Assembly (NCBI RefSeq): GCF_000300335.1
Contig: NZ_AMRM01000013.1
Span: 1-64,000 of the forward strand
Direction: 5' to 3'
From: Nitratireductor pacificus pht-3B
GTDB lineage: Bacteria; Pseudomonadota; Alphaproteobacteria; Rhizobiales; Rhizobiaceae
DNA: 64,000 nucleotides
Made by a program: the position numbers and the translations under genes. The first letter of the stretch is position 1, and the number at the start of each line of letters is the position of its first letter. The notes below the pieces were generated by a model. The model had not been told where the DNA came from and did not search any database. It saw only the letters and a list, made by a program, of their open reading frames with translations. This document shows, in pieces, positions 1 through 64,000 of this stretch.

Positions 1-212
1 CGGCGCAGGCCGGCCGGCAGCCAGCCGAGCAGCGTCAGCGCCTGCCTGCGCCGCGCGCCGCCGGCGGCGCCGTAGGCGTCGCGCCCGGCAAGATCGATAG
101 TCTCGACCGTCAGCCCCGGAACGGCCTGGCGCAATGCGGCTTCCAGGCAGAGCGCGAGGACGCCGTCCCCCAGATTGGGGCTGTATCGAACGTTGAAGAC
201 GAGCAGCTTCAC
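1..212 (-). CDS. Polysaccharide pyruvyl transferase-like protein (5' fragment)
   Basis: Only the first about 70 codons are inside the window; the gene runs off the left edge. Read leftward from a GTG at 212 it begins MKLLVFNVRYSPNLGDG, an N-terminus I recognise from polysaccharide pyruvyl transferase family proteins of rhizobial exopolysaccharide loci. Such enzymes add a ketal-linked pyruvate from PEP to EPS sugars. The GTG overlaps the stop of the upstream polymerase gene by 4 nt (GTGA), so the two are translationally coupled. The family call rests on the N-terminal motif and the EPS context only. A different nucleotide-sugar or glycosyltransferase fold is possible. Confidence 0.55.
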   Translation of the reverse strand, partial: MKLLVFNVRYSPNLGDGVLALCLEAALRQAVPGLTVETIDLAGRDAYGAAGGARRRQALTLLGWLPAGLR

Positions 213-1618
213 CGCACCGTCTCCACTGTTCCGGTTGCCGTCTCATTCGAACGGACGGGCTGCCATCCAAGCGCCGCTATGGAGCCGGCGAGCACATAGA
301 ACATCAGTCCGAGGTCGTAGACCGTGCCGGAGATCATCGCTTCACACAGGCCGGCAACCAGCCCGGCCTTGGCTGCCCGCGTCACCGCAGTGTCATAGCG
401 TGCCCCGCCGCAGCGCAGGAGAAGGAGAGAACCGACGAACAGCATGAACATCGCCGTCCCGACGATGCCGACATTCGACAGAAGCACCAGCGCGTAGCTC
501 GAGGCGCGCGCGCTGCCGAGCCCCGCGCCCAGCCCCCAGGTGTCCTGGAAGACCTGGAACGCCACCGCATTCCACATGAAGCGCTCGCGGCCCGACTGGC
601 TGTCGAGCTTCGAGAACAGCATCTCGTCGAGGAACGACCAGATGTCCTGGACCAGTCCCGGGGCGGCGACGATGGCAAGGAGACAGAGCAGCGGCGCAAG
701 GACCAGAATGCCGACGAGAAACGCCGGCCGGCCCCGCGGCGCCACGCCCGCCGATGCCGGTACCGAGCGCGCCAGCAGGAAGGCGACGACCGCAGTGAGG
801 CTCACCAGCGCCGTGCTCGACGTGGACAGAAGCAGCGCGACCAGCAACAGCCCGGAGAGCATGCCGGTCACCATTGGACGAACGCGATCGAGCCAGAGGC
901 TGGCGGTGAACGCGAACAGGACGATGGTGTAGCCCGCAAAGGCCGACGCCTCGGGAAACGTCCCGGAGATGCGCTTGAAACCCGCCTTCTCCGACCCGGT
1001 CAACAGCGCATAGTTGGCCGTGCGGATGAAATCGAAGAGATAGGCGGTGCCCGAGTAGTAGGTGACGACATCGAGGACCGCGAAAACCAGATTGAGGCCT
1101 CCGACAATCAGCATCGCATTGACCAGATCGGACGATGAGCCGCCGCGACGCAGATAGGCGAAGGTGAAGGCGAAGCAGAACAACCCACCCAGCGCGTAGA
1201 CCGACTGGGTGATGTTGTTGGTCGAAGAGGACAGGGGAACCAGATCGATGATGCTGCGCCCGACGGAAGAACGCAGGACGATCATGGTTTCCGTTTCCCC
1301 TTCCAGAAGGCGCGGCAGGAAGAACGCCGTCATCACTGCATAGACGGTCAGGAGCAGCAGCCAGAAGCCGGCGGAGGTGCCCGTGACGGATGCCAGGACC
1401 GGCCCTTCGCCATGGGCCATGAACTGGCGCAGGCAATAGAAGGCCAGCAGCAGGCTCGGGACCAGAATGGATGCGCCGCCCAAACCCGGGAGGCTGAGGG
1501 CGGCGGCAGCGCCGAACAATGTCGAGAAGACGATGACATAGAACGACCAGCGAACCGGCGCCAGCAGCGCCACCGTGCCCAGGATCATCGCAACAATGCC
1601 CAGCAACTCGATGCGCAT
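209..1618 (-). CDS. O-antigen ligase/Wzy-type EPS polymerase-like membrane protein
   Basis: 469 residues that are almost entirely hydrophobic, with roughly ten to twelve predicted membrane segments and one large hydrophilic loop in the second half (about residues 325-360), the usual architecture of O-antigen ligase/polymerase (Wzy/WaaL/ExoQ-like) proteins. Such proteins join lipid-linked repeat units on the periplasmic face of the inner membrane. It lies at the edge of an EPS locus with flippase, priming transferase, co-polymerase and export genes, so polymerisation of the EPS repeat unit is the natural role. Sequence conservation in this family is very low, so polymerase and ligase cannot be separated here. 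The start is the ATG at 1618. It is coupled to the downstream pyruvyl-transferase-like gene. Confidence 0.7.
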   Translation of the reverse strand: MRIELLGIVAMILGTVALLAPVRWSFYVIVFSTLFGAAAALSLPGLGGASILVPSLLLAFYCLRQFMAHGEGPVLASVTGTSAGFWLLLLTVYAVMTAFFLPRLLEGETETMIVLRSSVGRSIIDLVPLSSSTNNITQSVYALGGLFCFAFTFAYLRRGGSSSDLVNAMLIVGGLNLVFAVLDVVTYYSGTAYLFDFIRTANYALLTGSEKAGFKRISGTFPEASAFAGYTIVLFAFTASLWLDRVRPMVTGMLSGLLLVALLLSTSSTALVSLTAVVAFLLARSVPASAGVAPRGRPAFLVGILVLAPLLCLLAIVAAPGLVQDIWSFLDEMLFSKLDSQSGRERFMWNAVAFQVFQDTWGLGAGLGSARASSYALVLLSNVGIVGTAMFMLFVGSLLLLRCGGARYDTAVTRAAKAGLVAGLCEAMISGTVYDLGLMFYVLAGSIAALGWQPVRSNETATGTVETVR

Positions 1619-1782
1619 GGTGTTCCAGCGCTCCCCGTCAGCATGTCATGGCATGGCGAAGGCTAGCATGGTCGAGAGGGAGCGTCGTTCCACCCGCATG
1701 TACACCTTAAGGACTATCCGCGGACACTTGGACGAATTCATCGCGCTTAGGGCGCATGATATGGTCGGTTCAGGAGGTGGCA
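1619..1782. promoter_or_regulatory. Divergent intergenic region: polymerase (left) and glucanase (right)
   Basis: 164 bp between two divergently transcribed EPS genes must contain both promoters. I find no convincing -35/-10 pair by eye. The only clear signal is the ribosome binding site AGGAGGT at 1772-1778 serving the TTG start of the glucanase at 1783. Confidence 0.4.
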
Positions 1783-2637
1783 TTGGCCCATAGTCCCGCA
1801 ATCGGCCCTCCGGGGCATTCACGCGCAAGGCGCCGCATCGTGGTCGCGGGCAGCCTCATTGCGGGCATGGTCCTGCTGACCGGGGTGGGGCATCACGCTT
1901 CAGCGGTCGTGCAGCAGGATGAGCTCAACCTCGAACAGATGGCACTTTCCTTCGAAGAGGATTTCGACACGCTCGACGTTTCCGCCTGGGGACCCGGTAC
2001 GCGCTGGATCGCCCATACGCCATGGTCGGGAGATTTCGGCGGCGCGCGCTTCTCCGACCCGCGCGAAGGCTTTCCGTTCAGCATCGAGGACGGGATCCTG
2101 CGCATCGAGGCCAGGCGCGACGATGAGGGAGAATGGCAATCCGGCCTCCTCGCCTCGGTGGATCCGCGCGGCGATGGCTTCGCCCAGCAATACGGCTATT
2201 TCGAAATGCGCGCCCGCCTGCCTGACGGACCGGGCGTCTGGCCGGCCTTCTGGCTGATCGGCAAGGACCGTTCCAAGGCGACCGCCGAGATCGACATCCT
2301 CGAATATTACGGCGACAAGCCGGGCGGTTATTCGTCGGTCGTGCATGTCTGGCACCGCGACGGCCGGCACAGCTCGCAGTACAATCGCAACGAGGTCTTC
2401 GGTCCGGGTGCGGACGCCCCGGGCGCCTTCAACACCTACGGGGTCAGGGTCGACCGCGACTGGATCCGCGTCTATTTCAACCGCCGCTTCGTCTGGAAAA
2501 CCGAGACGCAGCCGGAGCACCGGCAGCCGCTCTACATTCTCCTGAACCTGGCGCTGGTCGATGGCCCGACGAAGGACGCGACCCCGGACCCCTCGCATAT
2601 GTTCGTCGATTACGTGCGCGCCTATCGCCTCGACTGA
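1783..2637 (+). CDS. Secreted or membrane-anchored GH16 endo-beta-glucanase
   Basis: 284 residues. A basic N-terminus followed by one hydrophobic segment (about residues 19-36) indicates a signal peptide or inner-membrane anchor. The glycoside hydrolase family 16 core follows. The catalytic motif is E169-I-D-I-L-E174, the ExDxxE (beta-bulge) form typical of laminarinase-like members; E169 is the expected nucleophile and E174 the acid/base. In rhizobia the related ExoK/ExsH enzymes cut nascent EPS to low molecular weight forms, and the EPS setting suggests the same here. The start was set at TTG 1783 because AGGAGGT lies five bases upstream; the in-frame ATG at 1756 has no such site and would put the Shine-Dalgarno inside the gene. 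Confidence 0.85.
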   Translation: MAHSPAIGPPGHSRARRRIVVAGSLIAGMVLLTGVGHHASAVVQQDELNLEQMALSFEEDFDTLDVSAWGPGTRWIAHTPWSGDFGGARFSDPREGFPFSIEDGILRIEARRDDEGEWQSGLLASVDPRGDGFAQQYGYFEMRARLPDGPGVWPAFWLIGKDRSKATAEIDILEYYGDKPGGYSSVVHVWHRDGRHSSQYNRNEVFGPGADAPGAFNTYGVRVDRDWIRVYFNRRFVWKTETQPEHRQPLYILLNLALVDGPTKDATPDPSHMFVDYVRAYRLD

Positions 2638-2955
2638 CGAACATGCATCCTTTCAAACGTGTTGCAGCGTCCTTTGCGCGTCGCACTGGACGCGCGGCGC
2701 CGTAATGCTTTGGGAGGGGTCCATCGCCCCTGACAAACCGAACCCCACCGAATGGGCTAGGACCGCGCCGGGATAGGTCGTCGGGAGGAAATCCGGTTCA
2801 TCCTGATGGCCATCTGTTTCTTTTCGCAACTGCGTGAAATCCTTCCCTGACAAGGCTTGAGAAGCCAGTGATTTCCCTGCGCTTTCAACGGAAAATGGCA
2901 ACGTTTTCAGATCGTTTCTCTTCAGCGCGGGTCACGTTTCGGGTGGGACCTCGGC
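2638..2955. other. 318-bp gap before the NRPS genes
   Basis: No gene is visible. A short G/C hairpin (AGGGG and CCCCT around 2715-2739) follows the glucanase but lacks a T-run. The second half (about 2860-2930) is less GC-rich than the surroundings and probably carries the promoter of the assembly-line operon, but I cannot point to a consensus -35/-10 pair. Confidence 0.3.
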
Positions 2956-4923
2956 ATGAACGGCACGCAGCGGCAGTTGGATTTTCCACATGGGCGCCCC
3001 ACGCCCCGCCACTGCGAAGCCGAAGCGCACCCCACAGATCTTCAACCCGCAGTTCCCGGCACCTATGACCGCCAGGCAACGATCCACGGCATCGTGGCGC
3101 AGATCGCGGCCGGCCAGCCAGACGCGGTGGCCCTCCAGTTCGACGACGATCGTCTTACCTATGGCGAACTCGACCGGCAATCCTCGCTTCTGGCGCACGC
3201 GCTGATCCGGCTTGGCGTGGTGAAGGGCGATGTGGTCGGGCTGCTCCTGCCGAGGGCGATCAAGACGCTGATCGCAAAACTGGCGATCCTGAAGGCCGGC
3301 GCGGCTTACGCCCCCTTCGATCCCGCGTATCCGGCAGAGCATCTAGCCTATGTGATCGACGATTGTGCGCCGCGGCTGATCCTGACCGAAGACGGCGAAG
3401 CTGGAACCGTACCGCCATCCGCCCTCGGCGACGCCCGCCAGCTCGATCTCGACGCCGCGCTTGCCGCGCTGCCCGACATGTCTCCACTGCCGCCCGGCAT
3501 CGCGGCCGATGGGGGCGATGCAGCCTATGTCATGTACACCTCTGGTTCGACCGGACGGCCCAAGGGGGTTGTCATCCCGCATCGCGGCGTCGTGCGGCTC
3601 GTCCGGGCGCAGAACTACATCCGGTTTCGTCCGCAGGACGTGATTCTGCACACCGCGACGATCTCCTTCGACGCGGCCACCTTCGAAATCTGGGGCGCGC
3701 TTCTCAACGGCTGCCGGCTCGTCGGGATCGGCGACCGGACGCTGTCGCTGCCGCGCCTCGCGCAGGTGATCACCGATCATGCGGTCTCGGTCATGCTGCT
3801 CACCACCGGGCTGTTTCATCTCCTCGTCGATCATCAGGGTCCCCGCATGCACACGCTGCGGCACGTGCTGTTCGGCGGCGAGGTAGCGTCCGCCGAACAT
3901 GCCCGCCGCTTTCTCCGGCGACACCCGAACTGCGTCCTGACCAATGCCTACGGCCCGACCGAGGTGACGGTGATGGCCTCGGCCTTCGAGGTGCCCTCGG
4001 ATTTCGCCGGCGCGGACATGCCGATCGGACATTCGATCGCTCATAGCGGCGTTCACATCCTCGACGACCGGCTCGCCGAACTGCCGCCGGGCAGCGAGGG
4101 GCAACTCGCCGTTTCCGGCGACGGCCTCGCCATCGGCTACATGAACCGGCCGGACCTGACCGCCGAGCGCTTCGTGACGGTCGGCACCCGGGATGGAAAC
4201 GCCGTGCGCTGCTACCTGACCGGCGACATGGCCGTGATGGGGGAAGACGGCCTGCTGCACTTCCGGGGACGTCGCGACCGCCAGATCAAGATCGACGGAA
4301 AGCGGATCGAGCTGGATGAGATCGAAGCCGCGTTGCGGCGCGACGAGCACCTGTCCGACGCGGTCGTGCAGTGCCACCAGGCGGGCAACGCCAAGCGCAT
4401 CGTCGCCTTCCTGAAGCCGCGCAAGCCTGTGCCGGACGGCGCGCTACGCTTCGCCGCCGCAGTCCTGGAGCGTCTGCGGTCGGCTCTTCCGGCCCACATG
4501 ATTCCGAGCAAGGCCATCGTTCTCGACGCCTTTCCCATGAACCCCGCCGGCAAGGTGGACCGTTCCCGCCTGACCCTGCCTGCCGCGCCGGCGGCGCCGC
4601 CGGCACACGACGGGGTGCAGGGAACCCGGGCGGTCATCGCCCGGCTTTGGGAAGAGGTTCTCGGCACGCGGGACATCGGACCGGAGCAGAATTTCTTCGA
4701 CCTCGGAGGCACGTCGATGCAGCTGATGCGCGTTCACGCGGCGCTGGAGCAGGCGCTCGGCCGGACGATCGACGTGGTCGCCGTCTTCGAGCATCCCAAC
4801 ATCGCCAGCCTGGCGCGGTTTCTCGACGCTGCGCCCGACGCAACGGCCGCCGCCCCGTCCATCGGCATGCGCGCGGCGTTGCGGAAGAAGGGGATGAGCC
4901 AGTTCCGCCGGGGGTCGCGATGA
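2956..4923 (+). CDS. NRPS loading protein, adenylation-PCP (A1-T1)
   Basis: 655 residues: an adenylation domain (about 35-540) and a peptidyl carrier domain (about 550-630). Core motifs are clear: YTSGSTGRPKG from Y194, NAYGPTE, YLTGD and the A10 lysine in NPAGKVDR. The carrier serine is S587 in GGTSMQL. Read by the PheA alignment, the specificity residues are D-A-F-L-L-G-A-V-M-K. The Asp at position 235 implies an alpha-amino acid, and the lining is hydrophobic, but I do not recognise the code as a known one. There is no condensation domain upstream, so this protein starts the chain and hands its aminoacyl group to the KS of the next protein. Its stop overlaps the next start (ATGA), a sign of coupled translation. 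The carrier must be activated by the Sfp-type transferase at 17326-18138. Confidence 0.9.
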   Translation: MNGTQRQLDFPHGRPTPRHCEAEAHPTDLQPAVPGTYDRQATIHGIVAQIAAGQPDAVALQFDDDRLTYGELDRQSSLLAHALIRLGVVKGDVVGLLLPRAIKTLIAKLAILKAGAAYAPFDPAYPAEHLAYVIDDCAPRLILTEDGEAGTVPPSALGDARQLDLDAALAALPDMSPLPPGIAADGGDAAYVMYTSGSTGRPKGVVIPHRGVVRLVRAQNYIRFRPQDVILHTATISFDAATFEIWGALLNGCRLVGIGDRTLSLPRLAQVITDHAVSVMLLTTGLFHLLVDHQGPRMHTLRHVLFGGEVASAEHARRFLRRHPNCVLTNAYGPTEVTVMASAFEVPSDFAGADMPIGHSIAHSGVHILDDRLAELPPGSEGQLAVSGDGLAIGYMNRPDLTAERFVTVGTRDGNAVRCYLTGDMAVMGEDGLLHFRGRRDRQIKIDGKRIELDEIEAALRRDEHLSDAVVQCHQAGNAKRIVAFLKPRKPVPDGALRFAAAVLERLRSALPAHMIPSKAIVLDAFPMNPAGKVDRSRLTLPAAPAAPPAHDGVQGTRAVIARLWEEVLGTRDIGPEQNFFDLGGTSMQLMRVHAALEQALGRTIDVVAVFEHPNIASLARFLDAAPDATAAAPSIGMRAALRKKGMSQFRRGSR

Positions 4924-7900
4924 ACGAGAGAACCGTACATGACAACCAGCCCCCTCCCCCGGACGAGGGGATCGGCGACATCGCGATCATCGGCATGACG
5001 GGCCGGTTCCCCGGCGCCGCCTCCGTCGATGCGCTCTGGGAGATGATCCGCGAGGGGCGGCACGCCTTCCGCACCTTCAGCCCCGACGAGATCGAAGACG
5101 CCTTCGACGACGCGGTGCGCGCCGCGCCGGACTATGTGGCGGCACGCCCCTATCTCGACGACCCCGGCCTGTTCGATGCCGAGTTCTTCGGCATGTATCC
5201 CCGCGAGGCGGCGCTGGTCGATCCGCAGTTCCGGCTGTTCCTGGAAATCTGCTGGGAGGCGCTGGAAGGCGCCGGCTGCGATCCCTTCAACGCCCGCGAA
5301 TCCATCGGCGTCTTCGCCGGCTCGGCGATGAGCACCTACCTGATCAACAACGTGCTCTCCGACCGGGACACGGCGGAGCAGTTCACGTCGAACTATCAGG
5401 TCGGCATGTTCCCGGAGCTGATCGGTGCGATCAACGATACGCTGGCGACCCGCGTCGCCTACAAGCTGAACCTGCGCGGCCCGGCCTTCACCGTCCAGTC
5501 GGCCTGCTCCACCTCGGCGCTGGCGGTCACGCAGGCCTGCCAGGCCCTGCTGACCTATGGCTGCGACATGGCGCTCGCCGGCGGCGTTTCGATCACCTTC
5601 CCGCAGAAGCGCGGCTATCTCTACCAGGAAGGCGGCATGGTCTCGCCGGACGGCTTCTGCCGGCCCTTCGACGCCGATGCCGCCGGCACGGTGTTCGGCA
5701 GCGGCGCGGGCGTCGTCCTGCTCAAGCGCCTCGAGGAGGCGCTTCGCGACGGCGATCCCATCCACGCCGTGATCCGCGGCTACGGCGTCAACAATGACGG
5801 TGCCGACAAGGTCGGCTACACCGCGCCGAGCGTGTCCGGCCAGGCGGACGCCATCGCCGCCGCCCATGCCAGCGCCGGCATCGCGCCGGAGACCATCGGC
5901 TATGTAGAATGCCACGGCACGGCGACGCCGCTCGGCGACCCGATCGAGTTCAGCGGCCTGACCCGGGCCTTCGGCACGGTTGCGGGCGAAGGTTCCTGCG
6001 CACTCGGTTCGGTCAAGGGGAATCTGGGCCATCTGGATGCCGCGGCGGGGGTCGCAGGACTGATCAAGGCCGCGCTGGTGCTGCGCCACCGGCAGATCCC
6101 TCCGGTCGCAAACTTCGTTGCGCCGAACCCGCATATGGAGCTCGCCGGGAGCCCGTTCTCCATTCCCGTCCAGCTCCGCGACTGGGCCGCGCAAGACACG
6201 CCGCGCCGCGCCGGGGTCAGCTCGTTCGGCGTGGGCGGAACGAATGTGCATCTGGTTCTGGAGGAAGCCCCGCCGGCAGCCGCACTCCCCGGGGACGAAG
6301 GCGACACCCTGCGCATCCTGCCGCTCTCCGCGCGCAACGAGACCGCCCTTGCGGCCATGCGCGAAAACCTTGCCGCCGCATTGCGCGGCAGCGACCTGCC
6401 GCTCGCCGCCGTAGCGCACACGCTGCAGAACGGCCGGCACGATTTCCGCGAACGCTGCACAGTCGTCGCCAGAAGCCGGGAGGAGGCGATTACACGGCTG
6501 GCCGAGGAACGCCAGATTTCCGGCCGGGCGGAGGAGACCGCGCCGCCGGTCATCTTCCTGTTTCCGGGCCAGGGCGCACAATATCCCGGCATGGGCGCCG
6601 CACTCCACGCGACGGAGCCGGAATTCGCCCGCTGGATCGACCGGGGCGCCGAGATCGCCGAACCGCTGATCGATGCCGACCTGCGAAGATTCATCTGCAA
6701 CGCGGGCGAGGCCGACGAGAAACTTGCCGAGGCGCTGCGCGATACGAAGATCGCCCAGCCCGCGCTGTTCCTGGTCGAATATGCGACGGCAAAGCTGTGG
6801 ATGAGCCGGGGCATCGTGCCGGCGGCGATGGTCGGCCACAGCGTCGGCGAGTTCGTCGCCGCCACGCTCGCCGGGGTCATGTCCTTCGAGGACGGACTAA
6901 AGCTCGTCGCCGCGCGCGGCAGGCTGATGCAGGAGCAGCCGCGGGGAGCAATGGTCTCGGTGCGCGCCGAGGCGGAGACGGTCGCGCCTCACCTGAGCGA
7001 CGGCGTCGAGATCGCCGCCGTCAACGCCCCGAAGCTCTCCGTCGTTTCCGGCCCGTTCGATGCCATGGACGCCACCTGCGCCGCGCTGGATGCCGCCGGC
7101 ATCGCCTATAGCCGCCTCCACACCTCGCACGCCTTCCACTCGGCGATGATGGACGAGGCGGCCCGGCTTCTTGAGGAAGAGACGGCGCGCGTCTCCTACC
7201 ATCCGGCCACCATCCCCTATGTTTCCTGCGTCACGGGCGAGTGGCAGACGGACGATCAGGGAGCCTCCCCCGCCTATTGGGCGCGCCATTGCCGCGATGC
7301 CGTGCGGTTTGCCGACGGGGTCGGCACGGCGTGCGAAGGCCGCAGGCCGGTTCTTCTGGAAACGGGTCCCGGACGCACTCTTTCCGTGTTCAGCGCACAG
7401 ACGCTCAAGCGTGACGCGGTGGCGGCAATCATCCAGTCGCTGCCGGAGCACGACCGCGCGCAGCAGGCGCTGGAAACCTTCGCGGAGGCCCATGCCCGGC
7501 TATGGATCGCCGGGTGCAAACCGGACTGGCCGGCGCTGCCCGCGCAAGCCCGACGCACCGTCCATCTGCCGACCTATCCCTTCCAGCGGCAGTTGTACTG
7601 GATCGACGCGCCGAAGCCGCTTCGCCAGGCCGGCACTGTGATCGCCGCCCCCGCTCAACCGACGAACCCGACAAACGGAGCTGCCACGATGACAGCCGCA
7701 CCTGTTCCACCCGTTGCCGACCGGCCCGCCCGGCTGGAGGCCGCGCTGACTGTCCTCCTCGCGGATCTCTCCGGAGAGGAACTGCCGGACGATGCGGGCG
7801 GCGCGACGTTCCTCGAACTGGGCTTCGATTCCCTGTTCATCGGCCAGTTCGCCCAGAAGGTGGAGAAGGAATACAGGGTCAGGCTCTCCTTCCGGGAGCT

Positions 7901-10900
7901 TCTGGGCAACATCCCGACCCTTCACGCTCTTGCGCGGCATCTGGATGCCGAGCTGCCGGCCGATGCCATGCAGCCGGTTCCGGAGACCCCGGCGATACCG
8001 GTCCCCCCCACGCCGGCTGCCGCGCCTGCTGCGCCATCGACAATGACGAACGGACAGATCACAACGCCTGTCGGGCTCGAGGCACTGTTCCAGTCGCAAT
8101 TGCAGATGGCGCAGCAGCTCTTTACCCAGCAGATGCAGGCGATCCAGTCGCTCGGCGGCGGCTCCGCCGCTCCGACGCCGGCAATGCCTGCCGCTCCGGC
8201 CCCGGCTGCATCGGCTCCCTCCACCGGCGGCGAGGAGAAGGAGATCGGCGGCGAACGCATCCGCCTCTACAAGCCTGGCACCCGGCGCGCTGACCAGGAG
8301 ATGTCGCCGCAGAAAAGCGCCTTCATCGCCGATCTGACCGCCCGCTACGCGGCGCGGAATGCCAAGTCCAAGGCATTCACCGAGGCGCACCGGCCCCGCC
8401 TCGCCGATCCGCGCGCGGCGTCTGGCTTCCGCTCAGAATGGAAAGAGATGGTCTTCCCGGTCGTCTCCGACCGCTCGAAAGGCGCTCGCATCTGGGACAT
8501 CGACGGCAATGAATACATCGACCTCGTCAACGGGATGGGCCAGACGGCCTTCGGCCATGCGCCGGATTTCGTGGTCGAGGCCATCATCGCGCAGGCCAAT
8601 AGCGGCTTCGCCATCGGGCCGCAGACGCCGCTCGCCGGCGAGGTGGCGGATCTCGTGAGCGAATTGACGGGCCACGAGCGCGTCACCTTCTGCAACACCG
8701 GTTCTGAAGCGGTGATGGCGGCCATGCGGGTCGCTCGAACCGTGACCGGGCGCGAACGCGTCGTCGTCTTCGGCAACGACTATCACGGCCAGTTCGACGA
8801 GGTTCTGGTGAAGGGCCGCAGCCGCTCGGGCGTCCATGCGGCGCTGCCGATCGCCGCCGGCATCCCGCCCGGTTCGGTCTCCAACATGACCGTGCTCGGT
8901 TACGGCACGCCCGAGAGCCTCGACTGGATCCGCGCCAATGCCGACGACATCGCCGCGGTCATCATCGAACCGGTGCAGAGCCGGCATCCCGAACTGCGCC
9001 CCGAGGATTTCGTCCGCAAACTGCGCGCCATCGCCACGCAGAACGCCTTCGCGCTGATCTTCGACGAGGTGGTTACCGGCTTCCGCGTCCACCCGGGCGG
9101 CATGCAGGCGGTCTGGGGCATTCGCGGCGATCTCGCGACCTACGGCAAGGTGCTGGGCGGTGGCATGCCGATCGGCGTGCTCGCCGGCGACAGCCGCTTC
9201 ATGGACGCGCTGGATGGGGGAAGCTGGGCCTATGGCGACGATAGCGTGCCGATGGTCGCGCCGACCTTCTTCGCCGGCACCTTCGTGCGCCATCCGATCG
9301 TGCTGGCGGCCGCCAAGGCCGTTCTGGAGCATATCAAGGGTGAAGGACAGGCGCTGTACGACCGCGTCGCGGCCCGCACGGAGCAACTCGTCGGCACCCT
9401 GAACGACGATCTGGCGCGGCGCGGCATCGCAAGCCCGATCCATGGTTACAAGAGCTGGTTTGTCACGGATTTCGGCAGCGCCGATCCACTCGGCGCGCTG
9501 TTCTATCCCCATGCGCGCCTGCAGGGGCTGCATGTGCAGGACGGCTATCCCTGCTTCCTCACGACGCAGCATTCCGAGGAGGATTTCGCACGCATCGCCG
9601 AAGTCTTCGCCAACAGCCTCGACGCGTTGCAGGAAGCCGGCATTCTGGCGCCAGCGCTTCCCGTTGCGGCCACGACCGTGCCTGCCAAGACGCAGGAGCC
9701 GGCACCAGCAGCCGCCCCGGCGTCCGCGCCGCTGACGGAGGCGCAGACGGAAATCTGGCTCGCGGCGCAGGCCGGCGACGAGGCATCCTGCGCCTTCAAC
9801 GAATCCTTCAACCTGGCGCTCGACGGGCCGTTCGACGAAGCCGTGTTCCGGCGCGCCTTCGCCCTGGTGATCAGCCGCCACGACGCTCTCCATATCCGTT
9901 TCTCGCGCGCCGGGGACCAGTTCGAGATCATCCCGGATTTCGCCGTCGAGCTGCCGCTGCGCGAGCTTGCGGAGGATGCCGGGCTCGCACAGATCACCGA
10001 CGCCGAAGCCCGCACGCCGTTTGACCTCGTCAACGGGCCGCTGGTGCGGGCGCAACTCGTCCGCCTCGCCGCCGAACGGCACGTGCTCGTCTTCACTGCG
10101 CACCATATCGTCTGCGACGGATGGTCGGTGAACGTGCTGGTCGAGGACCTGGCGAAAGCCTATTCCCTGCTGCTGAAGGGCGAGGAACCCGACCTTCCGC
10201 CGGCGCTCTCCTTCGCCGCCTACGCGCAGGCCCGCGCCGCGACGACGGAAGCGGCCGGCGAAACGGAAACCTTCTGGCTAGGCCAGTTCAACGCCGTGCC
10301 CGAGCTCCCCGACCTGCCGACCGACAGGCCGAGGCCCGAAAGGCGCAGCTTCGCCGGTGGCACGGTCACCGCATCGATCGATCAGGACATCTGCAAGCGC
10401 CTCAAGAAGGCAGGCGCGAAGGGCGGGGCGACCCTGTTCTCGACCCTGCTCGCCGCGCTGCAGGTGATGGTCGCCCGCCTGTCGGCCAGCAACGACATCG
10501 TCATCGCCGTGCCATCGGCCGGGCAAAGCCTGCTCGACGGCGGGGCCCTCGTCGGTCATTGCGTCAATCTCCTGCCGCTGCGCCAGGGGGTCGACGAAGA
10601 CCGGACCTTCGAAGCCCATCTGCGCGACACGCAGCAGCTTGTCCTCCAGGCGTTCGAGCATCAGGACTTCACCTACGGCACGCTGGTGCGGAAGCTCGGC
10701 GTCAAGCGCGATCCCAGCCGCCTTCCCCTCACGGAAATCCAGTTCAACCTCGAGCGGATGGCGAAGGCGATCGACTTCGGAGGCCTCGAAGCGCGTGTCA
10801 CGCCCAACCCGAAGGCATTCGCCAATTTCGACATGTTCCTCAACATGATCGAGAGCACGGACGGCATCCGCATCGACGTCGACTACAATGGCGACGTCTT

Positions 10901-12899
10901 CGAGCGCCAGACCATCGAACGCTGGCTCGGGCATTTCAGGACGCTGATCACGGCCATCGCCGATCATATGACCGCAAGGATCGCCACGCTGCCGCTGCTT
11001 TCGCCGGAACAGACGGACTGGCTCGTCCACGGGGTCAATGCGACCGACGCGGCCTTCGACCAGGAGCGCTTCGTCTACGACCTGTTCGCCGAACGCGCCG
11101 CTGAGACACCCGACGCCATCGCCGCCCAGCATGGCGACGTGTCGATCACCTATGCCGAACTCGACGCGCGCAGCTGGCAGCTTGCCCGCCTGATCCATGA
11201 GAAGGTGTTCATCCCCGGCCGCCGCGTGGCGGTGGCGCTCGACCGCTCGATCGACATGCTGGTAACGCTGCTGGCGATCATGAAATCCGGGCACATCTAC
11301 GTGCCGCTCGATCCCGCCCATCCGGAAGCCCGCCTGCGCCAGACCATGGAAACGGCCCGCATCTCCGCCCTGGTCTGCGCCAGCGATGCGCTGGCAGCGC
11401 TCGCCGGAGCGGACGCGGTCACGGTCCGCCTCGACCGCGAGGAAGCGGAGATCGCCGCGCAGAGCACGACGCCACTCGAGCGGCGCACCCGCCACGCGAC
11501 ATCGGCCGCCTACATCATCTTCACCTCCGGTTCGACGGGCGTGCCGAAGGGCGTGGAGGTGCCCCACCGCGCGCTGATGAACTTCCTGACCTCGATGGCG
11601 CGGGAACCGGGCTTCGGCGCCACGGACACCTTGCTCGCCGTCACGACCATCTCGTTCGACATTGCGGGGCTGGAACTCTATCTGCCGCTGATCACGGGCG
11701 GCAAGGTGGTGATCGCCGACAGCGCCCAGGTGCGCGACGGCTTCGCGCTGATCGATCTCCTGAAGCGGAGCAAGGCGACCGTCCTGCAGGCCACGCCGAC
11801 GCTCTGGCAGGTTCTGGTGGAAGCCGGTCTCGAAAAGCAGCCCGGACTGAAGATGCTGTGCGGCGGCGAGCCGCTGCCCGGCGAACTCGCCAGAACGCTG
11901 ACCGGACTGGGCGGCGAACTCTGGAATATGTACGGGCCGACCGAGACCACCATCTGGTCTTCGGTGGCGCGCATCGACGATCCGCAAGCGCCGATCACCA
12001 TCGGCCATCCGATCGCCAACACGCAGCTGTTCATCCTCGACCGACAGGAGCGGATCGCTCCCGTCGGCGTCATCGGCGAATTGAACATCGGCGGCGAAGG
12101 GCTGGCTGTCGGCTACTTCGAGAACCGCGAGCAGACGAAGGCGGCCTTCCGCAATGTCAACATCGCGGGCGTACCGCAGCGGCTCTACCGAACAGGCGAT
12201 GTCGGACGGCGCATGCCGGACGGCTCGCTGCAGCTTTTCGGGCGCCGCGACAACCAGATCAAGCTGCGCGGTTTCCGCATCGAGCTGGGCGACATCGCAA
12301 CCGTCGTCGACAGGACCGAGGGCGTGCGTCACTGCGCTGTGGTGGCCGCGAGCAACCGGAATGGCGACCGCCAGCTCGTCTGCCATTTCGTGCCCGAAAC
12401 GGACGGAGCGGCTCCTTCCGTCGAGCAGTTGGCGGCCCACGCCAAGGCGCATCTGCCGGCACATATGATCCCCGGTTGCTGGGTCGAAACGCAGGAACTG
12501 CCGCAGACGGCGAACGGCAAGCTCGATCGCAAGGCGCTCGAAGCGCTTGGCGTGCCGACGCGCCAGGCAGCGCCCATCCGGCTGAAGCCGCGCACGCCGA
12601 TGGAAGAGAAGCTGTCGCAGATCTGGTGCGACGTGCTGCAGATGGGTGAGATCGGCGTCGATGAGAACCTCTATGCGCTCGGCGCGGATTCGCTCAGCAT
12701 ATTCCGCATCGCGGCGCGGATGATGGATGCCGGCGTGCCGCTGGAGGCGAAGCACCTGCTGCGTCATCCGACCATCGGGGAACTGGCGGTCTGCGCCGAG
12801 GCCCAAAGTGCCGCGCCGGCCAATGACACCGCATCGCATGTGCCGTCGTTGAAGGACTTCCGCAACGGCGCACGGCGTGTCGCGAGGGTGGGAACATGA
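4920..12899 (+). CDS. Hybrid PKS-NRPS: KS-AT-ACP-aminotransferase-C-A(Gly)-PCP
   Basis: 2659 residues from the ATG overlapping the previous stop. KS (about 19-445) has catalytic C196, H332 and H371. AT (about 545-840) has S641 in GHSVGEF and the HAFH motif at 737-740 that predicts malonyl-CoA. ACP serine is S971. A Pro/Ala-rich linker leads to a class-III PLP aminotransferase (about 1110-1560, lysine K1410 in YGKVLGGGMP). Then come a condensation domain with intact HHIVCDG at 1728-1734, an adenylation domain (about 2055-2545) and PCP with S2591. No KR, DH, ER or methyltransferase is present, so the beta-ketone left by KS is the aminotransferase substrate and becomes a beta-amine. The A-domain code reads DILQLGMIWK, a signature I know for glycine. 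The KS-AT-ACP-AMT-C-A-PCP order matches the mid part of mycosubtilin/iturin synthetases (MycA/ItuA) and, apart from a missing methyltransferase, microcystin McyE. Confidence 0.93.
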   Translation: MNERTVHDNQPPPPDEGIGDIAIIGMTGRFPGAASVDALWEMIREGRHAFRTFSPDEIEDAFDDAVRAAPDYVAARPYLDDPGLFDAEFFGMYPREAALVDPQFRLFLEICWEALEGAGCDPFNARESIGVFAGSAMSTYLINNVLSDRDTAEQFTSNYQVGMFPELIGAINDTLATRVAYKLNLRGPAFTVQSACSTSALAVTQACQALLTYGCDMALAGGVSITFPQKRGYLYQEGGMVSPDGFCRPFDADAAGTVFGSGAGVVLLKRLEEALRDGDPIHAVIRGYGVNNDGADKVGYTAPSVSGQADAIAAAHASAGIAPETIGYVECHGTATPLGDPIEFSGLTRAFGTVAGEGSCALGSVKGNLGHLDAAAGVAGLIKAALVLRHRQIPPVANFVAPNPHMELAGSPFSIPVQLRDWAAQDTPRRAGVSSFGVGGTNVHLVLEEAPPAAALPGDEGDTLRILPLSARNETALAAMRENLAAALRGSDLPLAAVAHTLQNGRHDFRERCTVVARSREEAITRLAEERQISGRAEETAPPVIFLFPGQGAQYPGMGAALHATEPEFARWIDRGAEIAEPLIDADLRRFICNAGEADEKLAEALRDTKIAQPALFLVEYATAKLWMSRGIVPAAMVGHSVGEFVAATLAGVMSFEDGLKLVAARGRLMQEQPRGAMVSVRAEAETVAPHLSDGVEIAAVNAPKLSVVSGPFDAMDATCAALDAAGIAYSRLHTSHAFHSAMMDEAARLLEEETARVSYHPATIPYVSCVTGEWQTDDQGASPAYWARHCRDAVRFADGVGTACEGRRPVLLETGPGRTLSVFSAQTLKRDAVAAIIQSLPEHDRAQQALETFAEAHARLWIAGCKPDWPALPAQARRTVHLPTYPFQRQLYWIDAPKPLRQAGTVIAAPAQPTNPTNGAATMTAAPVPPVADRPARLEAALTVLLADLSGEELPDDAGGATFLELGFDSLFIGQFAQKVEKEYRVRLSFRELLGNIPTLHALARHLDAELPADAMQPVPETPAIPVPPTPAAAPAAPSTMTNGQITTPVGLEALFQSQLQMAQQLFTQQMQAIQSLGGGSAAPTPAMPAAPAPAASAPSTGGEEKEIGGERIRLYKPGTRRADQEMSPQKSAFIADLTARYAARNAKSKAFTEAHRPRLADPRAASGFRSEWKEMVFPVVSDRSKGARIWDIDGNEYIDLVNGMGQTAFGHAPDFVVEAIIAQANSGFAIGPQTPLAGEVADLVSELTGHERVTFCNTGSEAVMAAMRVARTVTGRERVVVFGNDYHGQFDEVLVKGRSRSGVHAALPIAAGIPPGSVSNMTVLGYGTPESLDWIRANADDIAAVIIEPVQSRHPELRPEDFVRKLRAIATQNAFALIFDEVVTGFRVHPGGMQAVWGIRGDLATYGKVLGGGMPIGVLAGDSRFMDALDGGSWAYGDDSVPMVAPTFFAGTFVRHPIVLAAAKAVLEHIKGEGQALYDRVAARTEQLVGTLNDDLARRGIASPIHGYKSWFVTDFGSADPLGALFYPHARLQGLHVQDGYPCFLTTQHSEEDFARIAEVFANSLDALQEAGILAPALPVAATTVPAKTQEPAPAAAPASAPLTEAQTEIWLAAQAGDEASCAFNESFNLALDGPFDEAVFRRAFALVISRHDALHIRFSRAGDQFEIIPDFAVELPLRELAEDAGLAQITDAEARTPFDLVNGPLVRAQLVRLAAERHVLVFTAHHIVCDGWSVNVLVEDLAKAYSLLLKGEEPDLPPALSFAAYAQARAATTEAAGETETFWLGQFNAVPELPDLPTDRPRPERRSFAGGTVTASIDQDICKRLKKAGAKGGATLFSTLLAALQVMVARLSASNDIVIAVPSAGQSLLDGGALVGHCVNLLPLRQGVDEDRTFEAHLRDTQQLVLQAFEHQDFTYGTLVRKLGVKRDPSRLPLTEIQFNLERMAKAIDFGGLEARVTPNPKAFANFDMFLNMIESTDGIRIDVDYNGDVFERQTIERWLGHFRTLITAIADHMTARIATLPLLSPEQTDWLVHGVNATDAAFDQERFVYDLFAERAAETPDAIAAQHGDVSITYAELDARSWQLARLIHEKVFIPGRRVAVALDRSIDMLVTLLAIMKSGHIYVPLDPAHPEARLRQTMETARISALVCASDALAALAGADAVTVRLDREEAEIAAQSTTPLERRTRHATSAAYIIFTSGSTGVPKGVEVPHRALMNFLTSMAREPGFGATDTLLAVTTISFDIAGLELYLPLITGGKVVIADSAQVRDGFALIDLLKRSKATVLQATPTLWQVLVEAGLEKQPGLKMLCGGEPLPGELARTLTGLGGELWNMYGPTETTIWSSVARIDDPQAPITIGHPIANTQLFILDRQERIAPVGVIGELNIGGEGLAVGYFENREQTKAAFRNVNIAGVPQRLYRTGDVGRRMPDGSLQLFGRRDNQIKLRGFRIELGDIATVVDRTEGVRHCAVVAASNRNGDRQLVCHFVPETDGAAPSVEQLAAHAKAHLPAHMIPGCWVETQELPQTANGKLDRKALEALGVPTRQAAPIRLKPRTPMEEKLSQIWCDVLQMGEIGVDENLYALGADSLSIFRIAARMMDAGVPLEAKHLLRHPTIGELAVCAEAQSAAPANDTASHVPSLKDFRNGARRVARVGT

Positions 12900-15718
12900 G
12901 CGAAGCCGATCAACGCCCCCGCCCACAGGCCGCGCGCGACGTGGTGGCGACCTTTCCCTGCACCCAGACGCAGTTGCGGTGCTGGTTCCTCGACCAGTTG
13001 AACCCGGGCAATCCGGCGCTCAACGTGGCGGTGCGCTGGGAGATCCGCGGCGCCTTCAAGACGGCGAGCATCGAGGCTGCCTTCCGGCAGGTGATCGCGC
13101 GGCACGAAATCCTGCGGACCTTCTTCAGCGAGACCGACGGCCAGCCGCAGCAGCAGGTGGTCGAGGCCGTCGACTTCAAGATGCCGGTGATCGATCTGCG
13201 GCATGTGCCGGAAGACCAGCGCGACGCGCGGATCCAGTCGATCAGCAAGGAAACGGCCGCCGCCCCGTTCGATCTCGCAGAGCCCGGCCTGTTCCGTGTC
13301 ACCTTTCTGATGGTCGAGAACCAGCGGGGCTTCATCCTGATCACCGCCCATCAATCCTGCTTCGACGGCTGGTCGATCCGGGTGCTGGGCCGGGAGGTCG
13401 GCGAGATCGCCGCCGCGATCGACGGGCAGCGCACACCGGGGCTGGCGGAGCTGGCACTGCAATATGGCGATTTCGCGCTCTGGCAGGATGCCTATCGCAA
13501 CAGCTACGGTTTCGAGACGGAGAAAGCCTATTGGCGGGCGCAGCTCGCCGGAGCGCCCTATTTCGAGGTCGAGCCGGACCGCCCGCGCGGCCGGACCAAG
13601 ACGAGCCATGGCGAGATCCTGTCCGCCGTGATGCCGCTCTCATTCAGCGAGCGCATTGACGCGGCGGCGCGCGCGCATCAGGTCTCGCTCTTCAGCTATG
13701 GCGCGGCGGTCATCAGCGCCGCCCTGCATCGCTATTGCGCGCGCCGCGAAGTGCTGTTCGGCACGCAGATCGCCGGCCGCGAGGATGTCGACCTGGAGAG
13801 CCTGATCGGCGTGTTCATCAACAATCTGGTCCTCCGGTTCGACTTTCCCGAGAGCCTGACCTTCACCGAGCATCTGCGCCGGGTGAGTGCGACGGTCGCC
13901 GACGCGCTCAACCATCAGAGAATGCCGTTCAACAATCTGGTGGAACTGGTCAACCCGGCCCGCGACCCGTCGCGCAATCCTCTCGTCTCGGTGAATTTCA
14001 ACCAGCAGAAGGCCTTCCTGGAGAACGCGCATTACGGCGGCTTCGAGCTGATCAGCGCGCCGTCGCAATCGCCCGGCGTGATCTATGATCTCAACTTCAT
14101 CATGATCGGGCGGCCGGACGGCTGGCGCATGTCTGTCGAGTACAACACCGACCTGTTCGACGCCCGCACGGCGCAGGAATTGCTGGACCTCTGGCGTTCG
14201 GCCTATGCCTTCGCGCTCGACAATCCCGACGCGCCGCTCGCATCCATGCAGGGGCCGGTCCGGACGCCGGCGGCACCCGCGACCGGTGGTCCTTCTACCT
14301 CCCGACTGGAAGCCCTGCTCGCCGCGCACAAGGACGTGGCGGAGGTGGCGCTGCAACTGCCCGCCGCCGGCGGAAATCCCTACGCCTTCGTCACCCCGGC
14401 GCCGATCCATGCCGGCCCGCTCGAAACGCTGCCCATGCGGCTGACCTCCTATCTGTCCGGCCATCTCTCGCCGGCCGACATGCCCTCCGGCATCAGCGTG
14501 ATGCTGTCCCTGCCGACCGCCGGACCCGCGTCGGCCCCGGCGGCGCTGCCCGCCCCGCGTCCTGCCGAAGCGAAGACGGACCTGCCGCACTCCAGCCCCG
14601 AGCGGGAAAGCCAGCTCGGCCGCATCTGGGCGGATGTGCTCGGCGTGGACACCGTCCATTCGGATGATGATTTCTTTGCCCTCGGCGGGCATTCGCTGCT
14701 TGCCCTGCGCATGCTCTCAGCGGTCAGGGCGACCTTCGGCGTGAAGCCGGAGCTGGCATTGCTGTTCAAGGCGCCGACGCTTGCCGGGTTCGCGCGCGCC
14801 CTGTTCGGGGAAGCCCCGCAGCCTCCGGAGGAAACACCTTTCCGGACGGCCGCGTCCGGGGCTGTCACCGGCCCGGTGGTTCCGGCCGTTCCGGAAGCAC
14901 CCCAACCGACATGGGACGTCTCCGTCTACCAGGAGGGGGACGGCAGCTGTGCCCTCTACACGCTGAACCATCCGTTCCTCTACTACCGTCTGGCGCGGCT
15001 CCTTCCGCCGGAGGTTTCGGCGGTCAATCTCAGCATGTTCAACGCCAGCATCGATGCGGCCCGCCGGCAGCTCTCGCTCGAGCAGATCGCCGGCGAGGCC
15101 ATCTCTGCGATGAAGCTCGGGCCGGCACCCCAGTCGATCGCCCTGATCGGGCTTTGCGTCAACGGCGTTCTGGCGATGGAGATGACCCGGCAGCTGCATT
15201 GCCTGGGACACCGCATCCAGTTCGTGGCGCTGATCGACAGCTGGGCGCCCGGCTATGTGGGCTCGCAGTCGCGCCTCACCCGATTGCGCTGGACGATGGA
15301 GAAGCGCGTCAAGCGTCTCGCCTACTTCACCGGCAAGCTGCTCAGGGGACGGATGCGGCTCATCACCTATCTGAAGGAGTTCAACGTCACGCTGAAACTG
15401 GTCGAGCGCTTCAGGGGCGGCAATGCCATGGATGCGGAAGAACAGGCCAATGCCGATGTGACGGAGTTCCTGGTGGCGGCCGCGCGCCGCTACCGGCCGC
15501 GACCGATCAGCGCCGAGACCGTGCTCTTCTTCCGCAGCCAGGCAAACCACCGGCGCGCCAATGACCTCCTGTTCGGCTGGCGGGGGTTCGTGCCGGAGGA
15601 CGCGCCAGTGTTCGACGTTGCGGGCTGGCACGAGGATTCCCTCACCCAGGCGGGGATCGAACACCTGTCCGGCGTCCTGTCGGACCGGCTTCACGCGGGA
15701 GCGCTCCTTGACCAGTAA
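12896..15718 (+). CDS. Terminal NRPS protein: C, relic adenylation lid, PCP, Cys-type thioesterase
   Basis: 940 residues, start ATG overlapping the previous stop. The condensation domain (about 18-450) carries H152-Q153-S-C-F-D-G where the family has HHxxxDG, so the second, catalytic histidine is glutamine. No adenylation core follows. Residues about 469-548 instead align with an A-domain C-terminal lid subdomain (LEALLAAHKDVAEVALQL...), ending in SLPTAGPASAPAAL where the A10 lysine of NGKVDR should be. PCP follows with S600 in GGHSLLAL. The thioesterase (about 690-935) has G-L-C-V-N-G at the nucleophile elbow, making C754 the nucleophile in place of serine, with a likely Asp in LIDSW and a His in GWHED. 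Cys-type thioesterases are known from obafluorin synthetase, where the product is a beta-lactone. Release to water, an intramolecular amine or a sugar hydroxyl are all possible here. Confidence 0.9.
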   Translation: MSEADQRPRPQAARDVVATFPCTQTQLRCWFLDQLNPGNPALNVAVRWEIRGAFKTASIEAAFRQVIARHEILRTFFSETDGQPQQQVVEAVDFKMPVIDLRHVPEDQRDARIQSISKETAAAPFDLAEPGLFRVTFLMVENQRGFILITAHQSCFDGWSIRVLGREVGEIAAAIDGQRTPGLAELALQYGDFALWQDAYRNSYGFETEKAYWRAQLAGAPYFEVEPDRPRGRTKTSHGEILSAVMPLSFSERIDAAARAHQVSLFSYGAAVISAALHRYCARREVLFGTQIAGREDVDLESLIGVFINNLVLRFDFPESLTFTEHLRRVSATVADALNHQRMPFNNLVELVNPARDPSRNPLVSVNFNQQKAFLENAHYGGFELISAPSQSPGVIYDLNFIMIGRPDGWRMSVEYNTDLFDARTAQELLDLWRSAYAFALDNPDAPLASMQGPVRTPAAPATGGPSTSRLEALLAAHKDVAEVALQLPAAGGNPYAFVTPAPIHAGPLETLPMRLTSYLSGHLSPADMPSGISVMLSLPTAGPASAPAALPAPRPAEAKTDLPHSSPERESQLGRIWADVLGVDTVHSDDDFFALGGHSLLALRMLSAVRATFGVKPELALLFKAPTLAGFARALFGEAPQPPEETPFRTAASGAVTGPVVPAVPEAPQPTWDVSVYQEGDGSCALYTLNHPFLYYRLARLLPPEVSAVNLSMFNASIDAARRQLSLEQIAGEAISAMKLGPAPQSIALIGLCVNGVLAMEMTRQLHCLGHRIQFVALIDSWAPGYVGSQSRLTRLRWTMEKRVKRLAYFTGKLLRGRMRLITYLKEFNVTLKLVERFRGGNAMDAEEQANADVTEFLVAAARRYRPRPISAETVLFFRSQANHRRANDLLFGWRGFVPEDAPVFDVAGWHEDSLTQAGIEHLSGVLSDRLHAGALLDQ

Positions 15719-17312
15719 ACGGCACGCGCATCGGCCCGGCGCCAAGCTCTTGAGGGTCGGCATCCTCACCGGCCTCGGCCGGCGCTTCGAAAACTGGGAG
15801 CTGCAGCTTTTCGAGCGGCTCCTGGCCGACCAGCGGTTTGAGATGGCGGGTTTTCTCGTTCACCCGCATCCCTTTGACGGCCAGCCATCCGGTCTCGCCG
15901 CCGGCTGGATCGCGCGTCTCGATCGCGCCCTGTTCGCGCGGCAGGCCCCCTATCCCGCGCCGCGCTTTGCGCGGTCCCGGAAGGCACTCCCCGTTCTCCA
16001 CCTCGACGGCGCGTCGCAGCCGGTGGCCGAACTCGGCCTCGATCTGGTGCTGCGCCACGTGCCGGCTCGCCCGCCGCATGATCTGGTCGCCGGCCTGCCG
16101 TTCGGCGTCTGGACGCTCAGCCATGTCGAAGCGCAGTCGGCGCATGCCAACTGGACAGGGATCGCTGACACCCTGGCGAAGGCCGCCGGCACCCGTCTCG
16201 GCCTGACGGTCGAGCGCGGAGATGGAAAGCGCGCGGTGCAGATCGCCGAGGCCGCGTTCAACACCAAGTTCAGCGCCGCGCGCAACACCGCCTTCATCCA
16301 GGAGAAGTCGGTTCTTCTGGCCATGCGTGAACTCGGCCGGCTGGCCGACACGCGCAAGCTTGCTGCGCCAGCGGCAAAGGCGCAGTCTGCCCGCCCGGCC
16401 ACCCCGCCGAGCCTCCGCGAGGCAGCGGCCTATGCGGGGCATCTGCTCCACGGCTCGACCATGCTAGCCGCCAAGGTCCTGCGCCGGCGCACCCACAGCG
16501 AGGCTGCCGTATGGACCCTCTACAGCGGACGCGGGGCGATCGACGATTTTGATCCGCGCAAGGCCGTGGAAATCCCGCCCTCACAGACATCCATCAAGGC
16601 CGATCCGTTCCTCTTCAGGCACCAGGGCGAAACCTATGTTTTCTATGAGAATTACGGCGTCGGCGACAGCAAGGCGCATATCGCGGTCGGACGCCTGACC
16701 CGTGACCGCCTGGAGCCGATCGGCATCGCGCTCGGCGGCGACAGTCATCTCTCATTCCCGTTCGTCTTCAGCCATGACGGGGCGATCTTCATGATGCCGG
16801 AGACACATCAGAAGAAGCGCGTGGAAATCTGGCGCGCGGTCAACTTTCCGCTTGTCTGGGAACCCTATTCAAGCGCGTTCGAGGGATGGTCGGTTGCCGA
16901 CAGCACGCTGTTTCGCCACAAGGGCGCTTGGTGGCTGTTCTCGAACCTGTCCGAACATCACGCGTTCGAGGACCATTGCTCAGCACTCTACGCCTTCGAG
17001 GTGGACGGGCCGAAGCTGTCGTCGATCGTCGCGCACCGGCGCAATCCCGTCGTGATCGGCAGCGCAACGGCGCGCAATGCCGGGCGGGTCTTCTCCCGCC
17101 ACAAGCGGCTGTTCCGCCCCTCCCAGAACAACGCCTACGGCATCTACGGCTACGGTCTCAACATCATGGAGATCGAGCAGCTCGACCGCGAAACCTATCG
17201 CGAGACCTGCGTGCGGCGGATCGTGCCGGATTTCAAACCCGGCCTCGTCGGCTGCCATCATTTCGATGCGAGCGGCTCGCGCTACATCCTCGACGCCCGC
17301 CTGAATGCATGA
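15708..17312 (+). CDS. GINT1-N-like beta-propeller protein, putative glycosyl or acyl transfer
   Basis: 534 residues from a TTG at 15708 that overlaps the thioesterase stop by 11 nt and has GGGAG six bases upstream. The N-terminal 220 residues (VGILTGLGRRFENWELQLF onward) look like the Rossmann-type half of formyl- or glycosyltransferase-like proteins. The C-terminal part (about 260-534) has repeated blades with ADPFLFRHQGETYVFYE, SFPFVF and DSTLFRHKGAWWLFSN, which I recognise as the five-bladed GH43/GH32-like propeller found in the N-terminal domain of glucosamine inositolphosphorylceramide transferase 1. Translational coupling to the NRPS genes suggests it acts on the peptide or on the sugar it joins. 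The reaction is unknown. TTG at 15750 is an alternative start. Confidence 0.65.
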   Translation: MTSKRHAHRPGAKLLRVGILTGLGRRFENWELQLFERLLADQRFEMAGFLVHPHPFDGQPSGLAAGWIARLDRALFARQAPYPAPRFARSRKALPVLHLDGASQPVAELGLDLVLRHVPARPPHDLVAGLPFGVWTLSHVEAQSAHANWTGIADTLAKAAGTRLGLTVERGDGKRAVQIAEAAFNTKFSAARNTAFIQEKSVLLAMRELGRLADTRKLAAPAAKAQSARPATPPSLREAAAYAGHLLHGSTMLAAKVLRRRTHSEAAVWTLYSGRGAIDDFDPRKAVEIPPSQTSIKADPFLFRHQGETYVFYENYGVGDSKAHIAVGRLTRDRLEPIGIALGGDSHLSFPFVFSHDGAIFMMPETHQKKRVEIWRAVNFPLVWEPYSSAFEGWSVADSTLFRHKGAWWLFSNLSEHHAFEDHCSALYAFEVDGPKLSSIVAHRRNPVVIGSATARNAGRVFSRHKRLFRPSQNNAYGIYGYGLNIMEIEQLDRETYRETCVRRIVPDFKPGLVGCHHFDASGSRYILDARLNA

Positions 17313-17325
17313 GGCGCGGGAAGCT

Positions 17326-18138
17326 TCAGCTCCGGCCTTCGGCGTCCTGTCCTCTCCCGCGCCCATAGCGCATCCGGATCACAGGACCGGCAACGGATAC
17401 GCCCGGACGCCAGGCCGGCGACGGCTCGTCCCGCCGGTAGCGCAGTGTCACAGGATTGCCCGCCGTCAGCGCCGCGACGGCACCGACGAAGCCGCGCGGC
17501 ACCGTCAGGTTCAGAAGCCGCCATTGCTCCGGCGCGTCTGGCATGCCTTCCAGCCGCTTGAGACGCGGCTCGCCGGTCGCGCCGATGGAGACATCGAAGG
17601 AATCGAGCGGCAGCGACAGGCCTGCACCATGCGCCTTGACGAAGGCCTCCTTGCGCGTCCAGCAGCGATAGAACGCATCGAGATAGGCGCGCAGCGGAAC
17701 CAGGTGCAGCGCCCGGCGCTCGGCGGCCGAGAAGAAGTGGCCCGCCAGATCCTCCCGGAACGGCGCCACGCGCTCGATGTCGACCCCGATCTGATAGTGA
17801 TCGCTCACCGCCAGCACGGCGATGCCATCGCTGTGGCTGAGATTGAAATGCACGGGCGGTTCGCCGCTGCCTGCCAGACGCGGCTTGCCAAACGCGTTGT
17901 AGGCGAAGGCGAGCCGCTTCGCCGGCACACCCAGATAACCGCCGAGAATGGCGCGCAGGCGGCCGCGGCCGGCGATGAAGCGCAGCCGGTCGCGCTCGCG
18001 CACGAAGCGCGCAGCACGGGCGAACTCCGCGTCGCTCATGGCCGAGACGAGTTCTGGCAGCACCCCCGCCGGGACATCCAGGGACCATTGCCACACATCG
18101 ATGAAGGCAGCGCCGATGGCAGCCGGTCTATGCAGCAT
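17326..18138 (-). CDS. Sfp-type 4'-phosphopantetheinyl transferase
   Basis: 270 residues. It transfers phosphopantetheine from CoA to the conserved serine of carrier domains. The diagnostic motifs are G-V-D120-I-E122 and W-T-R-K163-E164-A, which supply Mg2+ and CoA contacts, plus FNLSHSDG at about 98-105 and FFSAAE at 135-140. The gene ends only 13 bp from the convergent GINT1-like gene and overlaps the DegT aminotransferase by 11 nt, so it is in a two-gene operon. It is the obvious activator of the four carrier domains (S587, S971, S2591 and S600 of the three synthetases). Start ATG at 18138; an upstream site is weak, consistent with coupling. Confidence 0.9.
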   Translation of the reverse strand: MLHRPAAIGAAFIDVWQWSLDVPAGVLPELVSAMSDAEFARAARFVRERDRLRFIAGRGRLRAILGGYLGVPAKRLAFAYNAFGKPRLAGSGEPPVHFNLSHSDGIAVLAVSDHYQIGVDIERVAPFREDLAGHFFSAAERRALHLVPLRAYLDAFYRCWTRKEAFVKAHGAGLSLPLDSFDVSIGATGEPRLKRLEGMPDAPEQWRLLNLTVPRGFVGAVAALTAGNPVTLRYRRDEPSPAWRPGVSVAGPVIRMRYGRGRGQDAEGRS

Positions 18139-19306
18139 AGGAAAGCCGCCTTTGCGAAACCTCGCCGCCGACCATGCGGCGCGCCAGATAGGCCATCAGG
18201 GGCACGGGATAGTTCTCGCCCAGGCTGATACGGCAGGTGCGCTGGAGGATGTCGATCGAGCGGGCGCACATGTCGGGCGCATATTCGACCGGGTTCTTCG
18301 TCCAGGTGAACGGGTTCATCGCCGGATGGGCGGCGCGCTGTTCGAGGACGGGCGCCCAGTTGGTGTAGACGTGACGGCTCGAATCGTAAAGCCGGTAGAC
18401 GCCCCGGCGATGCTGCGCGGCAAAGGCGCTCGCCTCCTTCGCGGTCTCGAACATCACATGCAGGCCGACCGCATTGTCCGGGTCATTGTGCGGCCCGAGC
18501 CGGAAGGCCTGCGCGGAAGACAGGATGCGCGTCATGACGCCATGGCGCCGGCGCATGCGGCGCAGCATCGGATCGAGCTTCTTCAGCTGCACGTTCAGCA
18601 TCGCCCCCTGGATCTGGCTGGCCTTCAGGTTGACGCCGAAGAAATGCGGCTCGTTGTAATTGTCGAGATGGCCGCGGAACAGCGCGCCGACATCGTGGTA
18701 CATGCGGGCGCGGGCAAAGAAGCGGTCGCTGTCGGTGACCACCGCACCGCCCTCGCCGATGTTGATGTTCTTGAACTGGTTGAAGCTGAACGCGCCGACA
18801 TCGCCGATCGTGCCCGTGCGGCGGCCGCGATAGCTGACGCCGACGGCCTGGCACGCATCCTCGATGACCAGAAGGCCGTGTGTGCGGGCGATCCGCATGA
18901 TCGCCTCCATGTCGCAGACCATGTTCGCCATGTGAACCGGCAGGATTGCGCGCGTGCGCGGCGTGATCCGCCGCACGATATCGGCAGGGTCCATGGTCAG
19001 CGTCTCGTCGATGTCGACGATGACCGGCACCGCGCCGACGGCCAGCACGGCGGCGGCCGTGGCGATCCACGTATAGGCCGGCACCAGAACCTCGTCGCCC
19101 GGTCCGAGACCGGCCGCCGCCAGGCCGCAGATCAGCGCCCCCGTACCGCTGCTGACGGCCAGCGTGTGCTTGATGCCGAACTGTTTCGAGAAGCCGGCCT
19201 CGAACCGGTTGAGGGGACCCTCTCCCGGTCCTCCGTAACGCGCCAGGCGCCCCGAAGCCAACACCCGGCCGACCGCGAGCCATTCACGCAAACCAACTTT
19301 CGCCAT
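18128..19306 (-). CDS. DegT/DnrJ/EryC1 family PLP aminotransferase
   Basis: 392 residues from ATG 19306, which has GCAGG just upstream; a longer in-frame reading upstream lacks family similarity. The fold signatures are SSGTGALICGL (phosphate contact), a DACQAVG segment and FSFNQFKNINIGEGG, whose Lys is the PLP anchor. Family members transaminate keto sugars bound to nucleotides, or act on AHBA-like and other keto substrates. The absence of nearby nucleotide-sugar dehydratases leaves the substrate open: an amino sugar of the EPS repeat, or a non-proteinogenic amino acid for A1. It overlaps the phosphopantetheinyl transferase gene, tying it to the assembly line. Confidence 0.8.
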   Translation of the reverse strand: MAKVGLREWLAVGRVLASGRLARYGGPGEGPLNRFEAGFSKQFGIKHTLAVSSGTGALICGLAAAGLGPGDEVLVPAYTWIATAAAVLAVGAVPVIVDIDETLTMDPADIVRRITPRTRAILPVHMANMVCDMEAIMRIARTHGLLVIEDACQAVGVSYRGRRTGTIGDVGAFSFNQFKNINIGEGGAVVTDSDRFFARARMYHDVGALFRGHLDNYNEPHFFGVNLKASQIQGAMLNVQLKKLDPMLRRMRRRHGVMTRILSSAQAFRLGPHNDPDNAVGLHVMFETAKEASAFAAQHRRGVYRLYDSSRHVYTNWAPVLEQRAAHPAMNPFTWTKNPVEYAPDMCARSIDILQRTCRISLGENYPVPLMAYLARRMVGGEVSQRRLSYAA

Positions 19307-19693
19307 TGCCTGCTTCCCGATTGCCCCGGCAGATTGCCCCGAAGGAGAAGCGTTTTCCGGTGGAAGAACGGCGTGCCCATCGGCTTCTGCCAAGGAACAC
19401 GCCAAGACACCGGAACGCCTTTCTTGTTCTTCGAACCTAGGCTGCAAACATGATGTTTTCAAATAGGCCAATGATCTACGCGGATGACAACACTTCTACC
19501 TTGCGATGGCCAAAAACATTAGCAAGCCGCTTCTTCTATTTAATTTGGCCAGTTTCGACGACATCCCGCGATTTGCTACCCTGTCGCGGGATTTTTCAAC
19601 GAAACCGCAGCGCGCTTTCTTGCCGGCTGCGGTGTTTCCCGGACGAACGAATGCCGGGACCGGGCGTCGGCGAGACGCCAAAGCGGGGCGGAT
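19307..19693. other. 387-bp divergent gap between aminotransferase and GMC oxidoreductase
   Basis: No gene is supported. The stretch about 19440-19560 is visibly AT-richer than its surroundings and likely holds the promoters of both divergent units. A perfect 9-bp inverted repeat with a T-run occurs at 19563-19597 and is listed separately. Confidence 0.4.
19563..19597 (+). terminator. Hairpin with T-run in a 5' leader (attenuator-like)
   Basis: ATCCCGCGA (19563-19571) and TCGCGGGAT (19584-19592) are perfect inverted 9-mers around a 12-nt loop, followed by TTTT. In RNA this is a good intrinsic terminator for rightward transcription. It sits about 100 bp upstream of the GMC oxidoreductase GTG, so it is either a leader attenuator, a terminator insulating the cluster, or an operator palindrome. 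Confidence 0.55.
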
Positions 19694-21397
19694 GTGACCT
19701 TTCTCGATCTGCGATCGATGCCCTCGGGAACGCGGCTGACCGCGGACCTCGTCATCATCGGTGCCGGTCCCGCCGGCCTGACGCTGGCCCGCGAACTCGC
19801 CGACACCAGGGCCCGCATTCTCATCGTGGAAAGCGGCGGCGAAACCTTCGAACAGGGCGTCCAGGCGCTCAACCGGGTGGAGAATGTCGGCGACCCCGGC
19901 AAGCGCGACACGATGGCACTGTCGCGCGGCTATACGGGCGAGCTGGCCTGGCTCAACGACGTCCCGCCCTTCGAGCTGCGCAACCGCCTCGTCGGCGGCA
20001 GCAGCCATACATGGGTCGGCAAATGCGCCGCCTTCGACGAGATCGACTTCTCCGAGCGCAGTTGGGTTCCGGGTTCAGGCTGGCCGATGCCGCGGGCGGC
20101 GCTGGTGGACGCGCTGGACCGGGCGGCGGAGATGCTCAATCTCGGGCCGAACCTCTATGACGCCTCCCTCTGCCGCCGCCTAACATCGCCACCGGCGGAT
20201 CTCGGCATCAATGTAGACCTGCTGCGCACGTTCTTCTGGCAGTTCAGCCATGGAAGGGGCCGCCGGGGGGAACCGCTGCGGTTTGCCGGGTTCGCCAGCG
20301 ACATGCAGGCCGGGACCATCGACATCCTGACGCACGCCACCGTGACCCGCCTCATTCCCGACGAAAGCGGTCACCGCATCGCGTCGCTGGAGGCGCGCAC
20401 GCTCGAGGGCGCATCGGCGACCGTGACGGCCGGGGTGATGGCGCTGTGCTGCGGGGGGATCGAGAACGCGCGGCTGCTTTTGGCCTCGAACGACGTCTGC
20501 AAGGACGGTATCGGCAATGCGCGCGATGTGGTCGGCCGCTATCTGGCCGATCATCCGCGGACGGTGGTCGCCCGTTTCGACAGGGCGCGGATCGCCGAGA
20601 TCGCCGAGCATTTCGGGTTCTACGGCCTGACGCATGGCCGGGCCACGCATTTCTATCTGCGCGGCCTGGCGCTCAGCCCACGCCTGCAACGGCGCGAGAA
20701 CCTGCTCAACTGCGCCGCCTATCCCGTGCAGACATTGTCCGCCGACGATCCATGGCTGGCGTTGAAGCGGCTTCGGGGCAACGCGGCCGCGACGCGGTGG
20801 CGCGACGTTCGGACCGTCCTGTCGGATCCCGGCCTGTTCGCCTCGGGGCTGCGGCGCCGGCTGATCATGAAGCGCGGGCTGCCGCGGAAGATCGACGAGA
20901 TCCGTTTCGACACGATGGTCGAGCAGCGTCCCAACCCCGAAAGCCGGGTCACCCTGTCGACTCGGCGGGACCGCCTCGGCATGCCGCTCGCCCGCGTCGA
21001 CTGGAAGATCGGCTGGATGGAGATCGCCAGCGTCGCGCGGCTCGCCGAGCTGATCTCGGCGGAGTTCTGGAGGGTCGGCCTGCCGCAGCCCAGAATGGAG
21101 TCCTGGGTTCTCGACGAGGACTTCAAGCGCGCGCCCTTCAGCGACATGGCGCATCCGGCCTGCACCACCCGCATGGGAACAGACCCGGCGACGAGCGTCG
21201 TCGATCCGAACGGCTGCGTGCATGGCATGGCCGGGCTCTACATCGCGGGCAGCTCGGTCTTTCCGACCAGCGGACACGCCAACCCGACGCTGATGATCGT
21301 CGCCATGACGATGCGCCTCGCCGATCACCTGAGGACCGTCCTGCAGCGCCCCGCCGCGGCTGAGGTCCGCGCGGCGCCTCAGGCCCTGCGGAAATAG
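19694..21397 (+). CDS. GMC-family FAD oxidoreductase
   Basis: 567 residues. The N-terminal dinucleotide fold VIIGAGPAGLTLARELA (about 20-36) with an acidic end in LIVESGG binds FAD. The C-terminal GMC half ends with IAGSSVFPTSGHANPTLMI, where the His-Asn pair forms the alcohol-oxidation site. Members oxidise alcohols, including sugar hydroxyls, to carbonyls. Placed between the NRPS and EPS genes it could oxidise a sugar residue of the EPS or a hydroxyl of the peptide. Start is a GTG at 19694 with GGGGCGG upstream. Its end overlaps the convergent methyltransferase gene by 19 nt. Confidence 0.8.
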   Translation: MTFLDLRSMPSGTRLTADLVIIGAGPAGLTLARELADTRARILIVESGGETFEQGVQALNRVENVGDPGKRDTMALSRGYTGELAWLNDVPPFELRNRLVGGSSHTWVGKCAAFDEIDFSERSWVPGSGWPMPRAALVDALDRAAEMLNLGPNLYDASLCRRLTSPPADLGINVDLLRTFFWQFSHGRGRRGEPLRFAGFASDMQAGTIDILTHATVTRLIPDESGHRIASLEARTLEGASATVTAGVMALCCGGIENARLLLASNDVCKDGIGNARDVVGRYLADHPRTVVARFDRARIAEIAEHFGFYGLTHGRATHFYLRGLALSPRLQRRENLLNCAAYPVQTLSADDPWLALKRLRGNAAATRWRDVRTVLSDPGLFASGLRRRLIMKRGLPRKIDEIRFDTMVEQRPNPESRVTLSTRRDRLGMPLARVDWKIGWMEIASVARLAELISAEFWRVGLPQPRMESWVLDEDFKRAPFSDMAHPACTTRMGTDPATSVVDPNGCVHGMAGLYIAGSSVFPTSGHANPTLMIVAMTMRLADHLRTVLQRPAAAEVRAAPQALRK

Positions 21398-22185
21398 AAA
21401 CCGGCGCTCTCGCTGGAACCCAGCTCCGGATGGGTGTCGATGACATGGGAAAGCGAAGGAATGCTCCAGCGGTCGATCATCTGGTAGCCGAGCGCCTCCA
21501 CGGACGCCAGAAACGTGTCCTCATTGCGGATCTGATAGGGAACGCGCGCGCTTCCTATGCATTCGAGCGTGACCACGGTCGGCCCCCTGCGCAGCGCCAC
21601 CTTGTTGAGAAGCAGGTGCGGCGGCGGCGCCTTCAGCCGCGCGATCAGCGCCGGCAGCGGCGCATCCAGATACTGGAGCAGGCCCGAGCCGAGGAAGAGG
21701 TCGGGCGCGCCTGCCTCTTCGAGCCGATCGACGAAACGCAGGCCGTGAAGACCATCGGCCTCGGCGCGCCGACGCCCGGCGTCGACGATGGCGGGCAGGT
21801 CGTAGACCGTCCACGGGAAGGTTTCCGCAATCGGCAGGGCGTCGCGGAAGGCGCGGTACTTGGTCCCCATGTGCCCGCCGGCATCGACCAGCGACGTCAC
21901 CTCCCCCTGCAGCCGGCGGAGCCAGAACAGGACCGGATAATCCCAGGGCGCGATCCGGCACATGGCCTCGAAGGCGACTTCCGCCACTTCCGGATGGTCG
22001 TAGCCGGCCAGTCCGGAGCGGCGCGCGGCGGCCAGGGCGACCTCATGGGAGGGGTAGGCGCCGGAGAAGCGGCACGGAACCGGGGACAGGCCGCGCAGGC
22101 GCCCCTGCGCGATCTGCAGCGGCAGCAGCGAGGAACGCAGGCTTGCCGAGAGCCGCCGTTTGAGGGGGCGAAGCTGGTCCCTCAT
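21379..22185 (-). CDS. TIGR04325-type putative SAM methyltransferase
   Basis: 268 residues starting at an ATG that overlaps the stop of the upstream flippase by one base (TGATG). The SAM-binding part includes SLVDAGGHMGTKYRAF (about 120-135), DLPAIVDAGRRRA and LFLGSGLLQYLDAP, characteristic of the TIGR04325/LIC12133 family found in polysaccharide gene clusters. O-methylation of an EPS sugar is the likely job, although the methyl acceptor is not known for the family. Coupling to the flippase gene supports an EPS role. Confidence 0.7.
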   Translation of the reverse strand: MRDQLRPLKRRLSASLRSSLLPLQIAQGRLRGLSPVPCRFSGAYPSHEVALAAARRSGLAGYDHPEVAEVAFEAMCRIAPWDYPVLFWLRRLQGEVTSLVDAGGHMGTKYRAFRDALPIAETFPWTVYDLPAIVDAGRRRAEADGLHGLRFVDRLEEAGAPDLFLGSGLLQYLDAPLPALIARLKAPPPHLLLNKVALRRGPTVVTLECIGSARVPYQIRNEDTFLASVEALGYQMIDRWSIPSLSHVIDTHPELGSSESAGFYFRRA

Positions 22186-23696
22186 CACGGCTTCTCCGCC
22201 GCCGGGTCCGGCAACGCCGCGCCGACCCATTTCCATGACAGGACGAGAACCGGAACATAGACCAGCCCGCCGATGAGCACCTGCGCCAGGAAAGACTGAA
22301 GCACGGACAGTCCAGCCTGCCCGGCGATCATCCGGACATAGTGGACGGCGGCGAGCATCACCACGGCGGCGATCGCCACGAAACCGCTGCTCCGCAGGAC
22401 CCGGCCCCATTCGATGCCCCCATAGCGTGCCTGCAGCCAGACCGAGGTGGCGAGCGCGATCGCCGCGGCGACGCACTGGCCGACCGCCACCCAGACAAAG
22501 CCGAACGGCGCCGTGATCAGCACCATCGCCACCGAGACGGCGCCGTTCAGCAGCGAAACGGGTGGCAGCCGGTTGACCGCTCCCCGGACGGCGAGCAAGG
22601 GCTCGGTGACATAGCTGGGCACCAGCAGGAGCTGCTTGGCGGCGAGAATGCCGACCACCAGCGCCGCCGGCGCCCAGTCCGCGCCGAGCGCCAGGTGGAT
22701 GAGGTTGTCGGACACCAGAGCCAGTCCGAGATAGACCGGTGCGGAAACGGCAAACAGCGCCGGGAAGAACCAGTTGCCCACGCCGGCCGTCCCGGCGGCG
22801 CTGCCCCTCGCCTCCGGTTTGCCGGAATGCGCGCGGCGGAAGACGATCCAGGCCAGCATCCGCGCCGGCTCGCCGATCAGCTCGGAGAAGGCCGCGACGA
22901 TCCGTTCGGCGGCGCGGTAGTAGCCCGCCTCCGCAAGTCCCAGGAAGCTGCCGACGGCAAGGGTTCCCGAATAGGAGCGCAGGAAGATGATCATCCGGTT
23001 GCTGAGGATGTAGCGCGAGAACTGGAACAGCTCACGCATGAAGGCCTGCCCCGGCAGGGCTGGCGCGATCCAGCCGACGACCGCCACGGACCCGCCGAGG
23101 ACCAAGGCCTGCAGAGCAAGGCGTCCGGCGACCAGCGCAACCACGTTCCAGCCCGCCAGAAGCCCGCCTACCGTGACCAGGAGTCCTCCGGTCTCGGCGA
23201 CGATCCGGATCATTCCCTGCCGGTGCAGCATGCCGCGATTGACCAGCACCCCGTCATAGACGGCGGTGAGGGACGAGGGCAGGATCCACAGGCTGAACAA
23301 GGCCAGAAGGCCGCCTTCCCAGTGCTTTCCGAGATAGAAGTAGAGGATGGCGGCCGCGGCAAGCCCCACCGCGGTCAGCAACAGGCCGCTGCCCAGCGAC
23401 ACGCTCGCCACCTGCCGCCAGCGCCCGGGATCCTCTTCCGATTTCATGATGTATTCGGCCCAGCCACCCTCGGCCACCACGACGAGAAAGATGGTCATCG
23501 CGGAGGTGAAGGCGAAGAAGCCGAACTCGACCGGCGTCAGGAGATGCGCCGCCATGATGAAGGCCGTGAGTTGCGCCACCTGGGTGACGAGCTTCGCCGC
23601 CAGCGCCCAGAGCCCTCCGCCCAGCAGGCCGGGCAGCGGCAGGCCGAAAAGCGTCTTCGGCGGCGCTTCGCGGTGCGGGCGCGTATCGACGTCCAT
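22185..23696 (-). CDS. Wzx-type lipid-linked repeat-unit flippase
   Basis: 503 residues with about 12-14 hydrophobic segments spread across the protein, the pattern of MATE/MVF-superfamily polysaccharide transporters (RfbX/Wzx, ExoT-like). Such proteins flip undecaprenyl-diphosphate-linked repeat units across the inner membrane. The early motif LAAKLVTQVAQLTAFIMAA and the following FGFFAFTSAM are typical. I chose ATG 23696; a GTG ten codons upstream is also in frame. The product would hand its cargo to the Wzy-like polymerase at 209-1618. Confidence 0.8.
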   Translation of the reverse strand: MDVDTRPHREAPPKTLFGLPLPGLLGGGLWALAAKLVTQVAQLTAFIMAAHLLTPVEFGFFAFTSAMTIFLVVVAEGGWAEYIMKSEEDPGRWRQVASVSLGSGLLLTAVGLAAAAILYFYLGKHWEGGLLALFSLWILPSSLTAVYDGVLVNRGMLHRQGMIRIVAETGGLLVTVGGLLAGWNVVALVAGRLALQALVLGGSVAVVGWIAPALPGQAFMRELFQFSRYILSNRMIIFLRSYSGTLAVGSFLGLAEAGYYRAAERIVAAFSELIGEPARMLAWIVFRRAHSGKPEARGSAAGTAGVGNWFFPALFAVSAPVYLGLALVSDNLIHLALGADWAPAALVVGILAAKQLLLVPSYVTEPLLAVRGAVNRLPPVSLLNGAVSVAMVLITAPFGFVWVAVGQCVAAAIALATSVWLQARYGGIEWGRVLRSSGFVAIAAVVMLAAVHYVRMIAGQAGLSVLQSFLAQVLIGGLVYVPVLVLSWKWVGAALPDPAAEKP

Positions 23697-23948
23697 CAGA
23701 CGGCCGCCCCGCAGGCCCGCCCGCACGCGCTATTCACGGCAGTGGGACGATCGGCTAGGGTTCTGCCGTGGTCCTCGGTGATTCGCCGCCGGTTTCGGTA
23801 AAATCGCTGAAAATCTGGCCGCATCGTGTGATTGCCCAATTGTGGTTGCAGCTTTGCGTTACCTGCGTATGGACTGACGAGCCGACAGAGCGCCCATGGG
23901 GGCATGTGCGATGTGCGGTTTGCCCCGGATCCTTCGGACAGCGAGCAA

Positions 23949-24101
23949 ATGGCCCGAGACGCAAGCAAGGAAAATCATCTAAGCCGCGGTTTGCTGGCGA
24001 GACCCCTGAAAGCGCTGAGCACCAGAACGCTGGTACGATGGCTGGTCATCGCCTTCTGCCTCCTCTTCTGGATCGTCGTCCTTTATCTGGTCCTGCGATA
24101 A
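23949..24101 (+). CDS. Possible 50-residue single-span membrane peptide
   Basis: A short rightward frame starts MARDASKENHLSRGLL and ends in one strong hydrophobic helix (WLVIAFCLLFWIVVLYLVL). It lies alone between two leftward EPS genes and stops 11 bp before the end of the ExoY-like gene. A basic, polar N-terminus with a C-terminal helix fits a small tail-anchored inner-membrane protein. There is no strong Shine-Dalgarno, and a longer in-frame start at 23832 exists. I do not recognise it. Confidence 0.35.
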   Translation: MARDASKENHLSRGLLARPLKALSTRTLVRWLVIAFCLLFWIVVLYLVLR

Positions 24102-24112
24102 GCCTCCCGCCG

Positions 24113-24790
24113 TCAGCAGCCATTGCGCTCGAACAGGAGCACGATCACCGTACGGCAGATGATCTTCAGATCGAGCAGCAGCGAGCAGGTCTCCCGATAG
24201 CGGCTGTCGAGGTCGACGCGATGCTGGTAGGAGGTGTCGCTGCGGCCGGAGACCTGCCAGAGCCCCGTTATGCCCGGTGTCATCGACAGGTAATCGTAGA
24301 TGCGCTCGCCATAGCGCGGGATCTCGGCCTCGACGATCGGTCGTGGACCGACGATGCTCATCTCGCCGCGCAGCACATTGAAGAACTGCGGCAGCTCGTC
24401 CAGGCTGGACATGCGCAGAAACCGCCCGAGACGGTGGATGCGCGGATCGTTGCGCAGCTTGTGCTGCTGTTCCCATTCGCGGCGCGCGCAGGGGTCGGCA
24501 CTCAGAAGCTCTGCCAGAACCCTGTCGGCATCGCGCCGCATGGTACGAAACTTGAAGCAATCGAACGGCCTGCCCCCGCGCCCGATACGCCTGTGACGAT
24601 AGATCACCGGACCGCCGTCATGAATGAGAAGAAAGCCAAAGACAATCAGGAATATTGGAAGAAAAAACAGCATTGCGAAAATACTTGCAAAAATATCCGA
24701 CAACCTTTTGATTAAAAAATACGCACGGTATTTCCTTGTCTTTCCAATTCTTATTTCATCTTTAATGGAACTATCAAAGGCATACAGCAT
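24113..24790 (-). CDS. ExoY-like undecaprenyl-phosphate sugar-1-phosphate transferase
   Basis: 225 residues: one N-terminal membrane helix (about 37-58) followed by the bacterial sugar transferase domain. Conserved parts include FKFRTM, RNDPRIHRLGRFLRMSSLDELPQ, IVGPRPI and the PGITGLWQVSGRS box. These enzymes place the first sugar phosphate on undecaprenyl phosphate at the cytoplasmic face and so start the EPS repeat unit. Size matches ExoY rather than the longer WbaP form. The first 40 codons and the upstream 170 bp are strikingly AT-rich compared with the rest of the window. Sugar specificity (galactose or glucose) is not decided by these motifs. Confidence 0.9.
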   Translation of the reverse strand: MLYAFDSSIKDEIRIGKTRKYRAYFLIKRLSDIFASIFAMLFFLPIFLIVFGFLLIHDGGPVIYRHRRIGRGGRPFDCFKFRTMRRDADRVLAELLSADPCARREWEQQHKLRNDPRIHRLGRFLRMSSLDELPQFFNVLRGEMSIVGPRPIVEAEIPRYGERIYDYLSMTPGITGLWQVSGRSDTSYQHRVDLDSRYRETCSLLLDLKIICRTVIVLLFERNGC

Positions 24791-24960
24791 GTAACAGCCC
24801 CTAAGACAATTTTCCTACAACCTCGCCTCTCATGACAAATATTATATTCCCTTTAAAATACGTGATATAACTCTAATGGTGTATATTCAGAGATATTTCG
24901 ATGGTCTCTCCCTTAATTTTTCATCGCCTCTAAGCTTCTTCTCCGCCGGCCTAATCTTCC
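24791..24960 (-). promoter_or_regulatory. AT-rich promoter region of the ExoY-like gene
   Basis: 170 bp with long A/T runs and TATA-like stretches, between two leftward genes. In rhizobia exoY is controlled by the zinc-finger silencer MucR/Ros, which binds AT-rich promoter DNA; this region is a natural target by composition. No precise -35/-10 pair is assigned. Confidence 0.45.
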
Positions 24961-26271
24961 CTAGGAGGACCCGCCGGTCCGCTGCCCAAAAGGATTAGCA
25001 GGGACGGACCCGGCGAACGGGTTGCTCCTGTCCAGATCGGAACGCGCAGCGGATGCCGCCGCATTCTCGACGATCCCCGCATAGAGCGCGATCAGCGCTG
25101 CCGCCCAGCTTTGCGGCGTGTGCGCCAGCTCCCCCGCGGCGCGGCGCGCGCTGCCGCTCATCCGCTCGACCGCCGCGTCGTCGGCCGACAGGGTCCGCAT
25201 GGCTGCCGCCAGCGCGCCAATGTCGCCGGCAGGGAACCGCAGGCCGGCGCCGGAAGCGACAATCTCGGCGCTCAACAGGGCCTCCGCCGGCAGGATGACC
25301 GGTATGCCGCTGCCGGCCGCTTCCAGCACTGCCAGGCCGAAAGGCTCGGGGACACGCGAGGAGACAACCACGCAGCGCGCGCAACGCAGCAGCGCGGCGA
25401 TCTCGTCGCGCGTGCGCCACCCATGCAGCACCACCTCCGGATAGGCGGATTCGAGACGGCTTCTGCCCGCCCCCTCGCCGATCACGTGCAGCCTCGCCCC
25501 GGCCAGCCGCGCGGCGGCGGCGGCGTCCTCAAATCCCTTCTCCGGTTCCAGCCGGCCGATGAAGAAGAAATCGCCCATCCGCCAGGGTTCCGTCCCGGCC
25601 CGAAGGAAGGGCATCACCGGGTTGCGGATGGTGACCATCCGCCGCGTGTCGATGCCCGCACGCCGGAAATAGTCCCGCATGCGGTCGTGAACGAGGACGA
25701 TGTTGGCGGGCATCGCCCGCATGTCGAACAGGCGGTGCAGCAGCGCGTGGCGTGCCGTGCGCCAGGCTTTCTGGTGAAAGCCGCGCTTGTCGCATTGCGA
25801 TGTGAGACAAGGGGCGGACATGGGAACGCGGTCGCAGACGGACGACCGCGGATAGTTGACGAACCCGCCGTTCGGGCAGGCCAGGAAATAGTCGTGCGCG
25901 TGCAGGATCACCCGTTCGCGCAAGCGCGCCAGCGGGCGGAAGATCGACGGCGAGAGGATCTTCGACCAGCCGTGAACGTGATAGACGGTGCCGGGTGTAT
26001 CGAGGCGATCGATCAATGCCTCCAGCCCGGCGCAGGCGCGCCGGTTGTAGAGTCCCTGCGTCGCCGCTGAGATGCGCCCCTGCTGCAACAGCGGTGCGCC
26101 GCCAAGATTGACGCTGTCCGGATCGGCCTCACCCGTTGCGCGATCGCCGGCGAAGAACGTCACCGGTATGTCCGCCTCGCGCAGCATCCTCGCCGACAGG
26201 CGCGACAGGTTCGAGGCGCCGCCGACATCGGCGGAGCGGTCGTTGATGATGACGACGCGATCCGGGCGCAT
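24961..26271 (-). CDS. GT4-family glycosyltransferase
   Basis: 436 residues in a two-lobe GT-B layout. The N-terminal part has DVGGASNLSRLSARML, the donor-site signature of many GT4 enzymes. The C-terminal part contains FFIGRLEPEKGFEDA and the retaining E-x7-E motif in EPFGLAVLEAAGSG. An insert with several cysteines around residues 145-165 (SSVCDRV, APCLTSQC) is seen in a subset of these enzymes. It should add one sugar to the EPS repeat unit on its lipid carrier. It is followed within 8 bp by the GT2 gene on the same strand (the GT2 gene is upstream), so the two are co-transcribed. Confidence 0.8.
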   Translation of the reverse strand: MRPDRVVIINDRSADVGGASNLSRLSARMLREADIPVTFFAGDRATGEADPDSVNLGGAPLLQQGRISAATQGLYNRRACAGLEALIDRLDTPGTVYHVHGWSKILSPSIFRPLARLRERVILHAHDYFLACPNGGFVNYPRSSVCDRVPMSAPCLTSQCDKRGFHQKAWRTARHALLHRLFDMRAMPANIVLVHDRMRDYFRRAGIDTRRMVTIRNPVMPFLRAGTEPWRMGDFFFIGRLEPEKGFEDAAAAARLAGARLHVIGEGAGRSRLESAYPEVVLHGWRTRDEIAALLRCARCVVVSSRVPEPFGLAVLEAAGSGIPVILPAEALLSAEIVASGAGLRFPAGDIGALAAAMRTLSADDAAVERMSGSARRAAGELAHTPQSWAAALIALYAGIVENAAASAARSDLDRSNPFAGSVPANPFGQRTGGSS

Positions 26272-26279
26272 GGCGTCCT

Positions 26280-27191
26280 CTACTCCAGCGCGCTGACGTT
26301 CTGCGGGGCGAGCCGCCCACGGACGAGATCGGCCAGGGCGCGCAGATTGCCGCGCAGGCGCCCGCGCCGGTCAATCCAGGGTTCGGGCGCGGCAAGGCGC
26401 AGCGTGTTGGCGGCCAGGTTGCGCGCCATCTGCGGCGCGGCATGGCGAAAGCTCATGGTCTTCTTGCGCATCAGATAGATCGGATTGGCGATCTGCGAAT
26501 AGCCGAGCCTGACGCCCGAAGTCCGGCCGGACTTGGTGCCCAGATGGACGCCGCGCAGCCGGTCCGAGCGGACGATGCGCCCGTGCCGCGCCATCTGGCG
26601 GCTGAAGTCCACATCCTCAAGCCAGCCGTAGAGCGGCAGGTTCTCGTCGAACGCAAGGGAATGGCTGCGGACCGTTTCCATGCGGACCGCCATGTTGCAG
26701 CCGTAGGCGCTGTAGACGGGGTTCTCGTGCGAGGGACCCGCCGCATATCCGCTTCCATCGAGCAGGCGCAGGCCGTCCGAAAGCGCGATGCCCGGCCCCG
26801 AGATGCCGTCCGCCTCGACCCTGCCCGTCGCCATCACGAGATCGGCGTTGGCCGCGAAGAGCTGCTCCACCTCTGCCAGATATGTGGACGCCATCAGGAA
26901 ATCGTCGTCGAGGAACAGCAGAATGTCGGCCTCATCGACATGGGCCAGTATGGCATTGCGCTGGCGACACAGGCCGCGCTCGGCGAAGATGATGCGGGTG
27001 CGGGTCGCGATCTCGCCGAGCGCCGCCCGATCGACATCCGCTTCCTCGGCGGCGCAGATGACGATCATGTCGGCCGGCCTTGCCTGGCGCAGCAGATGCG
27101 GCAAGGCGGCCCGAAGAATCCCCCGGCGACCGGTCGTGGCGATGCCGACGGCCAGACGCGGGCATGCGTTGCGAGGCTCAGGCCTTTCCAT
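26280..27191 (-). CDS. GT2-family glycosyltransferase
   Basis: 303 residues, GT-A fold. It begins with VGIATTGRRGILRAAL, has the metal/nucleotide-binding run LLFLDDDFLMA (DDD at about 110) and a later WLEDVDFSRQMARHGRI acceptor-side motif. A single-sugar transferase for the EPS repeat is likely. ATG 27191 lies inside the end of the upstream ExoP-like gene (14-nt overlap), showing translational coupling. Confidence 0.8.
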   Translation of the reverse strand: MERPEPRNACPRLAVGIATTGRRGILRAALPHLLRQARPADMIVICAAEEADVDRAALGEIATRTRIIFAERGLCRQRNAILAHVDEADILLFLDDDFLMASTYLAEVEQLFAANADLVMATGRVEADGISGPGIALSDGLRLLDGSGYAAGPSHENPVYSAYGCNMAVRMETVRSHSLAFDENLPLYGWLEDVDFSRQMARHGRIVRSDRLRGVHLGTKSGRTSGVRLGYSQIANPIYLMRKKTMSFRHAAPQMARNLAANTLRLAAPEPWIDRRGRLRGNLRALADLVRGRLAPQNVSALE

Positions 27192-29535
27192 CGCGCCACC
27201 CGTTCGGCCACAGACCACCCAGGGCGGCGGCGGGCAGGCGCCGCGGTCCGAGCGTGCGGTTGAAAACCACGCCCAGCAGGCCGACGCGCGACTTGCCGAA
27301 GGTCGCCAGAGCGCCCGCCAGCCATTCGACGGTCATCTTGCGGCGGTTGCCGAGCACGAGCAGGATCCCGTCGAGATGCGTGCTGATCACCCGCGTATCG
27401 GCGGACGTCGCGAAGGTCGACAGATCGACGATGATCACGCTGTAGCGGCCGCGCAGCGTCTCGAGCTGCTGCCTCAGGGCCGGCAAGTGCCCGTAGCGGT
27501 GCCCCGGATGCGCAGCCTGCTTGATCTGCTCCACCGTCAGCACGGGCAGGACCGGCGGGTCCTCCAGCGACGACGCCTGCTCGTGCACAACCGTCGGCCG
27601 CTCCCGAACCGCCGTGTCGCCGTCACCACCCGACCTGTGCTTCGAGGCCTTCTCGTCGTTCTCGATCACGGCCGGCGCGGCCGGCGTTCCGCAGACAGAA
27701 AGACCAAGGGCATGACCGCGCGCCTTGGCGAGACGGCTGATGCTCGGACTGGTAAAGCTGGCATCGACCAGAACCACCGCGACGCCCTCATTGCTGTAGA
27801 GCTGGGCGAGATTGGTGGCGATGGTGGTCTTGCCCTCACCGAGACCGACCGAAGTCACGCCGACGATGATCGGCCCATTGGCGGGAAAGGCGGCGTCGAT
27901 TGCATTCTTCACGCTTCGGAGCGCCTCGGAGAACCCGGAATACGGAGCGTCCAGCACATAGCGCAGCGCCGCGGCCGGCTCAGTCGTCGCCCCGGCGATC
28001 GCACCGCTGCGAAAACGCGTGAACGGGACATAGCCCAGCGTCGGCAGGCCGAGTTCGCGCCCCAGCCTTTCGCCCGAATTGATGCGCCGGTCGAACACAT
28101 CGCGCAGGCCCGCCAGGCCAAGGCCGCCGGCGAAGCCGAGGACCAGCGCCAGAGGCATGATCAGGGTGGTCTTCGGCCAGTTCTTCGCAAGCGGGGGTGT
28201 CGCGGCCGTCACCATCCGCGCGTCGCCGATCGGAAAGGACTGCTTCTGCAATGTGGTGATCAGCTGCTGCAGCACGCTTTCATACATGCGCCGATAGGTG
28301 GTCGCCCGGCTTTCCAGCTCGGTCAGTTCCACGCGCGCCAGATTTCTCCGCGAGACGCCGCCCCTGATCTCTTCCAATTCGGCCTCCAGCAGCGCCTCTC
28401 GCGAACGGGCCGTATCCAGCGCCGCCTTGTAGACGCCCTGAATGCGCAACAGCTCGCTTCTGATCTGCCCTTCGAGGCGGGTGATCTCGTCCCGCGCGGC
28501 ACGCGCCGGCGTGCTGTCGGCGCCATAGCGGCCGCCAAGAGATTCGAGCCTGGTCCGCGCGGCGCCGAGTTCCCCGCGTAGGCGGTTGATCTCGGCGTTG
28601 TTGAGTGCTTCGGCGACATAGCCATCGGCGAGGTCGCCCTCCAGGAGACGGCTCGTGGTTTCGAGCCTCGCCGCTTCGCTGGCGGTGTTCGCCCGAGCCG
28701 CCAGGAGCTGCGCGCTGATCTCGCCCAGTTGCTGCTGGTCGAGGGCGGTGGCCGTTCCGATCTGTTCGATGTCGTTGCTGTTGCGGAACTGCTCGACGCT
28801 GAGCGCCGCCTCGTGCGCCTGCCTGCCGATCTCGACAAGCTTGTCCTGGATCCAGTTCGCGCCGCGCGCGATGGTCTCGGATTTCGCGTCCAGCGTCGAG
28901 CGCATGTAGGTGTTGGCGATGGCGTTCGCCGCGCGCGCCGCCTTGACCGGATCGGTCGAGGTGTAGCCGATCTCCAGAACATAGGACTGGCCAACGCGGC
29001 GCACCGAGACCCGGCCAAGGAAGCCTGCCATGGTGCGGCGCATGATGTCTTCCTCGTCGGGCGGTCCCGCTTCTTCACCGGCGCCTTCCTCTGAACCGCC
29101 AAAGAAGGCCCCCAGCGAGGCGAATGCGCCGCGCACCATCGAGCGCCAAGAGGTGCTGTCGCGGATTTCCGGGTCCTCGGTAAGGTTGAGTTCGTTGATG
29201 ACGGACCGGGCGATCGCCTCGGACTTCACGATCTCCACCTCGCTGGCGATTTCCGCCGTCTCGATGATGATGGTCCCGGTCGAAGCATCCTGAGAGGCGA
29301 TACGACCCTGCTCACGGTCGATGACGATGCGCGCGATGGACGAATAGGTGGGCTGCGTCTTGGCGATGTAGAGCGCGCCGAGCGCAGCGCCCAGCCCGGT
29401 CATCAGCGCGAGGATCAGCATGTGCCGGCGCAGGAAGGACCAGATGTCGCGAAAGGAGATGTACTCCGCCGGCAGGTCGTTGCCCGGCCTTGCATAGTCG
29501 CCGCTCGGGAATTTTCGGATTTCCTGGACCACCAT
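27178..29535 (-). CDS. ExoP/Wzz-GumC-like EPS co-polymerase with C-terminal P-loop domain
   Basis: 785 residues. Chain-length-determinant domain with membrane helices near 40-60 and 465-485, and long periplasmic coiled coils between. The cytoplasmic part (from about 560) has a Walker A in SVGLGEGKTTIATNLAQLY. In canonical bacterial tyrosine kinases Walker A' reads DxD and Walker B DxP; here they read VVLVDASF and VIIVDLSTF, and the C-terminus has no tyrosine cluster, so kinase activity is doubtful. Role: controls polymer length and couples polymerase to the outer-membrane channel. ATG 29535 was chosen because further upstream codons run into the export gene. Confidence 0.85.
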   Translation of the reverse strand: MVVQEIRKFPSGDYARPGNDLPAEYISFRDIWSFLRRHMLILALMTGLGAALGALYIAKTQPTYSSIARIVIDREQGRIASQDASTGTIIIETAEIASEVEIVKSEAIARSVINELNLTEDPEIRDSTSWRSMVRGAFASLGAFFGGSEEGAGEEAGPPDEEDIMRRTMAGFLGRVSVRRVGQSYVLEIGYTSTDPVKAARAANAIANTYMRSTLDAKSETIARGANWIQDKLVEIGRQAHEAALSVEQFRNSNDIEQIGTATALDQQQLGEISAQLLAARANTASEAARLETTSRLLEGDLADGYVAEALNNAEINRLRGELGAARTRLESLGGRYGADSTPARAARDEITRLEGQIRSELLRIQGVYKAALDTARSREALLEAELEEIRGGVSRRNLARVELTELESRATTYRRMYESVLQQLITTLQKQSFPIGDARMVTAATPPLAKNWPKTTLIMPLALVLGFAGGLGLAGLRDVFDRRINSGERLGRELGLPTLGYVPFTRFRSGAIAGATTEPAAALRYVLDAPYSGFSEALRSVKNAIDAAFPANGPIIVGVTSVGLGEGKTTIATNLAQLYSNEGVAVVLVDASFTSPSISRLAKARGHALGLSVCGTPAAPAVIENDEKASKHRSGGDGDTAVRERPTVVHEQASSLEDPPVLPVLTVEQIKQAAHPGHRYGHLPALRQQLETLRGRYSVIIVDLSTFATSADTRVISTHLDGILLVLGNRRKMTVEWLAGALATFGKSRVGLLGVVFNRTLGPRRLPAAALGGLWPNGWRDGKA

Positions 29536-29560
29536 GTTTCGTTCCGTTCCCTTTGTCGCT

Positions 29561-30937
29561 TCAGCGGGTGCTGGTGCGTGCAGATTGCCGGCCGGCCGCG
29601 GCGGCGAGCGGCGGGGCGGACGCCCCGACCAGATCGAGATGCACCTCCAGAACGTCGCCGGGTTGCAGGAGGGTCGTTTCGGAGGCCGGCTGACGCTCTC
29701 CCTCCGCTCCAGCACGGATCAGCGTGAACCGCAGGGGCTGCTGCTCCAGGGCGCGATCCTGCCGCTTGCCGAGCGAAGCGCCGGTCGCCTGCAGGAGCTG
29801 TTCGGTGACGCCGCGCCGCAGCGTGAGATCGTCGATTTCCAGATTGACGGCCTGCAGCGCCGTGCCGATCTCCGTGCGCCGCGCGCCCTTCAGGCTGAGC
29901 GCATCGCGGTCGGTCTCGGAGAGCCGCTGCTGGGCGCGCATCGACGCGATGGTCAGGTCGAGCCTGCTGCTCTGCAGATCGGCGACGACGCGTTCGAGGC
30001 CGGTTTCGCGCGACCTGGTCGCCGTGCCGCTCTTGACCAGCTTGGCGATGTCGCTCAGCTCGTCCTCGGCGATGGCGATCTGCCGGTCCTGCGCGGTCAT
30101 CTTCTCCTCTAGAACCTGGATCTCGTCGCGGAACAGCGCTCCAAGCTCAGTCAGGGAGGCGAGTTGCCGTTCATAGGCTTCGGTGCGCGCCCTGAAGACG
30201 GCATCCTCATCCTTCGCGAATTGGGCTGCGTGCCCGGCAAACGGCGCATCGGCGAGCGCCGAAGCGAAGTCCACTTCGGCGCGGTCGGCAAGCTCCGCCT
30301 CGAGGCGCGCGCGCCGCGCCCGGCGCTGCAGCAGTTCCAGGTCGATGCGCCCCAACTCGCCAGCGTAGCGGATCTGCTCGAGTTCCGAGTACCCGCCCGC
30401 AGGATCGGAACGGCGCATGCGCCCGCCGGCCATCGCCACGGCCTGCAGCACGATCAGACCGGGCCGATATTCGAACTCGCCGGGCCGGTCGACGCTGCCG
30501 TTGACGTAGACGGAAGGATACCGAACCACCTCGACCATCGCCGAGGGCGGGCTGACAAGACCCGTCTTGCGCTGGATCGCATCCGCGATCGCGGTTGCTA
30601 GTTCCTCGGAGGTCAGTCCCGCGGCCACCGTCTGGCCCACCAGCGGCAGCGCGATCATGCCTGACTTCGAAACGGCGTACTCGCCGTTGAGCGCCGTCCA
30701 TTCGCGATACTCGCCCTGGGCCTCCACCCATTCGACCACGGCGACCTTGACGCGGGTCTGCGGCAGGAGCCGGAAATCCCCGGCCTCATTCGCCTGATCC
30801 GCCTGCGCGATCGATATGCCGAAAACCAGGAACAGGCCGAGAAGCGCGCCGATGGCTGCGGCGAGCAGCCGGCCCAACCTCCCGCCTTGTCCCGTCACAT
30901 CTGTTGCGCGCACAAGCCCAACCCCGGTTCTCGCCAT
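29561..30937 (-). CDS. ExoF/Wza-family polysaccharide export protein
   Basis: 458 residues with an N-terminal hydrophobic segment (about 24-43) ending in SIAQA, a likely signal peptide. The Poly_export domain (about 55-150, with GEYAVSKSGMIALPLVG) is followed by a SLBB-like segment (VYVNGSVDRPGEFEYRPG) and a long coiled-coil region (about 205-390). This is the ExoF layout rather than the short Wza lipoprotein; there is no lipobox. It should form the periplasmic/outer-membrane export path together with the ExoP-like protein encoded 25 bp downstream. Confidence 0.85.
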   Translation of the reverse strand: MARTGVGLVRATDVTGQGGRLGRLLAAAIGALLGLFLVFGISIAQADQANEAGDFRLLPQTRVKVAVVEWVEAQGEYREWTALNGEYAVSKSGMIALPLVGQTVAAGLTSEELATAIADAIQRKTGLVSPPSAMVEVVRYPSVYVNGSVDRPGEFEYRPGLIVLQAVAMAGGRMRRSDPAGGYSELEQIRYAGELGRIDLELLQRRARRARLEAELADRAEVDFASALADAPFAGHAAQFAKDEDAVFRARTEAYERQLASLTELGALFRDEIQVLEEKMTAQDRQIAIAEDELSDIAKLVKSGTATRSRETGLERVVADLQSSRLDLTIASMRAQQRLSETDRDALSLKGARRTEIGTALQAVNLEIDDLTLRRGVTEQLLQATGASLGKRQDRALEQQPLRFTLIRAGAEGERQPASETTLLQPGDVLEVHLDLVGASAPPLAAAAGRQSARTSTR

Positions 30938-31305
30938 GTGCCTGTCCGATGCCTCCGCCAGAATTCACGCCGGAATTCGCGCCAGAATTTGCAGTTGTCC
31001 GGAGCGTCCCCGGCCTCCTCCCGCTTGCTGATCATCGGTCGAATCGGCTCCGGGTAAATACCGTCCCGGCGCTTTTCGCCTAGTTCCTTTCGGCTAGCCG
31101 GCCTAAGCGCGGCCCATATTCGAGGGAGAGGACCTGCCTCGGCGGGCACCGCGCGGCACGATCGGATGAGGGCCTAGGCCATTTGAGCGGCCGGCTCCTC
31201 CGTTCAGCCACGCCCCGAGCCGGATAGACGGCATGTCCGCGCCGGCCGTTCCCGCCATGATCGGCAGGAGACATCCACGATCGAACCAACGGGAGAGACA
31301 CGGCA
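30938..31305. other. 368-bp divergent gap between export gene and GT4 gene
   Basis: Holds the promoters of the leftward EPS operon and the rightward GT4 gene. The only obvious ordered structure is a set of three 12-bp tandem repeats at 30958-30993, listed separately. No gene is supported. Confidence 0.4.
30958..30993. repeat. Three 12-bp tandem repeats, GAATTC core, upstream of the export gene
   Basis: CCAGAATTCACG, CCGGAATTCGCG and CCAGAATTTGCA stand head to tail, 20 bp upstream of the export gene start. The common core is CCRGAATTY. Regular spacing of just over one helical turn suits cooperative binding of a regulator to the EPS promoter. The protein is unknown. Confidence 0.5.
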
Positions 31306-32502
31306 TTGCGCGTGGCGATCGTTCACTACTGGCTGGTGTCCATGCGCGGCGGCGAAAAGGTCGTGGAGGCGCTTTGCGACCTGTACCCGGAGGCCGACAT
31401 CTTCACCCTGGTCTGCGACCACGAGAAGATCTCCGACAAGATCCGACAACACAGGATCACCTCCTCCTTCCTGCAGAAGATTCCCGGCGCCAGGCGGCAC
31501 TACCAATCGCTGCTGCCGCTGATGCCCTTCGCCCTGGAGAGCCTGGACCTGTCGCAATATGACCTGGTGCTTTCGAGCGAGTCCGGCCCGGCCAAGGGCA
31601 TCACCCCCAGCCCGCAGGCCACCCATATCTGCTACTGCCACTCACCGATGCGCTATCTGTGGGATCACTACCATTTCTACCGCGCCGGCTCCGGCGTTCT
31701 CACGAGGCTCCTGCTCCCGTGGATCGCTCCCGCGCTGAGGGTGTGGGACGTGACAACCAGTGCCCGCGTCGATGCCTTCGTGGCGAATTCCCGGCACGTC
31801 GCCGACCGCATCGAGAAATACTACCGGCGCACGGCCACGGTCCTCAACCCGCCGGTCTCGGTCGACGACTTCGCCCCGGTGGCGGCAACCGAGGATTTCT
31901 ACCTGACCGCCGGTCAGCTCGTCGGCTACAAGCGCGTCGACCTGGCGGTCAGGGCCTTCACCCGCATGGGCCGCAACCTCGTCGTGATCGGCGAGGGACA
32001 GGAAATGGCTGCACTGAAACGCATGGCCGGACCGACGGTCACCTTTCTCGGCCGCGCGCCCTTCCCCGTCCTCAAGGAGAAGCTCGCCCGCTGCCGGGCG
32101 CTGGTGTTCCCCGGCACCGAGGACTTCGGCATCGTTCCGGTGGAAGCGATGGCAAGCGGACGCCCGGTGATCGCGCATGCCAGCGGCGGCATCATGGACA
32201 GCGTCGTCGCCGATCACACGGGAATCCTGTTCGACGACCAGTCCGAGGACGGCCTGATCGCGGCCGTCGAGCGTTTCGAACGCATGGAGACGACCTTCCG
32301 GCCGGACCTGATTCGCGCCCACGCACAGGAGTTCAGCGAAGCGAACTTCAAACGGCGGATGCAGGCCATCATCGACCATGAACTCGACCGCAGGCGGCAG
32401 CAGCACGTGCTGCGCCCCGCCCCTCAACCGGCGCATGCCGGCCGGGCGCGCGGCGGGCGGGCGCCGGCAGCGGCTGCCAGACAGCTCAGAAACGATCCCT
32501 GA
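31306..32502 (+). CDS. GT4-family glycosyltransferase (WbaZ/mannosyltransferase-like)
   Basis: 398 residues starting from a TTG with GGGAGAG about ten bases upstream (a GTG two codons on is possible). The N-terminus AIVHYWLVSMRGGEKVVEAL and the motif CYCHSPMRYLWDHYHFY are characteristic of the WbaZ/MtfB group of mannosyl-like transferases. The E-x7-E motif is in EDFGIVPVEAMASG. It should extend the EPS repeat. It is transcribed away from the main EPS operon, together with the small coiled-coil gene that follows after 10 bp. Confidence 0.8.
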   Translation: MRVAIVHYWLVSMRGGEKVVEALCDLYPEADIFTLVCDHEKISDKIRQHRITSSFLQKIPGARRHYQSLLPLMPFALESLDLSQYDLVLSSESGPAKGITPSPQATHICYCHSPMRYLWDHYHFYRAGSGVLTRLLLPWIAPALRVWDVTTSARVDAFVANSRHVADRIEKYYRRTATVLNPPVSVDDFAPVAATEDFYLTAGQLVGYKRVDLAVRAFTRMGRNLVVIGEGQEMAALKRMAGPTVTFLGRAPFPVLKEKLARCRALVFPGTEDFGIVPVEAMASGRPVIAHASGGIMDSVVADHTGILFDDQSEDGLIAAVERFERMETTFRPDLIRAHAQEFSEANFKRRMQAIIDHELDRRRQQHVLRPAPQPAHAGRARGGRAPAAAARQLRNDP

Positions 32503-32512
32503 GGAGGCCCTG

Positions 32513-32893
32513 ATGCAGATCGGTTTTCGCATGCGTGGCAAGGGTCGCGACCAGCAGACGGACATGCAGCGCCTTGGCCGTCTCCTCGCCACGCTCGACG
32601 AGCTGGAAGCCGGGCTCCATTCGGAGCGGTTCGGCCTGCAGCAACGTTACGAGAGCGCGGCGGACAGCGCGGCCTTCGCCCAGCAATACTATGAGGACGA
32701 AGCGCAGGACGCGTGGCTTCCCGACCAGATCGAAGGGCTGGCACAATCATTGAAGGACTATGGCAGGCGGATGGAAACGCTGCAGCGGCAGCTCGAACTG
32801 ATCGGCCGATTGCGCGCCAGCACGAGAGCCTTTGCCGAGGACAGCGGTCTGCAGCACGTTTCCCGATCCAACGCATTCCGGGCGCATCACTGA
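32513..32893 (+). CDS. Small hypothetical coiled-coil protein
   Basis: 126 residues, rich in Gln, Glu, Arg and Leu, predicted all-helical with heptad-like leucines (LGRLLATLDELEAGL and LQRQLELIGRLRAS). A very good Shine-Dalgarno (GAGGAGG, five bases from ATG 32513) supports translation. No signal peptide or membrane segment. Position directly after a glycosyltransferase suggests a cytosolic accessory to EPS synthesis, but I do not recognise a family. Confidence 0.55.
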   Translation: MQIGFRMRGKGRDQQTDMQRLGRLLATLDELEAGLHSERFGLQQRYESAADSAAFAQQYYEDEAQDAWLPDQIEGLAQSLKDYGRRMETLQRQLELIGRLRASTRAFAEDSGLQHVSRSNAFRAHH

Positions 32894-33376
32894 ACGGGCG
32901 ACAGCGCAAAGGCGATGCCCTGGGACATCATCTGCGCCGCGGCTTCGGCTGCGGCGGAGCGCGCCTTTCAAAATGATTAGGATAACGCTGCCGGTACGCT
33001 GACTAGATGAGCACCGTAACACCTAAGCGCAGTGGGTTTGCACCAACGTGCTAGCTGCGCACCGGGCGCTGGGCCTTATCATTCCAGCAGTTCGAACGGT
33101 ATTGGGCGGTTGAAACATGCAGAGGTCGAGGCACAGCGGAGCTCCATCCGGAGCGATCTAGCGTCTTCAAGACTATGCGAACAGACGGGAATCTCCTGTC
33201 CGTCTCGTCGGAAACACCCCCTTCGGCCGGACTGGTGCAGTCACGGGCCGCGGGCACGGGCGCAGACACGGGCAAGGGAAGCGAGCGATCCCTTGCGCCG
33301 TTCGGAACGACGCACGCAGCGCTCGATGAACATTTGGCCGCTCGGGATAAATCCGGCGAACCGGACATGATTGTTG
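32894..33376. other. 483-bp gap with no convincing gene
   Basis: A 70-codon frame (33175-33387, rightward) overlaps the next gene and has no Shine-Dalgarno, so I do not call it. The gap separates the EPS/NRPS region from the pantothenate genes. I see no repeat or strong terminator. Confidence 0.4.
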
Positions 33377-34420
33377 ATGACGAATAGTGGCAGTCCAGAA
33401 CGCGCATTTCCGCAGACCGACACGACCCGGATGCTGTCGCTCATCCATGGGAACGTACGGACCTTCGAACTGAACCTTTCCGGGCTGCGCGTCATCGTGC
33501 CGGCCGACAACGGTTCCCTTGCAGCCGCGGCGACAATCGCCTTGGTTGCCGGAGCCGCCAGCGTCACGGCAATCACCCCGCAGACGAACCGCTTTCGATC
33601 GGCGGAAGAGGCCGCCGAAGCGACCCGGGCGCTCGCCTCGGTGGCCGGGCTCAGCCGCAATCTGAGCATCGAGGAGCGGATCGATCACCAGACCTGCCGG
33701 ACGACCAATCTGCTTGTCAGTTCCGACCCGGTCGGTCCCGTCACCCGCTCCATCGTCGAACGTCTGCCCGACCGCGCAGTGGTCGCGCTGATGCACGAAG
33801 CCTGGATGCTGATCAGAGGCGAGGTCGATGTTGAAGCCTGCCGCGAGCATGACGTGCCGATTTCAGCGGTCAATGAATCGCATCCGCTCGTGGGCGGGGC
33901 GGAGTACCAGCCGGCCCTGTGCCTGGAACTGTTCCGCGCTGCGGAGGTGAGTGCGGCGAATGCCGCGGTGGCCCTGATCTGCGACAACCCGCTGGCCGAC
34001 AATCTCGAACGGGGTCTGCGGGAGGCCGGCGCGCAGGTCGCCGTCTTCCCGCGCGCCGACCTGGTGTTCGAACATTCGTGGGATGCGATCGTGCTGGCGT
34101 TGCGGCCGCTCGACGAGCCGCGCCTGGGAATCCGCGATCTGGGTGTCATCGCCAAGGCCGCCCCGGCCGCGACGATCATCCAGTACTGGGGAGACATCGA
34201 CCGCAAGGCGGCGCGCTATTTCGAGCTGTCGGTCTGGCCGCCGCGCACGCCCGGCAAGGGCCAATGGGGATTGCCGCTGGAAACGCTCGGCGCGGAACCT
34301 GTGCTGCGGCGCATCACCGGCGCTCTGAAATCCGCCCAGCTCGTTCTTGCCGGCGCACCGACGCAGCCGGGCGGGCTGGCGCAAGTCCTCACACAGAATG
34401 ATGTTTTCGACAGCGAATAG
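33377..34420 (+). CDS. Unrecognised protein with two Rossmann-like halves
   Basis: 347 residues from ATG 33377 (two TTG codons precede it). The first half has a beta-strand and Gly/Ala-rich run (LRVIVPADNGSLAAAATIAL) and a second element LVSSDPVGPVTRSIVERLP. The second half again looks like an alternating alpha/beta nucleotide-binding domain (AAVALICDNPLADNLERGL, then DAIVLALRPLDEP). No catalytic motif is certain. It stands upstream of panB on the same strand with a gap of about 130 bp. I cannot assign a function. Confidence 0.65.
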   Translation: MTNSGSPERAFPQTDTTRMLSLIHGNVRTFELNLSGLRVIVPADNGSLAAAATIALVAGAASVTAITPQTNRFRSAEEAAEATRALASVAGLSRNLSIEERIDHQTCRTTNLLVSSDPVGPVTRSIVERLPDRAVVALMHEAWMLIRGEVDVEACREHDVPISAVNESHPLVGGAEYQPALCLELFRAAEVSAANAAVALICDNPLADNLERGLREAGAQVAVFPRADLVFEHSWDAIVLALRPLDEPRLGIRDLGVIAKAAPAATIIQYWGDIDRKAARYFELSVWPPRTPGKGQWGLPLETLGAEPVLRRITGALKSAQLVLAGAPTQPGGLAQVLTQNDVFDSE

Positions 34421-34553
34421 CTAAAACCACCGGCACAGTCTTCCCTTCGCAACTGCACAAAAATATGCCATACCCCCCGCACCTAGGGCGATCGGGCCAT
34501 CGCGGCGCGCCGCGATGATCGAGACCGCCGAAGGCAAGCCGAGGGAGGGCAGC

Positions 34554-35399
34554 TTGAGCGCAACCGGAAGATCCATGGCCCTGACGCCGCCGGAGGTCCT
34601 AGCGCGCAAGGGCGGCGTTCCGATTGTCTGCCTGACGGCCTACACCACCCCCATCGCCCGCCTTGTGGATCCGCATTGCGACATCGTCCTGGTCGGCGAC
34701 AGCGTCGGCATGGTTCTGCACGGCCTGCCCAGCACGCTCGGTGTCACGCTCGACATGATGATCCTTCACGGGCAGGCCGTGCGGCGCGGGGTGGAACGGG
34801 CGCTGCTGGTGGTGGACCTGCCCTTCGGCTCCTATGAAGAGGCGCCCGAACAGGCCTTTCGCAGCGCGGCGCGCGTGATGCGCGAGACCGGCTGCGCCGC
34901 CGTCAAGCTGGAGGGCGGCGAGAGCATGGCCGAGACCATCCGCTTCCTGACCCGGCGTGGCATCCCGGTGATGGCGCATATCGGACTGACGCCGCAGGCC
35001 GTGAACACGTTCGGCGGATACAAGGTCCAGGGCCGCGGGGAAAGCGGCGCGGCGATCGAACGCGATGCCGCGGCCGTCGCGGAAGCGGGCGCCTTCGCCG
35101 TCGTCCTGGAGAAAGTGCCCGATGCGCTGGCGCGCAAGATCACGGCTCAAATTCCCATTCCGAGCATCGGCATCGGCGCTTCGCCGGCCTGCGACGGCCA
35201 AGTGCTCGTCGTCGATGACATGCTCGGCATGTTCAGCGATTTCCGGCCGAAATTCGTCAGGCGTTATGCCGAGCTCGGCAATGATGCACAGACGGCCATC
35301 GCCGCCTATGCGGAGGATGTCCGGCAACGGCGCTTTCCGGACGAGAGCCATGTCTTCGCCGACGAGCCCGCCGCCGGCAGGAAAGCAGGAAACGCATGA
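34554..35399 (+). CDS. panB: 3-methyl-2-oxobutanoate hydroxymethyltransferase
   Basis: 281 residues. Uses 5,10-methylene-tetrahydrofolate to convert alpha-ketoisovalerate to ketopantoate, the first committed step to pantothenate and CoA. Family motifs are [28 protein letters not shown] (Asp metal ligand), AAVKLEGG (Lys/Glu contacts), MAHIGLTPQ and [18 protein letters not shown]. The start is best placed at TTG 34554, since GGGAGG lies five bases before it and the resulting N-terminus has the usual length; the upstream ATG 34515 has no site. Stop overlaps panC (ATGA). Confidence 0.93.
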
Positions 35400-36265
35400 G
35401 CCTCACCGTCGTCCGCACCGTTCACGAACTGAGAGAGCGGGTCGGCGCATGGCGGCGCGCGGGCGCGACCGTCGCCGTGGTGCCGACCATGGGCGCGCTT
35501 CACGACGGCCATCTCAGCCTGGTCAGGACGGCGCTGGCGCGCGCCGACCGCGTGATCGTGACGCTGTTCGTCAATCCGAAGCAGTTCAACAATGCGGCCG
35601 ATCTCGCCGCCTATCCACGCACGGAGAAGGACGACGCCGCCAAGCTCGCGCTGCTTGGAGCCGACATTCTCTTCGCCCCCGACGGCGATGAGATGTATGC
35701 ACCGGGCTTTTCGACCACCGTGTCGGTCAGCAACGTCAGCGAAGGGCTGTGCGGCGGCCATCGTCCCGGCCATTTCGACGGGGTGGCGACAGTGGTGACG
35801 AAGCTCCTGCTGCAAAGCGGCGCCGATTTCGCCTGTTTCGGCGAGAAGGATTTCCAACAGTTGCAGGTGGTCAGGCGACTGGTGCGCGATCTCGATATCC
35901 CGGTCGAGATCGTCGGATGCCCGACGGTGCGCGAGGCGGACGGGCTGGCGCTCTCGTCGCGCAATGTGCGCCTCTGCGAAGAGCAGAGGAAAATCGCCCC
36001 CGGGCTGGCAGCAATCCTCTTCGAAACGGCCGAACGCCTTGCCGAGGGCGCCGATGCCGATGCGGCGCTCGCGGCGAGTCGTCTCGCCCTGACCGAGGCA
36101 GGCTTCGACATGGTCGAGTATCTGGAACTGCGCGACGAGGCGACGCTGATGCCGGTCGTCCGCCCGGCAAAGCCGGCGCGGCTGCTCGCGGCCGTCTGGC
36201 TTGGCGACGTCCGGCTGATCGACAATGTCGGCGTCGCGGCCCTCACCGCTGGGCGGAGTGCCTGA
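35396..36265 (+). CDS. panC: Pantoate-beta-alanine ligase
   Basis: 289 residues. Joins pantoate and beta-alanine with ATP to give pantothenate. Motifs: [15 protein letters not shown] (HxGH nucleotide site), [29 protein letters not shown] and [10 protein letters not shown] (the KMSKS-like position). Normal length. It overlaps panB, forming the usual two-gene unit. A CoA-precursor operon near a carrier-protein-dependent assembly line may be coincidence, since panBC is needed in any prototroph. Confidence 0.95.
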
Positions 36266-36307
36266 TTGCCGCTGCATCGCTCAGGTCGTTGAAAGCGCCG
36301 GAGTTCC

Positions 36308-37702
36308 TCACGCGAGCGCGCGTGCCAGCGCCGCGAAAATGCGTTCATCCTCGCACTGCGCCACGTTGAAGCGCAGGAAACCTCCCGCCTGGCGGGCATG
36401 GCTGAAGGCGTTGCCCGGCGCCAGCACGATCTTCTCGGCGAGCATCCGGCGCGCCAGGTCCGCCGCGTCCATTCCGTCGGGAAGCCGGCACCAGACGAAC
36501 ATGCCGGCCTGCGGCTCGATCCATGGCGCGATGCCGATCCGGCGCAGTTGCGCCAGCGTCTCCTCCATGGCGCGCGCCAGGCGCGACCGGACCGTGTCCA
36601 TGTGCTTGCGATAGCTGCCATCCTGCAGCAGCGTCAGGACCAGTTCGGCGGACAGGGCCGGCCCGCCGAAGGCCGTCGCGATCCTCAGATCGACCAGCCC
36701 TTCGATCCAGTCGGCCGGCGCGGCGATGTAGCCGCAGCGCACCGACGCGGACAGGGATTTTGAAAAGCTGCCGATATAGACAACCCGCGACAGCCCGTCG
36801 AAGGCGGCGAGGCGCGGCGCCGGGCCCGCCTCGAAATCGGCGAAGATGTCGTCCTCGACGATGGTCATGCCCGCCTGGTCGGCAAGCGTCAGGAGGCGGT
36901 GCGCCGTCACCGGCGACAGCGTCGCGCCGGTGGGGTTGTGCAGGGCCGAGTTGGTGACGTAGAGGCGCGGTGCGTGCTCCGCCACTGCCCCGGCGAACCC
37001 CGCCACGTCCGGCCCCGCTGCCGTGTAGGGAATGCCGACGATCTTCACCTGATGCGCGCGCAGCAATGCGTGAAAGTTGAAGTAGCAGGGATCGTCGACC
37101 AGAACCGTGTCGCCCGGATTCAGGAGGAAGCGGCAGACTAGGTCGATCGCCTGCGTGCCGGATTCCGTCAGCATGATCTGGCCCGGCGCCGCCTCGATGC
37201 CGTGTCCGGCCATGCGGCGCGCGAGAAGCGCCCGCAGCGCCGGCAGGCCGAGCGGCGTGCCGTAATCGGCGAGGCCCGCCGGCTCGGCGCGCGCCGCCGC
37301 GCGCAACGCCCGGCGCAATCCCTCGACCGGCATCCAGGATGGCGGCAGCCAGCCGCATCCGGGAATGAGCAGGTCGTCACCCGCGCCCAGCGCCTGGCGC
37401 GAGATCCACAAGGGGTCGACCTCGCGCACACGCTCGGGCCCGGTCTCGGCGAGCGATAGTGGCGCAAGGGGCGCCGTCACGTAGAACCCCGAACCCGGTT
37501 GCGAACGGATGACGCCCTCCGCCGCCAGCCGGTCATAGGCCTCGACGACCGTCGATTTGGAGACCCGCATCGAGCGCGCGCAGCCGCGTATGGACGGCAG
37601 CCTCATCCCCGGTGTCAGACTGCGATTGGCGATCCTGCCACGAATCGTCTCCATCACCTCCGCCAGCAAGGTGGTGCGGCTTTCCGGGTCTGTCAGGGCC
37701 AT
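36308..37702 (-). CDS. MocR/PdxR-type GntR regulator with aminotransferase-like domain
   Basis: 464 residues: GntR winged-helix domain (about 8-75, with LPSIRGCARSMRVSKSTVVEAYDRL) linked to a fold-type-I aminotransferase-like domain. The PLP lysine is in SFSKSLSASVRCGY. MocR proteins sense PLP or amino acids and usually activate a divergent gene. Here the divergent partner, 105 bp away, is an EamA-family exporter, so an amino-acid or vitamer efflux role is plausible. Confidence 0.9.
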   Translation of the reverse strand: MALTDPESRTTLLAEVMETIRGRIANRSLTPGMRLPSIRGCARSMRVSKSTVVEAYDRLAAEGVIRSQPGSGFYVTAPLAPLSLAETGPERVREVDPLWISRQALGAGDDLLIPGCGWLPPSWMPVEGLRRALRAAARAEPAGLADYGTPLGLPALRALLARRMAGHGIEAAPGQIMLTESGTQAIDLVCRFLLNPGDTVLVDDPCYFNFHALLRAHQVKIVGIPYTAAGPDVAGFAGAVAEHAPRLYVTNSALHNPTGATLSPVTAHRLLTLADQAGMTIVEDDIFADFEAGPAPRLAAFDGLSRVVYIGSFSKSLSASVRCGYIAAPADWIEGLVDLRIATAFGGPALSAELVLTLLQDGSYRKHMDTVRSRLARAMEETLAQLRRIGIAPWIEPQAGMFVWCRLPDGMDAADLARRMLAEKIVLAPGNAFSHARQAGGFLRFNVAQCEDERIFAALARALA

Positions 37703-37712
37703 CCGTACTGCT

Positions 37713-37757
37713 CATCCAACCATTACAGTCAGGTGAAATTGTACTGCATTGTATCTG
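37713..37757. promoter_or_regulatory. Direct repeats in the MocR/EamA divergent promoter
   Basis: GTACTGC-type elements occur at 37715-37720 and 37741-37746, and ATTGTACTGC (37738-37747) is followed directly by ATTGTATCTG (37748-37757). MocR-type regulators bind two or more direct repeats in such divergent gaps, so these are candidate operator half-sites. Confidence 0.45.
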
Positions 37758-37807
37758 GTAGCGTCACGTCCTTTCCCGCACATGGGAGCCGAGACAAGGA
37801 GCATGCC

Positions 37808-38707
37808 ATGAACAAGACGATGAGCGGGTGGGGCAACGGGCTTCTGGGTGTCCTGATCTTCAGCGGATCGCTGCCGGCGACCCGTGTCGCCGTGATGGGG
37901 TTCGATCCCGTCTTCCTGACAGGCGCGCGGGCCACCCTCGCCGGCCTTCTCGCCGGCGTCCTCGTCCTGGCGTTTCGCGCCAGAAGGCCCCGACGGCAGG
38001 ATCTCTTCGCGCTCGTCATCGTCGCGCTCGGCGTCGTCGTCGGGTTCCCGCTTCTGACCGCGCTGGCGCTGGAGCATGTGACCTCGGCCCATTCCATCGT
38101 CTTCGTCGGATTGCTGCCGCTGGCGACGGCGGTCTTCGGCGTGCTGCGCGGCGGCGAGCGTCCGCGCCCCGCCTTCTGGCTGTTCTCTATCGCCGGTAGC
38201 GCGCTTGTCGTCGGCTTCGCCTTCAGTCAGGGCATGACCGCCTCGCCGCTCGGCGACCTGCTGATGCTCGGCGCCATCCTTGTCTGCGGCCTCGGCTATG
38301 CGGAGGGCGCGACCCTGTCGCGCAGGATGGGCGGCTGGCAGGTGATCTGCTGGGCCCTTCTCCTCTCCCTCCCCGTAATGCTCGTCGTCACCCTCGTCGC
38401 CCTACCGGGAGGTTTCAGGGCGCCTGATGTCCCGGCCTGGATCGGCCTCGGCTACGTCACGGTCTTCAGCATGCTCGTCGGCTTCGTCTTCTGGTATCGG
38501 GGACTGGCGCTCGGCGGGACGGTTGCCGTCGGCCAGCTGCAGCTGCTCCAGCCCTTTTTCGGGCTGGCGCTCGCAGCGCTGCTGCTCGGCGAGACGGTCA
38601 CCGGCGGAATGCTCGCCGTCACCATCGCGGTCGTTGCCTGCGTGGCCGGAGCGAAGGCCTTCGCCGGCCGGCCACAAGTCGCGAAAGCACGGGTCCCCGC
38701 CGAATAG
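37808..38707 (+). CDS. EamA/DMT-family transporter
   Basis: 299 residues with ten hydrophobic segments and the duplicated EamA domain layout (about 8-140 and 150-285). Start ATG 37808 is supported by AAGGAG. DMT exporters of this RhaT/YdcZ-like group move amino acids and other small metabolites out of the cell. Divergent pairing with a MocR regulator is very common for this family and suggests induction by the exported amine or amino acid. The substrate is unknown. Confidence 0.85.
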   Translation: MNKTMSGWGNGLLGVLIFSGSLPATRVAVMGFDPVFLTGARATLAGLLAGVLVLAFRARRPRRQDLFALVIVALGVVVGFPLLTALALEHVTSAHSIVFVGLLPLATAVFGVLRGGERPRPAFWLFSIAGSALVVGFAFSQGMTASPLGDLLMLGAILVCGLGYAEGATLSRRMGGWQVICWALLLSLPVMLVVTLVALPGGFRAPDVPAWIGLGYVTVFSMLVGFVFWYRGLALGGTVAVGQLQLLQPFFGLALAALLLGETVTGGMLAVTIAVVACVAGAKAFAGRPQVAKARVPAE

Positions 38708-38725
38708 GCAGAAACCTACTCGGCG
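38698..38725. terminator. Hairpin spanning two convergent stop codons
   Basis: CGCCGAATAGG and CCTACTCGGCG form an 11-bp stem with one mismatch around CAGAAA. The stop codons of the EamA gene (38705-38707) and the RND gene (38716-38718, other strand) lie in the two arms. A bidirectional terminator is likely, though there is no T-run. Confidence 0.5.
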
Positions 38726-41700
38726 GCTTCCGGCAACGCCATCACACCCGGGCAGCCGTCATCTTTCCGCGTGTCCTCGGCCTCGAAGTCCGGCCGCCGC
38801 ACACGGTAGAAGGCCGCATAGAGCGACGGCACGAACAGGATCGTCAGCACCGTGGCCACTGCGAGGCCGCCCATGATGGCGAACGCCATCGGCCCCCAGA
38901 ACACGTTGCGCGACAGGGGCACCATGGCGAGGATCGCGGCCAGCGCGGTGAGAACGACGGGCCGCGTGCGCCGCACGGTCGCCTCGATGATCGCGCTCCA
39001 CTTGTCGCGCCCGTCGGCGATGTCCGCCTCGATCTGGTCGACCAGGATGACCGTGTTGCGCATGATCATGCCGGCGAGCGCGATCAGACCGAGCAGCGCG
39101 ACAAAGCCGAAGGGCTGGTTGAAGACGAGCAGGCCGAGCGCCGCCCCGATCAGGCCGAGCGGTGCCGTCGCGAAGACCAGCGCCAGCTGCGAAAAGCTCT
39201 GCAACTGGATCATCAGCAGCGTCAGCATGGCGAGGACCATGATCGGGAAGACCTGGAACAGCGCCACATTGGCCTTGGCGCTTTCCTCGATGGCGCCGCC
39301 CATCTCGATGCGGTAACCGAGCGGCAGTTCCTCCATCAGCGGCTTCAGGGTCGGCAGGATTTCCGACGAGACATCCGGCGGCTGGACGCCGGCCGGCACG
39401 TCGGCGCGGACGGTGATCAGCATGTCCCGGTTCTGCCGCCACAGGATCGGCTCCTCGTGGCCATAGACCACGCGGGCGACCTGCGACAGGGGCACCGCCG
39501 TGCCGCCACGTGTGGCGATTGTGAGATCGCCCAGATGCGCGATGTCGAGACGCTCGCTCTCCACCGCGCGCGCCACCACATCGATGGTCTCGATGCCGTC
39601 GCGCACCGCGGTCACCGTATAGCCCGACAGCAGGGTCTGCAGGGTCTGGCCGATATCCTGCGGCGTCAGGCCGAGCGCCCTGGCGCGGTCCTGATCAACC
39701 TCGAGACGAATCGACTTCGCCTGCTCGTTCCAGTCCAGATTGGGGTCGAGCGCACGCGGGTTCTGCGCCATCACGTCGCGCACCTGATAGGCGATGCGGC
39801 GCACCTCCAGCGGGTCGGGGCCGACGACGCGGAACTGGACCGGGAAACCGACCGGCGGCCCGAACACCAGCTCCGTCACGCGGACCCGCGCCTGTGGCAA
39901 TCCGCCCTCGGCCACATAATCCTGCAGCCGCGCCTTGACCCGGTCGCGCGCGGCCGCGTCCGCCGTGCGCATCTCCAGGATGGCATAGTTCGGCTTGGGC
40001 AGCTCCGGATTGGACGCCAGGAACCAGCGCGGGGCGCCGGCACCGGTATAGGTGCTGTAGGTCAGCACCTCCGGGTCGGCGGCAACCACCGCCTCCATCT
40101 CTCGGACGGCCGCCTCCGTCGCCTTGAAGGGCGCACCTTCCGGCAGGCGGATCTCGACCATCAGCTCGGGCCGCGGCGAGGTCGGGAAGAACTGCTGCTG
40201 GACGAAGCCGAAGGCCCAGATCGACATGGCGAACAGGCCGATGACGGCGGCGATCACCAGCCAGCGCCAGGAGACACACCAGTCGACCACGGCGCGCAGG
40301 GCATTGTAGAGACGGGTGTCGTAGATGTCGTGATGGCCGCCCTCGCCCGCTGCCGCGGAACCACGCTTGTGGAAGTCGGGCAACAGCTTGACGCCGATAT
40401 AGGGGGTGAAGACGACCGCGACGAACCAGGAGGCGACCAGCGCGATGGTGACCACCCAGAAGATGCCGCCGGCATATTCGCCCGCCGTCGACTGGGCGAA
40501 GCCGACGGGCAGGAAACCCGCCGCGGTCACCAGCGTGCCGGTCAGCATCGGAAAGGCGGTCGACGTCCAGGCGAAGGTCGCCGCCTTCAGCCGGTCGTAA
40601 CCCTGCTCCATCTTCACCACCATCATCTCGACCGCGATGATCGCGTCGTCGACCAGGAGGCCGAGCGCGATGATCAGGGCGCCGAGCGTGATGCGCTCCA
40701 GGCTCATGCCGAGGAGATCGAGCGCGATCATGACGATCGCCAGGACGAGCGGCACAGCGAGCGCGACGACGATGCCCGTGCGCCAGCCCAGCGACAGGAA
40801 GCTGACGGCGAGAACGATGACCAGCGCTTCCAGGAAGACCTTGATGAACTCGCCGACCGATTCCTGCACCACCTCCGGCTGGTCGGCGATCAATTCCACC
40901 TCCAGCCCGACCGGCAGGTCCGCGCGGGCTGCATTCATCGCCGTCTCGAGATTCTCCCCCAGCGTCAGGATGTTGGCGCCTTCGGCCATGACGACGCCGA
41001 TGGCGATCGCCTCGCGTCCCTCGTGCCGGGCGGTGAAGGTGGGGGGATCCTGATAGCCGCGGCTGATCTCGGCAATATCGCCGAGACGGAACACCGTGCC
41101 GTTGACGGAGACCGGAACGGCGGCCACCGCGTCCACACCGTTCAGCGCGCCCTCGACGCGCAGGAACACCCGATCGGAAGCGGTCTCGATCTCGCCGGCC
41201 GGCGTCACGGCGTTCTGCGCGGCGATGGAGTTGAAGATCAGCTGCGGATCGATGCCGAGCGTGGCGAGCTTCGAATGCGAGACCTCGACATGGATGCGCT
41301 CGTCCTGCTCGCCATAGAAGCGCACCTTCTCCACATCCGGCACGCGCAGCAGGCGCTGGCGAATGTCTTCGGCGGCATCCTTCAGGTCGCGCATGGTGGC
41401 GCCCTCGCCCGACAGCATGTAGAGCGCGCTGTCGACATCGCCGAACTCGTCGTTGAAGAAGGGGCCGATCACGCCGGCAGGCAGGCTGCCGCGAATGTCA
41501 CCGACGCGCTTGCGCACCTGATACCAGATGTCCGCCACCGCGCCGGGCGGCGTGGTGTCGTCGAGCTGCAGCTGCATGAAGGTCGATCCCGGCTTCGAAT
41601 AGGTGCGCACCTTGTCGAAATAGGGGATCTCCTGCAGCATCTTCTCGATCGGATCGGCCACCTGCCGCTGGACTTCCTCGGCGGTGGCGCCCGGCCAGAC

Positions 41701-41856
41701 CGCCGTCACCACCATCACCTTGATCGTGAAGCTCGGATCCTCGGCGCGGCCGAGGCGGGAATAGGAATAGGCCCCGCCCAGCGACAGGACGATGATCAGG
41801 AACAGGACAAGAGCCTGATGGGTCACCGCCCACTGGGAAAGGTTGAAACGCTGCAT
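38716..41856 (-). CDS. RND efflux pump inner-membrane permease
   Basis: 1046 residues, the normal length for HAE1/AcrB-like or multidrug/cation RND permeases. Layout: N-terminal helix (about 12-30), a large periplasmic domain, a block of helices near 335-535, a second periplasmic domain and C-terminal helices. The acidic pair in transmembrane helix 4 needed for proton transfer is in LVDDAIIAVEMM. ATG 41856 follows the membrane-fusion protein gene by 13 bp. It needs an outer-membrane TolC-like partner, which is not in the window. Confidence 0.92.
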   Translation of the reverse strand: MQRFNLSQWAVTHQALVLFLIIVLSLGGAYSYSRLGRAEDPSFTIKVMVVTAVWPGATAEEVQRQVADPIEKMLQEIPYFDKVRTYSKPGSTFMQLQLDDTTPPGAVADIWYQVRKRVGDIRGSLPAGVIGPFFNDEFGDVDSALYMLSGEGATMRDLKDAAEDIRQRLLRVPDVEKVRFYGEQDERIHVEVSHSKLATLGIDPQLIFNSIAAQNAVTPAGEIETASDRVFLRVEGALNGVDAVAAVPVSVNGTVFRLGDIAEISRGYQDPPTFTARHEGREAIAIGVVMAEGANILTLGENLETAMNAARADLPVGLEVELIADQPEVVQESVGEFIKVFLEALVIVLAVSFLSLGWRTGIVVALAVPLVLAIVMIALDLLGMSLERITLGALIIALGLLVDDAIIAVEMMVVKMEQGYDRLKAATFAWTSTAFPMLTGTLVTAAGFLPVGFAQSTAGEYAGGIFWVVTIALVASWFVAVVFTPYIGVKLLPDFHKRGSAAAGEGGHHDIYDTRLYNALRAVVDWCVSWRWLVIAAVIGLFAMSIWAFGFVQQQFFPTSPRPELMVEIRLPEGAPFKATEAAVREMEAVVAADPEVLTYSTYTGAGAPRWFLASNPELPKPNYAILEMRTADAAARDRVKARLQDYVAEGGLPQARVRVTELVFGPPVGFPVQFRVVGPDPLEVRRIAYQVRDVMAQNPRALDPNLDWNEQAKSIRLEVDQDRARALGLTPQDIGQTLQTLLSGYTVTAVRDGIETIDVVARAVESERLDIAHLGDLTIATRGGTAVPLSQVARVVYGHEEPILWRQNRDMLITVRADVPAGVQPPDVSSEILPTLKPLMEELPLGYRIEMGGAIEESAKANVALFQVFPIMVLAMLTLLMIQLQSFSQLALVFATAPLGLIGAALGLLVFNQPFGFVALLGLIALAGMIMRNTVILVDQIEADIADGRDKWSAIIEATVRRTRPVVLTALAAILAMVPLSRNVFWGPMAFAIMGGLAVATVLTILFVPSLYAAFYRVRRPDFEAEDTRKDDGCPGVMALPEAAE

Positions 41857-41869
41857 GTCGGCCCCCGGG

Positions 41870-42961
41870 TCAGCGCGCGCTGGCGGACTGGATTTCGGCA
41901 AGCCGGACCCTGTCGCCGGCCTCCAGTTTCTGTACGCCGAGGGTGACGATCTTCTCGCCTCCCTCGAGGCCGCCGCTGACGACGGCCTTCTCCGACTGGT
42001 AAGCCTCGACGACGACCGGCCGGCGCTCAAGCGCGCTGGAGGTCGGATCGACCACGAAGACCACCGGTCCACGGCCGTCGTCGAGGAGCGCTGTCATCGG
42101 CACGCGGGCAACGGGCACCGGATTGCCTTTGGTCAGCGATACGGTTGCGGTCATGCCGAGGCGCACCGCCTCATCCGCGCCGGCGATGGAGAAGCGGACC
42201 GGATAGGTCCGGCTCGTGCCGCTCGCCTCGGGCGAAACCTCGCGCAGCTCCGCCGGATAGGCTTCGCCGCCCGCCCAGAGCACGACGCTGGCCTGTGACC
42301 CTTCGAGATCGGCAAGGCGGCTTTCGGGGATCGCCACCTCGACCTCCTTCTCGTCCAGCCGGGCGATGCTGACCACGGTCTGCCCCGCGGCGATCACCTG
42401 GCCGGCCTCGGCGGTGGCGATGCTCACCACGCCGGGTGCGGAAGCCTTCAGTTCGCTGTACCCCATCTGGTTGGCGGCCAGCGCAACGCTGCGCTTCGCC
42501 TGTTCGTGCCGCGAGCTGGCCTCGTCCACGGCCAGCGATTGCGCGTCGATGGCGGCCTGGGCGACATGGCCGCGCTCGAACAGCGCGCGGGCGCGGGCCG
42601 CGTCGGCCTCGGCCTTGGCGAGGCTCGCAGCCGCCGCCTGCAGCTCGGCGCGCCGCTGCTCGAGCTGGAGATTGAGATCGACCGGGTCGAGGCGGGCCAG
42701 CACCTGCCCTTCCTCCACGGTGTCGCCGACATCGACCAGCCGCGCGGCGACCTTGCCGCCGACGCGGAACGCTTCCGCCACCTCGATGCGGGGGGTGACG
42801 ATGCCGGTATAGGTGCGCGTCTCTGCCAGCGGGGCAAGGCGCACCGTCTCGACACGCACGACCGGATCGGGCTGCTCGGCTGCCTCCTCCTTCTGGCACC
42901 CGGCCAGAAGAGCCGCGCCAGCAGCCACCAGGACAATCCGTTTGAGCATTAACAGCGACAT
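41870..42961 (-). CDS. RND membrane fusion (adaptor) lipoprotein
   Basis: 363 residues. N-terminus MLKRIVLVAAGAALLAGC is a lipoprotein signal peptide with lipobox LAGC, so the mature protein is anchored to the periplasmic face of the inner membrane. Then a lipoyl/barrel-sandwich half (FRVGGKVAARLVDVGDTVEEG), a coiled-coil hairpin (about 95-160) and beta-barrel domain. Start ATG 42961 with GAGG upstream; four codons later another ATG would also preserve the signal. It forms an operon with the permease and lies just downstream of a TetR gene on the same strand. Confidence 0.9.
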   Translation of the reverse strand: MSLLMLKRIVLVAAGAALLAGCQKEEAAEQPDPVVRVETVRLAPLAETRTYTGIVTPRIEVAEAFRVGGKVAARLVDVGDTVEEGQVLARLDPVDLNLQLEQRRAELQAAAASLAKAEADAARARALFERGHVAQAAIDAQSLAVDEASSRHEQAKRSVALAANQMGYSELKASAPGVVSIATAEAGQVIAAGQTVVSIARLDEKEVEVAIPESRLADLEGSQASVVLWAGGEAYPAELREVSPEASGTSRTYPVRFSIAGADEAVRLGMTATVSLTKGNPVPVARVPMTALLDDGRGPVVFVVDPTSSALERRPVVVEAYQSEKAVVSGGLEGGEKIVTLGVQKLEAGDRVRLAEIQSASAR

Positions 42962-43050
42962 CTGCGCCTCATATTCTGAATAGTGTTGAATAACGAATTT
43001 GAACAATCGTCATTTTTTGGATGTGCGAAATCGCGCTCCACGGCGCGATG
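42962..43050 (-). promoter_or_regulatory. RND operon promoter region with phased TTCA repeats
   Basis: On the leftward strand the gap reads with three TTCA tetramers about 10-11 bp apart (GTTCA, ATTCA, ATTCA) and an inverted TGAATA/TATTCA pair. Such phased half-sites in front of an efflux operon that follows a TetR gene suggest the TetR operator. Confidence 0.35.
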
Positions 43051-43665
43051 CTAGTCTCTCTTGCCCAGTGCTTTCAGGATGAAACCCATCTGCTCGCGCA
43101 GTCCCGCCTCGGTATCCTCGCCGTTCTGCATGCAGTTCTCGATCAGCATCGGATGGAAGAAGGGCACGAAAGCCGTCTTTACGCAGCGCGCCGCCTCGGC
43201 CGGGTCCTCGACGTCGAACTCGCCCGCAGCCACGCCTTCCCGGATAATGCCCTCGACGATGGTCGTGATGCGCTCGATATGCGCCTTGATGATCGACCAG
43301 TTCTCCTGCATCGCCGCGACAATCATGTCGTGCGTGCGCTTTTCCTTGAGAAGCGTCGCCTTGTTGTGGATATGGATCGCCGTCAAAAGGCGGACGAGCT
43401 TTTCGGAGGCGGGATTGGAGGAACGGGCGATCCCGAACGCAAACTCGGCCACCTCCTCCACGACGCGGCCGCAGATGCACTCGTTGATGGCGCCCTTTGA
43501 GGGGAAGAAGCGATAGATGTTCGCCGGACTCATTCCGAGTTCCGTTGCGATGTCGGCGACCGACGTCTTCTGATACCCGACCCGGCGGAAGAACTCCTCG
43601 GCGACTTCGAGAATCCGCGCGCGGGTTTCCTCAGGGTCGGTTCGTGGGCGTGCTGGCTGGATCAT
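43051..43665 (-). CDS. TetR-family transcriptional regulator
   Basis: 204 residues. N-terminal HTH (about 12-58): TRARILEVAEEFFRRVGYQ then TSVADIATELGMSPANIYRFF. The C-terminal ligand domain is all helical, of the AcrR/TetR_C group. It is upstream of the adaptor-permease pair on the same strand (89-bp gap) and most likely represses it, releasing on binding of the pump substrate. ATG 43665 with AGGAAAGAGA upstream. Confidence 0.9.
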   Translation of the reverse strand: MIQPARPRTDPEETRARILEVAEEFFRRVGYQKTSVADIATELGMSPANIYRFFPSKGAINECICGRVVEEVAEFAFGIARSSNPASEKLVRLLTAIHIHNKATLLKEKRTHDMIVAAMQENWSIIKAHIERITTIVEGIIREGVAAGEFDVEDPAEAARCVKTAFVPFFHPMLIENCMQNGEDTEAGLREQMGFILKALGKRD

Positions 43666-43688
43666 GGATGTCTCTTTCCTGACGAATA

Positions 43689-43717
43689 TTGATAATCATC
43701 AGGTTTCAGAATGTCAA
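43689..43717 (-). promoter_or_regulatory. Near-consensus sigma-70 promoter for the TetR gene
   Basis: On the minus strand TTGACA (43717-43712) is followed after exactly 17 bp by TATCAA (43694-43689). The predicted start is about 43682, giving a leader of under 20 nt. TGATGATTATCA overlaps the -10, an imperfect palindrome that also resembles part of a Fur box and could be an operator. Confidence 0.6.
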
Positions 43718-43877
43718 GCCAGCCGTCTGCCTCCCCGGAAGAGAGCACGTCACCCGCAATGGGGAACCGGCGCAAACCGATTGAGGGAGATCAGGGGGTT
43801 TGTCGCGGCTCCGCACCCGATCCCATTTCTCCCGCATGCAGGGGAGGTCCGGGCGCTTCCAAACGCCGCAGGCGGCT

Positions 43878-44165
43878 TCAGGCGGAGACCGTCCAGCTGG
43901 CCTCGAATTCCTCGCGCCAGGCGAAGCGCTTCAGGTGGTCGAACACGACACCCTGAACCCGCTCCATTTCTTCGTCCGTCTTCGTCTCGCAATCGATCGT
44001 CAGCGCCTTCTCGTCCGCGCTGAGGCGGCAGTCACCAAAGGGGAAGTCCACCCGCCCACGCTCCGCATCGAATTCGACCGAAACCTTGTGCGCGAAATGC
44101 TTGCAGAGCTGCTGCAGATATTTGGATGCGTGCGCGGTCGCGATGACGGCCGTCGAACTGGGCAT
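43878..44165 (-). CDS. DUF2218 domain protein
   Basis: 95 residues from ATG 44165 with AAAGGAG seven bases upstream. It matches the small DUF2218 family (HASKYLQQLCKHFAHKVSVEFD at the N-terminus, then DFPFGDCRLSADEKAL). Members are often next to iron or siderophore uptake genes, as here where it diverges from an iron-chelate ABC operon. Biochemical function is unknown; a heme- or iron-related role is inferred from position and from the shared operator region. Confidence 0.75.
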   Translation of the reverse strand: MPSSTAVIATAHASKYLQQLCKHFAHKVSVEFDAERGRVDFPFGDCRLSADEKALTIDCETKTDEEMERVQGVVFDHLKRFAWREEFEASWTVSA

Positions 44166-44230
44166 TGGCAAACTCCTTTGAGCCATAAAATCGCGGGCGC
44201 TGCTCATGGAAGAATGCCGCCCATCAAAGT

Positions 44231-44245
44231 TGATTATGAAGATCA
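44231..44245. promoter_or_regulatory. RirA-type iron-responsive operator (TGA-N9-TCA)
   Basis: TGATTATGAAGATCA fits the TGA-N9-TCA iron-responsive motif bound by RirA in Rhizobiales. It lies in the 178-bp gap between the divergent DUF2218 gene and the iron-chelate ABC operon, so it could repress both under iron sufficiency. Confidence 0.5.
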
Positions 44246-44343
44246 TATTTGATAACGGATGGCCAGGCAAGACAGGGTTCCTAACCGGAACGGTCATGTG
44301 ACCCGATTGCCTGGTCCTTATTCCTATCCCGGAGCCTACGATC

Positions 44344-45273
44344 ATGCTGAACGTCTCTTATCTCGCGCGGCTGTTATCGCCGCTGCTCATCCTCGCGGCC
44401 CTGCTTCTGCCTACGCTCTCCCAGGCGCAGGAGATCACCGTTCAGCACGCACAGGGCGAGACCGTTTTGAACGGCGTGCCGAAAAAGGTCTTCACCTTCG
44501 ATCTGGCCGCGCTCGACACGCTCGACGCGCTGGGCGTCGAGGTGGCCGGCGTGCCGTCGGCGCTGATCCCCGACTATCTGGAGAAGTATCGCGGCGACGC
44601 CTATGCGAAAATCGGCTCGCTGTTCGAGCCTGACTTCGAGGCGGTCAACGCCGCCGCGCCCGACCTGATCATCGTTGCCGGTCGCTCAGCGCCGCAATAT
44701 GCCGCGCTGTCGCGCATCGCTCCGACCATCGACCTGACCGTGGCGCCCGACGCCTTCTTCGCCGGCGCCAAGAAGAACACCGAAACACTGGCCCGGATCT
44801 TCGGCAAGGAGGACAAGGCCGCGGAACTGATCGCCCAGCTAGACAGCTCCGTCGCCGAGCTGCGCGCGCACGCCGACAGCGCCGGAAAGGCGCTGATCAT
44901 CCTGACCAATGGCGGGAAGATCTCCGCCTATGGCACCGGCTCCCGCTTCGGCTGGGTCCACCAGGATCTCGGTATCCAGCCGGCGGTCGACGATGTCGAG
45001 GCGGCGACCCATGGCGAGGCGGTTTCGTTCGAATTCATCCTGAAGACCAATCCCGACTGGCTGATCGTGGTCGATCGCGACTCGGCCGTCGGCAATTCCG
45101 GCCAGACCGCCAGGCAGACGCTCGACAACGAGCTGATCGCCGCCACGGAAGCCGCGAAGAACGACCGCATCTTCTATGCCGACACGGTGCGTTGGTACCT
45201 GGTGGGCGGCGGCATTTCCTCCCTCCAGACGGTCGTCGACAATCTGGCCAAGGCGCTGGGCGGACAGGGCTGA
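44344..45273 (+). CDS. Iron-chelate ABC transporter periplasmic binding protein
   Basis: 309 residues with a Sec signal peptide ending at LSQA-QE. Two-lobed periplasmic-binding fold of the FecB/BtuF class; the sequence (VPKKVFTFDLAALDTLDALG, DLIIVAGRSAPQY, WLIVVDRD) is of the FatB/YclQ/CeuE type that binds ferric catecholate or petrobactin-like siderophores. It starts a four-gene operon with two permeases and an ATPase. GGAG upstream of ATG 44344. No TonB-dependent receptor is present nearby. Confidence 0.88.
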   Translation: MLNVSYLARLLSPLLILAALLLPTLSQAQEITVQHAQGETVLNGVPKKVFTFDLAALDTLDALGVEVAGVPSALIPDYLEKYRGDAYAKIGSLFEPDFEAVNAAAPDLIIVAGRSAPQYAALSRIAPTIDLTVAPDAFFAGAKKNTETLARIFGKEDKAAELIAQLDSSVAELRAHADSAGKALIILTNGGKISAYGTGSRFGWVHQDLGIQPAVDDVEAATHGEAVSFEFILKTNPDWLIVVDRDSAVGNSGQTARQTLDNELIAATEAAKNDRIFYADTVRWYLVGGGISSLQTVVDNLAKALGGQG

Positions 45274-45279
45274 TCCTTC

Positions 45280-46287
45280 GTGGCCATGCGGGCATTGCCG
45301 GCAAATGCGGGTGGATGGAGCAACGCCGCCGGGCTGATCCTGGCGGCGGCGCTCGTCCTAGCCCTCGCGACGGCCAGCATCTTCATCGGCGTCGCCGACA
45401 TGTCCCTTGGCGCGCTGGTCGGAGACGGCGAGGGTGGCGGGGCCTTGCAGCTCCTGCTCGTCAGCCGCATTCCACGCACCCTGGCCATCATCCTGTCGGG
45501 CATGTCGATGGGCGTCGCCGCCGTCATCATGCAGATGCTGTTTCGCAACCGCTTCGTCGAGCCCACGACCTCGGGCACCGTCGAAGCGGCCAGCCTCGGC
45601 CTTCTGGCGACGGCGCTTCTGGCGCCGGCCATGCCGATCTTCTCGAAAATGCTCGTGGCAGCGCTGTTCGCGCTGGCTGCGACGTTCCTGTTCCTGCGCT
45701 TCGTCGCCAGGATGCCCTCCAGCGCCAGCCTGCTGGTCCCCCTGCTCGGCCTGATGTTCGGCGGCGTGATCAATGCGATCACGACGTTCCTTGCCTATCG
45801 CTATGACCTGCTGCAATCGCTGGCCGCATGGACCAATGGCGATTTCTCCAGCGTCCTGCGCGGCCGCTACGAGCTGCTGTGGATCGCCGGGCTTCTGGCC
45901 GCGCTCGCCTATCTGGCGGCCGACCGGTTCACCGTGGCGGGCCTCGGCGAGGCGTTCACGCGCAATCTCGGCCTCAACTATGGGCGAATCCTGGCCTTCG
46001 GCCTGTCGATCGTCTCACTGGTCGCCGCCACAGCAGTGGTCACGTCCGGCGCGGTGCCGTTCTTCGGCCTCATCGTCGCCAATGTGGTGCGCATGATGGT
46101 CGGCGATAATCTGCGGCGGGCCCTGCCATGGGTGGCGCTTTCGGGAGCCGCGTTCCTGCTCGCCTGCGACATTGCCGGCCGCACCCTGCGCTTTCCTTAC
46201 GAGATTCCCGTCGGAACGGTGGTCGGCGTTCTGGGGTCCGCCATCTTCCTCTATCTGCTCCTGCGACGGCGGGCGCGCCTTGGCTGA
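45280..46287 (+). CDS. FecCD-type iron-chelate ABC permease (first subunit)
   Basis: 335 residues with about nine to ten membrane helices. FecCD motif with FRNRFVEPTTSGTVEAASLG and the late VTSGAVPFFGLIVANVVRM, where the cytoplasmic loop contacts the ATPase. It corresponds to YclN/FatD. GTG 45280 is six bases after the binding-protein stop; ATG 45286 is an alternative start. The gene overlaps the next permease. Confidence 0.88.
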   Translation: MAMRALPANAGGWSNAAGLILAAALVLALATASIFIGVADMSLGALVGDGEGGGALQLLLVSRIPRTLAIILSGMSMGVAAVIMQMLFRNRFVEPTTSGTVEAASLGLLATALLAPAMPIFSKMLVAALFALAATFLFLRFVARMPSSASLLVPLLGLMFGGVINAITTFLAYRYDLLQSLAAWTNGDFSSVLRGRYELLWIAGLLAALAYLAADRFTVAGLGEAFTRNLGLNYGRILAFGLSIVSLVAATAVVTSGAVPFFGLIVANVVRMMVGDNLRRALPWVALSGAAFLLACDIAGRTLRFPYEIPVGTVVGVLGSAIFLYLLLRRRARLG

Positions 46288-47248
46288 ACGGCAATCCACC
46301 CACAGGGCACGGATGGTGCTCGCCGGCCTGTCCGCCGCGGCATTGGTCGCGGTGGCGGTGTTCATGACGCTCGGCGCCAAAGGGCAGTGGGATTTCATCC
46401 TCGCCTTCCGGGGAACCAAGCTGATCAGCATGGTGCTCGTCGCCTATGCGGTGGCGGTCTCGACGGTCTTGTTCCAGACTGTCACGCAGAACAGGATCCT
46501 CACGCCGTCGGTGATGGGCTTCGATTCGCTGTACGCGGCGATCCAGACCGCCGTGGTCTTCTTCATGGGCGCGCACCAGCTATCCACCTTCGACCCACGC
46601 CTGCGCTTCGTCCTGGAAGCTCTGATCATGGGCAGCCTGTCCCTGCTCCTGTTTCGCTGGCTCTTCCTCGGGCGCCGGCGCAGCCTGCATCTGGTCGTGC
46701 TGGCCGGCGTCGTCTTCGGCGTCTTTTTCCGCAGCCTCTCCCTGCTGATGCAACGCCTTCTCGACCCCAACGCGTTCATCGTCCTGCAGGACCAGCTTTT
46801 CGCCAGCTTCAACACCATCGACCAGGAGCTTCTGGTCATCTCCGGCATCATCGTCGTCGCAGCCTCCATCGTCAGCCGCCAGCTCATCGCCCGGCTCGAC
46901 GTGCTGGCGCTCGGCCGCGACGTGGCGATCAATCTCGGCGTCGACTACCGGCGCCTCGTGATGCTGCTGTTCGCCCTGATCGCGATCCTGGTCTCGGTTT
47001 CGACGGCGCTGGTCGGCCCCGTCACCTTCTTCGGTCTCCTCGTCGCCAATCTCGCCTATCAGGCGCTGGGAACCGACCGCCACCGTTATACCCTGCCCGC
47101 GGCGACGCTGATCGCCATCATCGCCCTGGTCGGCGGGCAAACGATCCTGGAGCGTGTCTTCGGCTTCGACACCGCGCTCAGCATCATTATCGAGTTCATC
47201 GGCGGCATCACCTTCATGCTGCTTCTCTACCGGAATCTGAAACGATGA
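46280..47248 (+). CDS. FecCD-type iron-chelate ABC permease (second subunit)
   Basis: 322 residues from a TTG at 46280 that overlaps the previous stop; ATG 46313 is a possible later start. Multi-helix permease of the YclO/FatC type with FQTVTQNRILTPSVMGFDSLY and GPVTFFGLLVANLAY. Forms the heterodimeric channel with the preceding subunit. Stop overlaps the ATPase start (ATGA). Confidence 0.87.
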   Translation: MAERQSTHRARMVLAGLSAAALVAVAVFMTLGAKGQWDFILAFRGTKLISMVLVAYAVAVSTVLFQTVTQNRILTPSVMGFDSLYAAIQTAVVFFMGAHQLSTFDPRLRFVLEALIMGSLSLLLFRWLFLGRRRSLHLVVLAGVVFGVFFRSLSLLMQRLLDPNAFIVLQDQLFASFNTIDQELLVISGIIVVAASIVSRQLIARLDVLALGRDVAINLGVDYRRLVMLLFALIAILVSVSTALVGPVTFFGLLVANLAYQALGTDRHRYTLPAATLIAIIALVGGQTILERVFGFDTALSIIIEFIGGITFMLLLYRNLKR

Positions 47249-48003
47249 TCGAAATCACCGGCGTCAGCAAAACCTACGAGGACGAGACCGTTCTCGACGA
47301 TGTGAACCTCGTGCTGCCCGACAGCGGAATCACGGCCATCGTGGGTCCCAACGGCGCGGGGAAATCGACGCTGCTGTCGATCATCGCGCGGCTGCTTGCG
47401 CCAAGCGCCGGCACGGTTCTGGTGGACGGGCTGGACGTGCAGAAGACGAAGAGCGAGGTGCTGGCCAAGCGTCTCGCCATCCTGCGGCAGGCCAACCAGG
47501 TCGGCATGCGCCTGACGGTCGAGGAACTGGTGACGTTCGGGCGCTTTCCCCACTGCGCCGGCAGGCCGACGGCGCAAGACGAGCGCCACGTGCGCGAGGC
47601 CATCGCCTATCTCGGCCTGGAAACGCTCAGCGGACGGTTCCTGGACGAACTCTCCGGCGGCCAGCGGCAGCGCGCCTTCGTGGCGATGGTGCTGGCGCAG
47701 GACACCAACTATGTGCTGCTCGACGAACCGCTGAACAGCCTCGACATGAAGCATGCGGCGGCGATGATGAAGCTGCTGCGCCGGGCGGCGGATACTTTCG
47801 ACAAGTCGATCATCATCGTCATCCACGACATCAACTTCGCCTCCATCTACGCCGACAGGATCATCGCCATGCGCGATGGCCGCGTCGTGCTGGAAGGCAC
47901 GCCGGATACATTCATGCGTGAACCGGTCCTGCAGGACATCTACGACACCCGCATCGATGTGCACGAGGTGGATGGACATCGCCTCGGCATGCATTATCTG
48001 TAG
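47245..48003 (+). CDS. Iron-chelate ABC transporter ATPase
   Basis: 252 residues. Walker A GPNGAGKST (about 33-41), signature LSGGQRQRA, Walker B YVLLDEPLNSLD and the switch His in VIHDINFA. YclP/FatE type. Completes the substrate-binding protein/permease/permease/ATPase operon. Confidence 0.93.
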   Translation: MIEITGVSKTYEDETVLDDVNLVLPDSGITAIVGPNGAGKSTLLSIIARLLAPSAGTVLVDGLDVQKTKSEVLAKRLAILRQANQVGMRLTVEELVTFGRFPHCAGRPTAQDERHVREAIAYLGLETLSGRFLDELSGGQRQRAFVAMVLAQDTNYVLLDEPLNSLDMKHAAAMMKLLRRAADTFDKSIIIVIHDINFASIYADRIIAMRDGRVVLEGTPDTFMREPVLQDIYDTRIDVHEVDGHRLGMHYL

Positions 48004-48133
48004 CGCAGCCGACAGCCCATGTTCCACGCGCCACCGCTCCAGGGGAGCGATTCGTTCGGCTGGATATTTTTCCTATCGTCGCGTTCAAATATGATTAAAC
48101 TGTGCAAATACGCGCAATGTGGTGGGAATCAGA

Positions 48134-48952
48134 ATGGCTGAAACCGAGCAGGACGAGACGCGGGAGCCGCTCTACGTGGTGCCGCCCGTGGTCCGGGCCG
48201 TGGCGCTTCTGCGCTATGTCGCCGCCGGCAACCGCTGCCGCAACATCAGCAGTGCCGCCAAGGCGCTCAACATCAACCGCACAACGCTGATCCGGCTGCT
48301 CGCGACGCTGGAGGCCGAGGGCATTCTCGAGCAGATCGCCGACGACGGTGGATACCGGCTCGGGACGGGCCTCATCGCACTTGCCTCCGAGGCGCTGAAC
48401 GAGCGCGGGATCCTGCAGGTCGCCCGCCCCTTCCTGAAGCAGCTCGTGCAGTCGCTCAACCTGTCGGCGCATCTGGGCGTTCTCGAAGGCCGCGAGATCG
48501 TCTATCTGGCGCGCGAGACGCCGAACTCGCACCTTGCAAGCACGGTGCGCGAGGGTACCCGCCTGCCGGCGCATGCGACGACCATCGGGCGCATTCTTCT
48601 GGCGGAGCTTCCGGCGGCCTCGCTGCGCGCGCTCTATGCCGGCCAGGTGATGGAATCGTTCACCACCAAGACCCGCACCTCGCTGGCGGAACTCGAAACG
48701 CAACTGCAGGCAGACAGGGTGCGCGGGGCAGCCTGGAGCGTCGCCAATTTCGAGCGCGAGATCGGCTCCGCGGCCGTCGCCATCCACGACCATCAGGCGC
48801 GTGCGGTGGGCGCCATCAACGTGACCGGCCATGCGAGCGTCTTCGCCGAGGACAGTCCGCAGGTGGAGAAGATCGAGCACGAGCTGAAGGCCGCGGCCCG
48901 CGCCATGTCGGAAGCGCTCGGCTATCGCGGCTGGTCGGCCGATCAGTTGTAG
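48134..48952 (+). CDS. IclR-family transcriptional regulator
   Basis: 272 residues. Winged-helix domain (about 20-80, RNISSAAKALNINRTTLIRLLATLE) followed by the IclR effector domain (about 95-265, with LPAHATTIGRILLA, the family signature). ATG 48134 is preceded by GGTGGGAA; an upstream GTG at 48119 is less likely. Its 3' end overlaps the convergent pentapeptide-repeat gene by 10 nt. It is the only regulator adjoining the catabolic operon, so it probably controls that operon and the divergent monooxygenase through the operators at 62.6 and 62.8 kb. Confidence 0.9.
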   Translation: MAETEQDETREPLYVVPPVVRAVALLRYVAAGNRCRNISSAAKALNINRTTLIRLLATLEAEGILEQIADDGGYRLGTGLIALASEALNERGILQVARPFLKQLVQSLNLSAHLGVLEGREIVYLARETPNSHLASTVREGTRLPAHATTIGRILLAELPAASLRALYAGQVMESFTTKTRTSLAELETQLQADRVRGAAWSVANFEREIGSAAVAIHDHQARAVGAINVTGHASVFAEDSPQVEKIEHELKAAARAMSEALGYRGWSADQL

Positions 48953-49542
48953 GTATAGCCGTAGGACAGGGCGAAAGCCGTATCGCGAAGCGGCGCGTTC
49001 CCGGCGAGGGCGCGGCGAAGCCACAGGCGGCCATGCACCTGCGTCTGCGCGAAATCGGCTGCTTCCGGCAACCGCGCGTCCTGGCACCACAGGCCACCCA
49101 GCCATTCGGCCTGCCGGAAGGAGGCAGGACCGCGCATCTCCACGCCCTGCAATGAGAAATTGCCGTAGCAGGCAAGGCTCCGGAAATCCGCCCCGGCTGC
49201 AAAACGCGCCTCGTCGAAACGGGCGATGCCGCGAAACTCCGTTTCATCGAACCGCGCGGCGGCGTCGAACGCCGCGGCATCGAAGCGCGCATCATTGGTG
49301 AAGATCGCGCGCGAGAAACGGGCCTCGCTTCCGAAACGCGCGCCGCTGAACCAGCTCACGCCGAGAAACCGGGCGCCCCGTGCATCGATCCCGCTCGGAA
49401 AGGAGGCGCCGGTGAAATCGACCCCCGTCACATCAAGGCCCGCGAGATCGAGAGCGCCCTCGCAGACAACGCCCGAAAGATCGATGCAATCGCCGTGCCG
49501 CCAGGGGGCGGCGACCAGGGCGCGGATCCCGGCGGCCTTCAT
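48943..49542 (-). CDS. Pentapeptide-repeat protein
   Basis: 199 residues. From about residue 22 the sequence runs in A(D/N)LXX-like five-residue steps rich in Phe, Ala and Asp (GARFLG, SGARFG, EARFSRAIF, ARFDAAAFDAAARFDETEF), which fold as a right-handed quadrilateral beta-helix. Many repeats use ARF as the core. It is the last gene of the long leftward operon (TGATG coupling with the flavodoxin). Such proteins may scaffold or mimic DNA; its role in a catabolic operon is unclear. Confidence 0.8.
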   Translation of the reverse strand: MKAAGIRALVAAPWRHGDCIDLSGVVCEGALDLAGLDVTGVDFTGASFPSGIDARGARFLGVSWFSGARFGSEARFSRAIFTNDARFDAAAFDAAARFDETEFRGIARFDEARFAAGADFRSLACYGNFSLQGVEMRGPASFRQAEWLGGLWCQDARLPEAADFAQTQVHGRLWLRRALAGNAPLRDTAFALSYGYTYN

Positions 49543-50009
49543 CAGGCGTTCTCGCCGATTGCTTCCTCGGCAAGCGCTACTGTCTGCGCCGCCCAGGGGA
49601 ACGCCAGATCTTCCGCCATGTCGCTGCCGGAGGCATCGTGCGTGAGGCGCTCGCCGACCTGCTTCGCGCCGTGCGCGGCCAGCAGTTCCGCGAGCCCCTT
49701 GCTGCCGAAGTTGAAGGTCTCCTCATACTCGCTGTCGCCGAGGCCGAAAATGGCGAAATGAACGCCGGAGAGGCTGGGCGAAGCCGCCTTCAGCGCCGCG
49801 GCGAAGGGCTGCGCGGAAGCCGGCAGCTCGCCATCGCCATAGGTGGAGCAGACGATCATGTGCAGCCGGCCGGCATCGAACTCGTCCGGAGCGAAATCCG
49901 AGAGGTTTCGGCATTCGACCGCGTGTTCGCCTTCCAGCTCGGCCATGATGTCCTCGGCCAGCATCTCGGCATTGCCGGTCTCGGTGCCGTAAAGAAGCAT
50001 GATGTTCAT
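49542..50009 (-). CDS. Flavodoxin
   Basis: 155 residues with the FMN phosphate loop YGTETGNAE at 7-15 and isoalloxazine loops around STYGDGELP and FGLGDSEYEETF. Short-chain flavodoxin-like electron carrier. Overlaps the ferredoxin-NADP reductase gene upstream by four nt, making a NADPH-reductase-flavodoxin pair. Because a Rieske oxygenase is encoded in the same operon with no ferredoxin, this protein is the likely electron donor to it. Confidence 0.85.
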   Translation of the reverse strand: MNIMLLYGTETGNAEMLAEDIMAELEGEHAVECRNLSDFAPDEFDAGRLHMIVCSTYGDGELPASAQPFAAALKAASPSLSGVHFAIFGLGDSEYEETFNFGSKGLAELLAAHGAKQVGERLTHDASGSDMAEDLAFPWAAQTVALAEEAIGENA

Positions 50010-51256
50010 CGAGGACACTCCTCTTCCTGAAAGGCCAGCGCCAGCATGGCGTCGCGTGAATTGATCTTGACCCGGCAGCGGTTTTCCGGTGCCGCGGCGA
50101 TCTCGGCGGCGTCGATGCGCTTCCAGCCCTGATAGCCGACGGCGCCGGCCCATTCCGGAAAGGCGTCCCGCCCCGGCTTTGCCGCGGGCGCGGCGCCCGT
50201 CTCCAGATCGGCCAGGATGCGCGCGGCAAGGAGCTGCGCGTCGGCGCGGTTGTCTGGGATCGTTCCCTGCGGTCCACGGCGGAACCAGCCGGTGGCATAA
50301 AGGCCCGGCGCGAGCACGCCCGCTTCCCTGTCCGCCGCCGAGCCGAGCAGGGCATCGCGTGGCAGAACGCCTTCGTCATCGAAGCCGATTGCCGTGATGA
50401 AGGCACTGCACGGAAGAGACGTCACATCGCCGCTTCCGTCCACGAAGCGTATTTCACCGACCCGTCCGTCCGCACCCGCAAGTTCGACAGGCGTCAGGCC
50501 GAAGCGGAAGGTGATGCGGCGGGAACCGGAGCCGTGGCCGTCGATGGCCTCCAGCGCCGCGATCGTCTTCGCGCCCTCCGGATCGTCGCTTGCGCCCGCA
50601 TCGACGACACGGATGGCGACGCCCGCGAGCTTCGCCAGTTCCCTGATCATCACGGCGTCGAACTTTGCCGCGGCGGCGGGCGAGCGGCCGACGATCTCGA
50701 TCTCCTCGATGCCGGAAGCCGCGAGCCAGGCGCTCGGGCCGGGGCCGAGATCGGAACCGGCGAGTTCGTCGGGCGTCTTGGCGAGCAGGCGCAGGAGATC
50801 GATGGCGACATTGCCATTGCCCATGATGACGACGCGCCGTCCCAGTCCGGGCAGCGGCTCGGCATCGGGATGCTCGTAGAGCGCGCGGGTCAGGCGGCCG
50901 GCCCGGTAGACGCCCTCAAGTTCCTCGCCGGGAATGCCGAGCGCCTGGTCGGCCGACAGGCCGGCCGCCAGCACCACCGCGTCATAGGCCTCGCGCAGGT
51001 CATCGAGACTGACATCCTCGCCCACGGCGACATTGCCGACAAAGCCGGCGCCCTGGCGCTCGAACAGTCGTTCGAACTGACGGATCACGCCCTTGGTGCC
51101 CTGATGATCGGCGGCGACGCCGTAACGCACGAGGCCGTAGGGCACGGGCAGCCGGTCGACCAGGTCCAGTCGCAGGTCGGGCGTGGCCTTCAGCAGCGCC
51201 TGCGCCAGATAGCAGCCGGACGGTCCCGAACCGACGATGGCGACAGCCCGGCTCAT
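50006..51256 (-). CDS. FprA/adrenodoxin-reductase-type ferredoxin(flavodoxin)-NADP+ reductase
   Basis: 416 residues from ATG 51256 (4-nt overlap with the aldehyde dehydrogenase stop). N-terminal FAD fold AIVGSGPSGCYLAQALL and the NADP fold VVIMGNGNVAIDLLRLL. The sequence PVPYGLVRYGVAADHQGTK is diagnostic of the adrenodoxin-reductase/FprA group. Passes electrons from NADPH to the flavodoxin encoded next. Near the C-terminus a catabolic-operon-specific extension (WAGAVGYQGWKRID) links to the usual ending. Confidence 0.88.
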   Translation of the reverse strand: MSRAVAIVGSGPSGCYLAQALLKATPDLRLDLVDRLPVPYGLVRYGVAADHQGTKGVIRQFERLFERQGAGFVGNVAVGEDVSLDDLREAYDAVVLAAGLSADQALGIPGEELEGVYRAGRLTRALYEHPDAEPLPGLGRRVVIMGNGNVAIDLLRLLAKTPDELAGSDLGPGPSAWLAASGIEEIEIVGRSPAAAAKFDAVMIRELAKLAGVAIRVVDAGASDDPEGAKTIAALEAIDGHGSGSRRITFRFGLTPVELAGADGRVGEIRFVDGSGDVTSLPCSAFITAIGFDDEGVLPRDALLGSAADREAGVLAPGLYATGWFRRGPQGTIPDNRADAQLLAARILADLETGAAPAAKPGRDAFPEWAGAVGYQGWKRIDAAEIAAAPENRCRVKINSRDAMLALAFQEEECPR

Positions 51257-52746
51257 GACGCCTGCACCGTCGCGGCCGCCCATGGATGCGGCGCGCCCGA
51301 GAGGTCGGTGTAGAAGGATTTCTGCGCCATGTAGGCGCGAATGCCGTCGCGGCCCTTCTCGCGCCCCATGCCGCTCTCCTTTTCGCCGCCGAAGGGCGTC
51401 GAGATGGAGAACTGCTTGTAGGTATTGACCCAGACGGTTCCGGCGCTGATGGCACTGCCCACCCGCCAGCTCTTCGGGAAGTCGCGGGTCCAGATGCCGC
51501 AGGCGAGACCGTATTCGTTGTCGTTCGCCTGGGCGATCACGTCCGCCTCGTCATCGAAGGGGAGAACCACCAGAACCGGCCCGAAGACCTCCTCGCGGCA
51601 GATGCGCGCCGTGTTGTCGACGCCGGCAAGGATGGTCGGCAGATAGTAGGCGCCCTTGTCGAAGTCCTGGCCTTCCGGCGCGGCGCCCCCGGCCAGAAGC
51701 TCGGCCCCCTCGCCCAGCGCCATCCGCACATGCTCGGCGACGCCGTCGCGATGGTCGAAATGCACCAGCGGCGCAACCTGCGTGTCTGCCTCGAAGGGAT
51801 GGCCGACTTTCAGCCGCTTCGTCGCCGCCACCAGCCGCTCGACGAACTGCGCGTAGATCGGCCGCTCAACGAAAAGGCGGGCGCCGGCGATGCAGCTCTG
51901 GCCCGACGATGAGAAGATGCCGAACAGAACGCCCGCCAGCGCCTGCTCGATATCGGCGTCGGCGAAGACGATGGTCGGCGACTTGCCGCCCAGTTCGAGC
52001 GAGACAGGCATCAGCTTGCCGGCCGCCTTCACGGCGAGCGCCCGGCCCGTCTCCGTGCCGCCGGTGAAACTGATCTTGGCGATGTCCGGATGCTCGACCA
52101 GAAGATTGCCGATCTCGCGGCCCGATCCCGGAAGGACGGAGAACAGGCCCTTCGGAAGGCCGGAGGCCTCGATGATGCGCGCCAGTTCCAGCGACACCAG
52201 CGGCGACCAGGAAGCCGGCTTTAGGAGAACGGCATTGCCGGCGGCCAGCGCCGGGGCAACCTTCTGCGCGTCGGAGGCGATCGGCGAGTTCCATGGCGTG
52301 ATGGCGCCGACCAGTCCAAGCGGCTCGTGCACGGACATGGTGAGGGCGTTGCCGCGCTGCGCCGTCAGCGCCTCGTCCGAGGTCTCGAGCATCGCGCCGA
52401 AATAGCGGAACGTGCCGGCGGCGGAGGCCGCCAACGCGCCGGTCTCGCGCAGGGTCTTGCCCGTGTCGCGGGTCTGGATATGGGCGATCCGCTGGGCGTT
52501 CGCCTCGATGCCGTCGGCGATGGCGTAGAGGAAGCGCGCGCGCTCGTGCAGCTTCAGATTGCGCCAGGCCGGATCCGCCTGCGCGCGTTTGGCGCGCTCG
52601 ATGGCGCGCTCGCCATCGGCGGTCGAGGCGCCGCGCAGCACGCGGTTGACGCTGCCGTCGGCGGGGAAGATCGAGGTGATCTCCGCACCCGTTCCCTCCT
52701 CCCATTCGCCGGCGATGAAAAGCTTGTTCTGCGGCAATTCGATCAT
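51253..52746 (-). CDS. NAD(P)-dependent aldehyde dehydrogenase
   Basis: 497 residues of standard ALDH length. Catalytic C285 in SSGQSCIAGAR, general base E251 in LELGG, N153 in PWNSP, and SFTGGTETG for cofactor. GGAGG upstream of ATG 52746. Oxidises an aldehyde intermediate of the pathway to an acid; in extradiol pathways this step often acts on semialdehydes. Substrate not predictable here. Confidence 0.9.
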   Translation of the reverse strand: MIELPQNKLFIAGEWEEGTGAEITSIFPADGSVNRVLRGASTADGERAIERAKRAQADPAWRNLKLHERARFLYAIADGIEANAQRIAHIQTRDTGKTLRETGALAASAAGTFRYFGAMLETSDEALTAQRGNALTMSVHEPLGLVGAITPWNSPIASDAQKVAPALAAGNAVLLKPASWSPLVSLELARIIEASGLPKGLFSVLPGSGREIGNLLVEHPDIAKISFTGGTETGRALAVKAAGKLMPVSLELGGKSPTIVFADADIEQALAGVLFGIFSSSGQSCIAGARLFVERPIYAQFVERLVAATKRLKVGHPFEADTQVAPLVHFDHRDGVAEHVRMALGEGAELLAGGAAPEGQDFDKGAYYLPTILAGVDNTARICREEVFGPVLVVLPFDDEADVIAQANDNEYGLACGIWTRDFPKSWRVGSAISAGTVWVNTYKQFSISTPFGGEKESGMGREKGRDGIRAYMAQKSFYTDLSGAPHPWAAATVQAS

Positions 52747-52759
52747 CTTCGCCTCCACC

Positions 52760-53584
52760 TCAGATCGCCACCGGACCGATCCGGTTCCGGATTTCGCGCA
52801 GCACGCTGTAGACCGTCGAAACGGATGTCTTGGCATTGCCCGCCGAAGGCAGGTTCTCGATGCGCATCGTGTATTTCGCCAACGGCGAGACCACCGAGTA
52901 TTCGTGGACATTGCCGGGGGCCGCGGGATCGGCGGTGAGTTCCACGCGCGTCGCCTCGAAGCCGGCGCCGGCAAGCGCCAGCGTCGCCGCGACATTGGCG
53001 TTCTTCGGGAAATCCCGCGCGGCCTCGCGCGCCGTCCCGGTGAAGAAGGTCGCAGCCTCCTTCAGCGTGCCGAGGTCCAGCGTGTTCTCCGCAGGGGTGC
53101 CGCTCCATGCAAGCGGCGGCTTGGAACCGCGATAGCGAACCTCAAGTCCCCCCGCAGCGCCGAGAGCCGCCAGAAGATCGATGCCGCCGACCGCGCCGGC
53201 CGGCAGGATCAGCCGCGTTCCGCCTTCGATGGCGGCGGCGCGCAGCTCCGTCTCCAGGTTCGCATCGGAAAGGGCGCCGATGGAGACGATCACCACCTCG
53301 GTGCCGTTGCGGAGCACTGCCGGCACATGCGCCACGACAGCCGCGTGCCCGGCGCATTCGACCACCAGGCCGGGCCGGTGGGACAGGAGCGCCTGCGCGT
53401 CGGTGACCACGACGGCCTCGCGTGCAACGCCGGCGAACTCACCCTTCAGGCGCGCTTCGGTGTCGCCGGCCAGTTCCGGCAGGGACAGCACCACGAGATG
53501 CTCAAGCGGAGTGTCAAGTGTTTCCGCAAGCTGCCCCAGAAGGGTCAACGCGATATTTCCGAAGCCGATCAGTCCGAGCCGCAT
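52760..53584 (-). CDS. L-aspartate dehydrogenase-like (NadX/DUF108) oxidoreductase
   Basis: 274 residues: N-terminal Rossmann motif LGLIGFGNIALTLL, then VVECAGHAAVVAHVP, LPAGAVGGIDLLAAL and the DUF108 C-terminal domain (SGTPAENTLDLG, ARDFPKNANVAATLALAG). Classical NadX makes iminoaspartate for NAD synthesis, but members in catabolic operons exist and probably act on other amino or imino acids. Overlaps are tight on both sides (4 bp after the TPP enzyme, 13 bp before the ALDH). ATG 53584 was chosen over an upstream ATG inside the TPP gene. Confidence 0.85.
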   Translation of the reverse strand: MRLGLIGFGNIALTLLGQLAETLDTPLEHLVVLSLPELAGDTEARLKGEFAGVAREAVVVTDAQALLSHRPGLVVECAGHAAVVAHVPAVLRNGTEVVIVSIGALSDANLETELRAAAIEGGTRLILPAGAVGGIDLLAALGAAGGLEVRYRGSKPPLAWSGTPAENTLDLGTLKEAATFFTGTAREAARDFPKNANVAATLALAGAGFEATRVELTADPAAPGNVHEYSVVSPLAKYTMRIENLPSAGNAKTSVSTVYSVLREIRNRIGPVAI

Positions 53585-53588
53585 CGCG

Positions 53589-55262
53589 CTATTTCCCATT
53601 GCCGGCGGCACCCGCCGGAGGACCGGCGAAGGCTTCGTTGAACGGGCCGACGGCGCACATGTCGATCTCGATCAGGCGCGGTCCCTCCGCGGCCACCGCC
53701 TCGTCGAGCGCGGCGGGGAAGTCCGCCACGTTGCTGACCAGTCGGTGCGGCATGCCGATCGACCGGCAGAAGCCGGCGAAGTCTGGAGTCGCCAGCGCCG
53801 AATAATGCCTGCGGCTGCCATACTGCGCGTCCTGAATGTTCTGGATGACCCCGTAGGCCTTGTCGTTCATCAAAAGATAGACCAGCGGCGCGTTCTCCTC
53901 GACGGCCGTGATCATCTCGGCGAGGCCGAGCATCGTTCCGCCGTCGCCGAGCAGCGTGATGGCCTTCGCCCCGCCGCTGGCGATCGCCGCGCCGACGCCC
54001 ATCGCCACGCCCTGGCCAATGCCGCCGCCCAGCGCATGAACGCCGAGATTGGGTCCGGCGATGCGGACATAGCGGTTGCCGAAGGTGGAGTTGGAGATGG
54101 TGACGTCGCGGACCCAGGGATGCCCATTCGAGAACACGCGGTCGGCCAGCGTGTCGGCGACGACGCGGTAGGGGCCGAGCACATCGCGCATCCGGCCCTC
54201 GGCCTCGGCGCGCGTGCGCGCGATGTCGAAGGAGAGGTTCGTGTCGGTGTCGAGCGTGTCCGGCAGGCGCTGGAGCAGGCGCGCCAGCGTGTCGGCGGCA
54301 TCGCCATGGGCGAACACCTCGACCGGATAGTTGCGGCCGCCCTGCGCCGCGTCAGCATCGACCTGAACCAGAGGCCGGGGAAGCGGCATCATGTTGTTGC
54401 GGGTTTCATTGCCGCGTAGGCGCGAGCCGACGACGATCATCAGGTCGCAGCTCTTGTAAAGCTCAGCCGCCTCCGGCGTCATGTTGAAGGCGCCCAAGCT
54501 CGCGGGTTCGGCTTCCGAAACGATGGCGCGGCCATTGGTGGAGGTGACGATGCCGAAGCCGCGCCGCATCAGTTCGGTGGCTTCCCTGCCCGCCGCGCGC
54601 GCCCCGCCGCCCAGCCACAGCAGCGGGCGCCTGGCCGCCTTGACCAATTCGGCGATCTCGTCGATCACCGTGTCCGGAGCGATCGGCAGGGTCGGCTGCG
54701 GCTTGTGGATATGCGCGGTCGCGCGCGCCGGCTTGCGCTGCACGTCCACCGGGATTTCCAGGCTGACCGGTCCCGTCGGGGCGGACAGGGCCGCCGATAC
54801 CGCCGCCGTCAGCGCGCCGACGGCGCCGTTCGCGTCCCACATGCGGAACACGGCCTTCGACACGCCACGCAGCATCTCGGGCTGGCGCGGCACGTCATGG
54901 ATCGCGGCGCGGTCACGGTCGGCGAATTCCAGATCGACCTGGGTCGTTATGTGCAGGACCGGCGACCCGGCGGTCAGCGCCTCGGCCTGCGCGCCGGCGG
55001 CATTGCCCGCTGCCGTGCCGGTCGAGGTCAGACACACGCCCAGTTCCGCCGAGACGCGCGCATAGGCGTCCGCCATGTTCATCGCCCCGGCCTCGCCGCG
55101 CGCCGGCACGAAGCGGATGCGTTCCTGGCGGGCAATGGCGTCGAGGATCGGCATGTTGTGGATGGAGATGACCCCGAAGACGGTGGTGACGCCGATCTCC
55201 GCCAGATACCGGGCGATGAAATCCCCGACCGTCTCGGTGACTGTGATTGTTTCGAGTTTCAT
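53589..55262 (-). CDS. Acetolactate synthase-like TPP-binding enzyme
   Basis: 557 residues with three domains: PYR (about 8-175), a central domain (about 195-330) and the PP domain (about 370-540). The catalytic Glu is in FVPARGEAGAMNMADAYARV; TPP-Mg binding shows in LLGDGGTMLGLAEM followed by NDKAYG. A TPP enzyme in a degradation operon could decarboxylate or carboligate an alpha-keto acid intermediate. The length fits the acetolactate synthase/benzoylformate decarboxylase family. Confidence 0.88.
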   Translation of the reverse strand: MKLETITVTETVGDFIARYLAEIGVTTVFGVISIHNMPILDAIARQERIRFVPARGEAGAMNMADAYARVSAELGVCLTSTGTAAGNAAGAQAEALTAGSPVLHITTQVDLEFADRDRAAIHDVPRQPEMLRGVSKAVFRMWDANGAVGALTAAVSAALSAPTGPVSLEIPVDVQRKPARATAHIHKPQPTLPIAPDTVIDEIAELVKAARRPLLWLGGGARAAGREATELMRRGFGIVTSTNGRAIVSEAEPASLGAFNMTPEAAELYKSCDLMIVVGSRLRGNETRNNMMPLPRPLVQVDADAAQGGRNYPVEVFAHGDAADTLARLLQRLPDTLDTDTNLSFDIARTRAEAEGRMRDVLGPYRVVADTLADRVFSNGHPWVRDVTISNSTFGNRYVRIAGPNLGVHALGGGIGQGVAMGVGAAIASGGAKAITLLGDGGTMLGLAEMITAVEENAPLVYLLMNDKAYGVIQNIQDAQYGSRRHYSALATPDFAGFCRSIGMPHRLVSNVADFPAALDEAVAAEGPRLIEIDMCAVGPFNEAFAGPPAGAAGNGK

Positions 55263-55272
55263 CCCGTGTCCT

Positions 55273-56061
55273 TCAGATGTAACGAGACAGGCCGCCCGAC
55301 ACTTCGAGCTGCGCGCCTGTGATGTAGCTCGCCGCAGGCGAGCCGAGGAATGCGATGGCGGCCGCCGCTTCCGAGGGGTCCCCGAGGCGGCCGAGCGGAA
55401 TGCCCTTCTTCGCCGCCAGCGCCCCGTACCATTCGGCCCGGCTCTGGCTCTGGTCCTCGCGCTCGGCGAAACGGCGCGACCACTGGCCCGAGCCGACAAG
55501 GCCGAGCAGGATCGAGTTCACGCGCACGTCGGGCGCCAGTTCGCCGCTCAGCGACTTGACGAGGTTCTGCACGCCGGCGCGCGCCGACGAGGTGCAGACC
55601 ATGTGCGGCTCCGGCTGGTAGGCGAGCAGCGAGTTGACGGCGACGATGGCGCCCCTGGCCCTGCCCAGCATGGGCAGGAAGGCGCGCGTCGGGTGGATCT
55701 GGCTGAACAGCTTCAGCTCGTACTCGGCGCGCCAGTCGTCGTCATTGGTGTCGGCGAAGGTCGAGACGCGTCCCTGACCCGCATTGTTGACCAGCAGGTC
55801 GCAGCGTCCGAAGCGCGCTTCCACCTCGGCGGCAAAGCCCTTCACGGCTTCCGGCTCGAGCACGGAGAGCGCGCGGGCCAGGACGCGGTCCTCGCCGTAG
55901 TCGCGGACAAGAACCGCGGCCACGTCCTTCAGCCGGCTTTCCGTGCGGGCGCAGAGCGCCACGCTGGCACCCGACTGGAGCAGCGTCTCGACCGTCGCCA
56001 GACCGATGCCCGACGATCCTCCGGTGACCACGGCCACCTTGCCGTCATATCCATAATGCAT
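55273..56061 (-). CDS. Atypical SDR lacking the YxxxK catalytic pair
   Basis: 262 residues. Cofactor motif VVTGGSSGIGLATVE, the NNAG structural motif (LLVNNAGQG) and the active-site Ser strand (VAVNSLLAY) are present. Where classical SDRs have YxxxK followed by (A/G) and a helix, this protein reads C-T-S-S-A-R-A-G, so Tyr is replaced by Thr (or Cys) and Lys by Arg. It keeps the usual C-terminal tail. Starts at ATG overlapping the dioxygenase stop. Either a divergent dehydrogenase or a non-redox homologue. Confidence 0.8.
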   Translation of the reverse strand: MHYGYDGKVAVVTGGSSGIGLATVETLLQSGASVALCARTESRLKDVAAVLVRDYGEDRVLARALSVLEPEAVKGFAAEVEARFGRCDLLVNNAGQGRVSTFADTNDDDWRAEYELKLFSQIHPTRAFLPMLGRARGAIVAVNSLLAYQPEPHMVCTSSARAGVQNLVKSLSGELAPDVRVNSILLGLVGSGQWSRRFAEREDQSQSRAEWYGALAAKKGIPLGRLGDPSEAAAAIAFLGSPAASYITGAQLEVSGGLSRYI

Positions 56062-56987
56062 CAGGCGTTGCTCCTCGTCGGCGCGAGTTCGGGAAAACCG
56101 GGATCAGGGCGACCCTGCATGACGGCGCGCTGGGCGGGCGTCGGCGGGCCAGCGGTCATCCAGCGATCCATCGCCTCGGGCTTGTCGCGCGGCCACACCT
56201 GCGCCTCGTGCGTCGCCTCGTCGATCTGCTGCAGCTCGGAGGTGAACTCGATGACGAAGCCGGAGGGCGAGACGAAATAGGCGAACGGGTTGTTGCCCGG
56301 CCCGTGCCGGCCCGGTCCCCAGGTCGGCACGTGCCCCTTCTGCTTCATCCGGCCGATGCCGCGCATGAACTCGTCGATCGACGGCATCTCGAAGGCGACG
56401 TGGTTGACGCTGGCATAGTCACCGCGCACCAGCGCGATCGAATGATGATCCGAATTGCAGCGCAGGAACACCATCTGGTCGGCGGAGTAGTCGGAGACGC
56501 GGAAGCCGAGCACATGGGCGTAGAATTCCTGCACGCCTTCCATGTCGGGCGTGTTGAGCACCACATGGCTGACCTTGCGCGGCTTCGCCCACTCCGCTTC
56601 CTCGTCGAGGCTGAGCGCCTCGGTGCGGAAGCGCAGGCGGCGGTTGTCGGGGTCGAGCATCTCGAAGCCGTAGCCGCCGGCATAGTCGTCGAAGGGGGCG
56701 GGATCGCCGAGCACGATGCCGCCGCGCGCCACGATCTGCGCATGCAGCGCCGCCATCGAGGCGCGGTCCGGCATGGAGAAATGCACATATTCAATGCCGT
56801 AGACGGGGCCATCCTTCAAGCCGTACAGGAAGGGCTCGCCCCCCGCGCCGCGCAGCAGCGCGATGCCGTCCTCCCGGTGGGCGAGGCTGAGGCCCCACAT
56901 GTCCTCGTAGAACGGCAGGGTCTTCGTGATGCCCGGTCCGCGCATCATGATGCCGCGAAGACTGCCGACCCGAACGGTCTCTGCCAT
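56061..56987 (-). CDS. VOC-superfamily (extradiol-type) dioxygenase
   Basis: 308 residues with two VOC modules (about 10-125 and 140-260). The C-terminal module carries likely metal ligands: His in KVSHVVLNTPD, His in ASVNHVAFEMPS and Glu in GFVIEFTSEL, the 2-His-1-carboxylate facial triad of type-I extradiol dioxygenases. ATG 56987 has AGGAGG seven bases upstream, which is better than ATG 56993. Likely ring-cleavage enzyme of the pathway. Confidence 0.8.
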   Translation of the reverse strand: MAETVRVGSLRGIMMRGPGITKTLPFYEDMWGLSLAHREDGIALLRGAGGEPFLYGLKDGPVYGIEYVHFSMPDRASMAALHAQIVARGGIVLGDPAPFDDYAGGYGFEMLDPDNRRLRFRTEALSLDEEAEWAKPRKVSHVVLNTPDMEGVQEFYAHVLGFRVSDYSADQMVFLRCNSDHHSIALVRGDYASVNHVAFEMPSIDEFMRGIGRMKQKGHVPTWGPGRHGPGNNPFAYFVSPSGFVIEFTSELQQIDEATHEAQVWPRDKPEAMDRWMTAGPPTPAQRAVMQGRPDPGFPELAPTRSNA

Positions 56988-57007
56988 GGTCATTCCTCCT
57001 CGCGGCC

Positions 57008-57820
57008 TCAGCCGACGGTTTCTGCCAGAGCTTCCAGCGCCGCCGCGAAGGCGGCCGGAGCCTGCTGATAAAGGGCGTGCCCGGCACCGGGCACGAGGGT
57101 GAGCGCACCGCGCCAGGGGTCGCGCAGCGCGGCATGGGCGCGACGCGCGGAATCCGGCGGCGTGACGACGTCCTCCGCGCCGACGATCACGTCGGTCGGC
57201 ACCTGCAGGCGCTCCGCATCGTCCAGAAGCCTGCCGGAGGCGAGCATGCGCGCCGCCTGCGGATAGCCGGGCGCGCTAACCCTCGCCATGCCGTCGCGCA
57301 CGCGGCGAACGATGTCCTGATTGGCCTCCGGCTCGTAGACCAGCCTCGGCGCGCGCAGCGCGGCAAAGTCGTCGGCGCCAAGCCGCTCCAGATCGTCGAT
57401 GCGCCCCTGCGCTGCGGCGCTCAGCGCCGCGCCGCGCGGCACGCCATGGCCGAGCGCCGGGGAACTCAGCAGCAGCCGGGCGACACGGTCACGATGGGCG
57501 GTGACGAAGGAAGCGGCCATCAGGCAGCCAAGTGAATGGCCGGCAAGCAGGATTCTCTCCAGCCCGAGCCGGTCGAGAAGCGCCTTCAGCGCGGCGGCGT
57601 AATCGCTTGCCAGCGGCCATTCGAGGTCGAGCGGCGCGGAGCCGCCATAGCCCGGCGCATTCCAGGCGATGACGCGCCAGCCGCGCGGCAGATGCGGCAG
57701 GAGCGGCGAGAACGAGGCCGCGTTGGACCCGACGCCATGCAGCATCACCAGCACGGGCCCGCCCTCGCCGGGTCGCTCCAGATACTCGATATCGCCGGAT
57801 GTCTGCCTGTTGAACGTCAT
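57008..57820 (-). CDS. Alpha/beta hydrolase
   Basis: 270 residues. Oxyanion motif LHGVGSNAASF, nucleophile Ser in LAGHSLGCLM, Asp in IVGAEDVVTPP and His in PGAGHALYQQAP. Resembles C-C bond hydrolases (MhpC/BphD type) and deformylases (NicD type) that act after ring cleavage. Start ATG 57820 with GAGGCGG upstream, 7 bp after the SDR stop. Confidence 0.87.
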   Translation of the reverse strand: MTFNRQTSGDIEYLERPGEGGPVLVMLHGVGSNAASFSPLLPHLPRGWRVIAWNAPGYGGSAPLDLEWPLASDYAAALKALLDRLGLERILLAGHSLGCLMAASFVTAHRDRVARLLLSSPALGHGVPRGAALSAAAQGRIDDLERLGADDFAALRAPRLVYEPEANQDIVRRVRDGMARVSAPGYPQAARMLASGRLLDDAERLQVPTDVIVGAEDVVTPPDSARRAHAALRDPWRGALTLVPGAGHALYQQAPAAFAAALEALAETVG

Positions 57821-57827
57821 GACCGCC

Positions 57828-58565
57828 TCAGTTGAAGACAAAACCGTTGTTGACCGGCAGCACCTGCCCTGTCAGCGTGAGTGCTCCCTCCGAGAGCAGG
57901 AAGGCGATGACCTCGGTGATCTCGCCCGGCGCCTGCTCGCCCGGCACGGCGCGGCCCTCGGCATAGAGCCGGTGGCGGGCTTCGGGGACATAGCCGGTCG
58001 ATTCCGTCGTCAGGATACCGGGCGCGACGGCGGTCACGCCGATGCGGTCGGGCCCGAGTTCCCGGGCCAGTGAACGGGTCATCGACATCAGCGCGCCCTT
58101 GCTCGCCACATAGGACATCAGGCGCGGCGCGCCCCACAGCGCGGTGTCCGACGCGATGTTGACGATCCGGCCCGAGCCGGACGCCTTGAGAAGCGGCGTC
58201 GCGGCGCGGGTCATCAGCCAGGTGCCGCGGACATTGACCTGCATCACGCGGTCCCAGCTGTCGATCCCGATCTCGTCGAAGGGTATGCCGCCGATGCCGG
58301 TAGCGATGGCGCCATTGTTGACGAGGCCGTGCAGGACGCCCTTCCCGTGGCCGGCCAGAACCGTGCCCGCCGCATCGATGGAGGCGGGGTCGCCCAGATC
58401 CAGCGTGATGAAACGGGCGCCGGTTTCGTCGGCGACCGCGCGCCCTTCCTCCTCGGCGATATCGGCGAGCAGGAGATCGGCGCCCTGCGCCGCGAGGCGC
58501 CTGGCGATCTCCGCGCCGAGGCCGCGCGCGGCCCCCGTCACCAGTATGGTGCGTCCCTTCAGCAT
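57828..58565 (-). CDS. Short-chain dehydrogenase/reductase
   Basis: 245 residues of the classical SDR type: TGAARGLGAEIA, NNGA, IASD and intact Y-V-A-S-K in MSYVASKGALMSM. Starts at an ATG overlapping the Rieske stop. Rieske ring hydroxylation produces cis-diols that are rearomatised by SDR dehydrogenases, so this is a good partner for the preceding oxygenase. Confidence 0.87.
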   Translation of the reverse strand: MLKGRTILVTGAARGLGAEIARRLAAQGADLLLADIAEEEGRAVADETGARFITLDLGDPASIDAAGTVLAGHGKGVLHGLVNNGAIATGIGGIPFDEIGIDSWDRVMQVNVRGTWLMTRAATPLLKASGSGRIVNIASDTALWGAPRLMSYVASKGALMSMTRSLARELGPDRIGVTAVAPGILTTESTGYVPEARHRLYAEGRAVPGEQAPGEITEVIAFLLSEGALTLTGQVLPVNNGFVFN

Positions 58566-59605
58566 CACTCGGCCGCAGCCTCCGCCATTTCGGCCTCGAC
58601 CTGGCTCTTGGCGGCCCGCGTCAGGACCTGCCGGACGCGCGACACGCCAAGGTCGTGCTGGTAGAGCATCTCGCGCCTGCGGGCGTCGTCGGGCATGCCT
58701 TCCAGCATCACGCGATCCTGCTCGAGCACGTCCCAATGGGTCTTTTCCAGCCGCGCGCGATAGAGGAAGCGCCAGCTTTCGCGGGCGAGGCCCGAGACCT
58801 GCCGCATGCGCCAGAAGAAGACCTTGCAGGTGGTCGCGTCGATCGGCGTGACGAAGCCGATGATGCGGAAGACGCCGCCCGGCCCGGCCGCCGGCGGATA
58901 GGGAATCTCGAGGAAGCAGAACATCGAGCCCGGATGCACCTCGAACTCGGTCCAGTCGAAATTCTCGCCGACCTGCCCGACGCGGCTAACCCGGAAGCCG
59001 GTGTCGGTCTTGTCGAGCTTCATCAGGTCCTGCTTGGAACCGAAGGCCAAGGTAAAGCTCTCCGCGTGGAGGTAGCAGCCATGCATCGGGTCGGCGAGGT
59101 TGTCGAGCGCGTAGCGGTAATTGGCCTTCCACTCGCCCGTGCACAGGAAGCCGGTCCAGTCGTCGCTGGTCAATTCCTTCGGCAGGATCAGTTCCGGCGC
59201 CTCGGGCTGCTCGATCGACGGCACATAGACGAAGACGGCATCGCCCGCTTCGGCGACCTCGAAGGATTTCAGCGCCTTGCGTCCCTCCAGGGCGCATTCG
59301 GGCATCGCCGGCACCCGCACCACCACACCCTCGCCATCGACGACGACGCCATGGTAGCGGCAACCGATATTGCCTTCATGGATCTCGCCATAGGAGAGCG
59401 GCGCGCCGCGATGCGGACAAAAGTCCTCGATGCAGCGCAGCCGGTTCTCCGCATCGCGCCACAGCACGATCTTCTCGCCGAGCAGGCGCGCGCCATGCGG
59501 CCTGGTCTTCTTGACCTCGACCGACTTCGCAACGGGATACCACTGGCCGCGCAGGCCATTGTTCACCCGGTCCTCGATCAGCGTTTTCTTGTCGATGGCT
59601 GTCAT
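58565..59605 (-). CDS. Rieske non-heme iron oxygenase
   Basis: 346 residues. Rieske centre C63-P-H65 and C82-R-Y-H85; mononuclear iron histidines H175 and H180 in NLADPMHGCYLH. Single-subunit type (phthalate 4,5-dioxygenase/vanillate demethylase-like size and C-terminal half) rather than the alpha-beta naphthalene type. Reductase partners in the operon are the FprA-like reductase and the flavodoxin. Predicted first oxidation step on an aromatic or heteroaromatic acid. Confidence 0.9.
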   Translation of the reverse strand: MTAIDKKTLIEDRVNNGLRGQWYPVAKSVEVKKTRPHGARLLGEKIVLWRDAENRLRCIEDFCPHRGAPLSYGEIHEGNIGCRYHGVVVDGEGVVVRVPAMPECALEGRKALKSFEVAEAGDAVFVYVPSIEQPEAPELILPKELTSDDWTGFLCTGEWKANYRYALDNLADPMHGCYLHAESFTLAFGSKQDLMKLDKTDTGFRVSRVGQVGENFDWTEFEVHPGSMFCFLEIPYPPAAGPGGVFRIIGFVTPIDATTCKVFFWRMRQVSGLARESWRFLYRARLEKTHWDVLEQDRVMLEGMPDDARRREMLYQHDLGVSRVRQVLTRAAKSQVEAEMAEAAAE

Positions 59606-59669
59606 GTCCGTCTCCGTCGTGGCTCTCCGGAAGCCTCCCGCCTCCGGCGACAAGGATAGTGATCGCCCG

Positions 59670-60500
59670 CTAGTGCTGGGCTTTCGGCAGATAGTGCAGC
59701 ACCCGCTCCTCGATCCGCACGAGCACGGTGTAGAGCAGGAAGCCGATCACGGTCAGAAGCACGATGGCGTTGAAGACCATCGCGGCATTCGCCTGTCCGC
59801 CGCCGTAGGAAATCAGGAAGCCGAGGCCGGTGTTGCCGCCGACCAGCTCGCCGACCGTCACGCCGATCACCGCGAGCGTCGAGGCGATACGCAGTCCCGC
59901 CATCAGATTGGGCATGGTGGACGGCATCTCGACTTTCAGGAAAATCCCCCAGCGCGACAGATTGTAGGCGCGCGCCAGATTGACCAGATCGCGGTCGACG
60001 GTGCGCATCGCCTGCAGCACGTTCACCAGGACCGGGAAGAAGACGATCAGCACCGTCACCAGAAGCTTCGGCATGGCGTTGTAGCCGAACCACATGATGA
60101 ACAGCGGCGCGAAAGCCACTTTCGGCGCGATCTGCAGCGCCAGGATGTAGGGCGACAGCACCTTCTCCCAGAACTCGGACATGCCGAGCAGGTAACCGAT
60201 CACCGCGCCGAGCAGGCTGCCGATGGCGAAGCCGAGCACGGTGTAGAGCGCTGTCGACAGCGTATGCCCGAGCAGCCCCTCCTGGGCCCACATGCGCTTC
60301 ATCTCCGCCAGACAGTCGGTGACCGTCGGGATGATGAACTTCGGCACGTCGAGCGCCGGCGGCAGGAACTGCCAGGCGAGCAGGACCAGGGCGAGAAGCC
60401 CCAGGCTGGCGACGAGAGTGTTGCGTTGGGCGGTCATGGCGGGCTTGTTCACCTTGGCCGGAGCAGCCGCCCCGGCCTCCATCGAGCTGGCCTGTGTCAT
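59670..60500 (-). CDS. ABC importer permease (SsuC/TauC type)
   Basis: 276 residues with about six helices and the inner-membrane EAA loop (RAYNLSRWGIFLKVEMPSTMPNLMAGLRIAS). Overlaps the binding-protein gene by 4 nt. Part of an NMT1/SsuA-type importer for small organic compounds. Confidence 0.9.
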   Translation of the reverse strand: MTQASSMEAGAAAPAKVNKPAMTAQRNTLVASLGLLALVLLAWQFLPPALDVPKFIIPTVTDCLAEMKRMWAQEGLLGHTLSTALYTVLGFAIGSLLGAVIGYLLGMSEFWEKVLSPYILALQIAPKVAFAPLFIMWFGYNAMPKLLVTVLIVFFPVLVNVLQAMRTVDRDLVNLARAYNLSRWGIFLKVEMPSTMPNLMAGLRIASTLAVIGVTVGELVGGNTGLGFLISYGGGQANAAMVFNAIVLLTVIGFLLYTVLVRIEERVLHYLPKAQH

Positions 60501-61471
60501 TGGACGAAATCGTTCGTGTAGAGGTCCTCGACCGGAACGGCGGTCTGAACGATGCCGCTGTCGACGTAGAAAGCCTGAACCTTGCCGATGCGCTCGGGGT
60601 TGAAGGCGCCGAGCGGCTGGTTCTCGCCCTGCGGATAGACCAGCGTCGCGTAGGAGCGCAGGATGCCCTCGATCTCGGCTTCCTTGCCGGCGTGCTGCGG
60701 CATGGCCGCGACATAGTCCCTGGCCGCCTGCGCCGGATCGGCGGCGATGTCGCCGACAGCCTTCAGCACCGCGCCGACGAAGCCGCGCACCACTTCGGGG
60801 CGCTCCTCGATGGTCTTGTCGGAAGCGATGATCGCCTGCGCCATCGCGGGGAAGACCTCGTCGACCGGCATCTGCTCCATCTCGACGCCGGCGGCCTCGA
60901 TGGCGGCGATCCACTCGGGAACGCCGGACATGGCGTGCAGCTTGCCGGCAATGGTGAGCTGAATGATGCCGCCCGGGCCGACCGCCTGGATGTCGGCGTC
61001 CGCCTTGGTCAGCTCCGCCGAGGCCAGAACGCCGAGCAGGTTGTAGTAAGTCGTGTCCTGGAAGGCGAGGACGCCGATGGACTTGCCCTTCAGATCGGCC
61101 GGACCGGCGATGCCGCTGTCCTTGCGCCAGGCAAGCTGGGTCAGGCCGCGGCCGCCGAGCAGCGCGACGCCGCGAATGTCGAGGCCGTTGGCGCGCACGA
61201 TGATCGGCGTGTCGCCGATGCCGCCGCCGAGATCGGCATTGCCGACGGCCACCTGGGTCGCGACATCAGCCCCACCCTTGCCGACCTGAAACGACACGTC
61301 GAGGCCGGCGGCTTCGAAATAGCCCTTGCTCTTGGCGAGCTGGAACGGCGCGAAGGCCGGCAGGAAGTCGGGCGCCGGAAACAGGTAAGTCACCTTCTCG
61401 GCAGCCAGGGCAGCGGTGGCGGAAACCGCCAGAAGGGCGGCGGCGATGGTCGAGCGAAGCATGCGTTTCAT
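60497..61471 (-). CDS. NMT1/SsuA-like ABC substrate-binding protein
   Basis: 324 residues with a Sec signal peptide (cleavage near ALA-AEK). The NMT1/THI5-like fold (FQLAKSKGYFEAAGLDVSF, VAVGNADLGGGIGDTPIIV, KGKSIGVL) is used for sulfonates, thiamine precursors, aromatic acids and other small anions. Precedes the permease in a tight unit; likely imports the substrate of this operon. Confidence 0.88.
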   Translation of the reverse strand: MKRMLRSTIAAALLAVSATAALAAEKVTYLFPAPDFLPAFAPFQLAKSKGYFEAAGLDVSFQVGKGGADVATQVAVGNADLGGGIGDTPIIVRANGLDIRGVALLGGRGLTQLAWRKDSGIAGPADLKGKSIGVLAFQDTTYYNLLGVLASAELTKADADIQAVGPGGIIQLTIAGKLHAMSGVPEWIAAIEAAGVEMEQMPVDEVFPAMAQAIIASDKTIEERPEVVRGFVGAVLKAVGDIAADPAQAARDYVAAMPQHAGKEAEIEGILRSYATLVYPQGENQPLGAFNPERIGKVQAFYVDSGIVQTAVPVEDLYTNDFVQ

Positions 61472-61502
61472 CAGAATTCCCCTTTTTGCTTTCCGATGTC
61501 GG

Positions 61503-62273
61503 TCAGATGGCTTTTTCTTCGAGTTTCAGATGCTTGAAGATCTGCGCCGCGTAGTCGCTCACCTCGGGCATCACCCGGCGCCTGAGCGGCTCCTCCCGAT
61601 GCGGCAGGTCGACCTTGATTTCCGCCACGACGGTGCCCGGCCGCTCGGACAGGACGAGGATGCGGTCGGACATCAGCACGGCCTCGGCCAGGTCATGCGT
61701 GATCAGAAGCGTCGTCTTGCCGGTCTGCGCGATCGTTCCGGCAAAGCTGTTCTGGAGCAGAAGCTTGGTCTGCGCGTCGAGCGCGGAGAACGGCTCGTCG
61801 AGCAGCACGATCTCGGGCTTGATGGCGAGCGTGCGGGCCAGCGCCGCGCGCTGCCGCATGCCGCCCGAGAGCTGGTAGGGATAGTGGTTCTCGAAGCCGG
61901 CGAGATGGCAGCGCTTCAGTTCGGCCATCGCCCGGTCGCGGCGCTCCGACTTGGCGACGCCGCGCGCCTCCAGCCCGAACTCCACATTCGAAACGATGTT
62001 GCGCCACGGCAGGAGCAGGTCCTTCTGCAGCATGAAACCGACATGCGCATTGGGACCGGAAACCCGGTCGTCGCTGACGAAGACCTCGCCCTGTGTCGGT
62101 TGGTAGAGGCCGGCGGTCATGCTGAGGATGGTGCTCTTGCCGCAGCCGGAAGGGCCGACGACCGAGACGAACTCGCCCTCGTTCACGCGGAAATTGATGT
62201 CGTTGACCGCAACGAGGTTCTGTCCCGTGCCGGTCGTGAATTCCTTGGTGACCGAGCGGAACTCAAGCGCCAT
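61503..62273 (-). CDS. ABC importer ATPase (SsuB/TauB type)
   Basis: 256 residues. Walker A GPSGCGKST, signature LSGGMRQRAALART, Walker B VLLDEPFSALD, switch His in LITHDLAEA. ATG 62273 overlaps the upstream small HTH-like gene by 11 nt. Energises the importer formed by the next two genes. Confidence 0.92.
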   Translation of the reverse strand: MALEFRSVTKEFTTGTGQNLVAVNDINFRVNEGEFVSVVGPSGCGKSTILSMTAGLYQPTQGEVFVSDDRVSGPNAHVGFMLQKDLLLPWRNIVSNVEFGLEARGVAKSERRDRAMAELKRCHLAGFENHYPYQLSGGMRQRAALARTLAIKPEIVLLDEPFSALDAQTKLLLQNSFAGTIAQTGKTTLLITHDLAEAVLMSDRILVLSERPGTVVAEIKVDLPHREEPLRRRVMPEVSDYAAQIFKHLKLEEKAI

Positions 62274-62565
62274 AGCCGTCCGCCTCGTATGCGGCGTCAA
62301 GCTCGGCGTTGGTGGCCTCGAGTTCCTCGGCCAGCAGCGCCTCGGTCCAGTCTGTCCGGCCCGAGCGGGGCGCCACGACGCCCTTTTCGGCCAGCTGGCG
62401 CGCAACGGCGGCGAAGTCGTGCTCGCCCGTGGCGTAGACCTCCATCAGCGCACCGGCCAGTGCGTTTTCGCGCTCGTCCAGCGCGCGGCCCCGGCATTGA
62501 TGCTCCAGGCCGGGGCGTCCGGTGTCGAAGGCGCGCTGCGAGAGGCGATCTTTGAAGGCGTCCAT
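62263..62565 (-). CDS. Small recombinase-like HTH protein (Rieske-operon type)
   Basis: 100 residues. The central part (ERENALAGALMEVYATGEHDFAAVARQLAEKG) resembles the recombinase-like helix-turn-helix small proteins that often precede Rieske oxygenase operons. Start ATG 62565 has GGGAGG six bases upstream. It is the first gene of the long leftward operon and is close to the operator at 62600-62613, so a role in its control or in enzyme assembly is possible. Function not established. Confidence 0.65.
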   Translation of the reverse strand: MDAFKDRLSQRAFDTGRPGLEHQCRGRALDERENALAGALMEVYATGEHDFAAVARQLAEKGVVAPRSGRTDWTEALLAEELEATNAELDAAYEADGYGA

Positions 62566-62598
62566 CTCTACCTCCCAGTAGATGTTCAAACCGGCATA

Positions 62599-62614
62599 TG
62601 TTCAAATAAGAACA
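62599..62614. promoter_or_regulatory. Operator copy 1, TGTTC-N6-GAACA palindrome
   Basis: TGTTCAAATAAGAACA is a palindrome with 5-bp arms around AAATAA. Partial copies TGTTCAAA occur at 62583-62590 and 62618-62625, making an array. It lies 34 bp upstream of the first gene of the leftward catabolic operon. The inner 14-mer GTTCAAATAAGAAC recurs exactly, inverted, at 62822-62835. IclR-family regulators bind such palindromes. Confidence 0.6.
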
Positions 62615-62775
62615 CATTGTTCAAAATAAGGATGCATGATCGCCGAACTCGAGTCAACTCCCTCCTTTCCTCCCTCTTCCTCGCCTCCCTCCTTCGCCGA
62701 CGCCGGCTTCATCACCGCCGGCCTTCACGCAGCCCCGACCTGGTCCGACCGGCAGTGAGGCAGGCTTCCGGCGCG

Positions 62776-62804
62776 TTGACAGGGCGCGGCATGAGGGCTA
62801 CCGT
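62776..62804 (+). promoter_or_regulatory. Candidate promoter of the FAD monooxygenase gene
   Basis: TTGACA at 62776-62781 and TACCGT at 62799-62804 are separated by 17 bp. A start near 62811 would fall at the edge of the operator array beginning at 62811 (TTGAAC). The -10 is weak, as expected for a regulated gene. Confidence 0.5.
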
Positions 62805-62810
62805 TATTTT

Positions 62811-62835
62811 TTGAACTTTAAGTTCTTATTTGAAC
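62811..62835. promoter_or_regulatory. Operator copy 2, inverted identical 14-mer
   Basis: GTTCTTATTTGAAC at 62822-62835 is the exact reverse complement of the inner motif at 62600-62613. A further GAAC half-site (62813-62816) sits just before it with 5-bp spacing to GTTC. It lies 21 bp upstream of the monooxygenase start, over its likely transcription start. Confidence 0.6.
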
Positions 62836-62856
62836 GTTTGGCAGGGAGTGAGCCGA

Positions 62857-63987
62857 ATGAAGATCGGCATTGCCGGCGCTGGCGTCGGTGGAATGGCAGC
62901 CGCGATCGCGCTGCAGAAGCAGGGGCACGACGTCACCATATTCGAGCGGGCGCGGGCTTTCGGACGCATCGGCGCCGATGTCAACCTGACCCCCAACGCG
63001 GTGCATGCCCTGGACGGGCTTGGCGTCGGAGAGGTGCTACGGCGGACGGCGGCGCGCCCAGAATACAGGATCAGCCGCACCTGGGACAGCGGCGAGGAAA
63101 CGTCACGCCTTCCGATGAGCACGGCAGCCGAGGAACGCTACGGCGCGCCGCAGCTCACCATTCACCGCGCCGACCTGCTGGCGGCCCTCGAAAACACCCT
63201 CGTCCCGGGCACGATCCGGTTCGCCACGCCCGTGGAAGGGGCGATGCCATACGGCGATGGCGCGGCCGCGATCCTCGGCGACGGCACCCGGTTCGAGGCC
63301 GACGTGCTGATCGGCGCCGACGGCATCCACTCGGCGGTCCGCCGCGCGCTGTTCGGCGAGGACCATCCGCGCTTCACCGGCCTCGTCTCCTACCGCGCCG
63401 TTTTCCCGCGCGAACGCGGCGACGGCATTCCCAATCTCGATTCCTTCACCAAGTGGTGGGGGCCGACCTCCGACCGGCAGATCGTCACCTTCCCGCTCAA
63501 TCGCGGCAGCGAGATCTTCGTCTTCGCCACCACGGCCCAGCAGGACTGGACCGAGGAGGGCTGGACGCTGCCGGGCGATATCGGCGCCCTGCGCGCCGCC
63601 TACGCGGATTTTCATCCCGAGGCGCGCGCGCTGCTCGATGCCTGCGAGACGGTCACCCGCTCGGCACTGCATGTGCGGGAGCCGATGCAGCACTGGTCGA
63701 GCGGCGCCATCACGCTTCTGGGCGACGCCGCGCATCCGATGGTGCCCTTCATGGCGCAGGGCGCCTGCATGGCATCGGAAGACGCTGTCGTCCTGGCACG
63801 CGCCCTCGACGGTGCAACGCCGGCAACCGTAGCCGGCGCCCTGAAGCTCTACGAGGAAGCCCGCATCCCGCGGACGGCGAAAGTGCAGCAGGGTTCGCTC
63901 GCCAATGACTGGCTGAAGCAGGGTACCAATGCCGACTGGGTCTATGGCTACGACGCCTGGGCGGCGGAGTTGGCGGAGGCGGCCTGA
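62857..63987 (+). CDS. FAD aromatic monooxygenase, 6-hydroxynicotinate 3-monooxygenase-like
   Basis: 376 residues from ATG 62857 with GGGAGTG upstream. FAD motifs: IGIAGAGVGGMAAAIALQ (GxGxxG), IGADGIHSAVR (DG motif) and LLGDAAHPMVPFMAQGAC (GD motif). In the middle FTKWWGPTSDRQ and near the end ANDWLKQGTNADWVYGYD closely recall NicC (6-hydroxynicotinate 3-monooxygenase), which hydroxylates the heteroring with loss of CO2; salicylate hydroxylase is a more distant relative. The gene is divergent from the catabolic operon and shares its operator. The resemblance is judged from memory of the NicC sequence, so a related substrate is as likely as 6-hydroxynicotinate itself. Confidence 0.88.
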   Translation: MKIGIAGAGVGGMAAAIALQKQGHDVTIFERARAFGRIGADVNLTPNAVHALDGLGVGEVLRRTAARPEYRISRTWDSGEETSRLPMSTAAEERYGAPQLTIHRADLLAALENTLVPGTIRFATPVEGAMPYGDGAAAILGDGTRFEADVLIGADGIHSAVRRALFGEDHPRFTGLVSYRAVFPRERGDGIPNLDSFTKWWGPTSDRQIVTFPLNRGSEIFVFATTAQQDWTEEGWTLPGDIGALRAAYADFHPEARALLDACETVTRSALHVREPMQHWSSGAITLLGDAAHPMVPFMAQGACMASEDAVVLARALDGATPATVAGALKLYEEARIPRTAKVQQGSLANDWLKQGTNADWVYGYDAWAAELAEAA

Positions 63988-64000
63988 TCCCTTCCGAAGC

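Follow-up and report, generated by a model that had tools for sequence, protein, structure and literature searches.

The lines that make mycosubtilin and iturin start from a fatty acid, and MycA carries the module order KS-AT-ACP-AMT followed by C-A-PCP. The flavipulchrins likewise start from a fatty acid, according to the consulted part of PMC12819058. In the Athmu-type cyanobacterial lines, such as those for pahayokolide and floridanemamide, the proposed substrate of the A domain is an alpha-keto acid, which a KR then reduces (consulted part of a preprint, PMC13252402). This proposal runs counter to the first-pass annotation of the DNA described here, which held that known AMT lines start from fatty or phenylpropanoid acids.

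Here we describe a locus that can be compared with both of these groups and with rhizobial exopolysaccharide (EPS) loci. The window, a stretch of 64,000 nucleotides from Nitratireductor pacificus pht-3B (contig NZ_AMRM01000013.1), holds a Wzx/Wzy-type EPS locus at about positions 209-32502, with a three-protein PKS-NRPS assembly line inside it. This line shares with MycA the order KS-AT-ACP-AMT then C-A-PCP, and its AMT is nearest to that of MycA in sequence; unlike the mycosubtilin and iturin lines, it is short, lies in an EPS locus and starts its chain with an amino-acid-type A domain. It shares with the Athmu-type lines, as far as the consulted part of PMC13252402 describes them, starter loading by an A domain, malonyl extension and an aminotransferase domain, but its loading protein (ORF1) is A-PCP only, with no KR, and its specificity code has an Asp as for amino acids. 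An initiating sugar transferase, glycosyltransferases (GTs), a flippase, Wzc, Wza and a GH16 enzyme are common to this locus and to rhizobial Wzx/Wzy-dependent EPS loci, as would be the putative polymerase, whereas the PKS-NRPS and a phosphopantetheinyl transferase of its own set it apart. In the open full-text literature, with subscription papers outside the search, we recognised no description of this locus or of a PKS-NRPS that decorates a polysaccharide. The hybrid PKS-NRPS appears to be new in being both apparently amino-acid-primed and tied to polysaccharide biosynthesis.

An assembly line within an EPS locus

The three-protein line is real: Pfam recovers the order A-PCP / KS-AT-ACP-AMT-C-A-PCP / C-PCP-TE that had been read from the letters. 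ORF2 alone matches ketoacyl synthase N and C, acyltransferase, two PP-binding domains, class III aminotransferase, Condensation, AMP-binding and AMP-binding_C, and so has the domain order of a MycA-kind hybrid in one protein. The reading of an AMT without a KR also stands, as Pfam reports no KR, DH, ER or E domain in ORF1-ORF3. What we take to be the AT malonyl motif, the active sites of KS and carriers, and the lysine of the AMT were identified by visual comparison of the translation with known motifs. Both junctions (ORF1/ORF2 and ORF2/ORF3) show the ATGA overlap first noted, in which the start codon of one ORF shares bases with the stop codon of the ORF before it; the overlap at 4920-4923 was read from the bases and that at 12896-12899 deduced from the ORF coordinates.

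The two C domains of ORF2 and ORF3 are the only ones found in this 4.47 Mb genome, and 30 of 39 related genomes (with loci from the best 80 of at least 585 matches) have two or fewer at E 1e-30. The closest named relative among the matches listed is Nitratireductor soli, with 85% identity in the best ORF2 segment.

Table 1. Features of the assembly line and of the EPS locus around it (positions in the window)
Feature	Position	Strand	Basis or remark
Membrane protein in EPS polymerase position (putative Wzy-like)	209..1618	-	Hydrophobic; conserved beside NRPS in Rhizobiaceae
GH16 endoglycanase, ExoK/EglC-like	1756..2637	+	Pfam Glyco_hydro_16 4.4e-12; NCBIfam EglC 3.4e-35, below its cut-off
ORF1, A-PCP loading protein	2956..4923	+	Code DAFLLGAVMK; Pfam AMP-binding, AMP-binding_C, PP-binding
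ORF2, KS-AT-ACP-AMT-C-A-PCP	4920..12899	+	Pfam; second A code DILQLGMIWK (Gly)
AMT, class III beta-aminotransferase domain within ORF2	8295..9665 (range used as query)	+	Pfam; nearest MycA AMT
ORF3, release protein C(HQSCFDG)-[lost A]-PCP-TE(GLCVNG)	12896..15718	+	Pfam Condensation, PP-binding, Thioesterase; motifs
C3, condensation domain without second His of HHxxxDG, under purifying selection	12950..14251	+	
TE with Cys at nucleophile position	14873..15715	+	
ORF4, N-terminal domain and GINT1_N	15708..17312 (start approximate)	+	Pfam PF24793 3.1e-36; 15-sequence alignment
4'-phosphopantetheinyl transferase	17326..18138	-	Pfam ACPS 1.4e-18
DegT/DnrJ/EryC1 sugar aminotransferase	18128..19471	-	Pfam 2.8e-78
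GMC oxidoreductase	19694..21397	+	Best matches, all weak: sugar dehydrogenases, pyranose oxidases
TIGR04325-family methyltransferase	21379..22476 (true start probably inside)	-	NCBIfam 2.8e-54, over cut-off
Wzx-type flippase	22185..23726	-	Pfam Polysacc_synt_3 1.8e-23
WbaP-type initiating sugar transferase	24113..24790	-	Pfam Bac_transf 8.4e-62
GT4 glycosyltransferase	24961..26271	-	
GT2 glycosyltransferase	26280..27218	-	
Wzc-type chain-length regulator/kinase	27178..29715	-	
Wza-type export protein (Poly_export, SLBB)	29561..30937	-	
GT4 glycosyltransferase	31306..32502	+	Right-hand end of stretch conserved in congeners

The EPS genes noticed on both flanks are supported by Pfam and NCBIfam matches, and, of the components of a Wzx/Wzy-dependent locus, the initiating transferase, flippase, Wzc and Wza are present. 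The left-hand polymerase is a guess from its hydrophobicity and conserved place, the protein having no match in Pfam or NCBIfam. Strands of the neighbouring ORFs were chosen by conservation: the ORFs at 17305-18228, 17948-19453, 21430-22260 and 22341-23801 had no Pfam match and were replaced by conserved ORFs on the opposite strand. A formyltransferase-like N-terminus of ORF4 was dropped as well, since it had no Pfam match at E 0.1; ORF4 is not among the three PF00551 matches of its own genome, and hhalign, a weak test here, found nothing. Among the genes identified in the locus there was no dedicated small-molecule exporter, and we identified no transferase for attaching the product.

Starter, aminotransferase and glycine building blocks

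The starter A domain and the KS lie on one open frame in 23 of 79 related loci (from the best 80 of at least 585 matches). The A-PCP protein ORF1 therefore feeds the KS, and the chain starts from ORF1, as had been supposed. Asp in the first position of the specificity code marks A domains for amino acids. This Asp, seen at the outset in the source code, is present in all 62 A domains of the starter group, whose relatives come from the best 80 of at least 585 matches and which includes some free-standing A domains, such as those of L073 and L079, whose role as starters is uncertain. The ORF1 A domain scores 389.6 bits against TIGR01733 (cut-off 317.4), so the starter protein is an amino-acid-type A-PCP rather than a fatty-acyl or aryl ligase of the MycA kind.

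By our own grouping, 17 of these 62 codes are Val-like, 12 Pro-like and 4 Thr-like (relatives from the best 80 of at least 585 matches). They match, exactly or with small changes, codes printed in the consulted part of PMC9113097 for Val (DAFWLGGTFK), Pro (DVQYVAHVVK) and Thr (DFWNVGMVHK). The source code DAFLLGAVMK, read also in L003, had no match in the open-access papers searched, and its substrate is therefore named only as hydrophobic; the domain looks specific for an amino acid of that kind. Five congeners carry the codes DAFLLGAVIK (two), DAFLLGVCMK (two) and DAFLFGAVIK (one).

The best solved relative of the AMT is the mycosubtilin MycA AMT (6kfm, 7.5e-123; next family 9.8e-53), which places the domain in the MycA family. 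The second A domain of ORF2 has a code printed for Gly in the consulted part of PMC12283262, which supports the prediction that it loads glycine, and the Gly-like DILQ opens the code in 64 of the 85 A domains placed after a domain of the C2 type (relatives from the best 80 of at least 585 matches). Together, the amino-acid-type starter, the MycA-like AMT and the Gly code predict a 3,4-diamino acyl unit on glycine. Of the product originally put forward, the glycine is thus backed by a published code, and the molecule itself stays a prediction.

A reduced third protein with a proposed role in release

Pfam finds the three domains of ORF3 that had been described as C-PCP-TE; the protein is not an ordinary module. 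It has no AMP-binding match in Pfam, its C domain reads HQSCFDG instead of HHxxxDG, and its TE has GLCVNG in place of the GxSxG of a canonical type I TE, with Asp and His in place. The serine motif of PCP3 (GGHSL) is intact and is kept in the Rhizobiaceae. The nearest solved TE is that of Acinetobacter baumannii AB3403 (4zxh), in which the Cys aligns at the nucleophile, in a weak match (E 0.0035) over about 90 residues only.

The TE nucleophile is Cys in 36 and Ser in one of 37 aligned TEs (source included, relatives from the best 80 of at least 585 matches), in an alignment that leaves the His of L021, L025 and L062 unaligned; a second Ser-type TE, that of L070, is seen in the third-protein alignment. 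The second His of C3 is lost in 29 and kept in 7 of 36 single-C third proteins without an A domain (relatives from the best 80 of at least 585 matches), these 36 being what remains of 49 frames after 13 are left out (the source, three whose A domain is dead, two that are short or truncated at contig ends, four carrying a pair of C domains and three carrying an A domain). Six plasmid loci have HQ in four cases and HH in two.

Relatives also provide a series of forms. Marinobacterium (L027) and Solimonas (L096) have intact C(HH)-A-PCP-TE terminal modules with intact A motifs and the codes DILQLGLIWK and DILFMGVIYK; compared with these homologues, ORF3 lacks the A domain, has HQxxxDG in its C domain and a Cys in its TE, and apparently adds no residue. 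In Nevskia (L010, L013) and a gammaproteobacterium (L012), C(HQ) is followed by an A domain whose motifs are ruined and whose A10 lysine is missing. Eight loci (L005, L008, L021, L023, L024, L025, L031 and L039) retain only an A_sub remnant (E 3e-11 to 7e-6), that of L021 being seen also by Pfam, and no remnant is detectable in the source ORF3 (E 0.53) or in most other Rhizobiaceae. The Reyranella-type third proteins consist of C(HA or HS) and TE with no PCP, by alignment and, for L036 and L041, by Pfam; the PCP is missing also in Paraburkholderia L035 (HS) and in Boseaceae L018, where HH is kept. These forms suggest stepwise decay from an intact module, in an order that the unrooted AMT tree leaves to inference.

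C3 itself is not decaying: its identity to L003, L086 and L088 is 89, 81 and 80%, above the 84, 73 and 76% of C2, and its dN/dS is 0.13-0.16. Every gene or domain compared had a dN/dS below 0.41, as estimated by the simple NG86 method at dS values reaching 2. We rejected ORF3 as an ordinary third module, given the missing A domain, the altered C3 and TE motifs and the series of forms in relatives, and regard it as a reduced release module that apparently adds no residue. Some KS domains are non-elongating and pass a chain on without extension. Our guess, by analogy with these, is that C3 may hand the chain to PCP3 without forming a peptide bond.

Linkage to polysaccharide genes across relatives

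We examined 79 distinct loci, which represent the best 80 of at least 585 matches, so that the counts describe close relatives; some contigs end within the flank. With profiles for seven EPS families, seeded with proteins of the source, L057 and L063, two or more families were found within about 10 kb in 41 of these 79 loci (best 80 of at least 585 matches), at least one in 50 and none in 29. Flanking EPS genes, first described as unusual for such a cluster, are thus common in its relatives, and co-occurrence in several genera, the support named beforehand, was found both here and on plasmids. Nineteen plasmid records match ORF3, and EPS genes lie beside it in all six that we looked at (Rhizobium, Ensifer, Sinorhizobium, Rhodobacter, Jannaschia and Loktanella).

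In 19 of 39 genomes no more than 35 kb separates the AMT core from a Poly_export (Wza) gene, where 1.8 such cases would be expected at random (P 6e-16); the 35 kb limit was chosen after the distances were seen, and the expectation assumes that genomes are independent and is computed with rounded sizes. The genomes belong to 40 loci taken from the 79 (best 80 of at least 585 matches), with L039 left out, and the relatives near Wza include Acidobacteria and Gammaproteobacteria. Without the rhizobial genomes the figure is 10 of 29, against 1.39 expected (P 4e-7). At 20 kb it is 10 of 39 against 1.04 expected, and at 10 kb, 2 of 39 against 0.52, which is not significant (P 0.1). As a control we took 18 hand-chosen clusters with other C domains from the same genomes, leaving out the C domains of G023 and G045 near the core; three of the 18 lie near Wza (G031, G035 and G036, one being the Solimonas module). 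Core and control differ when all genomes are taken (one-sided Fisher p 0.02) and not significantly without the rhizobial genomes (10/29, p 0.16), so the claim of an EPS link is weaker outside the rhizobia.

The flanks of six Reyranella-type loci (L015, L032, L036, L038, L040 and L041) contain no member of the seven EPS families, and in the L036 genome about 336 kb of a long scaffold lie between the core and the nearest Wza. Among nine Bacteroidota loci (best 80 of at least 585 matches), three have at least two EPS families, two have one and four have none. In Solimonas, an apparent third module sits beside Wza, Wzc and a GT2, with the core on another contig.

Within the genus, ORF3 is present in 9 of 10 genomes, its own included, and the stretch from the polymerase to the GT4 is collinear in all five congeners fetched, out of eight others with ORF3; the TIGR04325 gene was found in none of these five. 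The AMT occurs in 5 of 151 genomes of the family: three of the same genus, one of another genus at 71% identity and one 45% match in a 523-aa frame. The AMT tree, made by a quick method and unrooted, intermingles classes and phyla, suggesting horizontal transfer. Over 74 relatives (from the best 80 of at least 585 matches) it requires at least 13 changes of EPS state, meaning that the association has been gained or lost repeatedly and that the loci are non-independent rows. The locus is real, conserved and under purifying selection.

A proposed role in glycan decoration

The recurrence of this assembly line together with glycan genes in many bacteria suggests that its small product decorates the polymer, which we consider the most likely use of the product. 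We tentatively propose that the locus builds a Wzx/Wzy-type exopolysaccharide for which the PKS-NRPS makes a small cationic acyl group. A1 would load a hydrophobic amino acid on PCP1, and the KS would join it to malonyl-ACP to give a gamma-amino beta-ketone; the AMT would convert the ketone to an amine, and C2 would couple the resulting 3,4-diamino acyl chain to glycine on PCP2. This sequence of steps, taken together, we consider probable. The ORF3 C domain, without its usual His, and the Cys thioesterase may then receive the chain and release or transfer it without adding a residue, a step for which the chances seem about even. Slightly less assured is the last step, in which an amine or hydroxyl in the sugar repeat unit would accept the chain, which would then exit with the glycan via Wzx. 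In the Rhizobiaceae the acceptor is perhaps an amino sugar, the product of the GMC oxidase and DegT aminotransferase encoded nearby. The domain order, the A1-to-KS order seen in the fusions, the Gly code, the absence of a third A domain and the EPS linkage are read directly from the genomes; the chemistry, the function of ORF3 and the attachment to the glycan we infer from them.

The rival that weighs most is a free secreted small molecule that serves alongside the matrix, as a signal, metal ligand or antibiotic, without being attached to it, the linkage reflecting co-regulation or shared transfer. Vicinal diamines could bind metals, and a TE can simply hydrolyse or cyclise its chain. The Reyranella-type relatives, which keep the core and a C-TE protein with no EPS genes nearby, fit this rival, as do the 29 of 79 loci flanked by none of the EPS families (best 80 of at least 585 matches) and the control, with 3 of 18 clusters near Wza and a core that does not differ significantly once rhizobial genomes are removed. 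The Wza linkage, however, is about ten times the random expectation and extends over several classes and phyla, the source locus shows no dedicated exporter among its identified genes, and in Solimonas the release-like module adjoins Wza though the core is elsewhere; we consider a free product rather unlikely. That the PKS-NRPS genes are a recent insertion with no functional link to the EPS genes, a possibility raised in the first-pass annotation, is very improbable. Their sporadic distribution in the family (5 of 151 genomes) and the mixing of classes and phyla in the AMT tree would agree with it, but ORF3 occurs in 9 of 10 genomes of the genus, the same association is found on the Ensifer, Sinorhizobium, Rhizobium, Rhodobacter, Jannaschia and Loktanella plasmids, and dN/dS is low throughout. 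We rejected recent insertion because the locus is collinear in the congeners (5/5).

Two further rivals concern the product. PCP3 could be loaded in trans by A1 or A2, giving a further residue and a tripeptide-like chain, as the GGHSL motif kept in the source and the Rhizobiaceae, the A domains with intact motifs in the third modules of Marinobacterium and Solimonas, and the HHxxxDG kept in 7 of 36 A-less single-C proteins (from the best 80 of at least 585 matches) would allow. We hold this to be distinctly unlikely, since 29 of the same 36 have lost the second His, the Reyranella-type proteins keep C-TE and show no PCP, and the Parapedobacter version is directly C-A-PCP-TE. Less likely still is an alpha-keto or hydroxy acid starter of the Athmu kind, which would give a 3-amino-4-hydroxy or 4-oxo unit. 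It draws on the starter code having no match in the open literature searched and on the A-selected alpha-keto acid proposed for Athmu-type lines (consulted part of PMC13252402), but the Asp is first in 62 of 62 starter-group codes (relatives from the best 80 of at least 585 matches), relatives' codes are those printed for Val, Pro and Thr or slight changes of them (consulted part of PMC9113097), and the loading protein has no KR.

If the proposed decoration of the glycan is true, modular assembly lines supply a building block for extracellular polymers, beyond free natural products, and there is a route to beta,gamma-diamino acids. Polysaccharides, including those of plasmid-bearing rhizobia, would gain vicinal amines, which would probably affect their charge, metal binding and adhesion, and an NRPS release module would seemingly have been stripped of elongation step by step. 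More speculatively, these loci may represent a widespread glycan-dedicated class in several phyla, in which amino-acid-primed PKS-NRPSs make a 3,4-diamino acyl-glycine, a repurposed HQxxxDG C domain does no more than pass the chain on and a Cys thioesterase moves it to the sugar repeat unit, so that the polysaccharide becomes cationic or zwitterionic.

Variation of the locus between lineages

The accessory genes vary between lineages. ORF4, the GMC oxidoreductase and the DegT aminotransferase do not occur in every locus, which leaves no amino-sugar acceptor shared by all of them. The Pedobacter locus (L037) has GMC, DegT and GT2 genes and a weak TIGR04325 match, and the Rhodobacter plasmid locus includes a DMT transporter. 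Parapedobacter, in the Bacteroidota, has a two-protein version of the line, A-KS-AT-AMT and C-A-PCP-TE, and among the ten neighbouring proteins scanned there are five GT2s together with a flippase and a GMC enzyme. L063 encodes a fusion of a GINT1_N domain with a GT2.

ORF4 and the GINT1_N domain

The N-terminal half of ORF4, the gene that also encodes a GINT1_N domain, forms a conserved domain of ~260 residues without a family assignment (alignment of 15 sequences). At the related locus L063, a single 876-aa frame adjoining a PKS-NRPS core fuses a GINT1_N domain to a GT2 glycosyltransferase. This fusion may hint at the role of ORF4.

Coordinates of the features discussed
Feature	Location	Positions	Strand
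ORF4 (start approximate)	window	15708-17312	+
TIGR04325 methyltransferase gene	window	21379-22476	
panB, panC, GntR/aminotransferase regulator, RND transporter	window	34515-42072	
GINT1_N-GT2 fusion	L063	20927-23554	

Variation among related loci

The third protein, the homologue of ORF3, takes several forms. Two tandem C-type domains followed by PCP-TE are found in L026, L053, L070 and L073, and the TE of L026 and L070 has the usual Ser. In Solimonas (L096, on G035:C16, and L097), an intact C-A-PCP-TE protein, apparently the third module, adjoins Wza, Wzc and GT2, as does a PPTase-like match; the PKS core lies on a separate contig from both. Six Reyranella-type loci (L015, L032, L036, L038, L040 and L041) combine the core with a short C-TE protein, and no EPS genes were found in their flanks; the product of these loci may have a different use.

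Among the Nitratireductor congeners, the TIGR04325 methyltransferase gene is also present in L003 and was not found in 5 others, whose locus is otherwise collinear. In congener L092 (genome G008) the KS is apparently broken across two frames, as is ORF4.

Plasmid-borne copies and neighbouring genes

Large plasmids or megaplasmids carry the locus in Rhizobium and Sinorhizobium. ORF3 matches 19 plasmid records, and conjugative transfer is predicted for two of these plasmids. Outside the EPS/PKS-NRPS locus, the window also carries panB, panC and the regulator and transporter genes tabulated.
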